Origin: Thauera sp. 28
Lineage (GTDB): Bacteria; Pseudomonadota; Gammaproteobacteria; Burkholderiales; Rhodocyclaceae
Assembly: GCF_000310145.2 (NCBI RefSeq)
Contig: NZ_AMXA01000007.1
Span: 62,001-126,000, forward strand
Reading direction: 5' to 3'
DNA length: 64,000 bases
The translations under genes were made by a program, and so were the position numbers. The stretch's first letter is position 1. Each line of letters begins with the position of its first letter. The notes under the pieces were generated by a model that saw only the letters and a list, made by a program, of their open reading frames with translations, ran no database searches and was not told where the DNA came from. Shown here one piece after another: positions 1-64,000 of the stretch.

Positions 1-1125
1 CTTGGCAGCGAAACAGCCTTCATGCGCGAACAGCTCCTCGACAGCGTGCGAGCCCACTTGCTTGCCGATGTGCCAGTTGGGGCCTTCCTGTCCGCCGGGC
101 TCGACTCCTCGACCCTGGTCGGCCTCGCCCGCGAGGCCTCATCTGCCCGCCTGCGCACGCTCACCTTGACCTTTGACGACCTGCAAGGCACACAACACGA
201 CGAGTGCCCGGCCGCGAGCCTGATCGCCCGCCACCTGGACGTCGACCACACCTGCATCGTGCTTTCAGCGGGCGAGCAAGAGGAAGAACTCGACCGCTTC
301 TTCACCGCCATGGACCAACCGACCATCGACGGAATCAACACTTGGTTCGTCAGCCGTGCCGCGCAACAAGCGGGTCTCAAGGTTGCGCTGTCAGGGCTTG
401 GCGGAGACGAACTACTGGGAGGCTACGCAAGCTTTACAGAGGTTCCAAGACTGCGCGCGAGCGCGCAAGGCAGTCCGTGGCGGCACGCCCCCAAGCTCTA
501 CCGCAGCATGCACCGCTTGCTCGGAGCCAGGCTAGGCTGGTCAGCCAATGCCGCGGGGATACCCGAATTCGGCACCACGCCCGAGGGGGCCTACCAACTG
601 TCCAAGGGGGTCTTCATGCCCTGGGAGCTGGAGGGCATACTCGGCACGGACATTCTGCGCGAGGGTCTGCGCGCCCTCGCCGAGCACGACGCCGCTTACG
701 CCGAAGCACACACCGGCCTCAATGACTTCGGCCAGGTCGCCTGCCTGGAGTCGGTCCGCTACATGCGCAACCAGTTGCTGCGTGACACCGACTGGGTCAG
801 CATGTCGCACTCGCTCGAGATCCGTGTGCCACTGGTCGACCATGTGCTCAGCGAGACCCTGCTGGGCCTGGCTGCAAGCGGACGCCTCGGCCCGGGCAAG
901 AGCGCGCTCCCGCGCACACTGTCCTGCGGTTTGCCCACCGAGATACTGAACCGCCCCAAGAGCGGCTTCGTCGTTCCCACCTGGCGTTGGCTGCGCCACC
1001 ACCCCGGGCTGGACGCATGGAAATCCGTCCCCGCACTCCGGCAAGCGCGCATGTCGGACAGCCGGCGCTGGGCCTTCACGCTGCTGAGCCGCCACCCGTC
1101 AGGCAAGGCACTGCTGCGCAACTGA
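1..1125 (+). CDS. Asparagine synthase-like protein, C-terminal part (cut by window edge)
   Basis: The reading frame is open from base 1, so the gene begins upstream and only about 374 residues of the synthetase domain are visible. A PP-loop ATP-pyrophosphatase motif (SAGLDSS, where the family usually has SGGVDSS) and the second family motif SGLGGDELLGGY are present, as is the C-terminal KSGFVVP region. The domain activates a carboxylate with ATP for amidation. In polysaccharide loci such proteins are thought to amidate sugar acids or amino-acid substituents rather than make free asparagine; that role is inference. The N-terminal glutaminase domain cannot be judged. It heads a plus-strand run of glycosyltransferases. 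Confidence 0.85.
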   Translation, partial: LGSETAFMREQLLDSVRAHLLADVPVGAFLSAGLDSSTLVGLAREASSARLRTLTLTFDDLQGTQHDECPAASLIARHLDVDHTCIVLSAGEQEEELDRFFTAMDQPTIDGINTWFVSRAAQQAGLKVALSGLGGDELLGGYASFTEVPRLRASAQGSPWRHAPKLYRSMHRLLGARLGWSANAAGIPEFGTTPEGAYQLSKGVFMPWELEGILGTDILREGLRALAEHDAAYAEAHTGLNDFGQVACLESVRYMRNQLLRDTDWVSMSHSLEIRVPLVDHVLSETLLGLAASGRLGPGKSALPRTLSCGLPTEILNRPKSGFVVPTWRWLRHHPGLDAWKSVPALRQARMSDSRRWAFTLLSRHPSGKALLRN

Positions 1126-1161
1126 GCCCTGAAAACGTTCACGCCCCTATTGTCCGCCCCC

Positions 1162-2133
1162 ATGGAAACGACATCTGCTCCGCTCCCGTCCGCCGCCCGC
1201 GCCTGCATCAGCGTGGTCATGCCTTGCTACAACGCCGCGCCCTTCGTGCAGGAGGCGGTGGAGTGCGTGATGGGACAAACACACGGCAACGTCGAACTGA
1301 TCGTGATCGACGACGGATCAACGGATGCGAGCAGGGAAATTCTTCAAGCTCTGGCAACGACTCATGGTCAGCGCATGCGGGTATTGGAGCAGAACCGCAA
1401 GGGCCCCTACCCCGCGCGCAACCTTGGCCTGCGCCAGGCCAAGGGAAGCCTGATCGCGTTTCTGGACGCCGACGACTACCTTAGCCCCGACTGCCTCGCA
1501 AAGCTTGCCGCCGCCCTCGACGAGGCTGCGGCGGACATCGCCTACTGCGGCTGGCAGAACGTCGGCGAGGGCGCTCCGGGGACGGCACCGCATGTTCCCC
1601 CCGACTACGCAAGTCTGGACACTGCGGCCGAGTTCCTGCGCACCTGCCCATGGCCGATCCACGCCGCACTCGTGCGCAGGGCCGCGATCGATGCGGTCGG
1701 CGGCTTCTCGGAGCGCTGCTTCTCGGCAATGGACTACGACCTTTGGCTCCGCCTCTATGCGCACACGCAGAAGATCGTGCGCGTACCCGAAGTGATGGCG
1801 TTCTACCGCTGGCACAGCGGCGGGCAGATCTCCAAGACGCGCTGGAAGCAGGTCCTAGACGCCCTGCGGGTGCGGCGCGATTTCATCGCTGCACACCCCG
1901 ACCGTGTCTCCCACATCCCGGTGGCCAAACTCGCCGATCTCACCGAAGGCTACCTGCGCCGCGAGGCCTATCGCGCCTACTGGCGGCGCGACCTCGGCGA
2001 CGCGCAGGCACTGTTCCGGGCGGCATGGAGTGAAGGCGCATGGCAAGCGAGCGACCTCAAGTACATCCTGCCTGCCGCCCTTCCTGCCCCGCTGTTTCGA
2101 CATATCGTACGTCTTGCAGGAGGCAACTCTTGA
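1162..2133 (+). CDS. GT2 family glycosyltransferase
   Basis: GT-A fold family 2 glycosyltransferase of about 323 residues. It has the N-terminal VVMPCYNAAP nucleotide-binding strand, IVIDDGSTD, and the metal-binding FLDADDYLSPD motif. A downstream YDLWLRL segment (ED/D-W-type motif) positions the acceptor site. No transmembrane segment is evident, so it should work at the inner face of the membrane, adding one sugar to a lipid-linked repeat unit. ATG at 1162 is preferred; an in-frame TTG lies at 1150 and neither has a strong ribosome binding site. The stop overlaps the next gene's start by 4 bp. Sugar specificity cannot be read. Confidence 0.9.
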   Translation: METTSAPLPSAARACISVVMPCYNAAPFVQEAVECVMGQTHGNVELIVIDDGSTDASREILQALATTHGQRMRVLEQNRKGPYPARNLGLRQAKGSLIAFLDADDYLSPDCLAKLAAALDEAAADIAYCGWQNVGEGAPGTAPHVPPDYASLDTAAEFLRTCPWPIHAALVRRAAIDAVGGFSERCFSAMDYDLWLRLYAHTQKIVRVPEVMAFYRWHSGGQISKTRWKQVLDALRVRRDFIAAHPDRVSHIPVAKLADLTEGYLRREAYRAYWRRDLGDAQALFRAAWSEGAWQASDLKYILPAALPAPLFRHIVRLAGGNS

Positions 2134-3125
2134 GCGCGGATCCAACGCTTTATCTGATCTTCACGCACGAACGGCCGCGGCAGATCGTGCGCCTGGCACG
2201 CGCTATCCGGCAACTGAGCCCGAACGCACTGATCGCGATCCACCATGACCCGGGTGGCGAAGCGCTCGACCAGAGCATGTTCGAGGGCATCGCCGGGATC
2301 CACTTCATCCCTGATCCGGTGCGCGGCGAGTGGGGCGCCTTCTCGCAGGTGGAGCAATACCTGCATGGCTTGCGCTGGTGTGCCGCCAATCTCAACTTTG
2401 ACTGGTGCTGCACGCTGACCGGACTCACATATCCCCTGCAGCCGCTCTCCGAGTTCGAGGCCTTTCTGCAGCGCTCGGAGTACGACGTCTTCATCCACCA
2501 TTTCGACGCCTTCGATCCGGTGCAGTGGCCGCCGGGCACGGCCGAGCGCCGTTATCTGTTCGCCTACTATCGGCTGCCACGCTTTCCCTACATGCACCGC
2601 GTACCACAAACCCTCCAGCGGCTGCTCGAGCGTAGCCGGGAGGTCTTCAACAGAGCCCAGCCGTTGTTCCGCATCGTTCCCCTGCCACGCAGAGCCCCGA
2701 CCCGTTTCGGTATCCGCAGGCTGAAGCGCCCGATAGGCAAGGACTTCCTGCTGTGCGGGGGGCGGCAGACTCTCAACCTCAACCGGCGCGCCCTCATGCG
2801 CACTCTGGAATTCGTCGACGCCCATCCGGAGTGGACGCAATACTCGCGCAGGGCGTTGCATCCGGACGAATCGTTCTTCGTTTCGATCCTGGCCAACGAC
2901 AAGGAACTGCGCATCTGCAATGACGTGCTGCGCTACATCAAATGGCCTAAGCTGCATGCTGCCAGCGGCGCCACGATCGACACCGACGAGGTCGAACAAG
3001 CACTGCGCTCGGGCGCGCCGTTCGGGCTCAAGTTCGATGAACTCGCAGCACCCGATGCACTCGCCGTGATCGATGCCCGCCTCGGCATCGCTCCAGACTC
3101 CAACCCCGCACATCCCCCATGCTGA
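2130..3125 (+). CDS. GT14-type (core-2/I-branching) beta-1,6-N-acetylglucosaminyltransferase-like protein
   Basis: About 331 residues starting at the LIFTHERPRQIVRLARAI segment typical of core-2/I-branching (GT14) proteins, with later conserved-looking segments CCTLTGLTYPLQP and HPDESFFVSIL. The start is a TTG at 2130, chosen because a perfect AGGAGG lies at 2118-2123 and TTGA overlaps the stop of the preceding gene; the frame stays open upstream to 2040 but that part is not family-like. Bacterial members probably add branching sugars to surface glycans. The family assignment is from motif recall; the donor and linkage are uncertain. Confidence 0.75.
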   Translation: MSADPTLYLIFTHERPRQIVRLARAIRQLSPNALIAIHHDPGGEALDQSMFEGIAGIHFIPDPVRGEWGAFSQVEQYLHGLRWCAANLNFDWCCTLTGLTYPLQPLSEFEAFLQRSEYDVFIHHFDAFDPVQWPPGTAERRYLFAYYRLPRFPYMHRVPQTLQRLLERSREVFNRAQPLFRIVPLPRRAPTRFGIRRLKRPIGKDFLLCGGRQTLNLNRRALMRTLEFVDAHPEWTQYSRRALHPDESFFVSILANDKELRICNDVLRYIKWPKLHAASGATIDTDEVEQALRSGAPFGLKFDELAAPDALAVIDARLGIAPDSNPAHPPC

Positions 3126-3931
3126 ACACGACCATGACGTCCCCCGCCCAACGCGTCCCGGTCCTGATGTACCACCGCATCGGCGCCGCACACAACGACT
3201 GGGAGCGCAAGTATTGCGTAAGCCCGGAGACCTTCGCTGCGCAAATGGAGGCGCTTGCACGCGCCGGATGGAAGGCCGTCTCGATAGAGGACTTCTTTGC
3301 CTGGCTGGACGGCACGCGCGACCTCCCGCAGGGGGCGTTCCTGCTCACTTTCGACGACGGTTTCGCCGGCGTGCATGACCACGCGGCCCCGGTGCTGCGC
3401 AGGCTCGAATGGCCGGCAACGGTGTTCCTCGTCAGCGGCCTGATCGGCGAACGCGACGCCTGGTGCGAGAAACACAACCCGGACGGCCATACCTACCCGC
3501 TGATGGATCGCGAACAGATCCTCGCGCTGCGCGCTCAGGGCTTCAGTTTCCACTCCCATACGCGCGACCATGCCGACCTTCCAACACTCGACGACGGCGC
3601 CTTGCAGGCCCAACTCGCCGGTGCCCGCCACGACCTGGAAACGCTGCTCGGCGAGCCGGTCGACTACCTTGCCTACCCGTATGGGCGCTACGACGAGCGC
3701 GTGCTGGAGCAGGCGCAAGGTGCCGGCTACCGTGCTGCGTTTTCAGTTCAGCCCGGATTCAACCGTCCCGACGTCCATCGCTTCCGTCTCCGCCGACTCG
3801 ACGTGTTCGGCACCGACACGCCAGCGATGCTGTGCCGCAAGATCACACTCGGCAGCAACGATGGCCGCCTCATCGCTGCATGGCGTTACAACGCCGACAG
3901 GGTTCTGGCCCGGCTCGGCATTCGACACTGA
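3119..3931 (+). CDS. Polysaccharide deacetylase (NodB/CE4 fold)
   Basis: 270-residue NodB-homology protein without a signal peptide. The metal/catalytic Asp pair is in LLTFDDGF (D79, D80) and the zinc-binding H147-x3-H151 in HSHTRDH; AYPYGRYDE is the usual third motif. It most likely removes acetyl groups from N-acetylated sugars of the glycan or its lipid-linked precursor. It overlaps the preceding gene by 7 bp, consistent with co-translation. It is the first of three clear CE4 proteins in the window. Confidence 0.9.
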   Translation: MLNTTMTSPAQRVPVLMYHRIGAAHNDWERKYCVSPETFAAQMEALARAGWKAVSIEDFFAWLDGTRDLPQGAFLLTFDDGFAGVHDHAAPVLRRLEWPATVFLVSGLIGERDAWCEKHNPDGHTYPLMDREQILALRAQGFSFHSHTRDHADLPTLDDGALQAQLAGARHDLETLLGEPVDYLAYPYGRYDERVLEQAQGAGYRAAFSVQPGFNRPDVHRFRLRRLDVFGTDTPAMLCRKITLGSNDGRLIAAWRYNADRVLARLGIRH

Positions 3932-3940
3932 CCCGCGATC

Positions 3941-4864
3941 ATGCACCCTTCCCTCCCCTTCATCACGGTCGCGCTGTGCACCCATAACCATGCGGACCGC
4001 CTGGAGCGCACGCTCAAGACCCTCGCCGGGCTGCATCCTACCGAGCAGCCTTGGGAAATGCTCGTCATCGACAATGGCAGCACGGACGGCACACCGTTGC
4101 TTCTCGCAGACAACGGCTGGCATCCTGCCGGTATCGCTGTGCGGGTCGTGCGCGAAGAGCGCCTCGGGCTCTCGAACGCGCGCAATCGGGCGCTGCGCGA
4201 GGCACGCGGTGAATACCTGCTGTTCATGGACGACGACGAAACCCCCGACCCGGACTGGCTGTGCGCCTACGAACGCGCGATGCAGGAGTGGCGGCCGGAT
4301 GCACTCGGCGGCCGCATAGAGGTGTTCTTCGAGGACGGCGTGCGCCCGCCTTGGCTGCAGGACGAGTTGCTCGGCTTCCTCGGCAAGCTCGACCATGGCG
4401 CGGCGCGCTGGCTGGATGCTCCCGGCACACCGATCTTCGGCGGCAATTTCGCCTTCCGTCGCAGCGTGTTTGGCACCATCGGAGACTTTGACGCCCGTCT
4501 CGGGCGCATGGGCAAGGCAAACATCGGCGGCGAGGACACCGAGATCTACCGCCGCCTGCTGGCACACGGCTGCCGGGTGCGCTGGGTGCCGGAGGCGATC
4601 ATTCACCACCGCATCCAGACGCCCAAGCTGCGCCGCGGCTACTTCCTCGACCTGCATTTCCGCCAGGGGCGCAGCGAAGGGGCGGCCAAGCGCGGAAGCG
4701 GCCGGCGCATCCCCCCCCCTTACCTGTTCGCCCAATGGCTGCGCGCCCTCGGTCGCGCAGTCGGGCGCAGGCTGGGCTCAGGCGCTGACCAATCGCTGCG
4801 GCTCGAGATGAACGCAGCCTATTTCTGCGGCTTCCTTCTCGGCTGGATACGCGACCGCGGCTGA
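3941..4864 (+). CDS. GT2 family glycosyltransferase
   Basis: 307-residue family 2 glycosyltransferase. Motifs: ITVALCTHNHADRL at the N terminus, LVIDNGSTDGT, and FMDDDETPDPDW as the metal-binding DxD-type site; GEDTEIYRRL marks the acceptor-side segment. The C-terminal 60 residues are basic and then hydrophobic, which may give peripheral membrane contact. It starts 9 bp after the deacetylase gene. The FGGNFAFRR segment resembles the GGGNLVAR segment in the GT2 domain at 6754, so the two may be paralogues. Sugar specificity is unknown. Confidence 0.9.
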   Translation: MHPSLPFITVALCTHNHADRLERTLKTLAGLHPTEQPWEMLVIDNGSTDGTPLLLADNGWHPAGIAVRVVREERLGLSNARNRALREARGEYLLFMDDDETPDPDWLCAYERAMQEWRPDALGGRIEVFFEDGVRPPWLQDELLGFLGKLDHGAARWLDAPGTPIFGGNFAFRRSVFGTIGDFDARLGRMGKANIGGEDTEIYRRLLAHGCRVRWVPEAIIHHRIQTPKLRRGYFLDLHFRQGRSEGAAKRGSGRRIPPPYLFAQWLRALGRAVGRRLGSGADQSLRLEMNAAYFCGFLLGWIRDRG

Positions 4865-4908
4865 GTCGTCACCCCGCCCACCCCGTACACCTGATCGAAC
4901 CTGCCCCG

Positions 4909-5871
4909 ATGCCCTCACTCAGGCTTCCCCACCTGCACAAACTGCTCGACCCCGAGATCCGCGCCAAGAACGTGCAATGGCTGCGCTGGCGTGCCAGGGA
5001 GCATTACTACGCGCTCGCACACCCGGACATGCCCGATCCGGTCTTCGTAATCGGCTGCTCGCGCTCGGGCACCACCATCACCTTCGAGACGCTCGCGGCG
5101 GGCGGGCACTTCCTGCACTTCGACTATGAGTTGCCGCAGTTCTGGAACGGACTTTACGGGCCGAATAACAACGGCTGGATCTCGGAGGCGGCAGGCCCCG
5201 AGCAGGCCGACCCCGAGCACCGCCAACGTGCGCTCGCCTACTTCTACGCCCGCCTCGGTGCCGGCCCGGTGCTCGACAAGACCTGCATCAACACGCTGCG
5301 CGTGGGCTACCTGCACAAGCTCTTCCCGCAGGCAAGGTTCGTGTTCATCCACCGTGACGGGCGCGACAACATCAGCTCGATGATCGACGGCTGGCGCCTG
5401 GGCCGCAGCGACGGCGGTTTCGGCCTGGAGAAGTTCTTCGGCCCCTCACCCGTGCCTGTAGCGATCAATGATGGAGAGTTCAGCGAATGGCATTTCTTCC
5501 TCCCGCCCGGCTGGCGTGACTACAACCAGGCCAGCCTCGAGGAGGTTTGCGCATTCCAGTGGCTCAGTGCCAACCGGCTCGCCCTCGATGCGGCACGCGA
5601 CGTGCCGGCTGCGCAGTGGGTACAGGTGCGCTACGAGGATATCTTCGAGCACCCGGTCGAGATGTTCCGCTCCGTGTTCGAGCGCCTGGACCTGCCCTTC
5701 GATGCACGCATGCAAGCGCATTGCGCCAACCTCTCCGGGCGTCCGACGAGCATCGTGAAGGGTGCGCCGAAGAGGCAGAAGTGGAAGGAGAGCAACCCTC
5801 GGGCGATCGAGCGCATCCTGCCGACCATCGCTCCACTCATGTGCGAACTGGGCTATGCAATCGACGACTGA
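4909..5871 (+). CDS. Sulfotransferase family protein
   Basis: 320 residues. The PAPS 5'-phosphosulfate loop is GCSRSGTT (residues 49-56) and the 3'-phosphate-binding segment is FIHRDGRDNISSMIDG (R149 to S156), both in the usual order and spacing of the P-loop sulfotransferase family. The reaction would be transfer of sulfate from PAPS to a hydroxyl group, here probably of a glycan repeat unit. No signal peptide, so cytoplasmic. The neighbours are glycosyltransferases, which suggests the exopolysaccharide is sulfated; no PAPS-synthesis genes are in the window. The gene overlaps the next start by 17 bp. Confidence 0.85.
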   Translation: MPSLRLPHLHKLLDPEIRAKNVQWLRWRAREHYYALAHPDMPDPVFVIGCSRSGTTITFETLAAGGHFLHFDYELPQFWNGLYGPNNNGWISEAAGPEQADPEHRQRALAYFYARLGAGPVLDKTCINTLRVGYLHKLFPQARFVFIHRDGRDNISSMIDGWRLGRSDGGFGLEKFFGPSPVPVAINDGEFSEWHFFLPPGWRDYNQASLEEVCAFQWLSANRLALDAARDVPAAQWVQVRYEDIFEHPVEMFRSVFERLDLPFDARMQAHCANLSGRPTSIVKGAPKRQKWKESNPRAIERILPTIAPLMCELGYAIDD

Positions 5872-6757
5872 ACCGACGGTCAGCGTCGTCATCCCTGCCT
5901 TCAATGCGGCGTGGTGCATCCGGCACGCGATCGACAGCGTGCTGGCGCAGAGCTTCCCGGACTTCGAGTTGATCGTCGTCGACGACGGCAGCACCGACGA
6001 CACGGCCGAGATCCTGCGCAGCTACGGCGATGCGCTGCTTGTCGTATCACAGCCGAACGGCGGCATGAGCAGTGCGCGCAATGCCGGCATCCGCAACGCA
6101 CGCGGACGCTACCTCGCCTTCCTTGATGCGGACGATCGCTGGTTGCCAGCCAAGCTCGAGCGCCAGGTCGCGCTACTGGACAATCGGCCCGAACTTGCGT
6201 TCTGCGCAGCCACCGCAACCCTCGAGGCTCCCGACGGTCAGGTGGTCGGCGCCTGGGCCTGCCAGGGCAATGGCACCGCCTCGGTCACCGAGGTCTTCGC
6301 CGCCCACGCGCTGATTGCTGGCGGCGCCTCATCGGTGCTGGCGCGGCGCGAACTCGTACAAGCGCTCGGCGGCTTCGACGAGACCCTGTTCGGTGCGGAG
6401 GATACAGACCTGTGGATCCGCCTCGCTGCACGTGGCGGCTTTGCATGCATTCCCGAAGCCCTGGTGGTGGTCCTCAAGCGTCCGGGCAGCGTCAGCCGGA
6501 ACCGCAAGCGAATGCGCGCGGGCGCACTGGCGATGACGCGCAAGAACCGCCACCTCCTGCCGGCCAACAAGCGCGGCGCCTACTGGCGCGCACTCTACGC
6601 AGGCACCTTGTGCGACTACGCCAAGTGGGCGTGCCGCGAGGGAGATCGTGGCGCAGCACTCGCCGATCTTGCACGCGCCCTCATGCTCGCCCCCCTGAGC
6701 CATGGGAGACTGGTGGCGGGGATCACCCTGGCTTTGATCACCGGAGCGAGACTGTGA
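5855..6757 (+). CDS. GT2 family glycosyltransferase
   Basis: 300-residue family 2 glycosyltransferase with VSVVIPAFNAAW, LIVVDDGSTDDT and FLDADDRWLP motifs and a GAEDTDLWIRLA acceptor-side segment. The ATG at 5855 inside the sulfotransferase gene is taken as the start because the protein aligns with the family from there; upstream in-frame residues are a basic, non-family sequence. A hydrophobic C-terminal stretch may be a membrane contact. The stop overlaps the GTG start of the following gene (GTGA). It is similar in layout to the GT2 encoded from 1162. Confidence 0.9.
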   Translation: MQSTTEPTVSVVIPAFNAAWCIRHAIDSVLAQSFPDFELIVVDDGSTDDTAEILRSYGDALLVVSQPNGGMSSARNAGIRNARGRYLAFLDADDRWLPAKLERQVALLDNRPELAFCAATATLEAPDGQVVGAWACQGNGTASVTEVFAAHALIAGGASSVLARRELVQALGGFDETLFGAEDTDLWIRLAARGGFACIPEALVVVLKRPGSVSRNRKRMRAGALAMTRKNRHLLPANKRGAYWRALYAGTLCDYAKWACREGDRGAALADLARALMLAPLSHGRLVAGITLALITGARL

Positions 6758-9700
6758 AACCTGAACGCCCCGCGCCGAACACCCTCACCATCCTGATCTG
6801 CACCCACAACAGGGTGGATCTGCTCTCTCGCGTCATCGCATCGCTGGATGGCGCAACACAGCCCGCGGGATGGCGGATCCGCCTGTTCGTGGTCGCCAAC
6901 GCCTGCTCTGATGGCACGCACGCGTTTCTGACGGCTCGCGGCGCAAACCCCGACGGCGGCCTGCCGCTCACCTGGGTCGCCGAGCCTACGCCGGGCAAGT
7001 CTCACGCGCTGAACCGTGCGCTCCCTCTGCTCGAGGACGAACTGGTGGCCTTTGTGGACGACGACCACCGGGTGGACGCGAGCTATCTGGAGGCAATCAC
7101 CGGAGCGGCAAGCAGTTGGCCGGAGGCCGACCTCTTCTGTGGCCGTATCGTCCCCGACTGGGACGGCACCGAGCCCGCCTGGGTGCACGACGAGGGCCCC
7201 TACCGAATCTACCCGTTACCCGTACCGCGCTACGACCAGGGCCAGGATGACTTCGCAATCGATGTCGACGGCCCCATCCCCGGCGGAGGCAATCTGGTCG
7301 CACGCCTGGCGGTGATCGCACGGACTGGCCCGTTCGCAATCGAACTCGGCCCTACTGGGCACGACCTTGGCGGCTCCGAGGACGCAGACTGGATCCTGCG
7401 CGCACTGCGCAACGGTACGCGTCTGCATTACGTGCCCGCAATCCTCCAGTACCACTATGTGGACAGCGAGCGGCTGACCCTCTCGTATGTGGCGCGCAAG
7501 GGGTTCCAGCGTTCGCAGTCGGTCACGCGCGTCCGTGCGGAATTCGAACGCGTACCGCGCTACATGTGGCGCAAGGCCGCAGGCTACGCCGCCGGTCTCG
7601 CGCTGTCGTGGCGTCTGCAGGCACGCCGCTTCTACTTGGTCCGGCTGTCGTCCGCGCTGGGCGAGATCTCGGGCATCCGCGACCAGCACCGGCGGCGGCG
7701 CAAACGGGCGGCACTGCCGATGCTCGGTGCCGAATACCTGTCGGCCAGCCTGTTGGCGATCGCCGCCACCGCGCTCGCCCTGGCGGCGATGCTGGGGCGG
7801 GACTGGCTGGGCGAGGCTGCATTCGCATCCGGACTCGTTGGCGCCTTCACTGCAGCGCTGCTCGTGGTCAAGTCGGTGCGCGATTTCTCGCGCACCGGCC
7901 CCGGGCTGCGCGACGAGATCGTCAACCGCTACCGCAACTACATCGTCTTCGCGCTCGCACGCCTGGCATTTGCGTCACTTTGTGTTGCGGCATTCTGGGC
8001 TTTCCCCGGCGCGGCGCTCTGGATCAGCGCGGCCGAAGCCATGGGGCGCGAACCGCCACTGTGGTCGACCGCAGCCGGGGGCGCGCTGACCCTTGCGCTC
8101 GCGACAGTGTATGCCGGCTGCCGGGCACTTTCGCTGAACCCAGGGCTGGTCATCGCATCCTGGCAGTACCGCACCGTGCGCATCCATCGCCTGTGGCGAG
8201 CACTGTCCCGCCGCGGCCTGGACCTGATCGCCCGCATCGTGCTGTTTTCCGGCATCGCCTTGGTAAGCGCGCTTGCCGTGCTGCGCTACCACCAAGACAG
8301 TGCGGCCGACGCCGGCACCCTGCTGCTCGCCGCATGCGGCTACATCGCGCTTCTGCTCTATGCGATCTGGGAGCCGGACGGCGCTCACGCACGCACGACG
8401 GCGTCAAGCGGGCGACGAAACGTGGTGATGATCGGCAGCGACACCCTGCGTGCAGACCGCATCGGCGCACAGCGCGACGGAGTCTCGATCACGCCCCACA
8501 TCGACGCGCTCGCCGCACAGGGGGCGCTGTTCAGCGCCTGTTACGTTCCCTGCGCCCGCACCGCCCCCAGCCTGATCTCCCTGTTCACGGGGACCTGGCC
8601 CCACCACCATGGCGTACGCGACAACTATGTTACGGAGGCCGAGACGCGACTCAAGGACAAGACACTGCCCAACGTGTTGCGAGCCCTCGGATATCGCACC
8701 GCGGCGGTCTCGGATTGGTGCGGGGCCGACCTGGGCAAGTTCGACTTCGGCTTCGACATCACGGACCTGCCCGCCGACCAATGGAACCTGAAGTATCTGG
8801 TCCGCCAGGGTCCAAAGGACATTCGACTGTTTCTGTCACTGTTCCTGCACAACCGCCTCGGCCGTCAGTTGCTTCCCGAGATCCACTACCTTGGCGGCGT
8901 TCCCCAGACCGGCATGCTCGGCCGCCGTGCGCGCCGCACTCTGACGAGGCTTGCCAACACCAGCGAACCCTTCCTGCTCAACATCTTCTACTCCACCACC
9001 CACCCGCCGTTCGCGTCCGAGCACCCCTACTACACGCGGTTCTCCGACCCAGCCTATTCCGGCGCATCGAAATTTGCCATGGCTCGCCTGACCGAGCCGT
9101 TCGAGATCATCCGCCGTCAGGGCGAACCTCGTGAGGAGTTCGACCTCGACCAGATCCTCGACCTCTATGACGGTTGCGTCGCACAGTTCGACGATGAGGT
9201 CGGACGTCTGATGCGACAGATCGAGGCCAGCGGGCTCGCCGAGAACACCGTCATCGTCCTCTACAGTGACCACGGCATGGAGTTCTTCGAGCATGGCACC
9301 TGGGGACAGGGCAACTCGGCGCTCGGCGACTTCAGTGCGCGAGTACCGCTGGTCGTCGTGGACGCCAAGCAAGCGCGTGGGCAGCGCATCGACCAGGTCG
9401 TACGCAGCGTCGACATCATGCCAACCCTGCTCGAACTGCTCGACGCGCCCTCCGTTGGCTGCGATGGCGTCTCGCTCGTGCCGACCATCGCCGACCCGAC
9501 CACTGACCTGCACCTGAAGGCGTTCAACGAGACCGGGATATGGATTGCGCCTGTACCTGGGCTCCCCGAAGGCCACCTCAGCTACCCCAACCTGCTCGAA
9601 CTACTCGACATTCCCGACCCCGACTCGGGTAGCCTCGCCATCCGGGCGCACTACCAGCAAGAGGTCGTGGTGGCAAAGGACCGCATGGTACGCGACGGTC

Positions 9701-9909
9701 CCTGGAAACTCGTCTACCAGCCGCTGGAGTCCGGTCGCAAGCTCAGCCTCTACAACGTCGCAGCCGACCCGGGATGCACGAGTGACGTGGCGGCGAAGTA
9801 TCCCGAGGAAGTCGTGCGGCTTTGGGGCGAGTTGCACGCCTGGATGGCAAACGACCCGGCCCTTCGGGAAGATCGACGCCTGGAGTTGGATCCTGCCGAA
9901 GCGGGCTGA
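6754..9909 (+). CDS. GT2 glycosyltransferase - membrane - sulfatase/phosphoglycerol-transferase-fold fusion
   Basis: A 1051-residue protein with three parts. Residues about 8-330 are a GT2 domain (ILICTHNRVDLL, FVDDDHRVD, GGSEDADWILRAL). Residues about 320-540 hold several hydrophobic segments. Residues about 555-1040 are an alkaline-phosphatase-superfamily domain: MIGSDTLRADRIG near 560, then ARTAPSLISLFTG and YSDHGMEFFEHG. In true sulfatases the nucleophile sits in C/S-x-P-x-R; here the aligned residues are T603-A-P-S-L, so the formylglycine cysteine is replaced by Thr, as in lipoteichoic-acid-synthase-like and phosphoethanolamine-transferase-like enzymes. Start is GTG 6754, overlapping the previous stop; the longer frame from 6412 is not family-like. 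It may add a sugar and then a phospho-substituent. Confidence 0.8.
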   Translation: MKPERPAPNTLTILICTHNRVDLLSRVIASLDGATQPAGWRIRLFVVANACSDGTHAFLTARGANPDGGLPLTWVAEPTPGKSHALNRALPLLEDELVAFVDDDHRVDASYLEAITGAASSWPEADLFCGRIVPDWDGTEPAWVHDEGPYRIYPLPVPRYDQGQDDFAIDVDGPIPGGGNLVARLAVIARTGPFAIELGPTGHDLGGSEDADWILRALRNGTRLHYVPAILQYHYVDSERLTLSYVARKGFQRSQSVTRVRAEFERVPRYMWRKAAGYAAGLALSWRLQARRFYLVRLSSALGEISGIRDQHRRRRKRAALPMLGAEYLSASLLAIAATALALAAMLGRDWLGEAAFASGLVGAFTAALLVVKSVRDFSRTGPGLRDEIVNRYRNYIVFALARLAFASLCVAAFWAFPGAALWISAAEAMGREPPLWSTAAGGALTLALATVYAGCRALSLNPGLVIASWQYRTVRIHRLWRALSRRGLDLIARIVLFSGIALVSALAVLRYHQDSAADAGTLLLAACGYIALLLYAIWEPDGAHARTTASSGRRNVVMIGSDTLRADRIGAQRDGVSITPHIDALAAQGALFSACYVPCARTAPSLISLFTGTWPHHHGVRDNYVTEAETRLKDKTLPNVLRALGYRTAAVSDWCGADLGKFDFGFDITDLPADQWNLKYLVRQGPKDIRLFLSLFLHNRLGRQLLPEIHYLGGVPQTGMLGRRARRTLTRLANTSEPFLLNIFYSTTHPPFASEHPYYTRFSDPAYSGASKFAMARLTEPFEIIRRQGEPREEFDLDQILDLYDGCVAQFDDEVGRLMRQIEASGLAENTVIVLYSDHGMEFFEHGTWGQGNSALGDFSARVPLVVVDAKQARGQRIDQVVRSVDIMPTLLELLDAPSVGCDGVSLVPTIADPTTDLHLKAFNETGIWIAPVPGLPEGHLSYPNLLELLDIPDPDSGSLAIRAHYQQEVVVAKDRMVRDGPWKLVYQPLESGRKLSLYNVAADPGCTSDVAAKYPEEVVRLWGELHAWMANDPALREDRRLELDPAEAG

Positions 9910-9956
9910 GAGCAGGCTCGGGCCACAGCCCCCTTTCGCATCCGCGGCGGGGGAGG

Positions 9957-11594
9957 TCAGCGACCAAGGTGCTCAAGCACGAAACCGCCCGCCCGCAAAC
10001 GCTCGGTAGCGCCCAGCAAGGGCGCGACCTGATCGCGCCTCAGATTGAATACACGCCCTGCCTCCACTGCTTCAGGCAACGCGGATTCTCCTGCAAAGCC
10101 AGTGCAGAAGCGGACTGGTTCATCAGGGCGGTCAAGCTTGTGCTCGCAGGCGCCCGGATTGGTGGGATCCCCTACAAGCGCAAGGCGTGCATCACTCGAG
10201 TAGGAGGGTCCGAAGAAGCGAATCAGGTTGAGGTACTCCTGCTGTACCGTCACGCCGCGCAGCAGAACCGTCGGCACGGCCTGCGCATCGAAAACGTGCG
10301 CGCTGATCACTGCCATCGCCTGCGGCTGGTAATCGATGCGCTCGTACTTCGGCACGAACATGGCAGCACCGAGTCGCTGGATACGCCACACACCCGGCTG
10401 CTCGACCAGCCAACCGTAGACGGGCGGCCGCACGATCAAGAGCAGCACCAAGGTGGCACCTAGCATCCCGCGCCGCATCGGCGTGCGCCAGCCTCCAAAC
10501 ACCCAGCACCATCCAAGCGCAGACAGCAGAACCAGAGGTGGCACCAGACCGATCAACATTCGCGTCTGCACCTCGGAGCCTGCCGCGACCAACCACCAGG
10601 AAGGAAGCCCTGCAAGCAGGAGCCATAGCCCGCCAAAGCGCACCAGGGGCGATCTGACGAACAAGGCAAGGGCGAGCGCAGCGCCAAGCCATAGCATGCC
10701 ACCGACCACGAATACGAGATTCAACGGATGCACTCCGCTCCTGGCCCTGTTCACCAGGCTGCCCGCAAACTCGAGGTAGTGGCGCGGGTCCGCCAGAGGA
10801 TGGAAAAACCAGGCGTAGAGTGCATAACCGAGCAGCGCCACCGCGCCCGCGATGACGTAGCAGCGTAGCAGCGTCTGGCGTGCCGGCTGCGCCGGTGAGA
10901 ACGCCAGGAAGGCGAGCATGAATGCCAACCATGCCCAGACGCTCTCCACCCGGACCATGTAACCCAGCACGGCGAGCACGCCCGAGACCGCCGCCAGCAT
11001 CACGGCGCCAGTGCTTACGGCCGCCAGCAGCGCCCACACCGCCGCCCCCCCCAGGCCGAAGCTGATCACCTCGCTGACCAGATTGCCACTCAGGTAGGCG
11101 TAGATATCCGAAAGAACGAAGAGGAGCGCAGAGAAGCACAGGCCAAGCCCGAGCCGTTCATCCGGGTCGATCAGTCTCCCCGCAAGCAGGGCAACCCGGC
11201 ACCACGCGAACAAGCCAAGCGGCATCGCGATGACAAACAGCCAATGCGCGGCGAGAACCGCGTTCGCCGTGCTCCCGAGCGCATCGACAAGCACGCCCAG
11301 GATCGCGATGTGGCCCAGACGACTGGCCCGCCAGTAGGCCTCCGAATAGCCCTCATCCTCTGGCCAGTTTCCCGCGATCTGGGCGACGATCTGCCTGGAA
11401 CTCGCAGCAATGTCATGAACATACGGCGTCTCGGCAAAACGCTTGGCTTGGTATAGATAGATCGGTGAGTCCCAGTGCACATCCCCGAGCGGAGTGCGGG
11501 CGAACGCGACGATCACGACTGCGCCCACGAGCGCCAGCCAGAGCAGGCGCTTGAAAAGATGGCCACCGGCTCCATCCGCAAGATGCGATCGCAC
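9957..11594 (-). CDS. Polytopic membrane protein, probable GT-C-type glycosyltransferase
   Basis: About 545 residues, almost wholly hydrophobic, with roughly 10-12 predicted membrane segments. After the first segment there is an acidic loop, GDVHWDSPIYLYQAKRF (D38, D42), placed like the catalytic loop of GT-C transferases that use polyprenyl-phosphate sugars. A soluble C-terminal portion of about 120 residues follows the last helix. No family is recognised by name. Its position as the last gene after GtrB-like, GtrA and amino-sugar genes suggests it is the periplasmic transferase of a Gtr-type system. Start is uncertain: GTG at 11594 fits 35 bp after the preceding stop; the frame is open to 11690. 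Confidence 0.65.
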   Translation of the reverse strand: MRSHLADGAGGHLFKRLLWLALVGAVVIVAFARTPLGDVHWDSPIYLYQAKRFAETPYVHDIAASSRQIVAQIAGNWPEDEGYSEAYWRASRLGHIAILGVLVDALGSTANAVLAAHWLFVIAMPLGLFAWCRVALLAGRLIDPDERLGLGLCFSALLFVLSDIYAYLSGNLVSEVISFGLGGAAVWALLAAVSTGAVMLAAVSGVLAVLGYMVRVESVWAWLAFMLAFLAFSPAQPARQTLLRCYVIAGAVALLGYALYAWFFHPLADPRHYLEFAGSLVNRARSGVHPLNLVFVVGGMLWLGAALALALFVRSPLVRFGGLWLLLAGLPSWWLVAAGSEVQTRMLIGLVPPLVLLSALGWCWVFGGWRTPMRRGMLGATLVLLLIVRPPVYGWLVEQPGVWRIQRLGAAMFVPKYERIDYQPQAMAVISAHVFDAQAVPTVLLRGVTVQQEYLNLIRFFGPSYSSDARLALVGDPTNPGACEHKLDRPDEPVRFCTGFAGESALPEAVEAGRVFNLRRDQVAPLLGATERLRAGGFVLEHLGR

Positions 11595-11629
11595 ATCCTG
11601 CGCACAGCCGGATCTCTGGGATGAGCGCT

Positions 11630-12754
11630 TCAAAGCGCGGCGAGGACCTGGTCGATGATCCCGGCCTGCTCGTCCTCCATGCCCAACCATACGGGAAGGC
11701 GGACCAGCCGCTTGGCGACATCCTCGGTCACCGCCAAAGTGCCGTGCGGTCGTCCGAAGCGGCGACCCGCCGGCGCATCATGCAGGGGGATGTAGTGGAA
11801 CACGCAGTGAATGCCCAAGCGGCGCAGGCGCTCGATGAAGGCGGTGCGTACGTCCAGGTCGGGCAGCAGCAGGTAATACATGTGGGCATTGTGTGCGCAG
11901 TGAGGAGGGACCACCGGGCGCCGGAGGCGACCCTGGCGCTCGGCTTCGGCGAAGCCATGATGGTAGGTCTCCCAAATGCCCAGCCGACGCCGGGTGATGC
12001 TGTCAGCTTCCTCCATCTGAGCCCACAGGAAGGCCGCAATCAGTTCCCCCGGGAGGTAGGATGAGCCGATGTCGACCCAGGTGTATTTGTCGACTTGGCC
12101 ACGGAAGAACTGCGAACGGTTGGTGCCTTTCTCGCGCACGATCTCGGCTCGCGCGGCGTGATGCACCGAATTGACGAGCAGCGCCCCCCCTTCCCCGGAA
12201 ATGATGTTCTTGGTCTCATGAAAGGACAGCGCCCCCATGTCGCCTATACCACCCAGCGGTCGGCCCTTGTAGCTCGCCATGACCGCCTGTGCAGCATCCT
12301 CGATCACCAGGAGCTCATGGCGGCGGGCGATATCGATGATCGCATCCATCTCGCAACCGACACCTGCGTAATGGACAGGGACTATCGCCCGCGTGCGCGC
12401 CGTGATGGCTGCCTCGATGAGTTGCTCATCGATGTTCAGGGTGTCGGCGCGAACATCGACGAAAACAGGTACGGCCCCACGCAACACGAAAGCGTTGGCC
12501 GTCGAAACGAAGGTGTAAGAGGGCATGATGACCTCATCACCAGGCTGAAGATCGGCCAGGATGGCGGCCATCTCCAGCGCTGCAGTGCATGAATGGGTCA
12601 ACAAGGCCTTGGAAGCGCCGGTGCGAGCCTCGAGCCAGCGCGAACACAGGCCGGTGAAGCGCCCATCGCCAGCGAGGTGTCCATTGGCATGTGCCTGGGC
12701 GATGTACCAGAGTTCCTTGCCCGTCATGTGGGGCTTGTTGAAGGGGATGTTCAT
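11630..12754 (-). CDS. rffA: dTDP-4-amino-4,6-dideoxygalactose transaminase (WecE/RffA-like)
   Basis: 374-residue DegT/DnrJ/EryC1 PLP-dependent sugar aminotransferase. SFHETKNIISGEGG carries the Schiff-base lysine K182, and the start IPFNKPHMTGKELWYI and HYAGVGCEMD are characteristic of the WecE/RffA/FcnA branch, which converts dTDP-4-keto-6-deoxyglucose to dTDP-4-amino-4,6-dideoxygalactose using glutamate. Length matches the family. It overlaps the GtrA gene by 4 bp and shares the run with a GNAT acetyltransferase, so the product is likely dTDP-Fuc4NAc. No rmlA/rmlB for the precursor is in the window. Confidence 0.85.
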   Translation of the reverse strand: MNIPFNKPHMTGKELWYIAQAHANGHLAGDGRFTGLCSRWLEARTGASKALLTHSCTAALEMAAILADLQPGDEVIMPSYTFVSTANAFVLRGAVPVFVDVRADTLNIDEQLIEAAITARTRAIVPVHYAGVGCEMDAIIDIARRHELLVIEDAAQAVMASYKGRPLGGIGDMGALSFHETKNIISGEGGALLVNSVHHAARAEIVREKGTNRSQFFRGQVDKYTWVDIGSSYLPGELIAAFLWAQMEEADSITRRRLGIWETYHHGFAEAERQGRLRRPVVPPHCAHNAHMYYLLLPDLDVRTAFIERLRRLGIHCVFHYIPLHDAPAGRRFGRPHGTLAVTEDVAKRLVRLPVWLGMEDEQAGIIDQVLAAL

Positions 12755-13170
12755 GGCAGTGGCCCGGTCGTTTGCGTGGAGACGGTCAGCGGTCTGAAGA
12801 CCCAGTACTTCTGCAGCAGGAACAGCAACATCGCCAACCCGAGGATGAACAGCCCCTGGACGATCTGGTGCGGATATCCGAGTACGTCCACGAATACCAG
12901 CAAACCGCCGAGATTCATCACATAGCCGAGTGCATAGGATATGGCGTAGCGAACGAAGGCAGTGCCCCGCACACCCCCATGGGCAAACGACCAGCGCTTG
13001 TTGAAGCCAAAGGTCTGCAGCACGCCCAGGACATAGAGCAGCGTCATTGCGCGCTTGGCCTCGACACCCAAGGCAGTGAGCCCAAGATATGCGAGGTAAA
13101 GAATTGCGTTGGACACCAGGCCTACCGTGGCATAACGAAGAAACTGGCGCAGTGCGACACGACCGCTCAT
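12751..13170 (-). CDS. GtrA family membrane protein (putative polyprenyl-phosphate-sugar flippase)
   Basis: 139 residues with four hydrophobic segments. RYATVGLVSNAILYLAYL at the start and the LQTFGFNKRWSF segment in the middle are the typical GtrA signature. GtrA proteins are thought to move undecaprenyl-phosphate-linked sugars across the inner membrane. The gene overlaps both neighbours by 4 bp (ATGA junctions), so it is translationally coupled to the acetyltransferase before it and the aminotransferase after it. Confidence 0.88.
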   Translation of the reverse strand: MSGRVALRQFLRYATVGLVSNAILYLAYLGLTALGVEAKRAMTLLYVLGVLQTFGFNKRWSFAHGGVRGTAFVRYAISYALGYVMNLGGLLVFVDVLGYPHQIVQGLFILGLAMLLFLLQKYWVFRPLTVSTQTTGPLP

Positions 13171-13970
13171 GCGCTGCGCACCCAGTGGAAGGTCATCGAT
13201 GGCGCGGGGAACACGAAACCTAACCGTGCGTATAGGTTCAGCACACGGTGGTTCCGCGCGACGAAGCTAGTACGCACCCGACGCGCCCCATCCTTGAACG
13301 CCTGATGCATCATCTGCCGCCAGGCTCGCAGCCCATAGCCCATGCCTTGCCGTGCTGGCGAGACAGCATTCAAGTGCCAGTAGCAGGTACCGTCGACGAG
13401 CATCTCGACGACGAAGAACGCCACCAGGTCCCCGGCCTCTCTAAGCGCATACAGGCGCTGCGAAGGATGCTCCAGGCAGTTGCGCACCCAGTTCTGGTAA
13501 CGCAGGTCACCCAGACCGGACGGCAGTCTGGGATCCATGTGGAAACGCTCGCAGCCAAAGGCGGTGCCAGCCAGTTCGACGATCGCCGGAAGATCAGGTG
13601 CCGATGCAAGGACAAGTTCCAGCCCCCTCTCATCGCCTGTCTGTGTCCATTCCGAGCAGGCGAATTCGGGCTGGTAGACCATTTCGATGAAGCGAAAACC
13701 GATCTCCTCGAGCAGCATGGACTCGCGCAAGCGATCGTGCGCCAGGCGGCAACTTGCCAACTCAACGCCACCCGCCTCGCATGCGACGACGAAAGGTGCG
13801 AGATCGTCCGCTCTTGCACCGAGGTCGGCCTCGATCCGCGAAATCTGCACGACAGGATGACCAAGTACCGCCGTATCCCACGGCGCCTCCGCCCAGACGA
13901 GGCGAAGCGGGCCGGCAGTGATCTCCCCATGTAGAAGAGCAGATCTGCGCGACTCACTCACGTTGTCCAC
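13167..13970 (-). CDS. GNAT N-acetyltransferase, probable dTDP-fucosamine acetyltransferase (WecD/RffC-like)
   Basis: 267 residues. The C-terminal half is a GNAT domain: YWHLNAVSPARQGMGYGLR contains the acetyl-CoA loop (QGMGYG) and NLYARLGF is the closing helix. The N-terminal half (LRLVWAEAPWDTAVLG, LASCRLAHDR) resembles WecD/RffC, which acetylates the 4-amino group of dTDP-Fuc4N. WecD of enterobacteria is shorter (about 224 residues). Start is GTG 13970 with GGAGGG five bases upstream; it overlaps the previous gene by 17 bp. Its place between GtrB-like and GtrA genes and one gene from the RffA-like aminotransferase supports the role. Confidence 0.75.
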   Translation of the reverse strand: MDNVSESRRSALLHGEITAGPLRLVWAEAPWDTAVLGHPVVQISRIEADLGARADDLAPFVVACEAGGVELASCRLAHDRLRESMLLEEIGFRFIEMVYQPEFACSEWTQTGDERGLELVLASAPDLPAIVELAGTAFGCERFHMDPRLPSGLGDLRYQNWVRNCLEHPSQRLYALREAGDLVAFFVVEMLVDGTCYWHLNAVSPARQGMGYGLRAWRQMMHQAFKDGARRVRTSFVARNHRVLNLYARLGFVFPAPSMTFHWVRSA

Positions 13971-14922
13971 AGCCGCCCTCCGTATCGGCAGGCATGCGCG
14001 TCGTCGACATCAGCGCGTAGGGCGGGCGCTCCATCGAACGAAAATGCATTCTCGCCAGATATTCGCCAAAGATCCCGAGCGCAAAGAGCTGCACCCCCGA
14101 GAATATGGCGATGATCGATGCGAGGAAAGGGAAGCCTGGCACCGCGCTGCCATCGACCAGATAACGCAGCAACACATAGAAGAGCACGAGAAAGCCCAAG
14201 GTGCCGAAGACAATTCCCAGCACGCTTGCGATCTGAAGCGGCAACACCGAAAAGCCCGTCATCATGTTGAGTGCATGATTGAAGAGCTTCCTCAGCGTAT
14301 AGCCCGAGTCACCGATGGCCCGCTCATCCTGCCGAACCTGTACGGCAGCGAATCGCGTGGTACCCCAGGTCAACAACACGTCGATATTGACCGATGGGCT
14401 TCGATAGGCGGCGAACGCCTCGCGCAGACGAGTCCGAAAAACCCGAAACGCACTCACCTTGCTGGCCGACTCCACCCCCATCGCCCCCTGCAGCGCAAGC
14501 TTGGTGATCCGGGAAGCCTGGTCGCGCAGAAAACCGTGCGTCTCGGCCCGAGGCGCACCGTACACGACGTCATGGCCCTCATCCAGCTTGGCAAGTAAGC
14601 GCGGAATCTCCTCAGGGGGGTTTTGCAGATCGTCATCAAGAGTGACGATGCACTCGCCGCGTGCGGCCCGGATACCACATAACAGGGCGTTGTGCTGGCC
14701 GTAGTTGCGCGCAAGGCGCAAACCCAGCACCCTGGCGTCCGCGGCGGCAAGCGCCTCAATGACAGCCCAGGAATCGTCGCCACCACAATCCTCAACGAAG
14801 AGTATCTCGAAGGTCTCTCCCAGCTCTTCGAGAACAACCAGCAGGCGTCGATGAAGGTGCGGCAGCGTCTCCTGTGAGCGATAGACCGGAACGACCACCG
14901 AGATTCGAATCGGAACGCTCAT
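13954..14922 (-). CDS. GtrB/DPM1-like GT2 glycosyltransferase with C-terminal membrane segments
   Basis: 322 residues. Residues 5-230 are a GT2 domain (ISVVVPVYRSQETL, FVEDCGGDDS, VTLDDDLQNPPEEI), and LRLARNYGQHNAL is typical of dolichol/undecaprenyl-phosphate sugar transferases such as GtrB and ArnC. Two membrane segments follow at about 235-300, and the tail FGEYLARMHF is also usual in this group. The enzyme should load a sugar from a nucleotide donor onto undecaprenyl phosphate at the cytoplasmic face. Context (aminotransferase, acetyltransferase, GtrA) points to a Fuc4NAc-like sugar, which is inference. Confidence 0.85.
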   Translation of the reverse strand: MSVPIRISVVVPVYRSQETLPHLHRRLLVVLEELGETFEILFVEDCGGDDSWAVIEALAAADARVLGLRLARNYGQHNALLCGIRAARGECIVTLDDDLQNPPEEIPRLLAKLDEGHDVVYGAPRAETHGFLRDQASRITKLALQGAMGVESASKVSAFRVFRTRLREAFAAYRSPSVNIDVLLTWGTTRFAAVQVRQDERAIGDSGYTLRKLFNHALNMMTGFSVLPLQIASVLGIVFGTLGFLVLFYVLLRYLVDGSAVPGFPFLASIIAIFSGVQLFALGIFGEYLARMHFRSMERPPYALMSTTRMPADTEGGCGQRE

Positions 14923-14977
14923 CTCACTCGATCCATCATGGAATTGACTGGCCGGTCAAACTGCCATGCCCGCCGCG

Positions 14978-15835
14978 CTAGTTGCGAAACCCTTCGCGCC
15001 AACGCTCCTCGACCTCATCGGGCGGACAAAATCGGCAGTTCCTCGATTGCCCCGACGAGGCTGGGGACGCCTCGCTCGGCGCATTCTCCTCGGCCACCTC
15101 GCTGTCACCCGCCTCCTTGCGCTCCGTTGCGGCAGACTCGGCCTGACTGGTGTCAGCGCGAGTCGCTTCGGGCGGTGCATCTCGACCCGCCCCCCGACCC
15201 GTGGTCGCCGCTCTGGCAGGCGTGGGCAAAGGCTCCTTGCCGCCGAGATCGAAATACAGCTTCTTGAGCTCGGCTGAGTTTGGGAGGTGTCTGAGCCCCT
15301 CTTCTGCAACAGTGAGCGCAGTAGCTTGTTGTCCCTTGCTGCGAAGTTCGGATATCAACGCCAGGTAGGCCGGCTGATAGTGAGGATTGAGCCGGATCGC
15401 GTCGGAAAAAAGCGCCGTCGCCTGCGCAGCCTGCCCCAGTAGCAGGTGAACCCGGCCAAGCTCGAGATTGAGTTGCGGGCGCATCCAGAAATCGGGTTTC
15501 GCAGCCTTGAGCACATAGGAGAACTCCTTCACGGCCAGCGAACGCTGATAGTCCTGATCCCGCTTCGTCGACGCTTGGGCCGCACGGAGAAGAAAGACCC
15601 TCCCATAGCAGTAATGGTGCATGTGCACCCAGTTGTCGGCGCCGAACTGAGCAAGGTAGCGCTGCCCCTCCGCGCTGCGATCATCGTTGCGGAGCTTGAC
15701 TGCACACACTTGCGGCAACTGTGCTTGCTCCGCCGGCGTTCCGCCGGGGTTCCACTGCGCCATCGCTGGCGAAAGCAGGACGGGCACGAGCCCCACACCA
15801 AGAAAACCAATCAAGTTCCTGATCATGACCCTCAT
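14978..15835 (-). CDS. Secreted TPR protein with charged linker and Cys-containing tail
   Basis: About 285 residues, family not recognised. A signal peptide is clear (RNLIGFLGVGLVPVLLSPAMA, cleavage before QWNPGG). Residues about 85-190 contain TPR-like helical pairs (AKPDFWMRPQLNLELGRVHL; LNPHYQPAYLALISELRSKG). Residues about 195-260 are a low-complexity Ala/Thr/Glu/Ser linker, followed by a short tail with CRFCPPDEVEERW. The periplasmic TPR domain may scaffold assembly proteins. It starts 5 bases downstream of the GT4 stop (ATG 15835; GTG 15838 and ATG 15826 are alternatives). Confidence 0.75.
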   Translation of the reverse strand: MRVMIRNLIGFLGVGLVPVLLSPAMAQWNPGGTPAEQAQLPQVCAVKLRNDDRSAEGQRYLAQFGADNWVHMHHYCYGRVFLLRAAQASTKRDQDYQRSLAVKEFSYVLKAAKPDFWMRPQLNLELGRVHLLLGQAAQATALFSDAIRLNPHYQPAYLALISELRSKGQQATALTVAEEGLRHLPNSAELKKLYFDLGGKEPLPTPARAATTGRGAGRDAPPEATRADTSQAESAATERKEAGDSEVAEENAPSEASPASSGQSRNCRFCPPDEVEERWREGFRN

Positions 15836-15840
15836 CACCC

Positions 15841-16989
15841 TCAGCTGCGCAAGTTCAAGGCGCTGGTCCGCTGAGCCACCGCAGTCCAGCTCAGCATAGC
15901 GTGCGCGCGCTCCATCGCGGCCGCGCTCATCGTGTCGCGGAATCCGCTGTCCCCCAGCAAGCGGCAGATCGCCTGCTGCAACTCGTCAAGGTTGCTCGTC
16001 TCAACCCTCAGCCCCGTCACGCCGTCGAGCACGGCTGAACCCGTTCCACCCGCGCGGCCGGCAATCGCGGCCTTTCCGCACGCCGCCGCTTCAATATAAA
16101 CAATTCCGAAGCCTTCGGTATCGCCTTCGATATCCCGATTGGCGAGGACGAAAAGGTCGCAGGCGTTGTACCAGCGCGGCAGATCGTCCATGGGCACATG
16201 ACCGAGCAGGTGCACGCGCCCGCCCACACCGCACTCGTCAACCAGGCCGGCTAGATAGTCGCGATCCTCGCCGATGCCGATGACGGCGTAGTGCACGTCC
16301 ACCCCGGCCTCGAGTACAGCGGGAAGGCAGCGGATCACAGTGTCGAAGCCCTTGCGCCGGCTCAAGCGGCCCACCGACAGGATGAGTCTCACCCCATCGG
16401 CCAGCCCCAGGCTGTCGCGCAGATCCTGAAAAGGCAGCCCGGGTCGGAAGCGTTCGGTATCGACACCGGGATGAATCATCTCGATGCGTTCGGGCGCGAC
16501 CCCCATCTCCACCAGGGTGTCGTGGGTGAAGTCGCTGTTGGCGATCACCTTGTCCGCATGGCGCAGCGCAAAGCGCATGGCCCTGTACTTGTTGCCCCGC
16601 CCCCAGCCGGTAAGCTCCTCGCCATGTGCGTAGATCGCCACTGGCCGGCGGGTTAGGCGTGCGACCAGCCACGCCACCAGGCCCTCGGGCAATGCTCGGC
16701 CAGCATGGATGGCGTCGAAACGGTGGGTCAATGCCAGCCATAGCGAGGTAAAGAAGAAGCGCAGGTACATCAGCAGCGACTCCGGCTTCAGCCAGGGTAC
16801 GCGCTTGAGCGACAGCCGGTGAATGGAGTTCGGGTGATCGCGGTCGTACTCCTCCGCGCCCGGCACATCCGCGGTGACGATGTGGATGTCCTTGCCGCCG
16901 AGGCGGCGATAGACCTCGTCGAACCATACGGCCGTGCCTCCCTTGGTCGGCAGAAAGAGTTCGGTCAGGACCAGATAGCGTTTTTGCAT
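15841..16989 (-). CDS. GT4 family glycosyltransferase
   Basis: 382-residue GT-B fold enzyme. The N-terminal domain opens YLVLTELFLPTKGG with the glycine-rich acceptor loop; the C-terminal domain has LILSVGRLSRRKGFD, and EGFGIVYIEAAACG is the GT4 E-x7-E nucleotide-sugar site. No signal peptide or membrane segment. It should transfer a hexose or similar sugar from a nucleotide donor with retention; specificity cannot be read. It follows the deacetylase-like gene by 37 bp and precedes the TPR gene by 5 bp. Confidence 0.9.
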   Translation of the reverse strand: MQKRYLVLTELFLPTKGGTAVWFDEVYRRLGGKDIHIVTADVPGAEEYDRDHPNSIHRLSLKRVPWLKPESLLMYLRFFFTSLWLALTHRFDAIHAGRALPEGLVAWLVARLTRRPVAIYAHGEELTGWGRGNKYRAMRFALRHADKVIANSDFTHDTLVEMGVAPERIEMIHPGVDTERFRPGLPFQDLRDSLGLADGVRLILSVGRLSRRKGFDTVIRCLPAVLEAGVDVHYAVIGIGEDRDYLAGLVDECGVGGRVHLLGHVPMDDLPRWYNACDLFVLANRDIEGDTEGFGIVYIEAAACGKAAIAGRAGGTGSAVLDGVTGLRVETSNLDELQQAICRLLGDSGFRDTMSAAAMERAHAMLSWTAVAQRTSALNLRS

Positions 16990-17026
16990 GATGGTTTCCA
17001 GTGCGGCGGGGCGGATGCTAACACCC

Positions 17027-18259
17027 TCAGTGCCGACCCGCTGCGGACGGAGTCACGGCGGCCAGCAGTCGCACGGCCATCGGCAACACGAAGTAGAGCC
17101 CGCACAACTTGAGCGGACGCGACAGGCCTGCCTCGGCAAGCAAACGGCGCAGGAATGTCACGCTGCGTGCACGCATGCTGCGCTGCCACAGCGCATGCTG
17201 CCGATCGGTATAGGCGTCGGCCAGCCGCTCCGTGCTGATGAAGCACACGTCGGGGTGACGCTCGACGACGCCAGCAAGTGCTCGCTCCAGTTCGGCCAGC
17301 GCGGTGTCGCCATGGTCAGCGTCGATGAAGCTCTCCCGATGCGTCTCGAGCAGGGTGGGTCGTCCCAGGGCTGTGCGCCGCGCCACAGCTTCCCACACCT
17401 GCTCCGCGCGGTGGCCGAGGATCGGCTCGAAGTAGGCATCTCGCACAAGGTAGCGCACACCGCTCTGCCCCGACTCTCCGTTGACGATACGTCGCGCGGA
17501 TGCCGCGAGCGTGCCATCCGCGCCACGCGCCTGGTACTGACGCCCGCATGTGACGACACAACGTACCCCACTCTGCACCCAGGCACGCTCGACCGCGTCG
17601 TCCCACACAAAGGTATTCGGCACGGCAACCGGGGGACAAATGCCGAACAGGGTCAGAAAGACCTCCGCTTCGTCCATGACCGCACGCCGGACCTCTGCGT
17701 CCGGCAAGGGGCGGCTCGGAAGCGTTCCGGCGTCCACCCAGCGACTCTGCAGCGCGGACGGCAAGGCCTCGCTGCGTGCTTCGGGGTCCGCCAACCATGC
17801 GCGCAGCACGCCGTCCTGACGGGCACGCACAAGCAGCGACTCAGGCCAGCAGTGCTCAAGACCATGGCGCTGAAGTGCGAAGACCCCCATTTCGCACCCC
17901 TGCCGCATGGCCCCCACGATCGGCGCATAGCGTGCCTCGCCCAGGCCGCTACGGTGATAGTGTCCGCAGTTGTCGGCGAGAATGGCCGCGCCATCGGGCT
18001 TTCCCAGCACGACACCGAGCGTCATCACCGCAGGCCGATGCTCCCGGTCGCGCACTCGCGCAAGTATTGCTGCGATGCGCTGCAACGCTTGCGCATCCGC
18101 CTCTGGCCCCGGCCCCCAGTCGTCGCTCTCGACGATCACTACCGGCCGCAGCAATGTGGGCTCGCGCCACAGTCGCAGCAGCAGGTCGCGGTTCGCGAAA
18201 AAAAACAACACCCATGCTGCAAGCAGAGAGAAACCGGCAATCAGGAGAAAAGCGTACAT
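17027..18259 (-). CDS. Membrane-anchored polysaccharide-deacetylase-like protein of unknown function
   Basis: 410 residues. An N-terminal membrane anchor (residues about 3-22) is followed by a predicted (beta/alpha)-barrel-like region. VVIVESDDWGPGPEAD (D46, D47) looks like the first metal motif of NodB or GH57-type barrels, but the canonical HxxxH motif is not evident; later conserved-looking segments are PNTFVWDDAVERAW and LETHRESFID. A hydrophobic C-terminal segment (CGLYFVLPMAVRLLAAV) may be a second anchor. It lies between the O-acetylation pair and a GT4 gene, so action on a nascent or lipid-linked glycan is plausible. Enzyme activity is not established. Confidence 0.65.
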   Translation of the reverse strand: MYAFLLIAGFSLLAAWVLFFFANRDLLLRLWREPTLLRPVVIVESDDWGPGPEADAQALQRIAAILARVRDREHRPAVMTLGVVLGKPDGAAILADNCGHYHRSGLGEARYAPIVGAMRQGCEMGVFALQRHGLEHCWPESLLVRARQDGVLRAWLADPEARSEALPSALQSRWVDAGTLPSRPLPDAEVRRAVMDEAEVFLTLFGICPPVAVPNTFVWDDAVERAWVQSGVRCVVTCGRQYQARGADGTLAASARRIVNGESGQSGVRYLVRDAYFEPILGHRAEQVWEAVARRTALGRPTLLETHRESFIDADHGDTALAELERALAGVVERHPDVCFISTERLADAYTDRQHALWQRSMRARSVTFLRRLLAEAGLSRPLKLCGLYFVLPMAVRLLAAVTPSAAGRH

Positions 18260-18280
18260 TTGTCCGGCAAGTCAGAAACA

Positions 18281-19717
18281 CTAGAAATCAAAATAGATGA
18301 ACTTCTGCGTCGGCCCGCCGAACGTCACCAGCGCAATGACAAGCGATGCGTATGCCGTACCGCGCAGCAGAAACGGTACCCGCCACCACCAGTCAATCCC
18401 TCGGCGCCGGCAGGCATCGACGATCCGGGGCTCGAGCAGAACGAGGACGACCGTCGACAGGACGCCCAGCGCCTGATAGAGACGTACAGGCGCAAGCACG
18501 ACCGGGTCCGCCAACCCCATCATCGCCACACAGATCTGCCATGCATCGGCAAAGGTCGGCGCACGAAAGAACACCCAGGTGAAATGTACGGTGACGAACA
18601 TGACCGGCCAACCCATGAGAGAGACCAGGCGGTCAAGCCTGCCCCCCTCGCGGACGTCCAACAGCCGCAGAGCATTGTTCAGCAGGCGATTGAGCACCAA
18701 CAGAGCACCATGTAGGAACCCCCAGAACACGAAGGTCCAGTTTGCGCCGTGCCACAGACCGCCCAGCAACATCGTCAGCATGAGGTTGCGATACGTATCG
18801 AAGCGCCCGCCCCGGTTGCCGCCAAGCGAGACATAGAGGTAATCGCGTAGCCAGCGGGACAAGGTGATGTGCCACCGGCGCCAGAACTCGGACGGGTTGC
18901 GGCTGATGTAGGGGAACTGGAAGTTCAGCGGCAAGACGACCCCGAACATGCGCGCAAGCCCAAGCGCCATCTCACTGTAGCCCGAGAAGTCCAGGTAGAT
19001 CATCATCCCGAAGGCAAGCGTGGCCAGCCAAGCCCGCATCAGGTCCAGACGCTCTGGATGGGCATAGAGGTCATCGACAACCGGCCCCAGGTTGTCAGCA
19101 AAAAGCGCCTTCTTGATCAGGCCACCGACAAATATGAAGGCCCCTATCCTGAGGTTGTCCCAAGCGATCGGCTTGAGGGTCTGCAACTGCTCGACCAACT
19201 CATGAACGTGCAGGATGGGACCGGCAATGAGTTGCGGGAAGAACGTGACGTACAGACACCAGTCTCGATAGCCGATCTCTTTCGTGCAGTCACCACGATA
19301 GACGTCGATCATTGCACTGAGCATCTGGAACGTATAGAAGCTGATTCCCAGTGGCAGCACCCAGTCGATCCAGCCCGGCCGTGCAACGACCACCTCGCCA
19401 CCTGCGGCGCTGGCCACCCACAAGGCGGACTCGATGATCAGCCCAAGATACTTGAAGCCCGCGAGCACCCCGAGATCAGCAACGATCACGACCGTGAGCA
19501 ACGCACGGGATCGCGTCTTCAGCATGGCCTTGTAGGCATACCAGTTGGCCGTGACGGAAAGACCGATCAGCAACAGGTAGATCGGCTTCCAGCTCGCGTA
19601 GAACAGAATGCTGGCCGCCAGCAGCACGCCCGCCCGCTGCCCCGGCGTACGCGCACCGGCGTACACCGCCAGCACCGCGATGAAGAAGAGCATGAAGCTC
19701 GCGCTACTGAAAATCAT
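18281..19717 (-). CDS. MBOAT family O-acyltransferase (AlgI-like)
   Basis: 478 residues, polytopic. LGGLWHGANWTFVFWG contains the invariant MBOAT histidine H323, and FWRRWHITLSRWLRDYLY (H283) is the second signature; FKYLGLI and GISFYTFQMLSAMIDVYRG are typical of the AlgI/DltB group. It should pass acetyl groups across the inner membrane for O-acetylation of the exopolysaccharide. It overlaps the SGNH-domain gene by 4 bp, the same pairing as AlgI with AlgJ/AlgX in alginate systems. Confidence 0.92.
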   Translation of the reverse strand: MIFSSASFMLFFIAVLAVYAGARTPGQRAGVLLAASILFYASWKPIYLLLIGLSVTANWYAYKAMLKTRSRALLTVVIVADLGVLAGFKYLGLIIESALWVASAAGGEVVVARPGWIDWVLPLGISFYTFQMLSAMIDVYRGDCTKEIGYRDWCLYVTFFPQLIAGPILHVHELVEQLQTLKPIAWDNLRIGAFIFVGGLIKKALFADNLGPVVDDLYAHPERLDLMRAWLATLAFGMMIYLDFSGYSEMALGLARMFGVVLPLNFQFPYISRNPSEFWRRWHITLSRWLRDYLYVSLGGNRGGRFDTYRNLMLTMLLGGLWHGANWTFVFWGFLHGALLVLNRLLNNALRLLDVREGGRLDRLVSLMGWPVMFVTVHFTWVFFRAPTFADAWQICVAMMGLADPVVLAPVRLYQALGVLSTVVLVLLEPRIVDACRRRGIDWWWRVPFLLRGTAYASLVIALVTFGGPTQKFIYFDF

Positions 19718-20739
19718 AGTGCGCCCACCCGCTCCACCTCGCCGTGCGTTCCTCCCGAAAGCGCCCGCCCGAGTGCACGGCTGAAATACTGGGCCCCCAG
19801 ATCGTTCAGATGACCCGCGTTGACGAAACCTTCAGGCGGCAGCTTCAGATCGGCGGACAAAGCGAACATTGGAACTCCTCGTGCGAGCAACTCCCGACGC
19901 AAGGCAAGGTAGGGCGATGAGGCGGGGTGCGCACCCTCAAGGTAGAGCACACGGCGGTTGAGCAAGGGGGGAAAGACGACCACAACGCTCACCTGCCGTC
20001 GTTCAAGGAGGTCGAGCAAGCTCCAGAAGTCCGCAACCACCTTCGGGTCCGGCGGATGGGTGGAGCCCGCTTCCTGGCGCGCCACCTGCCCGGCGTCCTG
20101 GTTGTCGCCAAACCCGGGGCGATACCCGAGCCGCTCGGCGGCCCCGCCCCCGACTGGTTCGACCTCCTCCGTCAGCGCCGTCGCGAACTGGATCAGCTTC
20201 GCCGGCTCACGCAACTGTTTCAGGTTATCGGCGTAGCCCCACAGCCTCAACGTTGAGCGCAGATAGGCCTGCGCGCCCTCTTCCCATATATCCGGCTGAC
20301 CAAAGAAAACATCATAGCCAAGCGCATCCCCGGCGTGGAGCAGGCTCTCGTCCAGCCCGATCAGCACGCGCTCGACCTTTCCGCGCCCAAACAAACCGCA
20401 CTCGTCAAACCGATGGGCGATCCCAAGCAAGGCGCTCGCATTGGCCCCCGGCAAGCCCAGGTTGAAGCCGCCACGCCCCGCAGCGAAAGCAGCACCCAGC
20501 GTGCGCGGATCGATCGCGTTATCCACTCGGCTGTTGCCCAACACGAGCATGCGAGGAGCTTGCTGCTCCACATACAGAACTTTGTCATACGCCCGACCTA
20601 CCGCGAACACCGAGCGCAATCGATGCATGAACACATCCGAATGGAGGAGCGCCTCGGCTCCAAGCAGGAGCGCCACAGCGCATACGACACCCGCGCCGGG
20701 CATGCCCGCTCTCCACCAGCCATTGATGCGCATCGCCAT
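19714..20739 (-). CDS. SGNH-hydrolase-like, AlgJ/AlgX-type acetylation partner
   Basis: About 341 residues with an N-terminal membrane segment (GVVCAVALLLGAEALL) and a periplasmic SGNH-like domain. MLVLGNSRVDNAID (S70) corresponds to block I and FVNAGHLNDLGAQYF near the C terminus to the D/N-x2-H block. Such proteins receive acetyl from an MBOAT partner and place it on the polymer. ATG 20739 is chosen because the hydrophobic segment follows directly; the frame is open to 20823 without family sequence. It is the first gene of a minus-strand run of ten genes and is divergent from the asparagine-synthase-like gene. Confidence 0.75.
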   Translation of the reverse strand: MAMRINGWWRAGMPGAGVVCAVALLLGAEALLHSDVFMHRLRSVFAVGRAYDKVLYVEQQAPRMLVLGNSRVDNAIDPRTLGAAFAAGRGGFNLGLPGANASALLGIAHRFDECGLFGRGKVERVLIGLDESLLHAGDALGYDVFFGQPDIWEEGAQAYLRSTLRLWGYADNLKQLREPAKLIQFATALTEEVEPVGGGAAERLGYRPGFGDNQDAGQVARQEAGSTHPPDPKVVADFWSLLDLLERRQVSVVVVFPPLLNRRVLYLEGAHPASSPYLALRRELLARGVPMFALSADLKLPPEGFVNAGHLNDLGAQYFSRALGRALSGGTHGEVERVGAL

Positions 20740-20832
20740 GAACTTGATCCCGAGTGATTCGTGCCGCACTTGCCCGCTTGCAACCTCGGCTACCATAGTG
20801 GCCATTCCGATGGGTTTGGGCATTTTAGAGCG
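20740..20832. promoter_or_regulatory. Divergent intergenic region between two exopolysaccharide gene runs
   Basis: A 93-bp gap between the minus-strand SGNH gene and the plus-strand asparagine-synthase-like gene must hold promoters for one or both directions, because each gene heads its run. No convincing sigma-70 hexamer pair was seen. A sigma-54-like TGG...TTGC arrangement on the minus strand has one base too many between the GG and GC elements. Function is therefore inferred from position only. Confidence 0.35.
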
Positions 20833-22677
20833 ATGACATCAAGACGAGTACTTTGCGGCTGGGTTAACTTCGACGAACGTGTTGCATCGCACGATGCCTT
20901 GCACGCGATGCTGGCAGCCGAAGGGCTGTCGTCCGCCGACATGCAGGTGCAGGCCAGCGATGCCGGCATGCTCGCCACCAGCCACCCGGCCTGCTCTACA
21001 GCAACCGATCTTGGCGCAGGTTGTCTGGCTGCAGTGCTCGGGCGGCCGCGCTGGGTCGATGCGTCACTCGCCGCGCGCGCCCGCGCGGAAGGCGTGGCCG
21101 CGGCCGCGCTGGCGGCTTACCGCGATGGCGGCGAAGCCTCTCTGGGCAGACTGCAGGGCAATTTCGCCATCGTGCTGATCGACATGCGTCAACGGCGGGC
21201 TCTGCTCGCGATCGACCGCACCGGCACCGAGCGCCTGTGCTTCGCCCAGGTGGGCGCGACGCTCGTCTTCTCCACCAGCGCGCGCGCGGTGGCGAAGCAC
21301 CCGCTGGTTTCGGCCCCGATCGACCGGCAGGCGCTGTTCGAGTACCTCTACTGCCACATGGTACCCAGCCCCGACACCGCCTTTACCGGCATCACCAAGC
21401 TGTTGCCTGCACAATGCGCCAGCTTCGACGGCAGGAACGCAGTGCGAAACTTTCACTGGCAGCTTGCCTACGACGCCAGCGCCGCAGGCGACGAAGCCGC
21501 ACTGCGCAAGCGCTTCCTTGACCTCACCGAACAAGCCGTAGCCCGCCAGGCCGACGATGGCCGCCCAACCGGCGCTTTCCTCTCCGGCGGCACCGACAGC
21601 TCCACCGTCAGCGGCATGCTGGGCAAGGTCAGCGGCAAACCGGTCGAGACCTTCTCGATCGGCTTCGACGCCCAGGGATTCGACGAGTTGGAATTCGCCC
21701 GCATCACCTCCCGCCATTTCGGCACCAATGCGCACGAGTACTACGTGACCGCCGACGATGTCGTCGAGGCGATGCCGCTCATTGCCGCGGCCTACGATGA
21801 ACCATTCGGCAACGCATCCGCGGCACCGACCTATTTCTGCGCGCGCATGGCGCGCGAGCACGGCATCGAAGTGGTGCTGGCCGGCGACGGCGGCGACGAG
21901 TTCTTCGGCGGCAACGAACGCTATGCCAAACAGGGCGTCTTCGAGCATTACCACCGCGTTCCCCCCGTGCTGCGCAATCTGCTGGAGCCGGTGGTGATGC
22001 ACTTTCCACTTGGCGCTTCGATCATGCCAGTGCGCAAGGCGCGCAGCTACATCGAGCAGGCACGGGTGCCCTTGCCAGACCGCATGGAGACCTACAACTT
22101 CCTGCACCGCAGCCCGCTGCAAGACATCTTCGAGCCTGAATTCCTCTCCGCGATCGACACCAACCGCCCGCTGGAGCTCGCGCGCGAGGCCTACTTCCGT
22201 TGCGCTTCACCCGAGCCGATCGAGCGCATGATGCACCTCGACCACAAGATCACGCTGGCCGACAACGATCTGCGCAAAGTCACGCGCATGTGCGAGGCCG
22301 CCGGCGTAGAGGTGCGCTTCCCCTTCCTCGACGACGACCTCGTCGCCTTCTCCGGGCAGCTCAAGCCAGAACAGAAAGTGCGCAAGGGCCGGCTGCGCGT
22401 GCTGTTCAAGGACGCCCTGCGCGGCTTCCTGCCCGACGAGACCATCTCCAAGAGCAAGCACGGCTTCGGCCTGCCTTTCGGACTGTGGCTGAACGCGCAC
22501 GCACCGCTCAAGGCGTTGGCCGAAGACGCCCTGGCCAGCCTGGGCCGGCGCGGTATCGTGAAACCGGCGTACCTGGCCTACCTACGTCGCGAACACGCCA
22601 GCGGCCATGCAAGCTATTATGGAGTCATGATCTGGGTACTGGTGGAACTGGAGCTCTGGCTCCAAGCCAACGCGTGA
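20833..22677 (+). CDS. Asparagine synthase-like protein lacking the N-terminal nucleophile Cys
   Basis: 614 residues with an N-terminal Ntn-hydrolase-like region and a C-terminal synthetase domain. The PP-loop is FLSGGTDSSTVSGML and the second motif LAGDGGDEFFGG; SKHGFGLPF ends the domain. The glutaminase Cys, which must be residue 2, is absent: the protein begins MTSRRVLCGW, so the nearest Cys is residue 8 and no start codon precedes it directly. The enzyme may therefore use ammonia or another nucleophile, as in beta-lactam-synthetase-like relatives. It starts a three-gene plus-strand unit with a deacetylase and an unknown protein. ATG 20833 is supported by homology; the frame is open to 20761. 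Confidence 0.85.
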   Translation: MTSRRVLCGWVNFDERVASHDALHAMLAAEGLSSADMQVQASDAGMLATSHPACSTATDLGAGCLAAVLGRPRWVDASLAARARAEGVAAAALAAYRDGGEASLGRLQGNFAIVLIDMRQRRALLAIDRTGTERLCFAQVGATLVFSTSARAVAKHPLVSAPIDRQALFEYLYCHMVPSPDTAFTGITKLLPAQCASFDGRNAVRNFHWQLAYDASAAGDEAALRKRFLDLTEQAVARQADDGRPTGAFLSGGTDSSTVSGMLGKVSGKPVETFSIGFDAQGFDELEFARITSRHFGTNAHEYYVTADDVVEAMPLIAAAYDEPFGNASAAPTYFCARMAREHGIEVVLAGDGGDEFFGGNERYAKQGVFEHYHRVPPVLRNLLEPVVMHFPLGASIMPVRKARSYIEQARVPLPDRMETYNFLHRSPLQDIFEPEFLSAIDTNRPLELAREAYFRCASPEPIERMMHLDHKITLADNDLRKVTRMCEAAGVEVRFPFLDDDLVAFSGQLKPEQKVRKGRLRVLFKDALRGFLPDETISKSKHGFGLPFGLWLNAHAPLKALAEDALASLGRRGIVKPAYLAYLRREHASGHASYYGVMIWVLVELELWLQANA

Positions 22678-22711
22678 CGAGAGCCGGCACGCATTTTCGT
22701 TCCCGGGGGGC

Positions 22712-23776
22712 ATGGTGTTGAAGCCTCTCTTCCTGCGCTTGGCGAAGGGCCTGGGGCTGTTCGCGCTGTCCAGGATGCTGACGCGGGGGCAGCTGCGCAT
22801 CCTGTGCTATCACGGCATATGGCTGGGCGGGGAACCGCACTACGGCGACTGCCTGTTCATGAGCGCGGACCGTTTCCGCAAGCGCATGGCACTGCTCGCG
22901 CGATGCGGGTACCGGGTCATCCCGCTGCGCCAGGCCTGCGACGACTTGGCCAACCGGCGCGTCCGTACACGCGATGTCGTAATCACCATTGACGATGGCT
23001 GGGTCGGCACCTATCTCCACATGCTGCCCGTTCTCGAGCAACACGGTTACCCTGCAAGCCTGTATCTGACGACAAAGGATGTCGTGGATCAGGAGCCGGT
23101 CGTCTACGTGCTGGCCACCTTTCTTGCCGGCCGCGCCATCCACCCACCCGACCTGCGGCGCCTGTTCCCCGACCAGACACTGCCACACCCCTCCACGCAG
23201 CAGCTATCACGCGCAATCGCCGCCCGGATCCTGTCCCAGCCCACAGCAGCAGCCAGGCGGGCCGAAACCCTCAGGATCGCCGATCTGCTCGGCATCGACC
23301 TCGATAACCTGGAAGCCCGCAGGGTCTTCATGCTCATGAAGCCAGGGGAGGTACGCGATGCTCACGAAAGGGGCCTGGACATTCAGCTCCACACCCATTC
23401 GCATCGGATGCATGGCTTCAACCCCGACCGGCTGCGCCAAGAGCTCGAACGCAACCGTGATGTACTCGGCCAGATGCTTGGCAAAGCCCCAGCGCAGCTG
23501 AACCACTTCTGCTACCCGAGCGGCCTCTACCGGCCCGAGCTGTTTCCGGTCCTTGCAAGCAGCGGCATCCAGTCCGCCACCACGACCGAATTCGGACTCA
23601 ACCCCCCTGGCACTTCACCTTACGCGCTCAAGCGCATCCTCGACGGCGAATCCCTCTCCGACATCGAGTTTGAGGCCCGTCTGAGCGGATTCTGGAGCCT
23701 CATGTCGGCACTGCGCTCGCGCCTGGGGCAGATCGTGCGCACAGTCGGATCCCTGAAGCGCGATACGATCGCCTGA
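22712..23776 (+). CDS. Polysaccharide deacetylase (NodB/CE4 fold)
   Basis: 354 residues. RILCYHGIWL opens the fold, VVITIDDGW carries the Asp pair D94-D95, and IQLHTHSHRMH provides the metal histidines; FCYPSGLY is the third motif. About 100 residues between the first and second motifs include an inserted helical section (HPPDLRRLFPDQTL), longer than in the CE4 protein at 3119. No signal peptide. It probably deacetylates an amino sugar in the glycan precursor. It lies 34 bp after the asparagine-synthase-like gene and 20 bp before the unknown protein. Confidence 0.88.
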   Translation: MVLKPLFLRLAKGLGLFALSRMLTRGQLRILCYHGIWLGGEPHYGDCLFMSADRFRKRMALLARCGYRVIPLRQACDDLANRRVRTRDVVITIDDGWVGTYLHMLPVLEQHGYPASLYLTTKDVVDQEPVVYVLATFLAGRAIHPPDLRRLFPDQTLPHPSTQQLSRAIAARILSQPTAAARRAETLRIADLLGIDLDNLEARRVFMLMKPGEVRDAHERGLDIQLHTHSHRMHGFNPDRLRQELERNRDVLGQMLGKAPAQLNHFCYPSGLYRPELFPVLASSGIQSATTTEFGLNPPGTSPYALKRILDGESLSDIEFEARLSGFWSLMSALRSRLGQIVRTVGSLKRDTIA

Positions 23777-23796
23777 CCCAGCCGAGCAGAGCCCAC

Positions 23797-24726
23797 ATGA
23801 CACGCTTCGATACGCTCTCCGCCAGCACCAGAGATGCCTGGGCAGAGACCTGTGACCGGTTGTGCTTGCCACCCGAGAATGCGCGGCGACTCGTATCGGA
23901 ACTCATGCTCACGCTCGAAGGCGCAAGCGGCAAGCATCCGCCGCGGCCACGCGGCTATACCGATCTGCCCGTGGCCTTCCATGCACAGGTGAGCGCATTC
24001 GCGCATAGCGAACCCGCGGGCCAGGCCCCAGGACTGCTGGATCTACTTCTCCTGGAGTTGATCCGACAGTTCGAGAGGCGATTCACGCAGGCGGCGCTCC
24101 CGGAGAGCCTGCTACCGTATTACCTCGAAAACCTCGATCGCATGCTGCAGCGCACGACACTGTCCCCCCAGTGGGCCCGCTCGTCACGCGACGACATCTT
24201 TCTGAAGGATCTCGGCATTCTGCGCATGTGGCTCATCCCTTGCGCGTCCCATCTGGTCTACCGTCACTCGGGAGTGCCGCGCTCGCTTGTTCTGCGGCAG
24301 GCACCGGGCAATCTCATGCGCGCCCTGGTCTACTTCGGGCTGCGCAGCCACGGCTTCGCACCTTTCCTCGAAAACCATGTTCACCCGGCGATGCTGTCGC
24401 ACTTCAACCCGGAAGGACGGCAACGCTGCTACGCCCTCGTCGCCGAACTGTTGCAGCGCTGGCCCGAAAGCCGGGGGCTGATGGGCATCAGTTGGTACTA
24501 CGATCCGGCCGTCCGCACCATCAGCCCGCACCTTGCCTACCTGCGTGATGAACCAGAGCGAGGTGGCGCACTTTTCCTTCCCGCAGGCAGCGGCCCCGAT
24601 GCCATAGCGGGCGCAACAGCCACCTCGGACACCCGACGGCGCCTTCATGAACAGGGTCGATACACACCGACCCGCTACCTGATGGCCTGGTCCCGCACAG
24701 CCCTGATGAACGCTCATGGGGCCTAG
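23797..24726 (+). CDS. Hypothetical protein, family not recognised
   Basis: 309 residues, soluble, no signal peptide or membrane segment. Not recognised. Visible features: an N-terminal helical region; a central segment LKDLGILRMWLIPCASHLVYR; FENHVHPAMLSHFNPEG-like stretch with several His; and GISWYYDPAVRTISPHLAYLRD followed by a Gly/Ala-rich loop ending at SDTRRRLHEQGRYTPTRYLM. The His, Asp and Arg pattern suggests an enzyme rather than a structural protein. Being the last gene after the amidotransferase-like and deacetylase genes, it likely acts on the same substrate. Confidence 0.7.
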   Translation: MTRFDTLSASTRDAWAETCDRLCLPPENARRLVSELMLTLEGASGKHPPRPRGYTDLPVAFHAQVSAFAHSEPAGQAPGLLDLLLLELIRQFERRFTQAALPESLLPYYLENLDRMLQRTTLSPQWARSSRDDIFLKDLGILRMWLIPCASHLVYRHSGVPRSLVLRQAPGNLMRALVYFGLRSHGFAPFLENHVHPAMLSHFNPEGRQRCYALVAELLQRWPESRGLMGISWYYDPAVRTISPHLAYLRDEPERGGALFLPAGSGPDAIAGATATSDTRRRLHEQGRYTPTRYLMAWSRTALMNAHGA

Positions 24727-24731
24727 GCCCC
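24718..24731. terminator. 14-bp perfect palindrome at the end of convergent gene runs
   Basis: GGGGCCTAGGCCCC spans the TAG stop of the unknown gene, between convergent units. It has no loop of its own and no T-run follows, so a role as a transcription terminator is only possible; a larger imperfect hairpin or a protein site is equally likely. Confidence 0.25.
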
Positions 24732-24798
24732 GCCCTGGCGCCTGGATGCAGAACCGAACGCGAGCGGTGGCCGCCCGGCGCTGCTCCTTGCTCTTTTG

Positions 24799-26082
24799 CT
24801 AGGACAGCGCCATTCGGCCCGTGTCTCGCTCCAGTGGTGCTCTATCCCGCTGCAGAGCAGGCTGTTGCCCCCGCATCGCATCCAGTTCCTTCTGAACCAG
24901 GATCTTCGAGATCACGATGATGGCGATCAGATGGTAGAAGAGGTCGAAGTACTGCAGTCCGAGGAAGGACCCCGCAGACATGTAGCCGATCAGGCTCACC
25001 TGAACCATCGCCGCAAGGTCGCGCGCCCAGGTCAATGATGCATGCGGCTTCGACCAGCGGATGACCTGCGAAGCCGACAGCCAGGTGAAGATGTGCAGCA
25101 GCACGAACATGCCCAGGCCCACCCAGCCAAGTTCGCCCAGCACACCGAACCAGTTACTGTGCGAATCCGTGCCCCCGTAGCCGGTGATCGCGCGGAAACC
25201 ACCGCCGAAGAAGAACATGTTCGCCAGCGTGATGGCATTTCCCCAGGCGTAGATCCGCCCCATCGCAGAGGCATCCTCGTCGTAGGTCTGGATCGTATGC
25301 ATGCGCTCGAACCACTCCGGCGGCATCACGTACAGCACCACCAGGAAGACCGGGATCAGCGCCAGGATGACACCAAAACGGTTGCGTGCCTTCATCAGGA
25401 AAAAGAACCCGACGGCGGCAAGGCCGACCAAGGCCCCGCGCGAATTGGTACCGATGATCGCAACCAGGGTCAGCGCACCACCGGCGAGCAGCGCGCGCCT
25501 TGCCCAGACATTCGTGGTCTGAAGCCTGACATACCAGAGCAGCGGCACGGTCATGAGCAGTGCCAGTCCGACCGAGTTGCGGTCTGCGATGAAGGAGCCC
25601 GACGGCCCCATCACGTTGTTTCCACTCCCGCCGGTCAGGATGAACACCCCGCCCTTGAAACCATAGAAGCCGATCGACAGCGCAATCACCACCACCAGCC
25701 AGTGCAGCCGCTGCCTGTCGGTGATCAGCATCATGGTGATGTAGGTCATGAGGATGATCCGCCACACCTTGTCCCATTGCGGCCAGGCCATGCCTGGATA
25801 CTGGGCCATCAGGGTGGATACGAACATCCAGCCGGTGAAGATCAGCAGCAACACGGTCTCGCGCGTCCACGGGATGCGCTTTTCCTCCTTGCAGAACAGG
25901 ATTGCCGCAAACGTGGTCAGTGCCACGATAAGCGCCACCGGCATCGAGGTGACGAAGCCCCAGGCCATGCGATGCGGATTCATGTAGCCCAGCCAGGACC
26001 ACATCAGGATGCCGAGCCACGGCCTCTTGAGGATGAAGGGCAGCGAACCGAAGACGACGAGCGCGACGAACAGATCCCTCAT
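24799..26082 (-). CDS. Exosortase A-associated O-glycosylation ligase / polymerase (TIGR03097 type)
   Basis: 427 residues, polytopic with about 10-12 hydrophobic segments. The start FGSLPFILKRPWLGILMWSW and the NPHRMAWGF segment are typical of the putative O-ligase that accompanies XrtA; the large periplasmic loop (GGGFRAITGYGGTDSHSNWF) has the Wzy/WaaL-type pattern. It may polymerise the repeat unit or ligate glycan to protein. Last gene of the 20-kb minus-strand XrtA run, overlapping the preceding gene by 4 bp. Confidence 0.88.
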   Translation of the reverse strand: MRDLFVALVVFGSLPFILKRPWLGILMWSWLGYMNPHRMAWGFVTSMPVALIVALTTFAAILFCKEEKRIPWTRETVLLLIFTGWMFVSTLMAQYPGMAWPQWDKVWRIILMTYITMMLITDRQRLHWLVVVIALSIGFYGFKGGVFILTGGSGNNVMGPSGSFIADRNSVGLALLMTVPLLWYVRLQTTNVWARRALLAGGALTLVAIIGTNSRGALVGLAAVGFFFLMKARNRFGVILALIPVFLVVLYVMPPEWFERMHTIQTYDEDASAMGRIYAWGNAITLANMFFFGGGFRAITGYGGTDSHSNWFGVLGELGWVGLGMFVLLHIFTWLSASQVIRWSKPHASLTWARDLAAMVQVSLIGYMSAGSFLGLQYFDLFYHLIAIIVISKILVQKELDAMRGQQPALQRDRAPLERDTGRMALS

Positions 26083-27476
26083 GCCGCCCCCGCCGCGTCG
26101 ACCTTGCTCACGATATAGCGATACTTCCCGGACTTCTCCGGCGGGATCTCATCGACCTGCTCCACCTCGACGCTCACCCCCGCTCCCAGGCGCGCGCACA
26201 GGCCGCGCTGGATACGCTCTACGGTCGCACCATCGAAGCCTGCGCCGGGTACGACCTGCACCCGCGTCAACTCCAGGCTCTCCTGCACCACACGGAAGCC
26301 CCCCACCTGCGGTAGGTCGCGCAGCACGTAGATCAGCGCCAGCCCATGCATCACGGTGCCATCACGGGCGACGACGAAGTCGGTCGTGCGTCCCTGGATC
26401 TCCTTGAGCATGGGCAGGCCGCGACCACATGCGCACGCGCCGGTGTCCAGCGTGGCGACATCGCCGGTGCGATAGCGGATGAAGGGAAACTCCCGCGTCG
26501 CCAGGTGGGTGACCACGATCTCACCCGACTCACCGGCCGGCACCACCTGGCCAGCGCTGTCGACGATCTCGACGACGACGTCCTCGGCGGTCAGGTGCAT
26601 GCCGCCCGCCGGGCACTGGTGGGCGATGAAGCCGGCATCCCGGGAGCCGTACCCATTGGCGACCGGGCAGCCGAAGGTACTTTCGATGAGCTCGCGCTGA
26701 TGCTCGTACAGGCGCTCGGAGGTGCAGAACGCCACCTTGATGCCGAGCCCGTCCATGCGGACCCCGCGCCTGTTTGCATGCTGGGCAATGTGCGAGAGTG
26801 CCGACGGATAGCCGAACAGCATTCTCGGCCGGCGGACACGAATGCGCTCGATGAAGCCGTCGAGCTTGGCATCGGACATCTCGAATGCCGGCAGCAACTC
26901 GGTACGCAGGAGTTTGTCGCGAACGGCGCGGATGCGGTCCTGAGCGCTCAGTTCGATCGGCGAGCCCCAGACGACGATCTCCGGATCGCCGATGTCGACA
27001 CCCCACCAACGCGTTGCGCGCCACTTGGCCGCGACGTCGTGGCTGACACGCTCGTTACCGATGTAGAAGATCAGCGGCTCGCCGCTCGACCCCCCCGTAT
27101 TGAAGCGCGCCAGCGCACCGGCATCGTCGGCCTTCAAGTCGTCGGTATGCGCACGGATCTCGGCCTTAGTCAGGAACGGCAGCTTACCGAGGTCCGAGAT
27201 CGACTGCACCTGCTCGGGGTCGAAGCCGACACGGGCAAAGAGCGCCTTGTAATAGGGCACGTGCTGTCCGGCATGGCGCAACAAAGCACGCAGGCGCTCG
27301 ACCTGGAATCGCGCCAGGCGCTCACGCGACCACCACTGGCTGTCCTCGAGCTGCTTGCGGACGGCGACCGTGTCATGGCGCTTGAGGCGCTCGTGTAACG
27401 GGAACACCACATCCGCGATGAAGCGCGTGTAGGGCGAGCGCGCATCCTTGTTCATCAGTCGCTCCCGGCCCGCCAT
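26079..27476 (-). CDS. PaaK/CapK-like adenylate-forming enzyme
   Basis: 465 residues of the phenylacetate-CoA ligase/CapK branch. HVPYYKALF near residue 75 and FNTGGSSGEPLIFYI (about 130-145) are the nucleotide-binding motifs; YGSRDAGFIAHQCPAGG and TGACACGRGLPMLKEIQGRTTD follow, the latter with a Cys pair of the zinc-like site. The reaction would be ATP-dependent activation of a carboxylate. In capsule loci such enzymes probably supply an acyl or aminoacyl group for glycan decoration; the substrate is unknown. Start at 27476 overlaps the xrtA stop by 1 bp; ATG 27455 is an alternative. Confidence 0.85.
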   Translation of the reverse strand: MAGRERLMNKDARSPYTRFIADVVFPLHERLKRHDTVAVRKQLEDSQWWSRERLARFQVERLRALLRHAGQHVPYYKALFARVGFDPEQVQSISDLGKLPFLTKAEIRAHTDDLKADDAGALARFNTGGSSGEPLIFYIGNERVSHDVAAKWRATRWWGVDIGDPEIVVWGSPIELSAQDRIRAVRDKLLRTELLPAFEMSDAKLDGFIERIRVRRPRMLFGYPSALSHIAQHANRRGVRMDGLGIKVAFCTSERLYEHQRELIESTFGCPVANGYGSRDAGFIAHQCPAGGMHLTAEDVVVEIVDSAGQVVPAGESGEIVVTHLATREFPFIRYRTGDVATLDTGACACGRGLPMLKEIQGRTTDFVVARDGTVMHGLALIYVLRDLPQVGGFRVVQESLELTRVQVVPGAGFDGATVERIQRGLCARLGAGVSVEVEQVDEIPPEKSGKYRYIVSKVDAAGAA

Positions 27477-29068
27477 CAGCGTTCAGCCGTCTGCTGCAGC
27501 ATCGACTGCAGCGCCGGGCCGGCATCCTCGATGAAGGCCTTCAGGCGGGCCTCGCCGGTCTCGCCATGACCTTCCACATACGCGGTGCTGAACATGACCA
27601 CGGCCGAGTCGTCACCTTCGCCCGTGAGGCGCGACAAGGCAAGATAGACCTTCGCAACATAGGGACTCACCGTCCACCGACCGTCGATCCAGTTGGTGTA
27701 CCAGACCATCATGCGCCGCCCGTCGTTGCTGAGCATGGTCAGGCCACGCAAGGGAACGGCACGATCGCCAATCTGAATCGAGTGCAGGCTCTCGCCCGTG
27801 CGCCGCCACACCGGGTGCTTGCTGACCAGCACCCGGTTGTCGAAGTTGATGAGCTCCTCGCCAGGCCCCTGGTTGCGATAGAAGCCGACATAGAGACCGA
27901 CTGCCCCATCTTCGCCGGCCCAGGTCTGGGTGAGCTTGCCGCGCATGCCGGAATAGCTCGGCTCCCACTCCGGCAAGCTGGCAACGCTCGCCGGCTGCCA
28001 CGTCGCAGGCAGGGAAAATGCCGCGAACGCCACCGGCCCATGCTGCCCCTGGCGATCGATGAAGGCCAGCACCGGGTTCCACATCGACACCACCACGACG
28101 GCCGCGACCAGCCAGCCGGCACGACCGGCACGCGCAGTACCGGCCGTCGTCGGTGTCGAGACCGGTGCCGCCGGCGCCGACTCCTCGGGCTCCTGCCAGC
28201 GCGAACCGACCCAGAACAGGATCATGATGATGATGCCGAAGAACACCCAGCCATAAATGAGGTGGTCCGCCCCGGCAGCCAGCTTGTTGTCGGTGAGATG
28301 GCCGAGCATCACGATGCCGTAGGCGCGCAGCCAGTTGGCGAACACCGGCAGAACGATGGAGGCGGCGACAAAGATGAGCCGCCGGCGGGTCGAGGTGTAG
28401 TTGAGATAAGCGAACAGGCTGCCGACCACCACCGAGGCCATCAGGTAGCGCACGCCGCTGCAGCCCTCGACCACTTCCCAGCGCCCCGACGGGATGACCA
28501 GGTTGTAGCCTTCGGCATAAACCGGCACGCCCGACGCGCGCACGGCCCAGATGATGAAGTTGGCGGTCCAGTCCATCATGCTCGGGAACATGAACTCGCC
28601 GAACGGCACCATGAAGAACAGGAAGCCGATCGGGAAGGCATAGGTGCGTATCACCGCCGTGCCCATCACCGCCCAGACAAAGGCCACCAGCATGCCGACG
28701 ACGGCGAACTGGGACACGGCATCGACGCTGGCAAGCTCGCCGAGCAGCCATGCAAAGCCCGCGCCGACGCCAAGCACGACGCCCAGCAGCGACGGTTCGA
28801 TCGGCAGGTTGCGGATGAAGTGGCGCCGCCGCCAGACCAGCCAGGCCGAGATCGGTGCAATCACGAAGCCGTGGGCGAAGGTCTCCGAGCGATCCCAGAT
28901 GTGGACCATCGCCATGAAGGTGTCGCGGTACCAGAACAGCAGCCACAGCAGACCGACGGCAAGTACCGCGAGGTGAAGCCTGCGTGCGGGCGCATCACCT
29001 GCAGCGTTGGCTTGGCCAGGATCGTGGCTGGCATTGGTCACACTCATTGCACCTTCCTTCATGTTCAT
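27476..29068 (-). CDS. xrtA: Exosortase A fused to EpsI domain
   Basis: 530 residues. Residues about 30-285 form the polytopic exosortase with the catalytic Cys203 in EGCSGVRYLM, R248 in ANWLRAYGIV and H257 in GHLTDN, the Cys-Arg-His triad of the family. Residues about 320-525 are the periplasmic EpsI domain. Exosortase A cleaves PEP-CTERM proteins at the inner membrane and couples their sorting to exopolysaccharide export. The C-terminal EpsI fusion is usual for XrtA. It overlaps the neighbouring genes by 4 bp and 1 bp. No PEP-CTERM substrate is encoded in this window. Confidence 0.95.
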   Translation of the reverse strand: MNMKEGAMSVTNASHDPGQANAAGDAPARRLHLAVLAVGLLWLLFWYRDTFMAMVHIWDRSETFAHGFVIAPISAWLVWRRRHFIRNLPIEPSLLGVVLGVGAGFAWLLGELASVDAVSQFAVVGMLVAFVWAVMGTAVIRTYAFPIGFLFFMVPFGEFMFPSMMDWTANFIIWAVRASGVPVYAEGYNLVIPSGRWEVVEGCSGVRYLMASVVVGSLFAYLNYTSTRRRLIFVAASIVLPVFANWLRAYGIVMLGHLTDNKLAAGADHLIYGWVFFGIIIMILFWVGSRWQEPEESAPAAPVSTPTTAGTARAGRAGWLVAAVVVVSMWNPVLAFIDRQGQHGPVAFAAFSLPATWQPASVASLPEWEPSYSGMRGKLTQTWAGEDGAVGLYVGFYRNQGPGEELINFDNRVLVSKHPVWRRTGESLHSIQIGDRAVPLRGLTMLSNDGRRMMVWYTNWIDGRWTVSPYVAKVYLALSRLTGEGDDSAVVMFSTAYVEGHGETGEARLKAFIEDAGPALQSMLQQTAER

Positions 29069-30168
29069 TTGCGCCTTGCTTCCTCGCCCTGCATCGCATC
29101 CTGGTAGGCCGCAAGCAGTTCGGCACGCACCGAGGGCCAGCAGTAGCGTTGCACCTCATCGAGCCCGCGCGCCCTCAGCGCCTCGTAAAGGGCCGCATCA
29201 TCCAGCACCACCCGCACCGCCTCAGCAAGCGCCGCTGCATCATCGACAGCGACAAGCATCGCAGTTCGCCTATGCTCGACCATGAAGGGGATGCCGCCGG
29301 CCGCGGTCGTGACCACCGGCAGGCCGCTTGCCAATGCCTCGAGGATCGCGTTGGGCATGTTATCCACTCTGCTCGCATTGAGCATGAGATCTGCATCACG
29401 GTAGAGCGCAGCCATCTCGTCGCGATCGAGCCGACCGCTGAACCTGACACGGTCGGCGACGCCAAGTTCGCGCGCAAGCCGTTCCAGCGCCTGCGCCTGA
29501 GGTCCTTCCCCGGCAAGTGTCAGGGTCGCCGCGGGATAGTGCGCGGACAGCAGTGCGAACGCATGCAGCGCAGTATCGTTGCCGTAGATGGCTTCGAGAT
29601 TACGCGCCACCAGCAGGTGCGGGGCCGCAGCCGGCCGACGCGGCTGCGGCGCGGGATGGAAGCGCGCCAGGTCGATGATGTTGGGAACGATGCGCGCCGG
29701 CATGCCATGCTGCGCAAAGACCTTACGCAGAAAGCCGGAGGGTACGGCAAGCAGCGCAGCACGGCGCATGCTCGTGCGCACGGCACCGGCGGCGTGCGCA
29801 AGAAAGCTGCCGGCCTCGCCACCGCGGTAGTTCACCACCACCGCCACGCCACGCAGGCTCGCAATCCACACCGCAGGGGCCGCGAACAAGTGCCAGGACC
29901 AGCCCGAGTTGGCCATCACATGGGCAACGTCTGCCCGCCCTGCCCCGCGCCAGAGCTGGACGAGATAGGGCAGCAGCCGAAACAGGGCGCGGATGCCCTT
30001 GAGACGTTCGGCCCATGCCGGACGATACGGCGCATTGACGCGCACCAGCTCGACGCTCGCCCCCTCGCTGCGCAGCAGTTCGGCGAGCTGCCGCGTCTGG
30101 TTGGCCATGCCGCCGGCGGGGGGCGGCAACGGCCCGACGAGCAGGACACGAAGACCGGAAAACGACAT
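29065..30168 (-). CDS. GT4 glycosyltransferase of the XrtA cluster
   Basis: About 367 residues, GT-B fold. LRVLLVGPLPPPAGGMANQ is the N-terminal glycine loop; VDNMPNAILEALASGLPVV holds the GT4 E-x7-E-type donor site. ATG 30168 is chosen because the family begins with this hydrophobic strand and the previous gene ends at 30179; the frame is open to 30270. It lies between exosortase and another GT4 gene, so it very probably builds the XrtA-linked polysaccharide. Confidence 0.88.
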   Translation of the reverse strand: MSFSGLRVLLVGPLPPPAGGMANQTRQLAELLRSEGASVELVRVNAPYRPAWAERLKGIRALFRLLPYLVQLWRGAGRADVAHVMANSGWSWHLFAAPAVWIASLRGVAVVVNYRGGEAGSFLAHAAGAVRTSMRRAALLAVPSGFLRKVFAQHGMPARIVPNIIDLARFHPAPQPRRPAAAPHLLVARNLEAIYGNDTALHAFALLSAHYPAATLTLAGEGPQAQALERLARELGVADRVRFSGRLDRDEMAALYRDADLMLNASRVDNMPNAILEALASGLPVVTTAAGGIPFMVEHRRTAMLVAVDDAAALAEAVRVVLDDAALYEALRARGLDEVQRYCWPSVRAELLAAYQDAMQGEEARRK

Positions 30169-30178
30169 CCGCGTGCGC

Positions 30179-31390
30179 TCAGGCTGCGCGCCGGGTACGA
30201 CCGGCGAGTGCCTCATACACTGCACGGTAATGGGCGACGCTGTTCGTCCAGTTTCGCACTTCCTCGACAAAGTGGCGCCCTGCCGCGCGCATGGTCGGCC
30301 AGCGTCCGCGGTCGGCGAGCATGGCGTCGATGGCGGCGGCGAGTGCCTCGGCGCTCCCGGCCTTGAACAGCTTGCCGGTCTCGCCGTCGCGGATCAGTTC
30401 CTTGTGGCCGCCGACGTCCGAGGCCACGAACAGCCGCCCCTGGGCCATCGCCTCGAGCGGCTTGAGCGGAGTGACGAGTTCGGTCAGGCGCATGGAGTGA
30501 CGCGGATAGGCAAGCAGGTCGATCTGGTCGTAGTAGCGACTGACTTCGCTGTGCGGCACCCGGCCGGTAAACACCACCTTGTCCGCCACCCCCAAACGCT
30601 CGGTCTGAGCCTTTAGCTTGGCGTCCTGCGGACCGCCACCAACCAGCAGCAGACGCAGATCGGGGCGCTTGGCGAGCAGCGCGGGGAAGGCGTCGAGCAG
30701 CAGATCCAGGCCTTCGTAGGCGTAGAACGAACCGACGAAGCCGATGGTCGTGCAGCCCTCCAGCCCCAGCTCCCGGCGCAGAATCGGGTCCGCGTCGCCC
30801 GAGAGCTGAAAGCCTTCTACATCCACCGCATTCGGGATCACCGTGACCCTGGCCGCCGGAATGCCGCGCGCGACGATATCCGCGCGCAGGCCTTCGCAGA
30901 TGGTGAAGGCGTGATCGACCCGCTTGAGCGCCCAGGTCTCCATGGCACGCGTGGCGCGATAACGCAGGCTGCCCTCGGCCGTCGTGCCGTGATCGACCGC
31001 AGCGTCTTCCCAGAAGGCGCGAATCTCATACACCACCGGGATTCCAAGCCGCTTGCCCACGCGGATGGCGGGGATGGCATTGAGCACCGGCGAGTGCGCG
31101 TGCAGTACATCGGGCCTGAGCTCCCGCGCAAGCTGCTCCAGCCGGGCCTCGGTCGCACGCATCAGGCGCAACTCGTTGATCCCGGCCGGGCCGGGCGCAG
31201 GCACCGGACTGCGGTAGAAGCGCAGGCCGTCGACATCCTCCACCTCGGCCGCAACCTGGCCCTGCTTGGGCGACGTCAGGTGAAAGGTCTCCCAGCCCAG
31301 TGCCCGCTGCTCACGCAGGATGGCTGCAGTGCGGAAGGTATAGCCGCTGTGCAGCGGGATGGAGTGGTCGAGGATGTGAAGGATGCGCAT
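30179..31390 (-). CDS. GT4 glycosyltransferase, TIGR04063 (Daro_2409) type, XrtA-associated
   Basis: 403 residues. Starts MRILHILDHSIPLHSGYTFR, as in the Daro_2409 family of exosortase A-associated glycosyltransferases; YEIRAFWEDAAVDHGT and SFYAYEGLDLLLDAFP are further family-like segments, and LVTPLKPLEAMAQG is the donor site. ATG 31390 lies 5 bp after the amidotransferase stop; the open frame to 31480 is not family-like. Sugar not determined. Confidence 0.9.
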   Translation of the reverse strand: MRILHILDHSIPLHSGYTFRTAAILREQRALGWETFHLTSPKQGQVAAEVEDVDGLRFYRSPVPAPGPAGINELRLMRATEARLEQLARELRPDVLHAHSPVLNAIPAIRVGKRLGIPVVYEIRAFWEDAAVDHGTTAEGSLRYRATRAMETWALKRVDHAFTICEGLRADIVARGIPAARVTVIPNAVDVEGFQLSGDADPILRRELGLEGCTTIGFVGSFYAYEGLDLLLDAFPALLAKRPDLRLLLVGGGPQDAKLKAQTERLGVADKVVFTGRVPHSEVSRYYDQIDLLAYPRHSMRLTELVTPLKPLEAMAQGRLFVASDVGGHKELIRDGETGKLFKAGSAEALAAAIDAMLADRGRWPTMRAAGRHFVEEVRNWTNSVAHYRAVYEALAGRTRRAA

Positions 31391-31395
31391 GAGAT

Positions 31396-33324
31396 TCAAG
31401 CCGCCGCAGCCACTTCCGCTGGCGCGCGTGTCGGTGCGGTGTTGTTCCTGATGAAGGCTTCGAACATCAACAAGGTCCACAGCGGCGCGCTGTAATCGCG
31501 GGCGCCGGACTGATGAGCGTCGACCAGATGCTGGAGGTAGTCACGGTTGAATATACCGGTCGCGGCCAGGGTTTCGCCCAGCACTGCGTCACGCACGCGC
31601 TGCTTGAGCGGGCCGCGGAACCAGCGTGCAAGCGGCACGGCGAAGCCCATCTTCGGACGGTAGAGCACATCGTCGGGGAGGAAGGGCTCCATCGCCTTCT
31701 TGAACAGGTACTTGCCTTCGTTGCCCTGGATCTTGAGGCCGGACGGCAGCGTGGCGAGCCATTCGACGAGCTTGTGGTCCATCAACGGTTCGCGCACTTC
31801 CAGCGAATGGGCCATGCTGGCGCGGTCGACCTTGGTGTTGATGTCGCCGACCAGGTAGGTCTTGAGATCGAGGTACTGGATGAGGGCGAGCGGATCGTCG
31901 GTGTTGGCGGCGCCGGCATGGCGGCGGAAGACCTCGAGCGCGTCGTAACCGCCGAGCCTGGCGCGGAAATCCGCGCTGAAGAGCTTGTCGCGCATGTCGC
32001 CGCGCAGGATGGAGACACTGTGAAAGTAGGCCTCGGTGGCGTCGCGCGCCATGGCCTGGAAGGTGGTCTTGGCGCGGAACACCCGCGGCGCCCAGTCAGC
32101 CTTGGGATAGAGGCGGCCGAGCAGGCCGAACATGGGCCGGCGCACGCCCATCGGCAGCGCAGCGCGCATCTTCTCTTCCAGCAAATGCATGCGATAGCGG
32201 CGGTAGCCACCGAAGCTCTCGTCACCGCCATCGCCGGACAAGGCCACTGTGACGCGCTTGCGCGCAAGCTGGCATACCCGATAGGTGGGGATGGCGGAAC
32301 TGTCGGCGTAGGGCTCGTCGTAGAGCGCGGCCAAGGTGTCGATGAGGTCGAAGTCGTCGGACTTGACCGTCTCGACGAAGTGGTTGGTGCGGTAGCGGTC
32401 GGCGACCTTCTGGGCGAATTCCGATTCGTTGAACTTGGGGTCGTCGAAGGCGATGGAGCAGGTGTTCACTGGCTCGCTGGAGAGCCCGGCCATGGTGGCG
32501 ACGACCGCGCTGGAGTCCACCCCGCCTGACAGGAAGGCACCCAGCGGCACCTCGGCAATCATGCGCAGGCGCACGGATTCGCGCAGGCGCTCGGTGAGCT
32601 CTGCGGTGGCTTCCTCGAGGCTGATGTCGTTGTCGAGCGTGAAGCTCACGTCCCAATACTGCCTGGGCTCGGGGATGGGCTGGCCGCGGCGGATGCAGAG
32701 CGATTCGCCCGGGCCGAGCTTTCTGGCGCCGCGGAAGATGGTGCGCGGCTCGGCGACGTAGCCCAGCGCAAAGTACTCCTCCACCGCCAGCGGGTCGATG
32801 CGGCGATCCAGATCGGGGTGTTGCATCAGCACCTTGAGCTCGGAACCGAAGGCGAGCGTGCCGTCGGGCAGCAGCGCGTAGAACATTGGTTTGACGGCGA
32901 GGCGGTCGCGCGCCATGAAGAAGGTGTCGCGGTTGCGGTCGTGCAGGGCGAAGGCGAACATGCCGCGAAAGCGCTGTACGCAGTCCTCGCCCCAGGCCTC
33001 CCAGGCGTGCACGATGACCTCGGTGTCGCTGCGGGTGTGGAAGACGTGACCCAGCGCCTCGAGTTCGGGCACCAGCTCCTGGAAATTGTAGATCTCGCCG
33101 TTGAACACCACCGCCACCGAGCCGTCCTCGTTGAACAGCGGCTGCTGGCCGGTGGCAAGATCGATGATGGACAGCCGGCGGTGCGCAAGCGCCACGCCGG
33201 GCTCGAAGTGGTAGCCGCCTTCGTCCGGGCCGCGATGGTGCTGGACGTCATTCATGCGCTGCATGAGCGCGCGCTCGAAGTCGCGCTTGCCGCGGGTATC
33301 GAAAAGGCCGGCGATGCCGCACAT
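31396..33324 (-). CDS. XrtA/PEP-CTERM system amidotransferase (TIGR03108-type asparagine synthase)
   Basis: 642 residues, complete class II glutamine amidotransferase plus synthetase. Cys2 in MCGIAGLFDTRG is the glutaminase nucleophile; HHRGPDEGG, LAHRRLSIID and FNGEIYNF complete that domain. The PP-loop FLSGGVDSSAVVATM and LSGDGGDESFGGYRRY define the synthetase domain, and RPKMGFAVPLARWF its end. It uses glutamine and ATP to amidate an unidentified carboxylate, probably on the glycan. Unlike the two other asparagine-synthase-like genes here, it keeps the full glutaminase site. Confidence 0.94.
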   Translation of the reverse strand: MCGIAGLFDTRGKRDFERALMQRMNDVQHHRGPDEGGYHFEPGVALAHRRLSIIDLATGQQPLFNEDGSVAVVFNGEIYNFQELVPELEALGHVFHTRSDTEVIVHAWEAWGEDCVQRFRGMFAFALHDRNRDTFFMARDRLAVKPMFYALLPDGTLAFGSELKVLMQHPDLDRRIDPLAVEEYFALGYVAEPRTIFRGARKLGPGESLCIRRGQPIPEPRQYWDVSFTLDNDISLEEATAELTERLRESVRLRMIAEVPLGAFLSGGVDSSAVVATMAGLSSEPVNTCSIAFDDPKFNESEFAQKVADRYRTNHFVETVKSDDFDLIDTLAALYDEPYADSSAIPTYRVCQLARKRVTVALSGDGGDESFGGYRRYRMHLLEEKMRAALPMGVRRPMFGLLGRLYPKADWAPRVFRAKTTFQAMARDATEAYFHSVSILRGDMRDKLFSADFRARLGGYDALEVFRRHAGAANTDDPLALIQYLDLKTYLVGDINTKVDRASMAHSLEVREPLMDHKLVEWLATLPSGLKIQGNEGKYLFKKAMEPFLPDDVLYRPKMGFAVPLARWFRGPLKQRVRDAVLGETLAATGIFNRDYLQHLVDAHQSGARDYSAPLWTLLMFEAFIRNNTAPTRAPAEVAAAA

Positions 33325-33337
33325 GGTCGGGCTTCCT

Positions 33338-34510
33338 TTAGGATCTGGCAGGCGCTACGCCGGCGCGCTGCAGGAGTTGGTCATACATTGCGGTGTAGCG
33401 TGCCACCATGCCGTCGAGACTGAAGCCGTGCTCGACGCGTCGGCGGCCTGCCGCCCCCTGCGTTTGCCGCAATGCAGCATCGGAAGCGTAGCACAGCAGC
33501 GCCTCGGCCATGCGATCCGGGTCCTGCGCGGGCACGAGGGAGCCGGTCTCGCCCTCGGCAACCAGCTCGCCGTTGCCGCCGACTGCGGTGGCGACCACTG
33601 GCAGGCCGCTGGCCATGGCCTCGAGGATGGTGTTGGAGATGCCTTCGGCCTGCGAGGGCAGCACGAAAACGTCGAGCGCACGCATGACCGCCGGAACATC
33701 CGTGCGCTCGCCGGCAAGCCAGACCGCGTCGCCGATCCCGGCGCGGCGGATCTCGGCCTCGACCTCGCCGCGCAGCGGGCCATCGCCGGCAATGATCAGG
33801 CGCAGCCTCTGCCCCACCCCACCCCGTGCGCGGGCAAGCTCGAAGGCACGCACCAGGGTGAGTTGGTCCTTGACTGCCTGCAGCCTGCCGACGGTGCCGA
33901 CGACGACCACGCTCGCATCGGCGAATGGGCTGCCGGCCAGGATCTGGCGCGCACCGGTTGCGGCGGGGGTGAAACGCAGGGTGTCAACCCCGTTGCAGAT
34001 GCGCTCGACACGCGCGGGCGCGATCCCGACCCGCCCGGTCAGGTAGGACTCGATGTGGCCCGAGAGCGCAACATAGCGGCTCACGAAGGGGCTGTAGAGG
34101 CGCCGCAGCACCTGGAACTTGCGCCGAGTGCCGCCAGGGTCGGAGACGTCCCAGCCGTGCTCGCCATGCACCCGCACCGGAACACCCGCCAGACGCGCCG
34201 GCACGACCGCCTCGAGCGCGGCAAGGTTGCGGCTGTGCACGATGGCTGGGCGCCGCTCACGGAACAAGCGGTACAGGCGCGGATAGAGCTTGATGCCATG
34301 ACCAGCAGGCTTGTGCAGCGACACGAAGCCGACATCCTCACGCCGGATGCGCTCGCAGAACCCTTCGGCACAGCGCGTGAGCGCAACCACCGTGTGGCGG
34401 TAGCGCTCCGGCGGCATGCGATTGATGAGGTTGACCACGCCGTTTTCCAGCCCGCCGACATCGAAACTGTAGACGAGGTGCATCACCAGCGGCCGCAGTT
34501 CGCGCATCAA
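33338..34510 (-). CDS. GT4 glycosyltransferase, TIGR03088 type, XrtA-associated
   Basis: 390 residues. LVMHLVYSFDVGGLENGVVNLINRM is the characteristic N-terminal acceptor loop of this exosortase-associated family (quoted in part: SFDVGGLENG); VVGTVGRL and PSQAEGISNTILEAMASG give the donor site with the E-x7-E motif. It overlaps the preceding gene by 4 bp and precedes the amidotransferase. Substrates unknown. Confidence 0.9.
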   Translation of the reverse strand: MMRELRPLVMHLVYSFDVGGLENGVVNLINRMPPERYRHTVVALTRCAEGFCERIRREDVGFVSLHKPAGHGIKLYPRLYRLFRERRPAIVHSRNLAALEAVVPARLAGVPVRVHGEHGWDVSDPGGTRRKFQVLRRLYSPFVSRYVALSGHIESYLTGRVGIAPARVERICNGVDTLRFTPAATGARQILAGSPFADASVVVVGTVGRLQAVKDQLTLVRAFELARARGGVGQRLRLIIAGDGPLRGEVEAEIRRAGIGDAVWLAGERTDVPAVMRALDVFVLPSQAEGISNTILEAMASGLPVVATAVGGNGELVAEGETGSLVPAQDPDRMAEALLCYASDAALRQTQGAAGRRRVEHGFSLDGMVARYTAMYDQLLQRAGVAPARS

Positions 34511-35799
34511 GCCACCTGGGACGGTGCAGCGTCGGCGAGTTCGCCGATCACGGTCGGAATGTCCTCCTGGCCGCCGGGCTCGGGCGGTTGCACGTCGAGC
34601 AAGCCGTCGAGCACGCGCAGATGCGCCGACCAGCTGTATGCGCGCAGCACGCAGTCAAGCGCCGCCTCACCCATACGGGCACGGCGAGCGTCATCGCCAA
34701 GCAGACCGAGCACACGTGCAGCAAGATCCGCCTCGTCGGCAGCCACCTCGCAGTCGCGGCCGTTCTGCGCGGCGAGCCCGGCTGCGGGCGCCTGGGTAAG
34801 CACCACCGGGCGCGCCATGGCCATGGCCTCGAGCACCTTGTTCTGGATACCGCGCGCAATGCGCAGCGGGGCGACAACGACCTGCGCATGAGCGAGAAAG
34901 GGGCGCACATCCGGCACGGTACCCGTGACGACCACGCCGCTGCCCTCGGCAGCCAGTGCCTGCACGGCCGGCGCCGGGTTCATGCCGACGATCCAGAAGC
35001 GCACCTGAGGCTGCTCGGCGCGGATGCGCGGCAGCACCTCGCGGGCGAACCAGGTTACGGCATCGATATTCGGCCAGTAATCCATCGCGCCGCTGAACAC
35101 CAGCACCGGCCCACCCGGCGGATACGGTGACTCGAAACGGTGTTCAGGCGAGAAGTACTCCGCATCGACCCCGTTCTGCATGACGCCGACACGCGCCGAA
35201 ATCTCGGGCGCCGCGCCACGAAAAAGCTCGGCCTCGGCCTCGGTGACGAACAGGCTGGCATCGCAGCGCGCTGCGCTGGCACGCTCGAAGGCAAGCAAGC
35301 GCTCACCCTCGCGTCGATACAGCCAGGACATGGGCCAACGCCGGTCACTGGCGTACTGCGACCACTTGGCTGAATCCACGTCGCAGAAGTCGATCACCCG
35401 TCGATCGAGTCCAGGCAGATCCAGGTACTGTGCCATCGGCCCCGAGAACGCAACCGCGCTGCGGATGCCGTGCTCGATGACAACCCGGCGCACCCAGGCG
35501 CGCAAGCGCGGGCTGCGGTAATAGGGCAGGCTCAGCGCCTCGCCGCGCAACAGGCCGCGCAGGCTGGCAATGCGGCGGATACCGGGTTCGATGGGCACCA
35601 CGCAACTGTGTTCACACCACTTGCGCAAGGCCGGGATGTGCTGCTTGTCGTCGGGATGGTCGACGAAGCAGCCCAGGAAGACGCGGTGGGTCCGCGCAAG
35701 CTGGCGCAGGATGTTGAACGAGCGCACCTTGTCGCCCTTGTTGGGCGGGTACGGAACGCGGTGCGTCAGGTAGAGCAGTGGGGGGCGGCTGTCCTCCAC
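34507..35799 (-). CDS. GT4 glycosyltransferase, TIGR03087 type, XrtA-associated
   Basis: About 430 residues. LLYLTHRVPYPPNKGDKVR is the N-terminal signature of the Stp1/TIGR03087 family; IDFCDVDSAKWSQYA and VFSGAMDYWPNIDAV are further characteristic segments, and GIQNKVLEAMAMARP is the donor site. Start is GTG 35799, 4 bases after the preceding stop, with a G-rich purine stretch upstream; the frame open to 35877 overlaps the FemAB gene and is unlikely. Sugar unknown. Confidence 0.9.
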   Translation of the reverse strand: MEDSRPPLLYLTHRVPYPPNKGDKVRSFNILRQLARTHRVFLGCFVDHPDDKQHIPALRKWCEHSCVVPIEPGIRRIASLRGLLRGEALSLPYYRSPRLRAWVRRVVIEHGIRSAVAFSGPMAQYLDLPGLDRRVIDFCDVDSAKWSQYASDRRWPMSWLYRREGERLLAFERASAARCDASLFVTEAEAELFRGAAPEISARVGVMQNGVDAEYFSPEHRFESPYPPGGPVLVFSGAMDYWPNIDAVTWFAREVLPRIRAEQPQVRFWIVGMNPAPAVQALAAEGSGVVVTGTVPDVRPFLAHAQVVVAPLRIARGIQNKVLEAMAMARPVVLTQAPAAGLAAQNGRDCEVAADEADLAARVLGLLGDDARRARMGEAALDCVLRAYSWSAHLRVLDGLLDVQPPEPGGQEDIPTVIGELADAAPSQVA

Positions 35800-35803
35800 C
35801 GCC

Positions 35804-36862
35804 CTACCCCAGGTTACGCACGATATGTGGCCCCAGGCGGTTGGCGACGCCAATGGGCAGACGCTTCCACAGCGCAATGAAGGCGCGGTACTTGGGGTTC
35901 ATCGGGTTGTTCTGGGGCACGCTGTCGCGCTTGTAGAGACGGTACTCGTAGGACAGCGGCTGCGGATCGAAGCCCCAGTTCTTCTTGAAGCTGTATGGAC
36001 CCGTGCCGACCTTGCTGCGACCATAGTCGAAAACCTTGCAGCCGCGCTCGCAGGCGCGCCGCATCAGCTCCCAATACTTGAAGTCGTTGGCAGCGAGATC
36101 GCGCGCAGCGGTATCGTCACCCGCGTAGTAGGGCAACACCTCGTCGCGGAAGTAAAAACTGAGCACGCTCGACAGCGGCTTACCCGCCGGGTCGGTCACG
36201 GTGAGCACCTCGCAGGCCTCGCCGAAAACCGCCTTGAGGCGTTCGAAGAAGGTCTTGGGCAGTGCGGGCGTGCCATGGCGAAGCACGTTGTCTGCATAGA
36301 GGGCGAAAAAGCGCTCGATGTCGTCGTCTACGTGGCTGACAAGGCCGTTCTTGATGCCTTTGCGCACCATTGCGCGCTGCTTGCGCGGGATGGCGAGCAT
36401 GTTGGCCTCAACATCGGGCAGCAGGGCCTTGCGGAAGGTGACGTAGAGCTCCTGGCGCGGCCAGTCAGCATGCACCGGCTTCAGGTTACGGTACTCTGTG
36501 TGCTGCACACCAAGCGCGGTTGCCAGAGCCTCTGCCCGCATCTCAAGCATGTGGAAGACTTCGGGACCCGCATCGACGTCGGCTGCAATTCCACCATACA
36601 CGCAGAAAGGCAGCGAGGTCAGCGCATGCCCGAACACGCGGCTACGTACCTCGGCCAAGGGCAGCACGGCGACGATATCGCCCGCGCGCTCGGCATACAG
36701 GTAGAAGCTGCGGTGCTTGAACACGCCTTCCAGGATGTCGCGCCAAGCCGACAGGTGGAAGAACGTGGCCTGCGGGCACCGGCGCACGAAGTCATCCCAG
36801 CGCTCGACCTCGGCAGGGGTGAGCATGCTGACGTGAATCGGCAGTCTGTCCATTGCGCGCAT
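35804..36862 (-). CDS. FemAB-like GNAT protein, XrtA/PEP-CTERM associated (TIGR03019 type)
   Basis: About 352 residues with two tandem GNAT-like folds. WDDFVRRCPQATFFHLSAWRDI opens the protein, and VFDYGRSKVGTGPYSFKKNWGFDPQPL is the C-terminal signature of the FemAB-related exosortase group (only short parts quoted as motif: DYGRSKVGTG). FemAB proteins transfer aminoacyl groups from tRNA or acyl groups to an amine, so an aminoacyl decoration of the glycan is possible. ATG 36862 has GGAG just upstream; ATG 36853 is an alternative. Confidence 0.88.
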   Translation of the reverse strand: MRAMDRLPIHVSMLTPAEVERWDDFVRRCPQATFFHLSAWRDILEGVFKHRSFYLYAERAGDIVAVLPLAEVRSRVFGHALTSLPFCVYGGIAADVDAGPEVFHMLEMRAEALATALGVQHTEYRNLKPVHADWPRQELYVTFRKALLPDVEANMLAIPRKQRAMVRKGIKNGLVSHVDDDIERFFALYADNVLRHGTPALPKTFFERLKAVFGEACEVLTVTDPAGKPLSSVLSFYFRDEVLPYYAGDDTAARDLAANDFKYWELMRRACERGCKVFDYGRSKVGTGPYSFKKNWGFDPQPLSYEYRLYKRDSVPQNNPMNPKYRAFIALWKRLPIGVANRLGPHIVRNLG

Positions 36863-36878
36863 CCCGCTCCAGTCTGGT

Positions 36879-37718
36879 TCAGGCGGCGTCGCGGAAGACT
36901 TCGTCTGCGCGCCCCCAGGAAAAATCGGAAAGCAGGCGATCGAGCCGTGCTTCGGTGTGTTCAAGGTTAATGTAGTGCCGGAAGCGGGTTTTGGCTGTGG
37001 CGTCGGTCACACGCGGCTGCTCGGGGTCAATTTCCCAGGGGTGGAAGTAGAAGATCGCCGGCCTGCGATCATCGGCATTGACACGGGCAATCTGCCAGCG
37101 CGACAAGGAATAGGGCAACAGACGGAAGAAGCCGCCACCACCGGCGGGCCAGTTGCGCCCGAACATGCGCACGGTACTGACGGGAACCTCGACCAGTCCG
37201 TTGGGCAGGCGCCAGGGGAAGCGTGGCGCATCGGGGATACCGTAGTGGTCGTGTTTGACCGGGTACACGCTGGAGCTGTACCGGTAACCCGCCTCGGCAA
37301 TGCAGTCGTGCGCCCACAGGTTGGCGGTGCCGATCGAGAAGCTGGGCGCGCGATAACCGGTGACCGGCTGACCGGTGATGTCCTCGAGGACAGCCTTGGC
37401 GAGACGGATGTCGGCGCTGAAGGACTCGGGCGTGAGGTCACTGGCACGTTCATGGGCATAGCCATGACTGGCCACCTCATGCCCTGCGCCGGCAATACGG
37501 CGTACCAGCTGCGGATAGCGCTCGGCGACCCATCCCAGGGTGAAGAAGGTACCGCGCGCACCGTGACCGTCGAGCAACTCGAGGATACGGTCGACGTTGC
37601 GCTCGACGCGGCAAGGCACACTGTCCCATTGACTGCGCGGAAAGTGCGGCGCAAGCGCGGAGACCTGGAAGTAGTCCTCGACGTCGCAGGTGAAGGCATT
37701 GGTGATACGGGAACTCAT
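36879..37718 (-). CDS. XrtA-associated polysaccharide deacetylase (TIGR03006 type, DUF3473 tail)
   Basis: 279 residues. ITNAFTCDVEDYFQV (D12, D15) and SHGYAHE (H85, H89) form the metal site, and GYRAPSFSIG is the third motif. The C-terminal FYFHPWEIDPEQPRV segment is the DUF3473 signature found in the exosortase-linked deacetylase. ATG 37718 lies 7 bp after the wecB stop; the frame open to 37958 is low-complexity Arg/Pro/Ser shadow sequence. It probably deacetylates HexNAc residues of the polysaccharide. Confidence 0.93.
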   Translation of the reverse strand: MSSRITNAFTCDVEDYFQVSALAPHFPRSQWDSVPCRVERNVDRILELLDGHGARGTFFTLGWVAERYPQLVRRIAGAGHEVASHGYAHERASDLTPESFSADIRLAKAVLEDITGQPVTGYRAPSFSIGTANLWAHDCIAEAGYRYSSSVYPVKHDHYGIPDAPRFPWRLPNGLVEVPVSTVRMFGRNWPAGGGGFFRLLPYSLSRWQIARVNADDRRPAIFYFHPWEIDPEQPRVTDATAKTRFRHYINLEHTEARLDRLLSDFSWGRADEVFRDAA

Positions 37719-37725
37719 TGCAGCC

Positions 37726-38880
37726 TCAGGCCTTGCTGTCGTGGGCGAGCAGCCAGTCGTGCAGGTGGGCGGCGATGCGCTCGGCGCAGCGGCCGTCCCA
37801 GTACTCGGGCACGCGGCCCGCCTTGCCACCGGTCGCGAGCACGCTGTCGGCTGCCGCGATGATGGCTGCAGGGTCCACCCCGACCAGGGTGTTGGTGCCC
37901 TGCTCGACCGTGATCGGGCGCTCTGTATTCTCACGGATGGTGATGCACGGCACGCCAAGCGCAGTGGTCTCCTCCTGGATGCCGCCCGAATCAGTCAGCA
38001 CCATGCGCGCACCGGAGAGCAGACCGAGCATCTCGAGATAGCCCTGCGGCGGCAACAGCAGGAATCCGGGCGTATCGATGCGCCCGAGCATGCCGAAGCG
38101 CTCGAGGTTGGCGCGCGTGCGCGGATGCAGCGCGATGACCAGCGGCAACCTGGCACTCACGACATGCAATGCCTCGATGATCGGCCCAAGCACTTCCGCA
38201 TGGTCGACGTTGGATGGACGATGCAGGGTGACAACACCGTAGCCCCCCTCGATGCGCTGCGGGTCGAGACCGGCCGCAGCCAGCAGGCTTGCGGCGGGTA
38301 CGGCCTTGGGCAAGCTCGCGCGCAGGCTGTCGATCATGACGTTGCCGACGAACACCGCACGCTCGGGCGCAATGCCTTCGCGCGCGAGGTTATCGTGGGC
38401 GGAACGCTCGGTCGTATAGAGCACGTCGGATATCTGGTCGGTGAGGATGCGGTTGATCTCTTCGGGCATACGGCGGTCGTTGCTGCGCAGCCCAGACTCC
38501 ACATGTACCACCGGAATGTGACGCTTGCTCGCAACCAAAGCGCACGCCAGCGTCGAGTTAACGTCACCCACCACGAGCACGGCGCGCGCACCGTGCTCGT
38601 CGATGACGGGCTCGAAACGCTTCATGACCTCGGCCGTCTGCACTGCATGCGACCCCGAGCCAACCGCCAGGTTGACGTCGGGCTCGGGGAGCGCCAGGTC
38701 GGCGAACAAGCGGTCCTTCATTGCCGGGTCGTAGTGCTGCCCGGTATGCACCAGCAGCGTACGGATCGGCGGATTGTGCGCAGCGAAGGCGCGGATGATG
38801 GGTGCAACCTTCATGTAGTTCGGGCGCGCCCCGACCACGCAGATGACCGGGGGTAGCTCATCGATCGGCAACGGGCTCAC
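37726..38880 (-). CDS. wecB: UDP-N-acetylglucosamine 2-epimerase (non-hydrolysing)
   Basis: 384 residues. VVGARPNYMKVAPI is the N-terminal signature, and HVESGLRSNDRRMPEEINR, LHRPSNVD and TDSGGIQEE are the catalytic and UDP-binding motifs of the WecB/MnaA family. It interconverts UDP-GlcNAc and UDP-ManNAc. No wecC dehydrogenase is in the window, so ManNAc itself, or ManNAcA made by a distant gene, may enter the polymer. GTG start at 38880 overlaps the ATPase stop by 4 bp. Confidence 0.95.
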   Translation of the reverse strand: MSPLPIDELPPVICVVGARPNYMKVAPIIRAFAAHNPPIRTLLVHTGQHYDPAMKDRLFADLALPEPDVNLAVGSGSHAVQTAEVMKRFEPVIDEHGARAVLVVGDVNSTLACALVASKRHIPVVHVESGLRSNDRRMPEEINRILTDQISDVLYTTERSAHDNLAREGIAPERAVFVGNVMIDSLRASLPKAVPAASLLAAAGLDPQRIEGGYGVVTLHRPSNVDHAEVLGPIIEALHVVSARLPLVIALHPRTRANLERFGMLGRIDTPGFLLLPPQGYLEMLGLLSGARMVLTDSGGIQEETTALGVPCITIRENTERPITVEQGTNTLVGVDPAAIIAAADSVLATGGKAGRVPEYWDGRCAERIAAHLHDWLLAHDSKA

Positions 38881-39998
38881 TGGCGCTCCTCCCCTGCGGG
38901 TCTCTCACGACGTACTGCCTGAAGCAACTGGGTGAGCAGGCCGAGGGTGGCGGCGGCAGACTGCTCCAGCCCTGCCAGGCGCGCCTCGATGCGTTGAAGG
39001 TCGTAGCCGGCCGCAAGTCCGGCCGCCCGCTCGGCAAGCTCAGGCGACACCTGCAGCCGATCAAGATCCAGCTGGATTGCTTCAATCCCTGCCTGCGCCG
39101 TGGCTACGGCATTGACGGCGCTGTCGAGCGCACCCGTGAGGCTTGCGTCCGGACTGCTCTCGATCGGCAACGGCCGCCGCGGCGCAGCGAACTCCTGCTT
39201 GAGCTCATCGATGACCTCGCGAACATCGTCCTCCGCGATGACATGACGCTCAGCAATGTAGGCAGCGAGCATGAGCCGGTCGCACAAGGTGTTGATGCGG
39301 CGCGGAATGCCCCCGGTGTAGCCGTAGATTGCCGTATAGGCCCCGGGCTGGAAGATCGGATCGCCCGCCCAGCCAACGTGTGTCAGGCGATGCTCGATGT
39401 AGCCCTGGGTTTCCTGCAGGTCGAGCGGACCAAGGTGGTAGGACGCGATCACGCGCTGACGCAACTGCTGCATCTCACCGCGCTGCATGATGTCGCGGAA
39501 CTCGGGCTGGCCGACCAGGAAGCTTTGCAGCAGGGCATGGTCTTCGAGCTGGAAGTTGGACAGCATGCGCAGTTCCTCGACCGCCGCCGGCGTGAGGTTC
39601 TGTGCTTCATCGACGAGCAGCAGGGCGCGCTTGCCGGCTGCGGCAACCGACACCAGATAGGTTTCGAGCGCGAGCAGCAGCCCCGCCTTGTCGAGGCTTC
39701 GGCTGGGCACGCCGAAGGCGGCCGCGACCATGCGCAGCATATCGCTGGCATCGATCTGCGTACTGACGATGTTGGCAGCGACCACCTTGTCCGGATCGAG
39801 CTGCTCGAGCAGGCTACGCACGATCGTGGTCTTGCCCGCGCCGATCTCGCCGGTGATGACGATGAAGCCCTCGCTCTGGTGCAGACCGTACTCGAGATAG
39901 GCCATTGCACGGCGATGCCCACGGCTGCCATAGAAAAACGCGGGGTCGGGGTTGAGCTGGAAGGGCTTGCCGGAAAGCTTGAAGAAGGATTCGTACAT
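38877..39998 (-). CDS. XrtA-associated AAA ATPase (TIGR03015, ExeA-like)
   Basis: 373 residues. Starts MYESFFKLSGKPFQLNPDP; Walker A is GEIGAGKTT (residues 50-58) and Walker B ALLLVDEAQNL. The C-terminal third is a helical tail, possibly coiled-coil. It resembles ExeA/GspA ATPases and is a standard member of XrtA loci, where it may energise assembly of the export machinery. It lies 11 bp after the outer-membrane protein gene. Confidence 0.93.
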   Translation of the reverse strand: MYESFFKLSGKPFQLNPDPAFFYGSRGHRRAMAYLEYGLHQSEGFIVITGEIGAGKTTIVRSLLEQLDPDKVVAANIVSTQIDASDMLRMVAAAFGVPSRSLDKAGLLLALETYLVSVAAAGKRALLLVDEAQNLTPAAVEELRMLSNFQLEDHALLQSFLVGQPEFRDIMQRGEMQQLRQRVIASYHLGPLDLQETQGYIEHRLTHVGWAGDPIFQPGAYTAIYGYTGGIPRRINTLCDRLMLAAYIAERHVIAEDDVREVIDELKQEFAAPRRPLPIESSPDASLTGALDSAVNAVATAQAGIEAIQLDLDRLQVSPELAERAAGLAAGYDLQRIEARLAGLEQSAAATLGLLTQLLQAVRRERPAGEERQ

Positions 39999-40009
39999 CA
40001 GGGTTCCGC

Positions 40010-41575
40010 TTAGAAACGCATGCCGAGCGTGGCCGTGACCGCATTCTCGGTGTAATCGGTACTCCCCTCCGCCTTCTGGTAGCGATAGCGCAGGCCAGCC
40101 TGGGTCTGCGGGCCAAGCTGCCGGCTCAGGCCCAGGGAAGCGAGCAGGCGCTTCGTCTCCAGCCCGGAGCTATCTCGCCCCTCGGAGTTCGTCCGGGTCA
40201 GGCTGGCATCGAGCGCACTGGTGCCGGTGAGGCGATGGCTCCACGCCACGGTTGCCGAGGTAGTGAGTACGTTGTCGGTGTTCTGGAAGTCATCGGTACC
40301 GGGCAGCAGGCTGGAGATGTTGCTGACCAGCGAGCGATCCGCCCGCGAGACCGAGAAGCTGAGCGTATTGCGCACCCCCAGCAACGAGAAACCCGCACTC
40401 AGCGACTGATTGACGTACGCCGCATTGGAGCGCAGCGTAAGCCGCGCAATGCAGTTCAGGAGAAGCTGGAAACGGTCGAGAGGGTCGGTGATCTCAGGAA
40501 AGTTCGCCGGATTCGAGACGAAATCCAGGCATGCCTGGCCCGAGGCCTCCGTCAGCCCGGGCCCGAGTTCCTGCGCGGTCGAGGACAGATCCCGACTCGC
40601 ACTCAGGTACCACACCGAGCGCCGCATGCGGTGATTGAGGCCCAGATTGTAACCACGCCCGAAGAGGCGGTCCTCAACCGTGGCCGTGATCGAAGTACGG
40701 TCGGTGGGATACCAGTCAAAACCGGCCCCCACGATATCGCCACTGGTCCTGCGGCCGCTTGCATAGTCGTTGGATTCGTGACCGCCGATTGCACGCAGGC
40801 GGAACTGCGGCGACAGGTTTGCAAACAGCGTGCCGCGCAGGGTCTCTGCGCTGCGCGAGCTGCTCTCGGCCGTGCCGCCATCCGAGTCGGTGCGCGTATA
40901 GGCCACCCCCCAACCCAGGAAGCGCCGGCCGCCGGGGTCGGAGAGGCGGACGCCCAGGGTCTCGACGTTCTGGTTGCCGAGCCCATCGCTGCCGGAACTG
41001 ATCCCGCGCGACGAATACTCGACGGCACCGACCGCCGCCTCGCCGAAGCGCAGGTCCGACTCCAGTCGGGGCGCAATCGACCAGGTACGCGTTTCACTCG
41101 AGCGCTGGCTCGACAGCCGGTCGCCAGAGGCCCCGCCGGAAAACGCCGACAGATTGTTGCGGCTGATGCCGGCGTCGAAATCGATGAAAAGCAGATCCTC
41201 TACCGCCTCGAAGCTGCCGCGCCCCTGCAGGCTCAGGTAAGAGCTGTTACGGTCCGTGTCGTCGGCATAGACCAGGTTGCGCAGGCGCGCACTCAGGCCA
41301 CCGTTGAGCCGGCCACTGGTGCGCGACACGGAGATGCCGGGAGAAACCTCGAAGACCCAGTCCGCCTCGCCGCCTCCCGACACGCCACCCGCCGCGCCGG
41401 CGTTGTCGGTCCAGGTGAGCGAGGTATCGAGGGAGGGCGTGACGGTGACCGACTGTGCGAGCACGCTGCCACAGCCAAGGAGCGCGCCGACAAGCACCCC
41501 GATGACAGGCGCACGCCCGACGAGACGGACGTCAGGCAGCTTCCGGGCGGGTTTCCGGCGTTTGTCCATATCCAT
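40010..41575 (-). CDS. XrtA-associated outer-membrane protein (TIGR03016 type)
   Basis: About 521 residues with a signal peptide (VIGVLVGALLGCGSVLAQ) and then alternating amphipathic strands of beta-barrel type: LSWTDN-like turns, repeated Arg/Ser/Gly segments, ending TLGMRF with a terminal Phe typical of BamA-targeted barrels. Likely the outer-membrane secretion or anchoring component for the polysaccharide. Its start codons lie inside the Tyr-Gly repeat coding end of the kinase gene: ATG 41575 or 41569 (MDMDK...), giving a 38-44 bp overlap. Confidence 0.88.
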   Translation of the reverse strand: MDMDKRRKPARKLPDVRLVGRAPVIGVLVGALLGCGSVLAQSVTVTPSLDTSLTWTDNAGAAGGVSGGGEADWVFEVSPGISVSRTSGRLNGGLSARLRNLVYADDTDRNSSYLSLQGRGSFEAVEDLLFIDFDAGISRNNLSAFSGGASGDRLSSQRSSETRTWSIAPRLESDLRFGEAAVGAVEYSSRGISSGSDGLGNQNVETLGVRLSDPGGRRFLGWGVAYTRTDSDGGTAESSSRSAETLRGTLFANLSPQFRLRAIGGHESNDYASGRRTSGDIVGAGFDWYPTDRTSITATVEDRLFGRGYNLGLNHRMRRSVWYLSASRDLSSTAQELGPGLTEASGQACLDFVSNPANFPEITDPLDRFQLLLNCIARLTLRSNAAYVNQSLSAGFSLLGVRNTLSFSVSRADRSLVSNISSLLPGTDDFQNTDNVLTTSATVAWSHRLTGTSALDASLTRTNSEGRDSSGLETKRLLASLGLSRQLGPQTQAGLRYRYQKAEGSTDYTENAVTATLGMRF

Positions 41576-42542
41576 ATCCGTATCCGTAACCGTAGTAACC
41601 GCCGACTGCACGCTCGCGCGACTTGTTCAGCACCATGAGCCTGACCGGGCAGCTATCGACGGTGGCGAGCGCCTGTCGCACGTGAGCATGCGTGGTGCGC
41701 TCAGCCTCGACCACAATGACGACCTGCCCCATGTGGGTCGCCAGCACGCGGGACTCGGTGGTCACCAGCACCGGCGGCGAATCGAACACGATGATGCGGT
41801 CCGAATAGCGGTGGGCCATCTGCGCAAGCATGCTCGTCATCGCCTCGGACGCCAGCAACTCGGTGGCGCGCTGATGCGGCATGCCGGCAGGCAGGATCGA
41901 CAGCTTGTCGATGTTGGTGCGCAGCATCACGTCACCCAGATCGGGCACCTCGCCCGACAGCACATCCATCAATCCACGCTGGGCGGGCAGACCGAGCTCG
42001 CGCAGCACGGACGGGCGCGACACGTCGGCATCGACCAGTAGTACGGTGTAGTCGAGTTCCATCGCCATGCTGATGGCGAGATTGATTGCGTTGAACGTCT
42101 TGCCTTCGCCGGGCAAGGCACTGGTGATCATGATCAGGTTGCCGTTCTCGATCGCAGCCGGCCCGGCATCGGTGGCGTTGCGCAGCAAGGGCCGCTTGAT
42201 GATGCGGAACTCCTCGGCGATCGAACTGCGCGGCTGGTCCGGCGTGACGAAGCCGCGCGCAGCCAATCTTTCCAGGTCGATTCGGATCGAGCGCCCCACA
42301 GCCCGGGCCGCCTTGGGGGCATCGTCCGCCGCCGGCGCCACGGCTTCCGCTGTCCGGATGACCTGCTCAGGCTTGGCCAGGCGGTCTCCCTTGGGAGCGG
42401 CATCCGGCGCCGCCGCTGCAGACGGGGCAGGCGCCCGCGCGCCCTCGACTACCACGGCCGCTGCCTGCTGCTCGCCATCGGGCTCGCGGGCCGCTTGCTT
42501 GAGCCTGTCCAGGCGCTCGACTGCTTTTTCGATAATGCTCAT
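41532..42542 (-). CDS. XrtA-associated BY-type tyrosine autokinase (TIGR03018)
   Basis: 336 residues. The Walker A is SALPGEGKTF (141-150), Walker A' is VLLVDADVSRPS (about 167-178) and IIVFDSPP is Walker B. The C terminus has a Tyr-rich tail of six tyrosines in YYGYGYGYGYG, the autophosphorylation cluster of the CpsD/Wzc type. It pairs with the separate chain-length protein encoded just upstream to control polymer length. ATG 42542 is chosen (MSIIEKAVERLD). Residues about 20-80 are Ala-rich linker. Confidence 0.94.
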   Translation of the reverse strand: MSIIEKAVERLDRLKQAAREPDGEQQAAAVVVEGARAPAPSAAAAPDAAPKGDRLAKPEQVIRTAEAVAPAADDAPKAARAVGRSIRIDLERLAARGFVTPDQPRSSIAEEFRIIKRPLLRNATDAGPAAIENGNLIMITSALPGEGKTFNAINLAISMAMELDYTVLLVDADVSRPSVLRELGLPAQRGLMDVLSGEVPDLGDVMLRTNIDKLSILPAGMPHQRATELLASEAMTSMLAQMAHRYSDRIIVFDSPPVLVTTESRVLATHMGQVVIVVEAERTTHAHVRQALATVDSCPVRLMVLNKSRERAVGGYYGYGYGYGYGQTPETRPEAA

Positions 42543-42555
42543 CGTGTGTATCCGT

Positions 42556-44097
42556 TCAGCCCTGCAGTATCTTGAGTGCGGCGGTGGCGAAGGCGAAGGC
42601 CCCGGCGTAGGCGGCCAGCCCACCTCCGAACGCGATCAGGCCGTTGCGACGCTTGCGCCGGCGCTCAGGCGTCGGCAGCATCGACACCGTACCCAGCACC
42701 GGCAGGCCGCTGATCTCGCGCAGCTGACGCGGATCGCCGAAGGACGGTCGCAACTGGCTGATCAGGAAGGTCAGCGCAAACCCGGCCCCCAAGCCCACCA
42801 GCGCAGCCAAAGGCAGCAACAGCAGACGATTCGGTGCAGACGGCTTGGTCGGCATCGACGGTGGATCGATGACGCGGAAGTCGGCAATACCAGCCTGGGT
42901 GTTCATCTCGGCAGCGATGCTGGCCGACTCGCGGCGCGACACGAGCGCATCGTAGTTGGATTTATGGACGCTGTAGTCGCGATTGAGCTGCGCCATCTCC
43001 GTCTCGAGTTGCGGAATACGTTGCGCGTCGGCCTGCAAGGTCTCGAGCCTGCTTTCGAACTCGGTCACGCGAGCACGCAAGGAGGCCACACGCGCTTCTC
43101 CCTGGGCCAGTGCAAGCCGCGTCTGCTCGATCCCCGACCCCATGCCAAAACCGCCCATCGGACTGGCGACCGGATTCTCGCGCATCTGCGCGAGGAGATC
43201 CTGCTTCTGCTTCTCGAGCTCCTCGATCACTCGCCGAGCACCGACCACATCCGGATGGCGCTCGGTGTAGCGCTGCAGCAAATCGTCGAGGTTGCGCTGA
43301 AGCGTCTCGATGCGTGCATCGATCTCCGGGGTGGCCAGCATCGGCGGCGGCGCAAAATCGGCCTCGGACTGCCCGCTTGCCAACTGCTGCTTCATCGCAT
43401 CACGCGAGTTCTCTGCCTCGCGGAGCTCGAGACGGGCCTGACGCAGCTGCTCGTTAACGTCGGCAATCTGCGTGATGTAGTCGCGCGTGCCGGCGCCAAG
43501 CAGCGCCATGTTGCGCAGACGGAAGTCCTTCAGCCGGTTCTCCGCCTCGGTCAGCTTCTGCTCGTAGCTGCGGATCTGCTCCTCGATGAACCTGCGCGCG
43601 GCGTCGGCATCCTGGCGGTTGCTCCCCAGGCCCGACTCCACGAACAAGGACAGCAAGGACTGGACTACGCGCTGGGCACGCTCGGGCCTCGTATCGGCGT
43701 AGGCGAGGGTGAACAGGTTGTCCCGCCCGGTGGAACGGATCTGCAGATCGCTCATCAGGGCGTTGATCAGCGCCTCGCGCTCCGCCGGACTGCGCACGCC
43801 CAGATCAAGGTCGGCCATGGTGATGAGCTTCTCGACGTTCGGCCGGCTGATCAGCGTGCGGCTGAGCATGTTGATCTGCTGACTGACGTTGGGCTGCACC
43901 GCGAGGCCCGACATGAGCGGCCGAAGCACGGACTGCGTATCGACATTGATGCGAGCAGTAGACTCGTACTTGTCGGGCATGAGATAGATCGCCACCCCGC
44001 CGGCGACGCCGACCAGCCAGGCCAAAGCCAGGCCCCACCAGCGGAATCGCCACATGCCGCGCAGGTAGCCTGTGACTTGAGATACGAGTTCTTCCAT
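42556..44097 (-). CDS. XrtA-associated polysaccharide chain-length determinant (Wzz/GNVR type, TIGR03007)
   Basis: 513 residues. A short N-terminal amphipathic region, a first membrane segment (WWGLALAWLVGVAGGVAIYLM), a long periplasmic coiled-coil region (LTEAENRLKDFRLRN; LRQARLELREAENSRDAM), a GNVR-like domain ending in VIDPPSMPTKPSAPNR, and a second membrane segment near 435. It is the activator partner of the cytoplasmic kinase and sets chain length. ATG 44097 is preferred; the frame is open to 44136. Confidence 0.93.
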   Translation of the reverse strand: MEELVSQVTGYLRGMWRFRWWGLALAWLVGVAGGVAIYLMPDKYESTARINVDTQSVLRPLMSGLAVQPNVSQQINMLSRTLISRPNVEKLITMADLDLGVRSPAEREALINALMSDLQIRSTGRDNLFTLAYADTRPERAQRVVQSLLSLFVESGLGSNRQDADAARRFIEEQIRSYEQKLTEAENRLKDFRLRNMALLGAGTRDYITQIADVNEQLRQARLELREAENSRDAMKQQLASGQSEADFAPPPMLATPEIDARIETLQRNLDDLLQRYTERHPDVVGARRVIEELEKQKQDLLAQMRENPVASPMGGFGMGSGIEQTRLALAQGEARVASLRARVTEFESRLETLQADAQRIPQLETEMAQLNRDYSVHKSNYDALVSRRESASIAAEMNTQAGIADFRVIDPPSMPTKPSAPNRLLLLPLAALVGLGAGFALTFLISQLRPSFGDPRQLREISGLPVLGTVSMLPTPERRRKRRNGLIAFGGGLAAYAGAFAFATAALKILQG

Positions 44098-44167
44098 GTG
44101 TCCTTGCCGTGCTGCACGCCAAGACCCCAGCCACAAGCGGGCCGGGTGCCGACGTTCGAGTGAGAGA

Positions 44168-44797
44168 TCAGAACCAGCTCTGCGGAATGATCAGTACGTC
44201 GCCCGGACGCATCTCGACGTTGGCCGAGACGTCGCCACGCTTCACGAGATCGCGAATACGGACGCTGTACTGCTTGTTGCCTTCGGCCGTGCGCAGGATG
44301 GTCGCTGCATTGCCATCGGCGAAGTCGGTGAGACCGCCGACTGCAATCATCACGTCGAGCAGGGTCATCTTCTGCTTGTAGGGCAGCGTCTGCGGATTGC
44401 CTGCCTCACCGATCACGCGGATCTGCTCGCTGTACGGCCCGACAAACCCGGTGACGATGACGGTGACGACCGGATCACGGATGTACTTGGCGAGGTGCTG
44501 TTCAATGTCGCGGGCAAGCGTGGTCGAATCCTTGCCCATTGCAGGCAGATCCTCGACGAGCGGCGCCGTGATCTTGCCGTCGGGCCGCACAGGCACCGAC
44601 GTTGACAACTCAGGGTTGCGCCACACGTTGATCGAAACGGTGTCCCCCGGGCCGATCACATAGTTGTAGTCCGCGTCTGCCGCGGAGGGCGGAGCGGGTG
44701 GAAAGCTCGACGCACATCCAGCCAGCACACCCACCGCCAGCACCGGCATCAAGCACCGCCCAAGCGAACTCCATGCGCCCCGTAAGCTGCTCACCAT
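44168..44797 (-). CDS. XrtA-associated polysaccharide export lipoprotein (Wza/EpsE-like, TIGR03027)
   Basis: 209 residues. The signal peptide ends in LAGC with lipid-attachment Cys28. YVIGPGDTVSINVWRNPEL is the Poly_export signature and GNPQTLPYKQKMTLLDVMIAVGG the SLBB domain; MRPGDVLIIPQSWF ends the protein. It should form the periplasmic/outer-membrane export channel. ATG 44797 has AGGGGG upstream. First gene of the 20-kb minus-strand operon-like run; its promoter must be in 44798-45041. Confidence 0.94.
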   Translation of the reverse strand: MVSSLRGAWSSLGRCLMPVLAVGVLAGCASSFPPAPPSAADADYNYVIGPGDTVSINVWRNPELSTSVPVRPDGKITAPLVEDLPAMGKDSTTLARDIEQHLAKYIRDPVVTVIVTGFVGPYSEQIRVIGEAGNPQTLPYKQKMTLLDVMIAVGGLTDFADGNAATILRTAEGNKQYSVRIRDLVKRGDVSANVEMRPGDVLIIPQSWF

Positions 44798-44834
44798 GAC
44801 AAGCCCCCTGTTCTGTCTCAAGATTCGCAATGAT

Positions 44835-44934
44835 ACGACGTCGATCCACGATTGGGGATGCTAGGCGGATGCAGGTTTGCGTCGACAGGAACAAATGCAC
44901 ACAATCGCTTACACTACGCAGTGATCGACGTCTG
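44835..44934. promoter_or_regulatory. Pair of GATCGACGTC inverted sites upstream of the sigma-54 promoter
   Basis: ACGACGTCGATC at 44835-44846 and GATCGACGTCTG at 44923-44934 are inverted copies over ten bases, each containing the palindrome GACGTC. Sites of this sort, upstream of a sigma-54 promoter, are candidates for an enhancer-binding protein. The role is inference. Confidence 0.35.
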
Positions 44935-44941
44935 TAGATTC

Positions 44942-44957
44942 TGGAACATTTGTTGCA
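44942..44957 (+). promoter_or_regulatory. Sigma-54 (-24/-12) promoter for the FeeM-like gene
   Basis: TGGAAC-ATTTG-TTGCA matches the TGGCAC-N5-TTGCA consensus with one change in the -24 box and exact GG-to-GC spacing. It lies about 85-100 bp ahead of the FeeM-like ATG. The TTGCA box is part of the palindrome TTGCAA, so the minus strand also reads AGGCCT-N5-TTGC with correct spacing, a weak match that could serve the divergent export operon. Confidence 0.7.
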
Positions 44958-45041
44958 ACAGAAAGGCCTGCGCGCGGCAGATATGGCGAGCAGGTCGGCG
45001 CTATACTGTCCTGAACATCACTCGAGAACTCGGCCACTTCC

Positions 45042-45830
45042 ATGCATGGATCACAACCTGCGCCTGACGCCTTACATGCGTCCATGGCGGTCAGTAGTGC
45101 GCGCGCGCCTCATTCCGACGCCGCCCAGCCTGGCAATGCCGGCTTCGTCAACGCGCTCCCTCCCCCGCTCGATGCGGCCAACGGCCTGGCTTTCGAGCAG
45201 AACGGGTTCCAGATTCGCATCGCCAACGGCTGTGACGATCTGAAACGCCAGAGCAGCAGACTGGTGGAGCGTATGTATTCGGCTCGCGGCCTGTTCCCTT
45301 ACGGGATGCACGCCGAGCTCGATCGCCGGGACATCACCGTGGTCGCGCTGCGCGAAGGACATGCGGTTGCGACGCTCACTCTGCGCATGGATCTGGGCTC
45401 CGGCCTGCTGGCAGACACTTTGTACAGCAATGAGATCGACGCTGTCCGAAAAACCGGCGGCAAAGTGTGCGAAATCACACGACTCGCAATCGATCCCGAC
45501 CTTGGCTCGCATGATGCGCTCGCCGGACTGCTGCAGGCGCTCTACGTGCTGGCGAAGCTGACCCAGCGAATGTCGGACGTCTTCATCGAAGTCCATCCTC
45601 GCCACGCACGCTTCTATCAGCGCATCTTCGGGTACAGGGTTGCCGGCCCCGAACGCGTCTGCCCTCGCGTCGGTGCTGCAGCGGTACTGCTTCACCTTTC
45701 GCACCGGCAATTCGAACGCGCTTTGGCCAGGCATGACGACGAAGCCGGCCGACCGCCACCGCGCGCAATCCGCCTGCTCCCGTCTGAAACCACCCTCCAA
45801 GACCTGCTGGCAGGACTCAAGCGCAGCTGA
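45042..45830 (+). CDS. N-acyl amino acid synthase, FeeM-like, XrtA/PEP-CTERM associated (TIGR03694)
   Basis: 262 residues of the GNAT/LuxI-type acyltransferase fold. Family segments: YSARGLFPYGMHAELDRRDITVVAL, VCEITRLAIDPDLG and FIEVHPRHARFYQRIFGY (cited in part). FeeM enzymes join a long-chain acyl group from acyl-ACP to an amino acid. Exosortase genomes often carry one, probably for a surface or signalling lipid. ATG 45042 or ATG 45084 is the start. It is divergent from the export operon and preceded by a sigma-54 promoter. Confidence 0.85.
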   Translation: MHGSQPAPDALHASMAVSSARAPHSDAAQPGNAGFVNALPPPLDAANGLAFEQNGFQIRIANGCDDLKRQSSRLVERMYSARGLFPYGMHAELDRRDITVVALREGHAVATLTLRMDLGSGLLADTLYSNEIDAVRKTGGKVCEITRLAIDPDLGSHDALAGLLQALYVLAKLTQRMSDVFIEVHPRHARFYQRIFGYRVAGPERVCPRVGAAAVLLHLSHRQFERALARHDDEAGRPPPRAIRLLPSETTLQDLLAGLKRS

Positions 45831-45985
45831 GCCGCGCTCGATGAGGCTGTCGCAAGCGCGCCGAACACTGCGTTGGAGCGCATGATCATTGCTGTCACGT
45901 GCTACGCGACGGACAAGCACTGACCGAGGTTTCGGCCCACGCCTCAAGCCGCCCCAACGGCAAGGCCGCGCGCTCCTGTCGGCAC

Positions 45986-47362
45986 TCAGAACCAGTGACG
46001 AACCTCCACGTAGGCACGGTCACTGCGATCGAAAGCACTCAGGCGTCCCGTACCACTGCCGCCAAACACATCGACACCAGTCACGGCACGCCAGGCCGGC
46101 GCGAACTTCCAGGTCAGCTTCGGCCTGAGCATGTAGTCCGAACGGTTGAGACTGGAAACGGCCAGGAACTCGAGTTCCAGCTCATTGCCGATCGAATGCA
46201 CAGCCTGGAAGGTCAGGCCGGACTCGAGCCTGTCGCTCACCATGGTGCTGCGATGCTCATCGAGCCAACGACCGTATAGCTGGGTGTTGAAGCGCCAATC
46301 GGCACCTGCCGGGATATCGGCACCGATCGCATAGTCGATCATGTCCGTCTTCTCGAGCCCGAGCAGCCTGCCGCCCGGAACCGGCGCCGCGACCAGTGTG
46401 TTGACGCCACGCCCACGGGTATGAACCGCCTCACCCTTGAGTACGAAGCTACCCAGGTCCTTGCTGAAGGTCGCACCGATCTGATGCAGTCGCTCGTGCC
46501 GCAAGGAGGCGGTGCCCACCCCCACTTCGTACAAGGTCGGCGCGACGTCGTAGCTGCGGTAGTAGAAGGCCGACAGATCCCAGCCACTCACCAGATGGGA
46601 GACGCGTGCGCCCCAGTTGCTGTTGCGCAGACTGTCAGAGGGCTTGTGCTCGGTCACGACGGTATTCGCCGGCAGTGCGGCAAAGGTGTAGAAATCGCCA
46701 CCCGGCTTGCCGATCTCGTCGAAGCTGGGCTTGGGGATCCAGACCAGCTCGAAGTGGCTGCTGCCGGCAAAGTACTCCGCCCGCGCCGCCCACTGCGCAA
46801 TGCGCAGGCTTTCGAACTCGGGCAGCAGGAACTCTCGCATGTCGCGGGCCGAGACGACGTCGGCAAAGAAGAAGCCGACCATCTCGCCCCAGATGATGTG
46901 CTGGCGGCCGAGGCGGAACTCCCAGTCGCCCTGACCAAGATCCACGTAGGCCTCGCGCAGGATCAGATTGCGCCGCTGGTCCCTGCGCACGGCGGCCGGG
47001 TAGTGCTCATCCTCGAGATCGAAGGCCGCATCCGCATCGGCACGCGCGTTGAGCTTCCAGCGCACTCGAGGCGCAAGCTGGCCACTGCCGGCAAGCTCGA
47101 CGCGGGCACGCAGTCGCGACCAGTGCTCGGGGTCGGGCAGTGTGTAGGCGGCCCCCAGCTCGGCATAACCGCTCCACTTCATGCCGCTGCCCGCAGCGGC
47201 GCCTTCCGGGGCGCCGACATCGAAGAGCGCATCGAGCTCTGCATCGAACTCGGCATCCTCCGCAGCGTCACTGGCATCATCGGCCGCATGCGCCGGCGGG
47301 AGGATCATGAGCAACGCCACGGCGGAAAGGGTGGCAAGGGCGAGTCGATTCAAGGCAGGCAT
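45986..47362 (-). CDS. DUF1302-like outer-membrane protein
   Basis: About 458 residues. Signal peptide ALATLSAVALLMILPPAHA, an acidic stretch (DDASDAAEDAEFDAELDALF), then a beta-barrel-type region with LREAYVDLGQGDWEFRLGRQHIIWGE, the DUF1302 signature in short, and a C-terminal EVRHWF aromatic end. Such proteins are usually encoded with a LolA-like protein and an ABC/FtsX exporter, and may help move lipid to or across the outer membrane. ATG 47362 preferred; GTG 47377 overlaps the ABC stop. Confidence 0.8.
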   Translation of the reverse strand: MPALNRLALATLSAVALLMILPPAHAADDASDAAEDAEFDAELDALFDVGAPEGAAAGSGMKWSGYAELGAAYTLPDPEHWSRLRARVELAGSGQLAPRVRWKLNARADADAAFDLEDEHYPAAVRRDQRRNLILREAYVDLGQGDWEFRLGRQHIIWGEMVGFFFADVVSARDMREFLLPEFESLRIAQWAARAEYFAGSSHFELVWIPKPSFDEIGKPGGDFYTFAALPANTVVTEHKPSDSLRNSNWGARVSHLVSGWDLSAFYYRSYDVAPTLYEVGVGTASLRHERLHQIGATFSKDLGSFVLKGEAVHTRGRGVNTLVAAPVPGGRLLGLEKTDMIDYAIGADIPAGADWRFNTQLYGRWLDEHRSTMVSDRLESGLTFQAVHSIGNELELEFLAVSSLNRSDYMLRPKLTWKFAPAWRAVTGVDVFGGSGTGRLSAFDRSDRAYVEVRHWF

Positions 47363-47376
47363 GGTGTGCTTTCTCA

Positions 47377-48126
47377 CTAGATTTCCGGGTCTTCTTCATC
47401 ACGCGGCCGACGGTCCTGCACGAACACCCAGCGCCCCTCGGCTTTCATGCCGAGTGCGGTGATCTGGCCGTCGGCGATGCGCACCAGACGGTCAGCCATG
47501 TTCATGACCTTGCGGTCGTGAGTGGAGAACACGAAGGTGGTGCCGGACTGGCGGTTGATGTCGCGCATCAGCTTCAGGATGCTCGAACCCGTCTTGCTGT
47601 CGAGGTTCGCAGTGGGCTCGTCGGCAAGCACGATCTTTGAATGCGTGGCGAGCGCGCGCGCAATCGCCACGCGCTGGCGCTGACCGCCCGAAAGCTGGTT
47701 CGGGCGATGGTCGGCATACTTGCTCAGGCCTACCATGCCAAGATAGTGCCGGACCCGCTCGGCACGTTCCTTCTTCGACAACTCCGGCATCTGCAGCAAC
47801 GGATACTCGACATTCTCCTCTGCCGACAGCACCGGCAGCAGGTTGAAGGTCTGGAAGATGAAACCGATGGTGCGCGCGCGCAGGTCGGCAAGCTGATCGG
47901 GCGTGCGATCGGATACGTCATGGCCGTCGATGACCACACGGCCCGCGCTTGGCGTGTCGATACAGCCTATGATGTTGAGCAGGGTAGACTTTCCGCTACC
48001 GGACGGCCCTGCGATGGCGAGAAACACGCCGGGCTCGATCGACAGGGTGACGTCTTCGAGCGCCTGGACGAGTTGATCCCCCAGCAGGAAACGCTTGCTC
48101 ACGTGTTCGACCTGGACGATGGGCAT
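47377..48126 (-). CDS. ABC transporter ATP-binding protein (LolD/MacB-like)
   Basis: 249 residues. Walker A AGPSGSGKST, Q-loop FIFQTFNLLP, signature LSGGQRQRVAIARAL, Walker B KIVLADEPTANLD and the H-loop FVFSTHD are all intact. The HVSKRFLLGDQLVQAL start is of the LolD/MacB class. These ATPases need an FtsX-like permease, but none is encoded in the window. ATG 48126 is chosen; the frame is open to 48168. Same strand as and 14 bp before the DUF1302 gene; divergent from the LolA-like gene. Confidence 0.92.
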   Translation of the reverse strand: MPIVQVEHVSKRFLLGDQLVQALEDVTLSIEPGVFLAIAGPSGSGKSTLLNIIGCIDTPSAGRVVIDGHDVSDRTPDQLADLRARTIGFIFQTFNLLPVLSAEENVEYPLLQMPELSKKERAERVRHYLGMVGLSKYADHRPNQLSGGQRQRVAIARALATHSKIVLADEPTANLDSKTGSSILKLMRDINRQSGTTFVFSTHDRKVMNMADRLVRIADGQITALGMKAEGRWVFVQDRRPRDEEDPEI

Positions 48127-48170
48127 GTGCAGGGCTGAAAATCTGATTGGACGCCGAAAGGATAGCACTC

Positions 48171-48944
48171 ATGACGCACAGTTTACGATCCCGTCGCCGC
48201 TTCGTTGCCGCCCTGGCGAGCGGCCTGCTGCTCCCCACCCTGCTGCGGGCAGCCGACGCCCAGGACGACGACGAGGCTGTCAGTGTGGTGGCCGCCGCCG
48301 ATGCGGTGCGCTTTCCACGCGAGAGCTTCCAGACCGAAATCTCGGTCGCCAACCTCAGCGACGGCAAGGAGGGCGACACGCGCAAGTATCGCGTCCTGTC
48401 ACGCGGCAACGAGAACACCATCGTCCTCACTCTCGAGCCCGCCACCGAACGCGGCCAGGCACTGCTCATGCGGGGCCGCGATCTATGGGTGTTCATGCCG
48501 GCGGTGTCGCAGCCGGTACGCCTGTCGCTGGCGCAACGGCTCACAGGCCAGGTGGCCAATGGCGACCTCGCGCGCGCAAACTTCGCCGGCGACTACCGGC
48601 CGACCATCGCCGGCCGCGACAGCGTGGGCGGCACGCCGGCGGTGGTGCTGGACCTCACCGCGGTGGACCGCAGCGTGACCTACGCGCGGGTGAGGTACTG
48701 GGTGGCGGAAGCCGACAAACGCCCCCTCAAGGCCGAGTTCTATGCGCTCTCGGGCCGACTGCTAAAGACCGCGTTATACGAGGACTTCCGCCAGATGGCA
48801 GGGCAGCTGCGCCCAACTCGGCTGGTCATGGAAGATGCGCTGAAAAAGGGGGAGGTCTCCGTGCTGACCTACGAGAACATGAACGTCCGCGACCTGCCCG
48901 AACGCATGTTCACCCGCGAGTACATGCGCCGGCTGCAGCAATAG
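48171..48944 (+). CDS. LolA-like outer-membrane lipoprotein-sorting protein with Tat signal
   Basis: 257 residues. The N terminus, MTHSLRSRRRFVAALASG, has a twin-arginine motif (SRRRFV) before a hydrophobic segment and an AADA cleavage site. The body follows the LolA/LolB-like outer-membrane lipoprotein-sorting fold: WVFMPAVSQPVRLSLAQRLTG and VRYWVAEADKRPLKAEFYA. Such proteins are usually co-encoded with an FtsX/ABC transporter and a DUF1302 protein, as partly seen here. ATG 48171; a longer frame from 48147 is possible. Tat export would mean a folded substrate, unlike LolA itself. Confidence 0.82.
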   Translation: MTHSLRSRRRFVAALASGLLLPTLLRAADAQDDDEAVSVVAAADAVRFPRESFQTEISVANLSDGKEGDTRKYRVLSRGNENTIVLTLEPATERGQALLMRGRDLWVFMPAVSQPVRLSLAQRLTGQVANGDLARANFAGDYRPTIAGRDSVGGTPAVVLDLTAVDRSVTYARVRYWVAEADKRPLKAEFYALSGRLLKTALYEDFRQMAGQLRPTRLVMEDALKKGEVSVLTYENMNVRDLPERMFTREYMRRLQQ

Positions 48945-48946
48945 CC

Positions 48947-50356
48947 TCATGGCACGACCCGGATCTTGCCGCCGGTGACGGCAAGCAGATGGCGCGCCAA
49001 GGCTTCGCGCACGCTGTCTTCGCCATGGACGAGGCGTACCTCGGCCGGCAGGTGGCGCATACGGGTAACGAAGCGAGTGAGGTTGTCGCGGTCGGCATGT
49101 GCCGAATAGCCTGCAAGCGTGTGGATGCCGGCACGGATATCGACACGTTCGCCGTCGAGTTCCACGTAACCGCCGCGCGGCCCGTAGGTCTGGATCGCAT
49201 GCCCGGGCGTGCCGCGCGCCTGATAGCCGACGAAGACGACGTCGTGGCGAGCGTCGCCGAGCATGGCCTTGAGGTAGTTCACCACCCGGCCACCAGCGCA
49301 CATGCCGCTGGCGGCAATGACGATAGCCGGTTCGCGACTGCGCGCGAGGCGGCGTACGTTGGCTTCGTGCAACGCATGACTATCGATCGCGACCAACTGC
49401 TCGTAGGAAAGGGGCTTACGCCCGGCGCGCACCCTGGCCTTGGCCTCTGCATCCCAGAACGGCTGCAATTCCCGGTAGAGCTCGGTGAAACGCAACGCCA
49501 ATGGTGAGTCGAGAAAGATCCTGAGCTGCGCCCACTGCCCGGCAAACTCGCCGGGGCGCCGACGCTGCCGGTACAGGATGTCCTCGAATTCGTACAGCAA
49601 CTCCTGCGTGCGGCCAATGCTGAAAGCCGGGATGATGACCGTGCCGCCATCACGCAACGCATGCTCGACCACGGCCTGCAGGCGCTCGCGACGGCTGCGG
49701 CGATCCTCGTGCGCACGGTCACCATAAGTGCTCTCGAGCACCACGACATCGGCCTGCCAAGGCGGCTGCGGCGCGGGCAGCAAGGGCGCATGGGGTGCCC
49801 CCAGGTCTCCCGAGAACAGCACCCGCTTGGGCTGCGGCCAAGCCGCGCCGGAAAGCTCGCATTCGACATAGGCCGAGCCGAGGATGTGACCAGCACGCTG
49901 GAGGCGGATGCGGCAGATGGCGTCCGGGCTGCGGTACACCGTATGCCACTGGCGGTAGGGCAAGGCGCGGATGCGCGCTTCAACAAGCTTGAGATAGCGC
50001 TCGACGATCTCCTTGTTGCGGCTGACACCAAGCTCGAAGGCATCGGCAAGCACCGTAGGCAACAGCCGCGCCGAGGGCTCGCTGCAGAAGATCGGCCCCT
50101 TGAAACCCGCCGCAAGCAGCCAGGGCAGGCGACCGCAATGGTCGATGTGCACATGGGTAAGAACGAGCGCACCAATGCCCCTGACCGGGAAGTCGATGTC
50201 CAGCCGGTCCGCTGCAGCGCGACCATCGGGCGCGGTCTCGGCGCCCTGGAACAAGCCGCAGTCGACCAGCAGGCTGTTGTCGTCCTCGATGAAAAGCTGA
50301 TGGCAGGAGCCGGTCACGCCGTTGCGCGCGCCGTGATGCACGATCGTCGGGTTCAT
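48947..50356 (-). CDS. MBL-fold/beta-CASP RNA-processing exonuclease-like protein
   Basis: 469 residues. The metallo-beta-lactamase motif is LTHVHIDHCGRLP, with LLVDCGLFQG ahead of it and SGDLGAPHAPL as a later metal site. LESTYGDR, IPAFSIGRTQELLYE and IAASGMCAGGRVVNYL belong to the beta-CASP domain, and VRLVHGEDSVREAL to the C-terminal RMMBL motif. It resembles CPSF73/YSH1-type nucleases found in bacteria. Probable RNA endo/exonuclease; role in this organism unknown. Convergent with the LolA-like gene, two bases apart. Confidence 0.9.
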   Translation of the reverse strand: MNPTIVHHGARNGVTGSCHQLFIEDDNSLLVDCGLFQGAETAPDGRAAADRLDIDFPVRGIGALVLTHVHIDHCGRLPWLLAAGFKGPIFCSEPSARLLPTVLADAFELGVSRNKEIVERYLKLVEARIRALPYRQWHTVYRSPDAICRIRLQRAGHILGSAYVECELSGAAWPQPKRVLFSGDLGAPHAPLLPAPQPPWQADVVVLESTYGDRAHEDRRSRRERLQAVVEHALRDGGTVIIPAFSIGRTQELLYEFEDILYRQRRRPGEFAGQWAQLRIFLDSPLALRFTELYRELQPFWDAEAKARVRAGRKPLSYEQLVAIDSHALHEANVRRLARSREPAIVIAASGMCAGGRVVNYLKAMLGDARHDVVFVGYQARGTPGHAIQTYGPRGGYVELDGERVDIRAGIHTLAGYSAHADRDNLTRFVTRMRHLPAEVRLVHGEDSVREALARHLLAVTGGKIRVVP

Positions 50357-50448
50357 GCCGGGATTCTAGCGGCACCACCTATTAATGCCAAATGGAAGTC
50401 CGTTCCAGGACGACCCTGCAGCGCCAACCGCTTGCCCTGCCCGATGGC

Positions 50449-51870
50449 TTACTCCATGCCCCACTTCTGCAGCCGATAGCGCAGCTGGCGCAAGGTCATG
50501 CCGAGGTTGCGCGCCGCCGCACTGCGATTCCAGCGCGTCTGCTCGAGCGCGCGGATGATGCGCAGACGCTCGGCGTCGTCGGCAGCGGGTTCCTGCCCGG
50601 GCTCTCCGCCGCCGCCATGGTCGCCGAAATCGCCTGGCACCTGAAAGCCAAAAGGCCCCGCGGCACTGTCGGTAAGCCAGCCAGACGCCGTCTGGTCCGG
50701 GTAGAGCTCGATGTCGGCGGCGTCGATCTCGTCGCCCTCGCACATCGCGCAGGCACGCTCGAGCAGGTTCTCGAGCTCGCGCACATTGCCCGGGAAGGCA
50801 TAGCCCTGCAGCGCATGCAGCGCGGCGGCCGACAGTCGGCGCGGCGCCCCGCCCTCACGCGCAGCCAGGCGAGCGAGGATGTGCTCGGCAAGCGCGGGAA
50901 TGTCCTCACGGCGCTCGCGCAGCGGCGGCATGCGCAAGGTGATGACGTTGATGCGGAAGAAGAGGTCCTGGCGGAAGCGCCCTTCCGCGACCAGTCGCCC
51001 GAGATCCTGATGCGACGCCGACAACAGGCGCACATCGACCGGCTCCTCGGCATGGGCGCCGACCGGCCGTACCGCGCGCTCCTGGATGGCGCGCAACAGC
51101 TTGACCTGCATGGCCAGCGGCAACTCACCGATCTCGTCCAGAAACAGCGTGCCGCCGCTCGCAGCCTGGAACAGGCCCTGCTTGTCGCTGGCCGCGCCGG
51201 TGAAGCTGCCCTTGCGATGACCGAAAAACTCGCTTTCCATCAGCTCGGGCGAGATCGCTCCGCAGTTCACCGGCACAAAGGGCCCGGCGGTACGCGTCCC
51301 CAGGCTGTGGATGAAGCGGGCGATGACCTCCTTGCCGGTCCCCGACTCACCATGGATGAACACGGGCGCCTGGTTGCGCGCAAGCTTCTCGGCCTGGGCG
51401 CGCAACTGCATGAAGGCGGGCGAATGCCCGATCAGGGCACGTTCGGGCGTGGTTCCCGCAGCCTTATCCCCGGTCGCGCCCAGCCTGAGGGCATGGGTGA
51501 CGAGCTCGCGCAGGGCCTTGAGCTCGACCGGCTTGGTGACGAAGTCGAAGGCACCGAGCTTGAGTGCCCTGATCGCGGTCTCGATACTGCCGAATGCGGT
51601 GATCACCGCCACCGGCAAGCCCGGGCAGTGTGCCTGGATGTGCTCCACCAGGCCAAGCCCATCGCCATCGGGTAGCCGCATGTCGGTCAGGCACAGGCGA
51701 TAACGGCGAGCCTCCAGTCGGGCGATCGCATCGGCGACGGTGCCCACTGCGTCGCAAGCCAGGCCAAGACGCATCAGCGACAGTTCGAGCAGTTCGCGGA
51801 TGTCTTCCTCATCGTCGACGATGAGCACGTCGACTGACTGGGGGCGTTGACGGCGTTCGACGGCATTCAT
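50449..51870 (-). CDS. pilR: Sigma-54-dependent response regulator, PilR-like
   Basis: 473 residues. Receiver domain (VDVLIVDDEEDIRE; phospho-Asp in CLTDMRLPDGDG; FVTKPVELKAL), AAA+ domain (Walker A GESGTGKE; GHRKGSFTGA, where the usual GAFTGA reads GSFTGA as in PilR; FRQDLFFRIN), and Fis-type HTH (RWNRSAAARNLGMTLRQLRYRL). It binds upstream sites and activates sigma-54 RNA polymerase. It overlaps the kinase gene by 4 bp. PilR normally controls pilin, but no pilA is in the window. Confidence 0.88.
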   Translation of the reverse strand: MNAVERRQRPQSVDVLIVDDEEDIRELLELSLMRLGLACDAVGTVADAIARLEARRYRLCLTDMRLPDGDGLGLVEHIQAHCPGLPVAVITAFGSIETAIRALKLGAFDFVTKPVELKALRELVTHALRLGATGDKAAGTTPERALIGHSPAFMQLRAQAEKLARNQAPVFIHGESGTGKEVIARFIHSLGTRTAGPFVPVNCGAISPELMESEFFGHRKGSFTGAASDKQGLFQAASGGTLFLDEIGELPLAMQVKLLRAIQERAVRPVGAHAEEPVDVRLLSASHQDLGRLVAEGRFRQDLFFRINVITLRMPPLRERREDIPALAEHILARLAAREGGAPRRLSAAALHALQGYAFPGNVRELENLLERACAMCEGDEIDAADIELYPDQTASGWLTDSAAGPFGFQVPGDFGDHGGGGEPGQEPAADDAERLRIIRALEQTRWNRSAAARNLGMTLRQLRYRLQKWGME

Positions 51871-53447
51871 GGTGTCGTGCGTCCGGTAAGAACCAGGTGG
51901 GCGCCCTGGGTGGAGGGCGCAAGCTCTAGCGTGGCGTCGTTGGCCTCGGCAAGCTCGCGTGCGATGTAAAGGCCCAGCCCCGTGCCCTTGGGGTGGGTGG
52001 TGAAGAAGGGCTCGAACAACTGCGCGCGCATCGCCTCATCGAAGCCCGGGCCGTCGTCGCTGACGTGCAGCGCCGCGCGCCCCCCAGCCAGGAGTTCGGC
52101 ACTCAAGCGCACCGAGCCCGGCGCACCCGAGCAATAGCGGCTGGCATTTGCAAGCAGGTTGTCGAGGACCTGATGCAGATGGGCACGATCAATCGCAAAG
52201 GTTAGACCAGGGTCGATGTCGACATGGTACAGGCCCTCTTCCTGGGCAGCGCGGAACACCCTGGCGTCGATCACCTCGGCGACGAAGGCGGCAAGCGGCA
52301 GCGCCTCGGGCATCGCCTGTTCGCGCCGGCCCAGCGCCAGCACGTCGCGAATCATGCGCTCGATACGGTGGGCATTGTCGTTGATGATGCGCACGAGCCT
52401 GAGCTGCATCTCGCCGCGCTTCTCCTCACGCAACAGTTCGGCCGCCTGGGTGACGGCCGACAAGGGGTTGCGGATCTCATGCGCCATGCTGGCGGTCAGC
52501 CGTCCGAGTGCCGCCAGCTTGATCTGCTGCAAGTGGCGCTGAATGTCCTCGAAGTCGGTCAGATAAAGCAGCGTATCGCCCGCGGCTGCGCTCCCGGCCT
52601 CTCCCGCCACGCTGCGGCAACGCAGCAGACGGCCGTCCGCGCCGATACGCAGCAAGCGCCCCTCGTCACCAAGCGCCCCCTGCAGGATCGGTCTGAAACC
52701 CTCGTCGAGGTCGGCCAGCGCCAAGCCCTCGAGGGCTTCCGCGCTCGAGTGGGTCAGGCCCAGCAGCGCTATCGCCTGCGCGTTCAGGTGCAGGATCCTG
52801 CCCTGCGCATCGACCACGATCACGCCGTCCTGCATGTCGCGGATGATGTGCTCGCTGACCGCCTGTTGCTTGGCGAGCGCCAAACCACGCTCGGCGGCCA
52901 GGGTGGCGTTGGCCTTGGCGCGCAGGGCAAGCAGGCGGGCGACGAGGGCGATGCCGAAGAAGCCCGCGCAGAATATGCCCACCTGCAGGAAATCGACCGA
53001 GTCGCTGCCTGCCGCATGGCGCCAGGCGTTCTCGATGAGCACCGCCAGGGTGGCCAGGGCCGCGAAGAACAGCACCATCCGCCCTTCCATGACCAGGCCC
53101 GCGCCCGCGAGCACGATCATCATCAGCACCGGCATACCGCTGCGGTAACCGCCGCTCGCCCACATGATGACGGACAGTGCGAGCACATCGACCAGTACCT
53201 GCAGGATGATGACACGCTCTGCGCCGAGACGCCGCGACGCATCGGGGAAACCGAGCGCGAGAACCAGGCCCAGGTAGGCAAAGGCTGCGACCTGGAACAC
53301 CAATGGTCGCTCCCCGCCCAGGCCGAGGTCGCGGCCCGCGACAAGGAACAGCCCGGCCATGAGCAGCCGGAACAGGTTCAGGTAGCGAAGCGACGTGCTG
53401 CGGGTGCGTTCGACCTCGGCAGCCGCGGCCGCTGATTCAGTGCGCAC
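51867..53447 (-). CDS. pilS: Sensor histidine kinase, PilS-like
   Basis: About 526 residues. Six hydrophobic segments at about 25-190, a PAS-like domain (QDGVIVVDAQGRILHLN), the H-box LTASMAHEIRNPLSAVTQA, and the HATPase motifs DNLLANA, DDGPGFDE and GTGLGLYIARE. This layout (six membrane segments, no GAF) fits PilS rather than the PrsK kinase of exosortase loci. Start is uncertain: GTG 53447 overlaps the preceding small gene's stop; the frame is open to 53522. Confidence 0.88.
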   Translation of the reverse strand: MRTESAAAAAEVERTRSTSLRYLNLFRLLMAGLFLVAGRDLGLGGERPLVFQVAAFAYLGLVLALGFPDASRRLGAERVIILQVLVDVLALSVIMWASGGYRSGMPVLMMIVLAGAGLVMEGRMVLFFAALATLAVLIENAWRHAAGSDSVDFLQVGIFCAGFFGIALVARLLALRAKANATLAAERGLALAKQQAVSEHIIRDMQDGVIVVDAQGRILHLNAQAIALLGLTHSSAEALEGLALADLDEGFRPILQGALGDEGRLLRIGADGRLLRCRSVAGEAGSAAAGDTLLYLTDFEDIQRHLQQIKLAALGRLTASMAHEIRNPLSAVTQAAELLREEKRGEMQLRLVRIINDNAHRIERMIRDVLALGRREQAMPEALPLAAFVAEVIDARVFRAAQEEGLYHVDIDPGLTFAIDRAHLHQVLDNLLANASRYCSGAPGSVRLSAELLAGGRAALHVSDDGPGFDEAMRAQLFEPFFTTHPKGTGLGLYIARELAEANDATLELAPSTQGAHLVLTGRTTP

Positions 53448-53685
53448 GTGGTCCGGCGCGACGATGGGCGTCGCAACAGTAAAAAGCCCGCTCGTCGGAC
53501 ACCCCTTCGGACTCGGGCACATTCACGCCGCAATGTGCGCACTCGAGCATCCGCTCGGGTGCGGCACGCTCTTTCCTGGCGGCGCGGCGCGCAGCAAATC
53601 CACCCTGGTCCTTGAAGCGCCGCAAGGCTGCACGCAACCACCAGATGGCAATGAAGACGAGGATCAGGATGAGCAGATTGCGCAC
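53437..53685 (-). CDS. PP0621-family small membrane protein with zinc-ribbon-like tail
   Basis: 82 residues: one N-terminal membrane segment (LLILILVFIAIWWLRAAL), a basic linker, then CAHCGVNVP and YCCDAHR, a four-Cys zinc-ribbon-like set. Proteins of this type are commonly encoded next to PilS-like kinases in proteobacteria. Start is GTG 53685; the long frame open to 54075 upstream is a shadow of the opposite-strand gene. Function unknown. Confidence 0.75.
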   Translation of the reverse strand: MRNLLILILVFIAIWWLRAALRRFKDQGGFAARRAARKERAAPERMLECAHCGVNVPESEGVSDERAFYCCDAHRRAGPRAH

Positions 53686-53818
53686 GTTGAAGGGCGCAGA
53701 CCCTGCGCCACGGCAGTGGAAACGCCCGGATTCTAGCACGCCCCCCCTACGGCCATTGCCCACGGCGGGCGCGGGTTTGCGACAATAAGGCCCCTGCTCC
53801 CGACCGCATCGCCGCGCC

Positions 53819-54976
53819 ATGCCATCCTTTCCTGCTCCCCTCGCCTCCCGCCTGCCCGCCGTCGGCACGACGATCTTCACCGTGATGTCGCGCCTGGCCC
53901 AGGAGTGCGGCGCCATCAACCTGTCCCAGGGCTTTCCCGATTTCAACGCCGAGGACGTGTTGTTCGAGCGCGTCGCACATTGGATGCGCACCGGCCACAA
54001 CCAGTACGCGCCGATGGCCGGCTGCCTTGCGCTGCGCGCGGCAATCGCCGCCAAGGTCGAGACGCTGTATGGCACGGCCTATGACGAGGAGTCCGAGATC
54101 ACCGTCACCGCGGGCGCCACCCAGGCCTTGTTCACCGCCGTGACTGCATGCGTGCATCCCGGCGACGAGGTCATCGTGTTCGAGCCGGTGTACGACTCCT
54201 ACGTGCCCGCGATCGAGCTCGCCGGCGGCACGCCGGTGCGGCTGCAGCTCTCCGCCCCCGACTACCGCCCGGACTGGGAGGCGGTGGCCGCGGCGATAAC
54301 GCCGCGCACGCGCATGATCATGATCAACACCCCGCACAACCCCACCGCGACCATCTGGACGCGCGCCGACCTCGACCGCCTGGCTGCGCTCACGCGTGGC
54401 ACCGGCATCATCGTGGTGGCCGACGAGGTCTACGAGCATATCGTGTTCGATGGCGCCAGCCACGCAAGCTGCGCCGCCCACCCCGAACTGGCGGCGCGCA
54501 GCTTCGTGGTCTCGAGCTTCGGCAAGACCTACCACATTACCGGCTGGAAGGTCGGCTACGTACTGGCGCCGCGCGAGCTCATGGCAGAGTTCCGCAAGGT
54601 GCACCAGTTCAATGTGTTCACGGTGAACACCCCGGTTCAACTCGCGCTCGCCGACTACATGGCCGACGCCGGCCGCCACACCGGACTGGCCGCCTTCTAC
54701 CAGGCCAAGCGCAACTACTTCCGTGCCGCACTGGCCAACTCTCGCTTCGATCTGCTGCCCGCGCACGGCACCTACTTCCAGCTCGCCCGCTACGAGCGCA
54801 TCAGCGCACTCGGCGACACGTCCTTCTGCGAACACCTGACCCGCAAGGTGGGCGTGGCCGCCATACCCGTATCGGCCTTTTTCGCAGACGGTCGCGACGA
54901 ACGCGTGATCCGTTTCTGCTTTGCCAAGAACGAAACCACCCTGGCCGCAGCCTGCGAACGGCTCAATGCCATTTGA
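53819..54976 (+). CDS. PLP-dependent aminotransferase, methionine-type (YbdL/KAT-like)
   Basis: 385-residue class I/II fold-type I aminotransferase. INLSQGFPDFNAED, PHNPTATIWT, and SSFGKTYHITGWKVGY (PLP Lys) identify the YbdL/kynurenine-aminotransferase group, which often prefers methionine/glutamine and 2-keto-4-methylthiobutyrate. With the following MtnA gene it fits methionine salvage, regenerating methionine from its keto acid. It starts a plus-strand trio; the mtnA ATG lies 113 bp after its stop. Confidence 0.85.
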   Translation: MPSFPAPLASRLPAVGTTIFTVMSRLAQECGAINLSQGFPDFNAEDVLFERVAHWMRTGHNQYAPMAGCLALRAAIAAKVETLYGTAYDEESEITVTAGATQALFTAVTACVHPGDEVIVFEPVYDSYVPAIELAGGTPVRLQLSAPDYRPDWEAVAAAITPRTRMIMINTPHNPTATIWTRADLDRLAALTRGTGIIVVADEVYEHIVFDGASHASCAAHPELAARSFVVSSFGKTYHITGWKVGYVLAPRELMAEFRKVHQFNVFTVNTPVQLALADYMADAGRHTGLAAFYQAKRNYFRAALANSRFDLLPAHGTYFQLARYERISALGDTSFCEHLTRKVGVAAIPVSAFFADGRDERVIRFCFAKNETTLAAACERLNAI

Positions 54977-55088
54977 GCGACTTCCCGGGCACGGACCGGG
55001 CGCGCTGCAGACAGCGCCCAGGCCGGCACGGCGCGGGGCACGACTACCCCAACTCGATTACTCGATCCACGCTGGACAACCGATAAGC

Positions 55089-56180
55089 ATGTTCCAACAA
55101 CCGATCCCCACCCTGTTCCGTGACGGCGACCGCCTGCTGGTCCTCGACCAGACCTTGCTGCCCTTTCGCACCGAACGCGCCGCCCTGAGCACCCTGGACG
55201 ATGTGGCTGCCGCCATCCGCGACATGCAGGTGCGCGGCGCCCCCCTGATCGGCGCCACCGCAGCCTTCGGCGTGGCACTCGCACTCGAGCGGCAGGGTGC
55301 CGACGACCGCAGCTTGCAGCACGCCCTCACCGTACTGGGCGCAACCCGCCCGACCGCAGTCAACCTGCACTGGGCGCTGGCGCGCATGGACACGGCGCTG
55401 CGGCCGCTGCGGCCCGCGCAGCGGCTAGCTGCGGCGTGGGCCGCAGCGGAAGCCATACGGCTCGACGATGCACAGACATGCGATGCGATCGGCCGCCACG
55501 GCCTGGACATCCTGCGCGCGCTGGCAGCAACTCGCACGCGCCCGCTGCGCATCATGACGCACTGCAACGCCGGCTGGCTTGCCACCTGCGGCGCCGGCAC
55601 CGCGCTGGCGCCGATCTACGCCGCGCAGGCCGCGGGGCTCGCAGTCGAGGTCTTCGTCAGCGAAACCCGTCCGCGCAACCAGGGCCTGCTCACAGCCTGG
55701 GAACTGCGCGCCGCAGGCGTCGCCCACGTACTGATCGCCGACAATGCCGCCGGCCTGCTGCTGATGCGCGGCGAGGTGGACCTCGTCATCACCGGCGCCG
55801 ATCGAATCGCTGCCAACGGTGACAGCGCCAACAAGGTCGGCACCTACCTGAAGGCGCTCGCCGCACAGGCGGCCGGCGTACCCTTCTACATCGCAGCACC
55901 GCACTCGACGCTCGACTTCAGCTGCCCGGACGGGGCTGCGATCCCGATCGAGGACCGCGGCGCGGACGAGGTTTGCCGGCTGCGCGGCGTCACCCCTTCG
56001 CCCGGAACCGAGGACGACGAGGGCGAGATCGCCACCGTGCGCCTGGCCCCGATGGACACCCGCGTCGCCAACCCCGCCTTCGACGTGACCCCGGCGGCAC
56101 TGATCCGCGGCATCATCACCGAACGCGGCGTGGTCGCCGCAGGCGAGTTGGCGGCGCTGTACCCGGAGCGCCGCCAATGA
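55089..56180 (+). CDS. mtnA: S-methyl-5-thioribose-1-phosphate isomerase
   Basis: 363 residues. MQVRGAPLIGATAAFG, MTHCNAGWLAT (catalytic Cys), FVSETRPRNQG and ITGADRIAANGDSANKVGT are the eIF2B-like MtnA motifs, all present in order. It converts 5-methylthioribose-1-phosphate to the ribulose-1-phosphate form; MtnA also accepts 5-deoxyribose-1-phosphate. ATG 55089; the frame is open to 54921 through the aminotransferase end. It overlaps the following aldolase gene by 4 bp. Confidence 0.95.
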   Translation: MFQQPIPTLFRDGDRLLVLDQTLLPFRTERAALSTLDDVAAAIRDMQVRGAPLIGATAAFGVALALERQGADDRSLQHALTVLGATRPTAVNLHWALARMDTALRPLRPAQRLAAAWAAAEAIRLDDAQTCDAIGRHGLDILRALAATRTRPLRIMTHCNAGWLATCGAGTALAPIYAAQAAGLAVEVFVSETRPRNQGLLTAWELRAAGVAHVLIADNAAGLLLMRGEVDLVITGADRIAANGDSANKVGTYLKALAAQAAGVPFYIAAPHSTLDFSCPDGAAIPIEDRGADEVCRLRGVTPSPGTEDDEGEIATVRLAPMDTRVANPAFDVTPAALIRGIITERGVVAAGELAALYPERRQ

Positions 56181-56866
56181 ACGGCCACGGCCCGGCTCGC
56201 ACCACAGCGGGCACAGCGACAGACGAGACGGCCCTGCGCACCACCCTGCTCGACACCCTGCGCGCCATGGGCGCGGCACGCCTGAACGTGGGTACGGCGG
56301 GCAATGCCAGCGTACGGCTGGACGGCGGGGACATGCTCATCACCCCCAGCGGCGTGCCTGCCGAGCGCTGCCGCCCCGAGGACATGGCGGTGGTGGCGGC
56401 GGACGGCAGCCCGCGCGGGGCGCTCGCCCCATCGTCGGAGTGGCAACTGCACCGCGACATCTATGCCGCCTTTCCGGCGGCGGGAGCGGTGCTGCATGCC
56501 CACGCCCCCTTTGCCACCGCATTGGCTTGCCAGCGGCAGGAGATCCCGCCCTTCCACTACATGATCGCGCGCTTCGGTGGCAGCACGGTGCGCTGTGCAC
56601 GCTACGCCACATTCGGCACCCAGACACTTTCCGATGCCACGACGGCAGCGCTGCAGGACCGCAACGCCTGCCTGCTGGCAAACCACGGCATGGTCGTTTT
56701 CGGTCGCGACCTCGAGCATGCATTGGCGCTGGCGATCGAGTTCGAGACCCTGTGCGAACAATACTGGCGCACCCTGCAGATCGGCACGCCAGTGCTGCTC
56801 TCGGCGGCAGAGATGGACGAGGTCATCGAGCGCTTCCGTTGGTACGGCAAGGCGCGCAAGGCATGA
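56177..56866 (+). CDS. Class II aldolase, FucA/Ald2-like (5-(methylthio)ribulose- or 5-deoxyribulose-1-phosphate aldolase)
   Basis: 229 residues. Catalytic Glu88 in APSSEW and zinc ligands H107/H109 in VLHAHA and H170 in LANHGM match the class II aldolase site. HYMIARFGG and YATFGTQTLSD are much closer to L-fuculose-phosphate aldolase than to MtnB dehydratase. Next to mtnA, and translationally coupled to it, this fits the Ald2 step of the DHAP shunt, giving DHAP plus a 2-carbon aldehyde. MtnB activity is the alternative. Confidence 0.8.
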   Translation: MNGHGPARTTAGTATDETALRTTLLDTLRAMGAARLNVGTAGNASVRLDGGDMLITPSGVPAERCRPEDMAVVAADGSPRGALAPSSEWQLHRDIYAAFPAAGAVLHAHAPFATALACQRQEIPPFHYMIARFGGSTVRCARYATFGTQTLSDATTAALQDRNACLLANHGMVVFGRDLEHALALAIEFETLCEQYWRTLQIGTPVLLSAAEMDEVIERFRWYGKARKA

Positions 56867-56886
56867 CCGCCCACCGGTCAACGTGA

Positions 56887-56929
56887 AAGCCCCTGCGCGA
56901 ACGGGAGGCGTTCGTCCGCGCAGGGGCTT
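56887..56929. terminator. Bidirectional hairpin terminator between the aldolase gene and ftsZ
   Basis: A perfect 13-bp stem, AAGCCCCTGCGCG with CGCGCAGGGGCTT, extended by AACG/CGTT after a two-base bulge, with a short GGAGG loop. It sits between convergent genes. Only a short T-run follows on the minus strand, so rho-independent activity is likely but not assured. Confidence 0.75.
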
Positions 56930-56994
56930 GGCGCCGGAACACGGCGCGGGGGGGCGGCTGCGGGGCCGCCCTGATCAGGGTCGGAGCCGGTGAA

Positions 56995-58140
56995 TCAATC
57001 CGCCTGGCGACGCAGGAAGGCGGGGATGTCGTAGGTACCGACGCCGCTCGTGCTCATGGCCTCGACCGTCGTGCGGCGGCCGCTGCGCATCACGGCCGGC
57101 ACGTCGAGACTGTTCATGTCCACCGCGCCGCTGCTCATCGACGGGCCGTAGGTACCCGTCCCCTGCACCACCTGCATGACCGGCTGACGGGCGGCACGCG
57201 GGGCGCCAAGGCCAGTGGCCACGACGGTGATGCGGATGCGGTCTTCCATGGTCTCGTCGAACACGGTGCCGTACTTGACGAAGGCCTCAGGCGCAGCGAA
57301 GGCCTGCACGGTCTTCACCGCATCGCGCACTTCCGACATCTTGAGCGACTTGCTGGCGGTGATGTTGATCAGCACGCAACGCGCGCCCGACAGTTCGGTG
57401 CCCTCGAGCAGCGGCGAGACGGCAGCCTGCTCGGCAGCGATGCGCGCGCGGTCCAGGCCCGAAGCCTCGGCCGAGCCCATCATCGCACGGCCCATCTCGG
57501 CCATCGCGGTACGCACGTCCTGGAAGTCGACGTTGACCAGGCCGGGAACGTTGATGATCTCGGCGATGCCACCCACCGCCGAACGCAGCACGTTGTCTGC
57601 CGAGCGGAAGCACTCCTCGAAGCCGGCATCGTCGCCATAGACGTCGAGCAGCTTGTCATTGAGCACGACGATCAGCGAATCGACATGGCGGGTGAGCTCT
57701 TCCACGCCGCTCTCGGCGACACGGATACGGTTCTCGAAGTCGAAGGGCTTGGTCACCACGGCGACGGTCAGGATGCCCATCTCCTTGGCAATCTCGGCCA
57801 CCACGGGTGCCGCACCGGTACCGGTGCCGCCACCCATGCCGCCGGTGATGAAGACCATGTGTGCGCCTTCGAGCACCGCAGCGATGTCATCACGCGACTC
57901 CTGCGCAGCGGCACGGCCCGCCTCGGGCTTGGAGCCGGCGCCGAGGCCCGTCTTGCCCAGCTGAACCTTGGTGGTCGCCAGGCAGCGATTGAGCGCCTGG
58001 GCGTCGGTGTTGGCGGAGATGAAATCCACCCCCTTCACGCCTTCACGGATCATGTGGTCGACAGCGTTGCCGCCGGCACCGCCCACGCCGATCACCTTGA
58101 TCATCGTCCCGCTCGATTCCTTCTCAACAATCTCGAACAT
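56995..58140 (-). CDS. ftsZ: Cell division protein FtsZ
   Basis: 381-residue tubulin-like GTPase. GVGGAGGNAVDHM, the tubulin signature GGMGGGTGTGAAPV, and NVDFQDVRTAM with the T7-loop region are intact. The C-terminal linker is short and the protein ends TYDIPAFLRRQAD, the conserved tail that binds FtsA and ZipA. The start ATG 58140 has AGGAGG about 9 bases upstream. It closes the division and cell-wall run; the expected terminator follows at 56887-56929. Confidence 0.98.
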   Translation of the reverse strand: MFEIVEKESSGTMIKVIGVGGAGGNAVDHMIREGVKGVDFISANTDAQALNRCLATTKVQLGKTGLGAGSKPEAGRAAAQESRDDIAAVLEGAHMVFITGGMGGGTGTGAAPVVAEIAKEMGILTVAVVTKPFDFENRIRVAESGVEELTRHVDSLIVVLNDKLLDVYGDDAGFEECFRSADNVLRSAVGGIAEIINVPGLVNVDFQDVRTAMAEMGRAMMGSAEASGLDRARIAAEQAAVSPLLEGTELSGARCVLINITASKSLKMSEVRDAVKTVQAFAAPEAFVKYGTVFDETMEDRIRITVVATGLGAPRAARQPVMQVVQGTGTYGPSMSSGAVDMNSLDVPAVMRSGRRTTVEAMSTSGVGTYDIPAFLRRQAD

Positions 58141-58195
58141 TTGCCTCGCCTCCTGAATTGACGGCCCTGCTCAACACCGAATGCCGCCAGCCCGC

Positions 58196-58228
58196 ATTTA
58201 GTATCAACTTCGCAGTCTACTACTAAAT
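58196..58228. promoter_or_regulatory. Inverted repeat in the ftsA-ftsZ gap
   Basis: ATTTAGTA (58196-58203) and TACTAAAT (58221-58228) are perfect inverted copies 17 bp apart in an AT-richer stretch of a GC-rich window, about 60 bp upstream of ftsZ. It could be an mRNA hairpin or a regulator site, perhaps linked to a local ftsZ promoter. Function is inferred from position. Confidence 0.4.
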
Positions 58229-58280
58229 AGGTGCTGGTTAACCGGCCTTCATCCAAAATGACTGGACCCCGATGGTCCGG

Positions 58281-59510
58281 TCAGAAATTTCGTTCGAACC
58301 ACGACTTCATGCGCCCGAAGAACTGCTTCACACTGCGGGTGTCGCGCGCCTGAAGCCCCCGCCGGCGCTGGGCAGCACCTTCCATAACCAGACCCATTGC
58401 CGTCGAGTAGCGTGGCTGGCAGACCACATCCGCCAAGCCGCCGTCGTACTGCGGCGAACCGACCCTTGCCGGCATGTGGAAAACCTCCTCGGCCAGCTCG
58501 ACCATGCCACGCATGACCGCCGAGCCACCGGTCAGCACGATGCCCGACGACAGCAACTCCTCGTAGCCGCTGCGGCGCAACTCCGCCTGCACGAGCTCGA
58601 ACAGTTCGGACACGCGCGGCTCGATGACGTCGGCCAGCGCCTGGCGCGACAGCTTGCGCGGCGGGCGGTCGCCGACCCCGGGCACCTCGATCATTTCCTC
58701 GGCGTCGGCGAGCTGGTGCATGGCGACGCCGTGGCGCATCTTGATTTCTTCCGCCTCTGAGGTCGGGGTGCGCAAGGCCATCGCGATGTCGTTGGTGATC
58801 TGGTCGCCGGCGACCGGAATGACCGCAGTGTGGCGGATGGCCCCCTGGGTGAACACCGCGATATCGGTCGTACCGCCGCCGATATCGACCATGCACACGC
58901 CAAGCTCCTTCTCGTCTTCGGTGAGCACGGCATGGCTCGAGGCGAGCGGCTGCAGGCTGAGGTCCATGACCTCGAGGCCGCAGCGACGCACGCACTTGAT
59001 GACGTTCTGCGCCGCCGACACCGCACCGGTGACGATATGCACCTTGACCTCCAGGCGCACGCCGCTCATGCCGATCGGCTCGCGCACCCCACCCTGGCCA
59101 TCGATGATGAACTCCTGGGTGAGGATGTGCAGGATCTGCTGCTCGGCCGGAATCGGCATCGCACGCGCGACCTCGATCACCCGGTCGACATCCATGGGCG
59201 AGACTTCCTTCTCCTTGATCGCGACCGTGCCGCTGGAGTTGAAGCTCTTGATGTGACTGCCTGCGATGCCGGTATAGACCTCGTGGATCTTGCAGTCGGC
59301 CATCACCTCGACCTCCTGTACGACGCGCGAGATGGCGTCGACCGTGGCCTCGATGTTGACCACCACGCCGCGCTTGAGGCCGCTGGTCGGCTGGGTGCCG
59401 AGTCCGATCACGTTGAGACGGCCATCGGGCTTGACCTCGGCCACCATGCAGGTGACCTTGGCGGTGCCAATGTCGAGGCCGACGATCAGTTCCTTGTATT
59501 CCTTGCTCAT
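58281..59510 (-). CDS. ftsA: Cell division protein FtsA
   Basis: 409-residue actin-like ATPase. IVGLDIGTAKVTCMVAEV (phosphate 1), VDIGGGTTDIAVF (phosphate 2) and GIVLTGGSAVMRGMVEL (adenosine motif) are intact, and the tail SVKQFFGRMKSWFERNF is the amphipathic membrane helix. It tethers FtsZ filaments to the membrane. ATG 59510 overlaps the ftsQ stop by 4 bp; the frame open to 59744 is not family-like. Confidence 0.98.
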   Translation of the reverse strand: MSKEYKELIVGLDIGTAKVTCMVAEVKPDGRLNVIGLGTQPTSGLKRGVVVNIEATVDAISRVVQEVEVMADCKIHEVYTGIAGSHIKSFNSSGTVAIKEKEVSPMDVDRVIEVARAMPIPAEQQILHILTQEFIIDGQGGVREPIGMSGVRLEVKVHIVTGAVSAAQNVIKCVRRCGLEVMDLSLQPLASSHAVLTEDEKELGVCMVDIGGGTTDIAVFTQGAIRHTAVIPVAGDQITNDIAMALRTPTSEAEEIKMRHGVAMHQLADAEEMIEVPGVGDRPPRKLSRQALADVIEPRVSELFELVQAELRRSGYEELLSSGIVLTGGSAVMRGMVELAEEVFHMPARVGSPQYDGGLADVVCQPRYSTAMGLVMEGAAQRRRGLQARDTRSVKQFFGRMKSWFERNF

Positions 59511-60370
59511 TGCCTGCCTTTCCTGCCGCTGGGCGCCGCGGGCTGCAACAGCACCGAGGCGTCCGCCGGCGTCAGCGCGAACCCGCCCGGATAGCGCAGA
59601 TCCGCGACCTTGATTTCGATATCGATATCCTGCTGCACGCCAGGCCACACTGCGATGAAGCGCTGCAGGCGGTCGACGAGCGGTGCCTTGTCCTGTTCGC
59701 GGCCGAGCACGATGGTGAGGCCGCTGTCCAGATGAAGCTGCCACGCCTCGCGCGCCGACAGCGCCAGCCCCACGAGGCGCACGCCGAGCGGCTGCAGCAT
59801 CGCCGAAAACTCGGCGTGGCGCGCGAGCAGCCGGGTGGACGAACCCTGCGGGCCATCGAACTGCGGCATGTCTGCGTTGCTGGCAGCGACGAAGACCTCG
59901 CCCTGGCGGTTGACCAGGCGCGCATCGCCGCTCTCGGACACCGTCCAGTAGGCCACCGCTTCGTGCTCCTCGAGGCGCAACTCGAGCGCATCGGGCCAGC
60001 GCCGGCGCACATCAGCCTTGCGCACCCAGGGCAGCTTCTCGAAGGTGGCACGCACCTCGTCCAGATTGACGGTGAAGAAGTTGCCCTGCACGGCGAGCCG
60101 CGCGGCGTATTCGAGCTGGGCTTCGGTCACCTGCGCAGGCGGCGTCACCACCACAAGCTCGCGCAACGGGAACAATGGCCGCGACAGGAACCAGGCAACG
60201 AGCGCCCAGCCCAGCGCGACCGCAGCACCGAGCGTGATCAGGTCGGACACCAGGTTGAGCAGCGCAGGGCGATGCCAAAGGCCACGCTCGACCGGCGCGC
60301 GCGCCCGCGCACCCGCAGCGGCCTGACGGCCAGAGCGGATCGACGCAGGGCGGGCGCGTACTTCAGCCAA
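59507..60370 (-). CDS. ftsQ: Cell division protein FtsQ
   Basis: 287-residue single-pass protein. A basic cytoplasmic start (about 35 residues), one membrane segment ([19 protein letters not shown]), the POTRA domain ([47 protein letters not shown] in part) and the beta domain. It links early and late divisome proteins. It overlaps the ddlB stop by 8 bp and ftsA by 4 bp. Confidence 0.96.
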
Positions 60371-61277
60371 GGCGAGCCCCTTCCAGAAGGGTGAGACACA
60401 GGGTGGTGAAGTCCATGCCTGCCACGCGTGCAGACATCGGCACCAGAGAGTGGCCGGTCATGCCCGGCGAGGTGTTCATCTCGAGCAGATAGGGGCGGCC
60501 GTCATCGGTGAGGATGAGATCGGCACGCCCCCAGCCGCGGCAGCCGAGAACGCGTGCGGACTTCATCACCATCGCCTGCAACTCGGACTCTTGCGCGGCG
60601 GGCAGGCCGCTCGGGCAGTCGTAGCGGGTGTCGTCGGTGAAGTACTTGTGCTGATAGTCATAGTTGCCGTCGGGGGCGACGATGCGCACCAGCGGCAAGG
60701 CCTGATCCTCGAGGAAGGGGGCGGTGAGCTCGGCGCCGGCGATGAACTCCTCGGCGATCACCATGCGGTCGAAGCGCGCGGCCAGCTCCCAGGCCGCGCG
60801 CAACTGTCCGGCTTCCACGACCTTGGTTGCCCCCATGCTCGAGCCTTCGTGCACCGGCTTGACGAAGATCGGCAGGCCCAGCTCGGCCACTACCGCCTCC
60901 CAGTCGGTGTCCGCCTCGAGAATGGCGTAACGTGGCGTGGGCAGGCCAGCAGACAGCCACACCATCTTGGTGCGCCACTTGTCCATCGACAGCGCGGAGG
61001 CCATCACGCCGCTGCCGGTGTAGGGGATGCCCATCAGCTCGAGGGCGCCCTGCACCGTGCCGTCCTCGCCGCCACGACCATGCAGGGCGATGAAGACGCG
61101 GTCGAAGCCCTCTTCCTTGAGGATGTGGAGGTCGCGCTCGGCAGGATCGAAGCCGTGGGCATCCACGCCGGCCTGCTGCAACGCGGCAAGCACCGCCCGC
61201 CCCGACATCAGGGAGACTTCACGCTCGGCCGAAGAGCCGCCGAACAAAACCGCAACCTTGCCGAATGCCGTACTCAC
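60363..61277 (-). CDS. ddlB: D-alanine--D-alanine ligase
   Basis: 304 residues of the ATP-grasp family. [45 protein letters not shown], and [15 protein letters not shown] are the DdlB substrate and Mg-ATP motifs. It makes the D-Ala-D-Ala dipeptide for peptidoglycan. It directly follows murC with a 4-bp overlap; no murB lies between them. Confidence 0.97.
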
Positions 61278-62689
61278 GAAACGTCCTCGATGCGGGCGAG
61301 CTTGCCCGGCACACCGCCGATGCTGCCCGCGCCCATGGTGATCACCACGTCGCCATCGCGCGCGGCGGAAAGAACCATCCTCGGCATGTCGCCGATGTCC
61401 TCCACGAACACCGGCTCAACCTTGCCAGCAACCCTGATCGCACGCGCAAGCGCACGCCCGTCGGCAGCCACGATCGGCGATTCGCCCGCGGCATAGACCT
61501 CGGCAAGCAACAGACCATCGACCGTCGACAACACCTTGACGAAGTCTTCGAAGCAGTCCCGGGTACGCGTAAAGCGGTGCGGCTGGAAAGCCAATACCAG
61601 GCGGCGGCCGGGGAAGGCGCCACGGGCCGCGGCAATGGTCGCCGCCATCTCCACCGGGTGGTGGCCATAGTCGTCGATCAGGGTGAAGCTGCCGGCCTCG
61701 TCACCGTCGGCGTCGAGCAGCGCGACCTCGCCGTAGCGCTGGAAGCGGCGGCCAACGCCGTTGAACTCGGCAAGCGCCTTGACGATGGCAGCGTCGGGCA
61801 CCTGCACTTCAGTCGCCACCGCGATCGCAGCCAGCGCATTGAGCACGTTGTGCATGCCGGGCAGATTGAGCTCGATCGACAGCCGTGTCGTCGTGCCGTT
61901 GACCCGCACGCAGTCGAACAGCATGCGACCACCGTCGGCGCGCACGTTCTCGGCGCGGATGTTGGCGCTCTCCGACAAGCCGTAGCGCACGATCTGCTTG
62001 GACACGCGCGGGATGATCTCGCGCACGTTGGGGTCGTCCTCGCAGAGCACGGCCACACCATAGAAGGGCAGGCGCTGGAGGAAATCGACGAAGGCTTGCT
62101 TGACGCGGCCGAAATCGTGACCGTAGGTCTCCATGTGGTCGGCATCGATGTTGGTGACGACCGAGATGACCGGGTTGAGCAGCAGGAAGGAGGCGTCCGA
62201 CTCGTCGGCCTCGGCAACCAGGTAGTCGCCGCTGCCGAGGCGGGCATTGGCACCCGCGGCATTGAGGCGGCCGCCGATGACGAAGGTCGGATCGATGCCG
62301 CCCTCGGCGAGGATACTGGCGACCAGCGAGGTGGTGGTGGTCTTGCCGTGGGTGCCGGCGATGGCGATGCCGTGCTTGAAGCGCATCAGCTCGGCAAGCA
62401 TCTGCGCGCGCGGCACGACCGGAACGTGGCGCTCGCGCGCGGCGACCACCTCGGGGTTGTCGGCCTTGACGGCTGTCGACACCACCACCACGTCGGCGCC
62501 GGCGACATTGGCAGCGTCGTGCCCTCGCACCACACTGGCGCCCATCTTCTGCAGCCGGCGGGTCGCAGCGTTGTCACCCAGGTCCGAACCGCTGACGTTG
62601 AAGCCCTGGTTGACCAGTACCTCGGCGATGCCGCTCATGCCGGCGCCGCCGATGCCGACGAAATGAATGTTCCTGACCTTGTGCTTCAT
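61274..62689 (-). CDS. murC: UDP-N-acetylmuramate--L-alanine ligase
   Basis: 471 residues. [16 protein letters not shown] is the N-terminal Rossmann motif, [12 protein letters not shown] the ATP loop, and [12 protein letters not shown] plus FQPHRFTRT the C-terminal Mur ligase motifs. It adds L-Ala to UDP-MurNAc in the cytoplasm. Coupled by 4-bp overlaps to murG and ddlB. Confidence 0.98.
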
Positions 62690-63771
62690 GCGTTTACTCC
62701 AGCGGCGGTTTTCGAGCTGGCGAGCGCAGCGCAGACTGCGGCCACTTCATCCGCCGCCTGTGGCCGTGCAAGCGCGCGCGCGCACTCGGCCATTGCCTGC
62801 AAGCGGGAGCGGTCGAGGCTCGACAGGATGCCCGCCAGACGCTCGGGGGTGAGCTCGGCCTGCGGCAGCAGATAAGCGGCGCCGTGCTCGGCAAGGAAGC
62901 GCGCATTGCCGGTCTGGTGGTCGTCCACCGCATGCGGGTAAGGCACGAGCAGGCTGGCAACGCCGACCGCCGCCAGCTCGGCAACGGTGAGCGCGCCGGC
63001 CCGACAGATGACGAGGTCGGCGTCGGCGTAGGCCGCCGCCATGTCGTCGATGAAGGGACGCAACTCGCCTTCGAGCTGCAGGGTGGCGTAGGTCTGGCGC
63101 AACCCGTCGATCTGTTTCTCGCCCGCCTGGTGCAGCACCTGCGGACGCTGCTCGGGCGGAAGGCGCAGCAGGGCCTGTGGCAGAGCCTCGTTGAGCGCGG
63201 CAGCGCCCAGGCTGCCGCCGACCACGAGCAGGCGCAACGGCCCGCTGCGGCCGCCATAACGCTCGGCGGGCGGCGCTACTGCAGCAATGTCGGCACGCAC
63301 AGGGTTGCCCAGCCAACGCGCCTTGGGCAGCACATCGGGGAAGCCGCTCAGCACCCGGTCGGCCACGCGCGCGAGCACGCGGTTGGCAAGGCCGGCCACC
63401 GAGTTCTGCTCGTGCAGCACCAGCGGGCGGCCAAGCAGGGCCGCCATCATGCCGCCGGGGAAGGTGATATAGCCGCCCATGCCAAGCACCACGTCGGGGC
63501 GGCTGCGGCGCAGCGCGCGCAGCGCCTGCCAGAACCCGGACAGCAGGTTCAGTGGCAGCAACAGCTTGCGCACCAGGCCCTTGCCGCGCAGCGCACCAAA
63601 GCGCACCCACGCCGTATCGTAGCCGCGCTGCGGCACGATACGCGCCTCCATGCCGTCCGGGTTACCCATCCACACGATGCGCCAGCCCCGTGCGCGCAGC
63701 ACTTCGGCCACCGCGATGCCAGGGAAGATGTGGCCGCCGGTGCCACCGGCCATGACCATCAGGGTCTTCAT
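62686..63771 (-). CDS. murG: UDP-N-acetylglucosamine--undecaprenyl-PP-MurNAc-pentapeptide transferase
   Basis: 361 residues. [19 protein letters not shown] and GGYITFPG are the first MurG G-loops, [12 protein letters not shown] the acceptor segment, and [13 protein letters not shown] the second G-loop; [16 protein letters not shown] and [14 protein letters not shown] form the UDP-GlcNAc site. It makes lipid II on the cytoplasmic membrane face. ATG 63771 overlaps the ftsW stop; the open frame to 63951 is not family-like. Confidence 0.98.
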
Positions 63772-64000
63772 GGCGTCGCCCCCCGCTTGAGCTGACGCAC
63801 CTCCCAGTCGATTCGCAGCAGGATGCCGAGCGCAATGCAGTTGGCGACGATGCCCGAGCCACCAAAGCTCATCAGCGGCAGGGTCAGCCCCTTGGTCGGC
63901 AGCAGCCCCATGTTGACGCCCATGTTGATGAAGGACTGCACACCGATCCACAGGCCAATGCCCTGCGCAACCAGGCCGGAGAAGTAGCGCTCAAGCCTGA
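63768..64000 (-). CDS. ftsW: Lipid II flippase/SEDS protein FtsW, C-terminal part (cut by window edge)
   Basis: Only the last 77 or so residues lie in the window. They read [21 protein letters not shown] then [19 protein letters not shown] (cited in parts), the C-terminal SEDS signature, ending with a short basic tail. FtsW is the septal peptidoglycan glycosyltransferase working with FtsI. Its stop overlaps the murG ATG (ATGA), as usual in this cluster. Confidence 0.93.

Follow-up and report, generated by a model that had tools for sequence, protein, structure and literature searches.

Fuc4NAc joins enterobacterial common antigen (ECA) through WecF. A run of five genes in Thauera sp. 28, at 9957-14922 of the window (by which we mean the whole 64,000-nucleotide stretch of DNA analyzed, positions 62,001 to 126,000 of contig NZ_AMXA01000007.1), raises the question of whether this sugar might also be carried on undecaprenyl phosphate (Und-P) and delivered to an exopolysaccharide (EPS). 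All five open reading frames lie on the minus strand and, as the first-pass annotation described, overlap or nearly touch, with overlaps of 17, 4 and 4 bp and a last gap of 35 bp. They are predicted to encode a GtrB/ArnC-type polyprenyl-phosphate GT2 (13954..14922, 322 aa), the proposed Und-P-Fuc4NAc synthase; a WecD-like GNAT (13167..13970, 267 aa, GTG start), the proposed dTDP-Fuc4N N-acetyltransferase; a GtrA-type flippase (12751..13170, 139 aa); WecE, the dTDP-4-keto-6-deoxyglucose 4-aminotransferase yielding dTDP-Fuc4N (11630..12754, 374 aa); and a polytopic protein (9957..11594, 545 aa from a GTG, with an ATG at 11690 further upstream in the same open frame), the proposed GT-C transferase of the Und-P-linked sugar to its acceptor.

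We consider it fairly probable that these genes make up an entire three-component polyprenyl-phosphate glycosylation system that includes its own sugar synthesis, providing Und-P-Fuc4NAc for the EPS of a neighboring XrtA locus. RmlA and RmlB, encoded elsewhere, would produce dTDP-4-keto-6-deoxyglucose, which WecE would convert to dTDP-Fuc4N and the GNAT would then N-acetylate. We infer that the resulting dTDP-Fuc4NAc is the donor from which the GtrB/ArnC-type enzyme would load the N-acetylated sugar onto undecaprenyl phosphate. GtrA would flip the Und-P-linked sugar outward, and the 9957-11594 protein, acting as a GT-C, would transfer it in the periplasm, presumably as a side group, to the XrtA-locus exopolysaccharide or its lipid-linked unit.

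The surroundings of the cassette bear on the acceptor. Immediately upstream, five minus-strand genes at 14978..20823 continue the close-packed run with gaps of -4 to +55 bp: an ORF (19714-20823), an MBOAT gene (18281-19717), an ORF (17027-18259), a GT4 gene (15841-16989) and the gene of a TPR protein (14978-15838). These are probably EPS genes co-transcribed with the cassette, and relatives of most of them are found near it in other Thauera. Converging on the run, plus-strand EPS genes at 22..9909 encode, in order, an asparagine synthase, a GT2, the 2040-3125 ORF (no Pfam family), a polysaccharide deacetylase, a GT2, a sulfotransferase-like protein, a GT2 and a GT2-sulfatase fusion. An XrtA/PEP-CTERM exopolysaccharide locus, likely the source of the acceptor, occupies 24799..44830 on the minus strand and includes genes for XrtA, a ligase-like protein, an amidotransferase, GTs, a WecB-type epimerase, chain length, a tyrosine kinase and an export protein; an exosortase and, putatively, an O-glycosylation ligase are among its products.

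The gene types at 22-9909, minus 2040-3125, stand in the same order as mz1t_3247-3253 of T. aminoaromatica MZ1T in the figure legend of PMC4784049. This MZ1T EPS cluster 1 belongs to the same genus and shares the flanking gene-type order up to the GT2-sulfatase; the map legend stops at mz1t_3253, and the five genes beyond go unmentioned in the discussion section of that paper. T. aminoaromatica carries the five-gene run, and the EPS of strain MZ1T is reported to contain N-acetylfucosamine, the statement giving no substitution position (2 or 4) (PMC4784049), while a model of MZ1T takes dTDP-D-N-acetylfucosamine as an EPS precursor (PMC11741664). The first-pass annotation had considered Fuc4NAc on an exopolysaccharide unusual; to the extent that these two sources describe the polymer, it becomes less odd. 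The cassette would offer a gene-level explanation for N-acetylfucosamine in the floc-forming EPS of Thauera, to which viscous bulking at sewage plants has been linked.

The same donor, Und-P bearing an N-acylated 4-amino-4,6-dideoxyhexose, might instead serve LPS, lipid A, a pilin or a PEP-CTERM protein, which we regard as unlikely. GT-C enzymes act on many acceptors, and the XrtA locus has its exosortase and putative ligase. Outside the genus, the stretches fetched around eight WecE loci (L036-L043) contain no XrtA/ligase relative, so that the module stands apart from XrtA in those genomes. In Thauera, by contrast, the run sits inside the XrtA locus for EPS and is tightly packed with genes of EPS type, and MZ1T, whose EPS is reported to contain N-acetylfucosamine, belongs to a run-carrying species.

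The identity of the sugar depends on the two modifying enzymes. The five products were searched against Pfam at E 0.001, and NCBIfam matches were judged by the models' own cut-offs. The aminotransferase belongs to the DegT family (PF01041) and can be securely assigned as WecE: it scores 605.5 bits against the equivalog NF008687 (cut-off 375, passed by 230 bits) and 481.3 bits against the solved WecE 4piw across residues 3-360 of 374. The earlier call of a WecE/RffA-like enzyme is thus upheld, and the score speaks for WecE rather than for an enzyme making a different dTDP-sugar. RmlA, RmlB and RmlC are all present in the genome.

UDP-FucNAc is not favored as the sugar source here: the best CapD/WbpM match in the genome reaches 53.9 bits and is not a strong one, and this route therefore looks unlikely. 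Bit scores alone were used for this comparison because the CapD/WbpM Pfam family is loose, with matches in all 14 control genomes; those above the Pfam cut-off in the genome under study are weak, and two sit at RmlB genes. Strong matches (353-398 bits) occur in four of seven Thauera relatives (G006, G012, G013 and G020), the last being T. aminoaromatica, for whose strain MZ1T a CapD-type gene, tmz1t_3801, is given in PMC4784049. Neither G003 nor G019 has a strong match and G026 has a partial one (108 bits), the genomes of G019 and G026 being 77% complete.

The GNAT (PF00583) is related to WecD at a distance. Its scores of 30.4 bits against the WecD equivalog TIGR02382 (cut-off 195.1) and 28.9 bits against a second WecD equivalog model (cut-off 219) fall below threshold, and as a single sequence it matches solved WecD at E 0.002. 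A profile of 23 GNAT relatives has WecD 2fs5 as its best PDB match (E 1.1e-10, positions 8-219 of 231), followed by a match to the GNAT half only (E 9.4e-7), so that the family shows a nearly full-length relation to solved WecD, above other PDB GNATs; at E 1e-6, the WecD model NF008212 picks up eight of the 23. The proposed WecD/RffC-like acetyltransferase therefore holds for the family profile, but only as a remote relationship that misses the TIGR02382 cut-off. It is our guess that the strict WecD threshold may explain why such cases go unnoticed.

A search for the same five-gene order, suggested with the first-pass annotation, found it in two other Thauera, with at least four of the genes in a third; G012 keeps the other four genes without a 9957-11594 homologue. 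In three more Thauera, the GNAT slot holds a PglD/VioB-like hexapeptide acetyltransferase plus WbqC instead; that of G003 scores 130.5 bits against the NeuD/PglB/VioB subfamily, below the cut-off of 160.8. Judged by sequence, this swap is a non-homologous replacement alongside which GtrB changes: GtrB identity is 86% within the GNAT type, 93% within the PglD/VioB plus WbqC type and 47% between them. The corresponding percentages are 93, 95 and 87 for WecE, 75, 86 and 66 for GtrA, 77, 82 and 77 for the neighboring GT4, and 61, 72 and 59 for the 17027-18259 product. The joint change amounts to a natural experiment on N-acyl recognition by polyprenyl-phosphate transferases.

These replacements, together with the remote likeness of the GNAT to WecD, lend something to a reading in which the same system handles a different sugar, gluco-configured (Qui4N) or otherwise acylated, because the acyl-CoA used by the GNAT may be a different one and the C4 outcome might vary among WecE relatives. 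We hold this to be distinctly unlikely, given the margin by which WecE passes its equivalog cut-off, its alignment with the solved enzyme, and the ranking of WecD above all other PDB GNATs by the GNAT profile.

The candidate synthase of Und-P-Fuc4NAc (PF00535) matches ArnC, GtrB and PgfS across nearly its full length and is, on that evidence, a GT2 of the polyprenyl-phosphate kind; at E 1e-12 it is the sole GtrB/ArnC-like match in its genome. The first-pass description of it as GtrB-like is right as to this kind, but the enzyme scores nearer ArnC (9bhc, 187.7 bits) than Synechocystis GtrB (5ekp, 140.1 bits), and against the ArnC-type model NF007986 it reaches 197.7 bits, below the cut-off of 529. 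In a tree of these enzymes, GtrB branches separately from the ArnC-type group (the 'arn' label being assigned by gene position), and the branch labels group by acylation type. The WecE-linked rows are not one clade, falling mainly into groups of 13 and 38 rows that are separated by 11 unlinked rows forming a clade of their own (support 86/69); the first WecE-linked group also takes in an unlinked row, L147, and some branches are long.

WecE scores above its cut-off in 50 of 399 genomes of the order of Thauera. Of 49 WecE loci of this order other than the present one, 31 have a GtrB-like gene nearby. Chance would give an estimated 1-2%, based on 51 GtrB/ArnC-like matches in 22 chosen WecE genomes of about 3.5 Mb each. 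GtrB was not seen in 18 of the 49 order loci or in 10 of 21 class loci with WecE, some of them at contig ends, loci cut in this way having been retained in the counts. The nearest loci of the family outside Thauera, L036 and L043, have no GtrB, the L036 stretch ending just past the GNAT. The line of 240 bits for GtrB was chosen after the scores had been seen and falls in a range that is empty between 39 and 288 (order) and between 22 and 252 (class). Three of the ten seeds of the GtrB HMM (L037-L039) and two of the seven of the GNAT HMM (L037 and L038) come from loci also counted in the order draw. The 16 other DegT genes intended as a control were mostly taken as ArnB beside ArnC; with a GtrB-like gene of at least 240 bits at 11 of them and none at the other five, they serve as a positive control for ArnC and not as a negative control. 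GtrB and the GNAT are same-strand neighbors in 22 of the 23 loci that hold both, the present locus included, with gaps measured from the domain boundaries instead of the start and stop codons.

This linkage weighs on an ECA-like use of the sugar in the cytoplasm, in which dTDP-Fuc4NAc would enter the repeat unit via a Leloir transferase, for example the GT4 at 15841-16989, and GtrB and GtrA would serve a different sugar. WecF is the precedent for Fuc4NAc, the run includes a GT4 gene and the locus has a WecB-type epimerase; nevertheless we find this reading quite improbable, since GtrB and not GT4 changes together with the N-acyl enzyme, GtrB-GNAT adjacency persists in distant genomes, and the WecF family (PF07429) has no match in the genome at E 0.001. 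WecF matches occur in two of 59 WecE genomes (own included), both of them loci without GtrB. A chance grouping of the five genes is rejected by the order kept in Thauera and by the conserved GtrB-WecE and GtrB-GNAT linkage.

For the system favored here, with Und-P as carrier, the remaining components are the flippase and the final transferase. The 12751-13170 product is securely predicted to be a GtrA-type flippase, in agreement with the first-pass annotation: it scores 56 bits against PF04138 (cut-off 26.1), has no NCBIfam match and is the sole PF04138 match in its genome. Outside Thauera, just 7 of 51 genomes have a GtrA at most 15 kb from WecE, and GtrA as flippase is therefore not general.

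At E 0.001 the 9957-11594 protein matches neither Pfam nor NCBIfam, and a sequence search of the PDB gives no match up to E 10. Its predicted topology consists of TM1, a 64-aa loop, eleven more TM peaks and a C-terminal part, and the loop after TM1 contains the motif HWDxPIY, invariant across six aligned rows. No row of its family matches Pfam PMT_2, even at E 10; the family profile does remotely match WecE-linked PMT_2 proteins, as the best of 20 polytopic sets (E 7e-5, probability 63; E 2e-4, probability 47 in a second comparison), and gives no convincing match to an ArnT set (E 0.044). Together with the topology and the motif, this single remote match makes the protein a candidate GT-C transferase. 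A match to a non-transferase family, against which the first-pass annotation had cautioned, did not emerge in any meaningful form (best, DUF4538 at E 0.017 and a microprotein model at 0.2). In G019, G020 and G026, a second, PMT_2-like GT-C adjoins the homologue, and either of the two may move the sugar there. Scanning with two peptide patterns found this last gene at three Thauera loci, and a profile search of the 399 order genomes added four more genomes, all from a single further genus. The two of these that were aligned show 28-29% identity, and GtrB scores in the stretches fetched do not exceed 67 bits.

The Arn pathway (ArnA, B, C, D, E, F and T) puts L-Ara4N on lipid A. Like it, the cassette has a C4 aminotransferase, N-acylation before the carrier step, an ArnC-type Und-P transferase, a flippase, a GT-C candidate and in-operon sugar synthesis; unlike it, the predicted sugar is a hexose on dTDP with an acetyl group and GtrA as flippase, where Arn has a pentose on UDP, a formyl group and ArnE/F. 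There is also no ArnT match, and the ArnC-type score and tree placement of GtrB reject membership. The Gtr-type three-component system first proposed stands as to GT2 and GtrA, but the logic matches Arn as much as Gtr. With Gtr and other multi-component systems (GtrA, GtrB and Gtr(type); CsbB-type; GT136 pentofuranose, PMC11127046) the cassette shares an Und-P-charging membrane GT2, a small GtrA flippase, a polytopic candidate transferase, gene linkage and the proposed decoration of a surface polymer. It differs in having amino-sugar synthesis and N-acylation in the run, a predicted dTDP-sugar donor, a probable XrtA-type EPS acceptor and a candidate transferase of no known family. With wecD-wecE-wecF of ECA it shares WecE and a WecD-like GNAT, but an Und-P transferase, flippase and GT-C-like protein take the place of WecF, and ECA membership is rejected because WecF has no match in the genome.

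The three-component kind is thus already known, and GtrA-dependent action on exopolysaccharide has been proposed in PMC13390465 and PMC7117936; having its own sugar synthesis and an Arn-like logic is probably a new variation. Among the literature matches listed, from a scope outside which most subscription journals lie, Fuc4NAc or Fuc4N was not mentioned jointly with gtrA/gtrB, from which we do not claim that the system is unpublished. If correct, our reading would give Fuc4NAc a second route into surface polymers, via Und-P, beside that through WecF into ECA.

More tentatively, the cassette could possibly belong to an unnamed, widespread class of N-acylated 4-amino-4,6-dideoxyhexose lipid-carrier systems. 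All would start from the same precursor, made by WecE. Which N-acyl group is loaded and displayed would be set by GtrB and its acyl enzyme (WecD-like GNAT, or PglD/VioB-like enzyme plus WbqC), exchangeable as a pair, with GtrB reading that group. Thauera would use the acetyl form on XrtA-type EPS, where the polysaccharide deacetylase of the locus could later free the amine to give a sticky polymer and flocculation, an Arn-like protect, carry and deprotect scheme moved from lipid A to exopolysaccharide. As a side observation, a 2020 survey describes Fuc4NAc as restricted to Gammaproteobacteria (PMC7725333), whereas Thauera is listed under Betaproteobacteria.

The five cassette genes lie on the minus strand where the first-pass annotation had placed them when it proposed a Gtr-type three-component system for a Fuc4NAc-like side group: a GtrB/ArnC-type GT2 (13954-14922), a GNAT acetyltransferase (13167-13970), GtrA (12751-13170), WecE (11630-12754) and a polytopic last gene (9957-11594). 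The first four overlap successively by 17, 4 and 4 bp, and 35 bp separate WecE from the last gene. The five form the 3' end of a close-packed run of ten minus-strand genes starting at 20823, set in an XrtA/PEP-CTERM EPS locus. WecE scored 605.5 bits against its equivalog model (cut-off 375) and 481.3 bits against the solved WecE structure. GtrA exceeded the PF04138 cut-off and is the sole PF04138 match in its genome. The GT2, also without a second of its type in the genome at E 1e-12, aligned nearly full-length with ArnC (187.7 bits, under the ArnC equivalog cut-off) and Synechocystis GtrB (140.1 bits). The GNAT reached 30.4 bits of the 195.1 required by the WecD model, and E 0.002 as a single sequence against solved WecD. 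With a profile built on 23 WecE-locus relatives, the top solved structure was WecD 2fs5 (E 1.1e-10, positions 8-219 of 231), followed by one at 9.4e-7 covering the GNAT half only; eight of the 23 members matched the WecD model NF008212 (E 1e-6). RmlA, RmlB and RmlC are grouped elsewhere in the genome, so dTDP-4-keto-6-deoxyglucose should be available; a second RmlB adjoins RmlD.

WecE passed its cut-off in seven of 28 same-genus relatives. The five-gene order was recovered complete in G020 and G019, and T. aminoaromatica S2 (locus L044) has all five genes; G026 carries four up to a contig end that cuts the GNAT, and G012 four without the last gene. G003, G006 and G013 keep GtrB, GtrA and WecE, with a hexapeptide acetyltransferase and a WbqC protein in the GNAT slot; in these three, WecE is followed by a PMT_2 protein (WbqC and PMT_2 called by Pfam in G003 and G006). 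The hexapeptide assignment comes from a family model for G003 (130.5 bits against the NeuD/PglB/VioB subfamily, below the cut-off of 160.8) and a one-sequence profile for G006 and G013. GtrB identity was 86% within the GNAT type and 93% within the other, versus 47% between types. The corresponding values were 93, 95 and 87% for WecE, 75, 86 and 66% for GtrA, 77, 82 and 77% for the neighbouring GT4 (15841-16989), and 61, 72 and 59% for the 17027-18259 product. A switch of N-acyl enzyme is thus accompanied by much greater divergence in GtrB than in the adjacent genes, with the precursor enzyme conserved. This coupled change is our best evidence that the sugar loaded by GtrB would be the substrate of the acyl enzyme.

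Across wider samples (own genome counted), 50 of 399 genomes from the order and 22 of 369 from the class have a WecE above its cut-off. Leaving out the window's own, the order gave 49 loci: 31 with a GtrB-like gene (same-strand in 28) and 18 with none. The 31 comprise 17 with a GNAT, 12 with WbqC or a hexapeptide enzyme and two with neither. In the class a GtrB-like gene occurred in 11 of 21 other loci, all on the same strand (10 had none), with two, five and four in these categories. Where a locus has both GtrB and a GNAT, the two are same-strand neighbours in 22 of 23 cases (own counted), their domain ends lying -47 to +37 bp apart. In a tree of 81 GtrB-type proteins the WecE-linked rows formed two main groups separated by a clade of 11 unlinked rows, and one of 20 unlinked rows fell among linked ones. 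Acylation labels clustered on this tree: the GNAT label required 6 changes versus 20.9 when shuffled and the WbqC/hexapeptide label 4 versus 18.0, with none of 500 shuffles as low for either, near-copies contributing to both. GtrA lay within 15 kb of WecE in 8/8 Thauera versus 7/51 other genomes (six of the seven within 10 kb); therefore, another flippase must often serve outside Thauera. One locus from another family, L086:3622-8886 (+), carries a cassette with a GtrB 76% identical to that of the window; a second GtrB there overlaps an ORF with an LPG_synthase_TM domain.

The last gene matched no Pfam, NCBIfam or PDB sequence; relaxing Pfam to E 10 gave two meaningless matches (E 0.017 and 0.2). 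Hydropathy placed a first TM at 13-31; a loop of 64 residues follows it, then eleven more TM peaks, a less pronounced thirteenth and a C-terminal part. The loop carries an HWDxPIY motif that is invariant across six aligned rows. Among 20 polytopic sets, its profile ranked WecE-linked PMT_2 proteins of other loci first (E 7e-5, probability 63; 2e-4 and 47 in an earlier run), with the next set at 0.013. It did not match the assembled ArnT set (0.044), to which the PMT_2 set itself aligned at 3e-12. On the topology and the PMT_2 match, the last gene is a likely candidate for a GT-C transferase. It occurs in three of 28 same-genus relatives, and a peptide-pattern genome scan gave three loci, all Thauera, in keeping with the assignment of the window's genome to Thauera. 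One further genus yielded distant relatives, in four genomes (L122:8334-10160 (-), L123, L124 and L125; 28-29% identity in L122 and L125); in L122 and L123 they sit amid glycan-looking genes, judged by eye, with no GtrB above 67 bits. A 633-codon frame facing WecE in G012 (L035:65-1963 (+)) encodes a polytopic protein with no Pfam match at E 0.001 or NCBIfam match at E 1e-30, possibly the transferase of that genome. G019, G020 and G026 have a PMT_2-like GT-C immediately past the last gene. Such a PMT_2 GT-C (L030:581-2200 (-), with relatives in G020, G026, G006 and G013) adjoins the cassette or lies close to it in five further Thauera at 67-100% identity, with a 35% relative in G028; the window's genome has no match to it.

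In the proposed order of action, RmlA/RmlB would be followed by WecE, GNAT, GtrB, GtrA and the GT-C, delivering the sugar to EPS. The steps to dTDP-Fuc4NAc rest on the family identity of the enzymes (with reserve for the GNAT), loading on Und-P on the GtrB family and its coupled change with the acyl enzyme, and flipping on the GtrA family. Transfer by the candidate GT-C to EPS is suggested by position, topology and the composition of a relative's EPS.

The Arn pathway resembles the five-gene run in logic and parts. Arn membership was rejected on the features tested; none of 50 WecE-linked GtrB rows fell inside the ArnC-type group. Membership of the ECA pathway was also rejected on the features tested: no WecF match was found in the window's genome, and WecF occurs in two of 59 WecE-bearing genomes (own counted), both with a WecE locus that shows no GtrB (L082 and L090). 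On the rival UDP-FucNAc route, the best CapD/WbpM match here is 53.9 bits, against strong ones of 353-398 bits in four out of seven Thauera relatives, so this route looks unlikely in the window's genome. Gtr systems, as far as the available text of PMC11127046 and PMC8035078 describes them, also share logic and parts with the run, and we rate the five-gene system as a putative variant of the three-component kind.

The available text of PMC4784049 reports N-acetylfucosamine in the EPS of T. aminoaromatica MZ1T, and EPS cluster 1 described there (mz1t_3247-3253) equals the genes facing the cassette in types and order, save for an extra window ORF at 2040-3125. In a metabolic model built for MZ1T, dTDP-D-N-acetylfucosamine is one of the EPS precursors (PMC11741664, available text); the available portions of the two papers describe no lipid-carrier step. 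Also in the window, 6412-9909 (+) is a 1165-aa ORF in which GT2 and sulfatase-superfamily domains are fused, and 4909-5871 is a sulfotransferase-like gene; both have relatives in other Thauera loci. Three asparagine-synthase-like genes share the EPS region (22-1125, 20761-22677 and 31396-33324), the last an XrtA-type amidotransferase. Additionally, 48947-50356 (-) encodes a beta-CASP metallo-beta-lactamase nuclease-like protein that scored 287.6 bits against the type VII Cas14 model (cut-off 800) and 239 bits against the aCPSF1 model (cut-off 580.2), and is probably an ordinary beta-CASP RNase.
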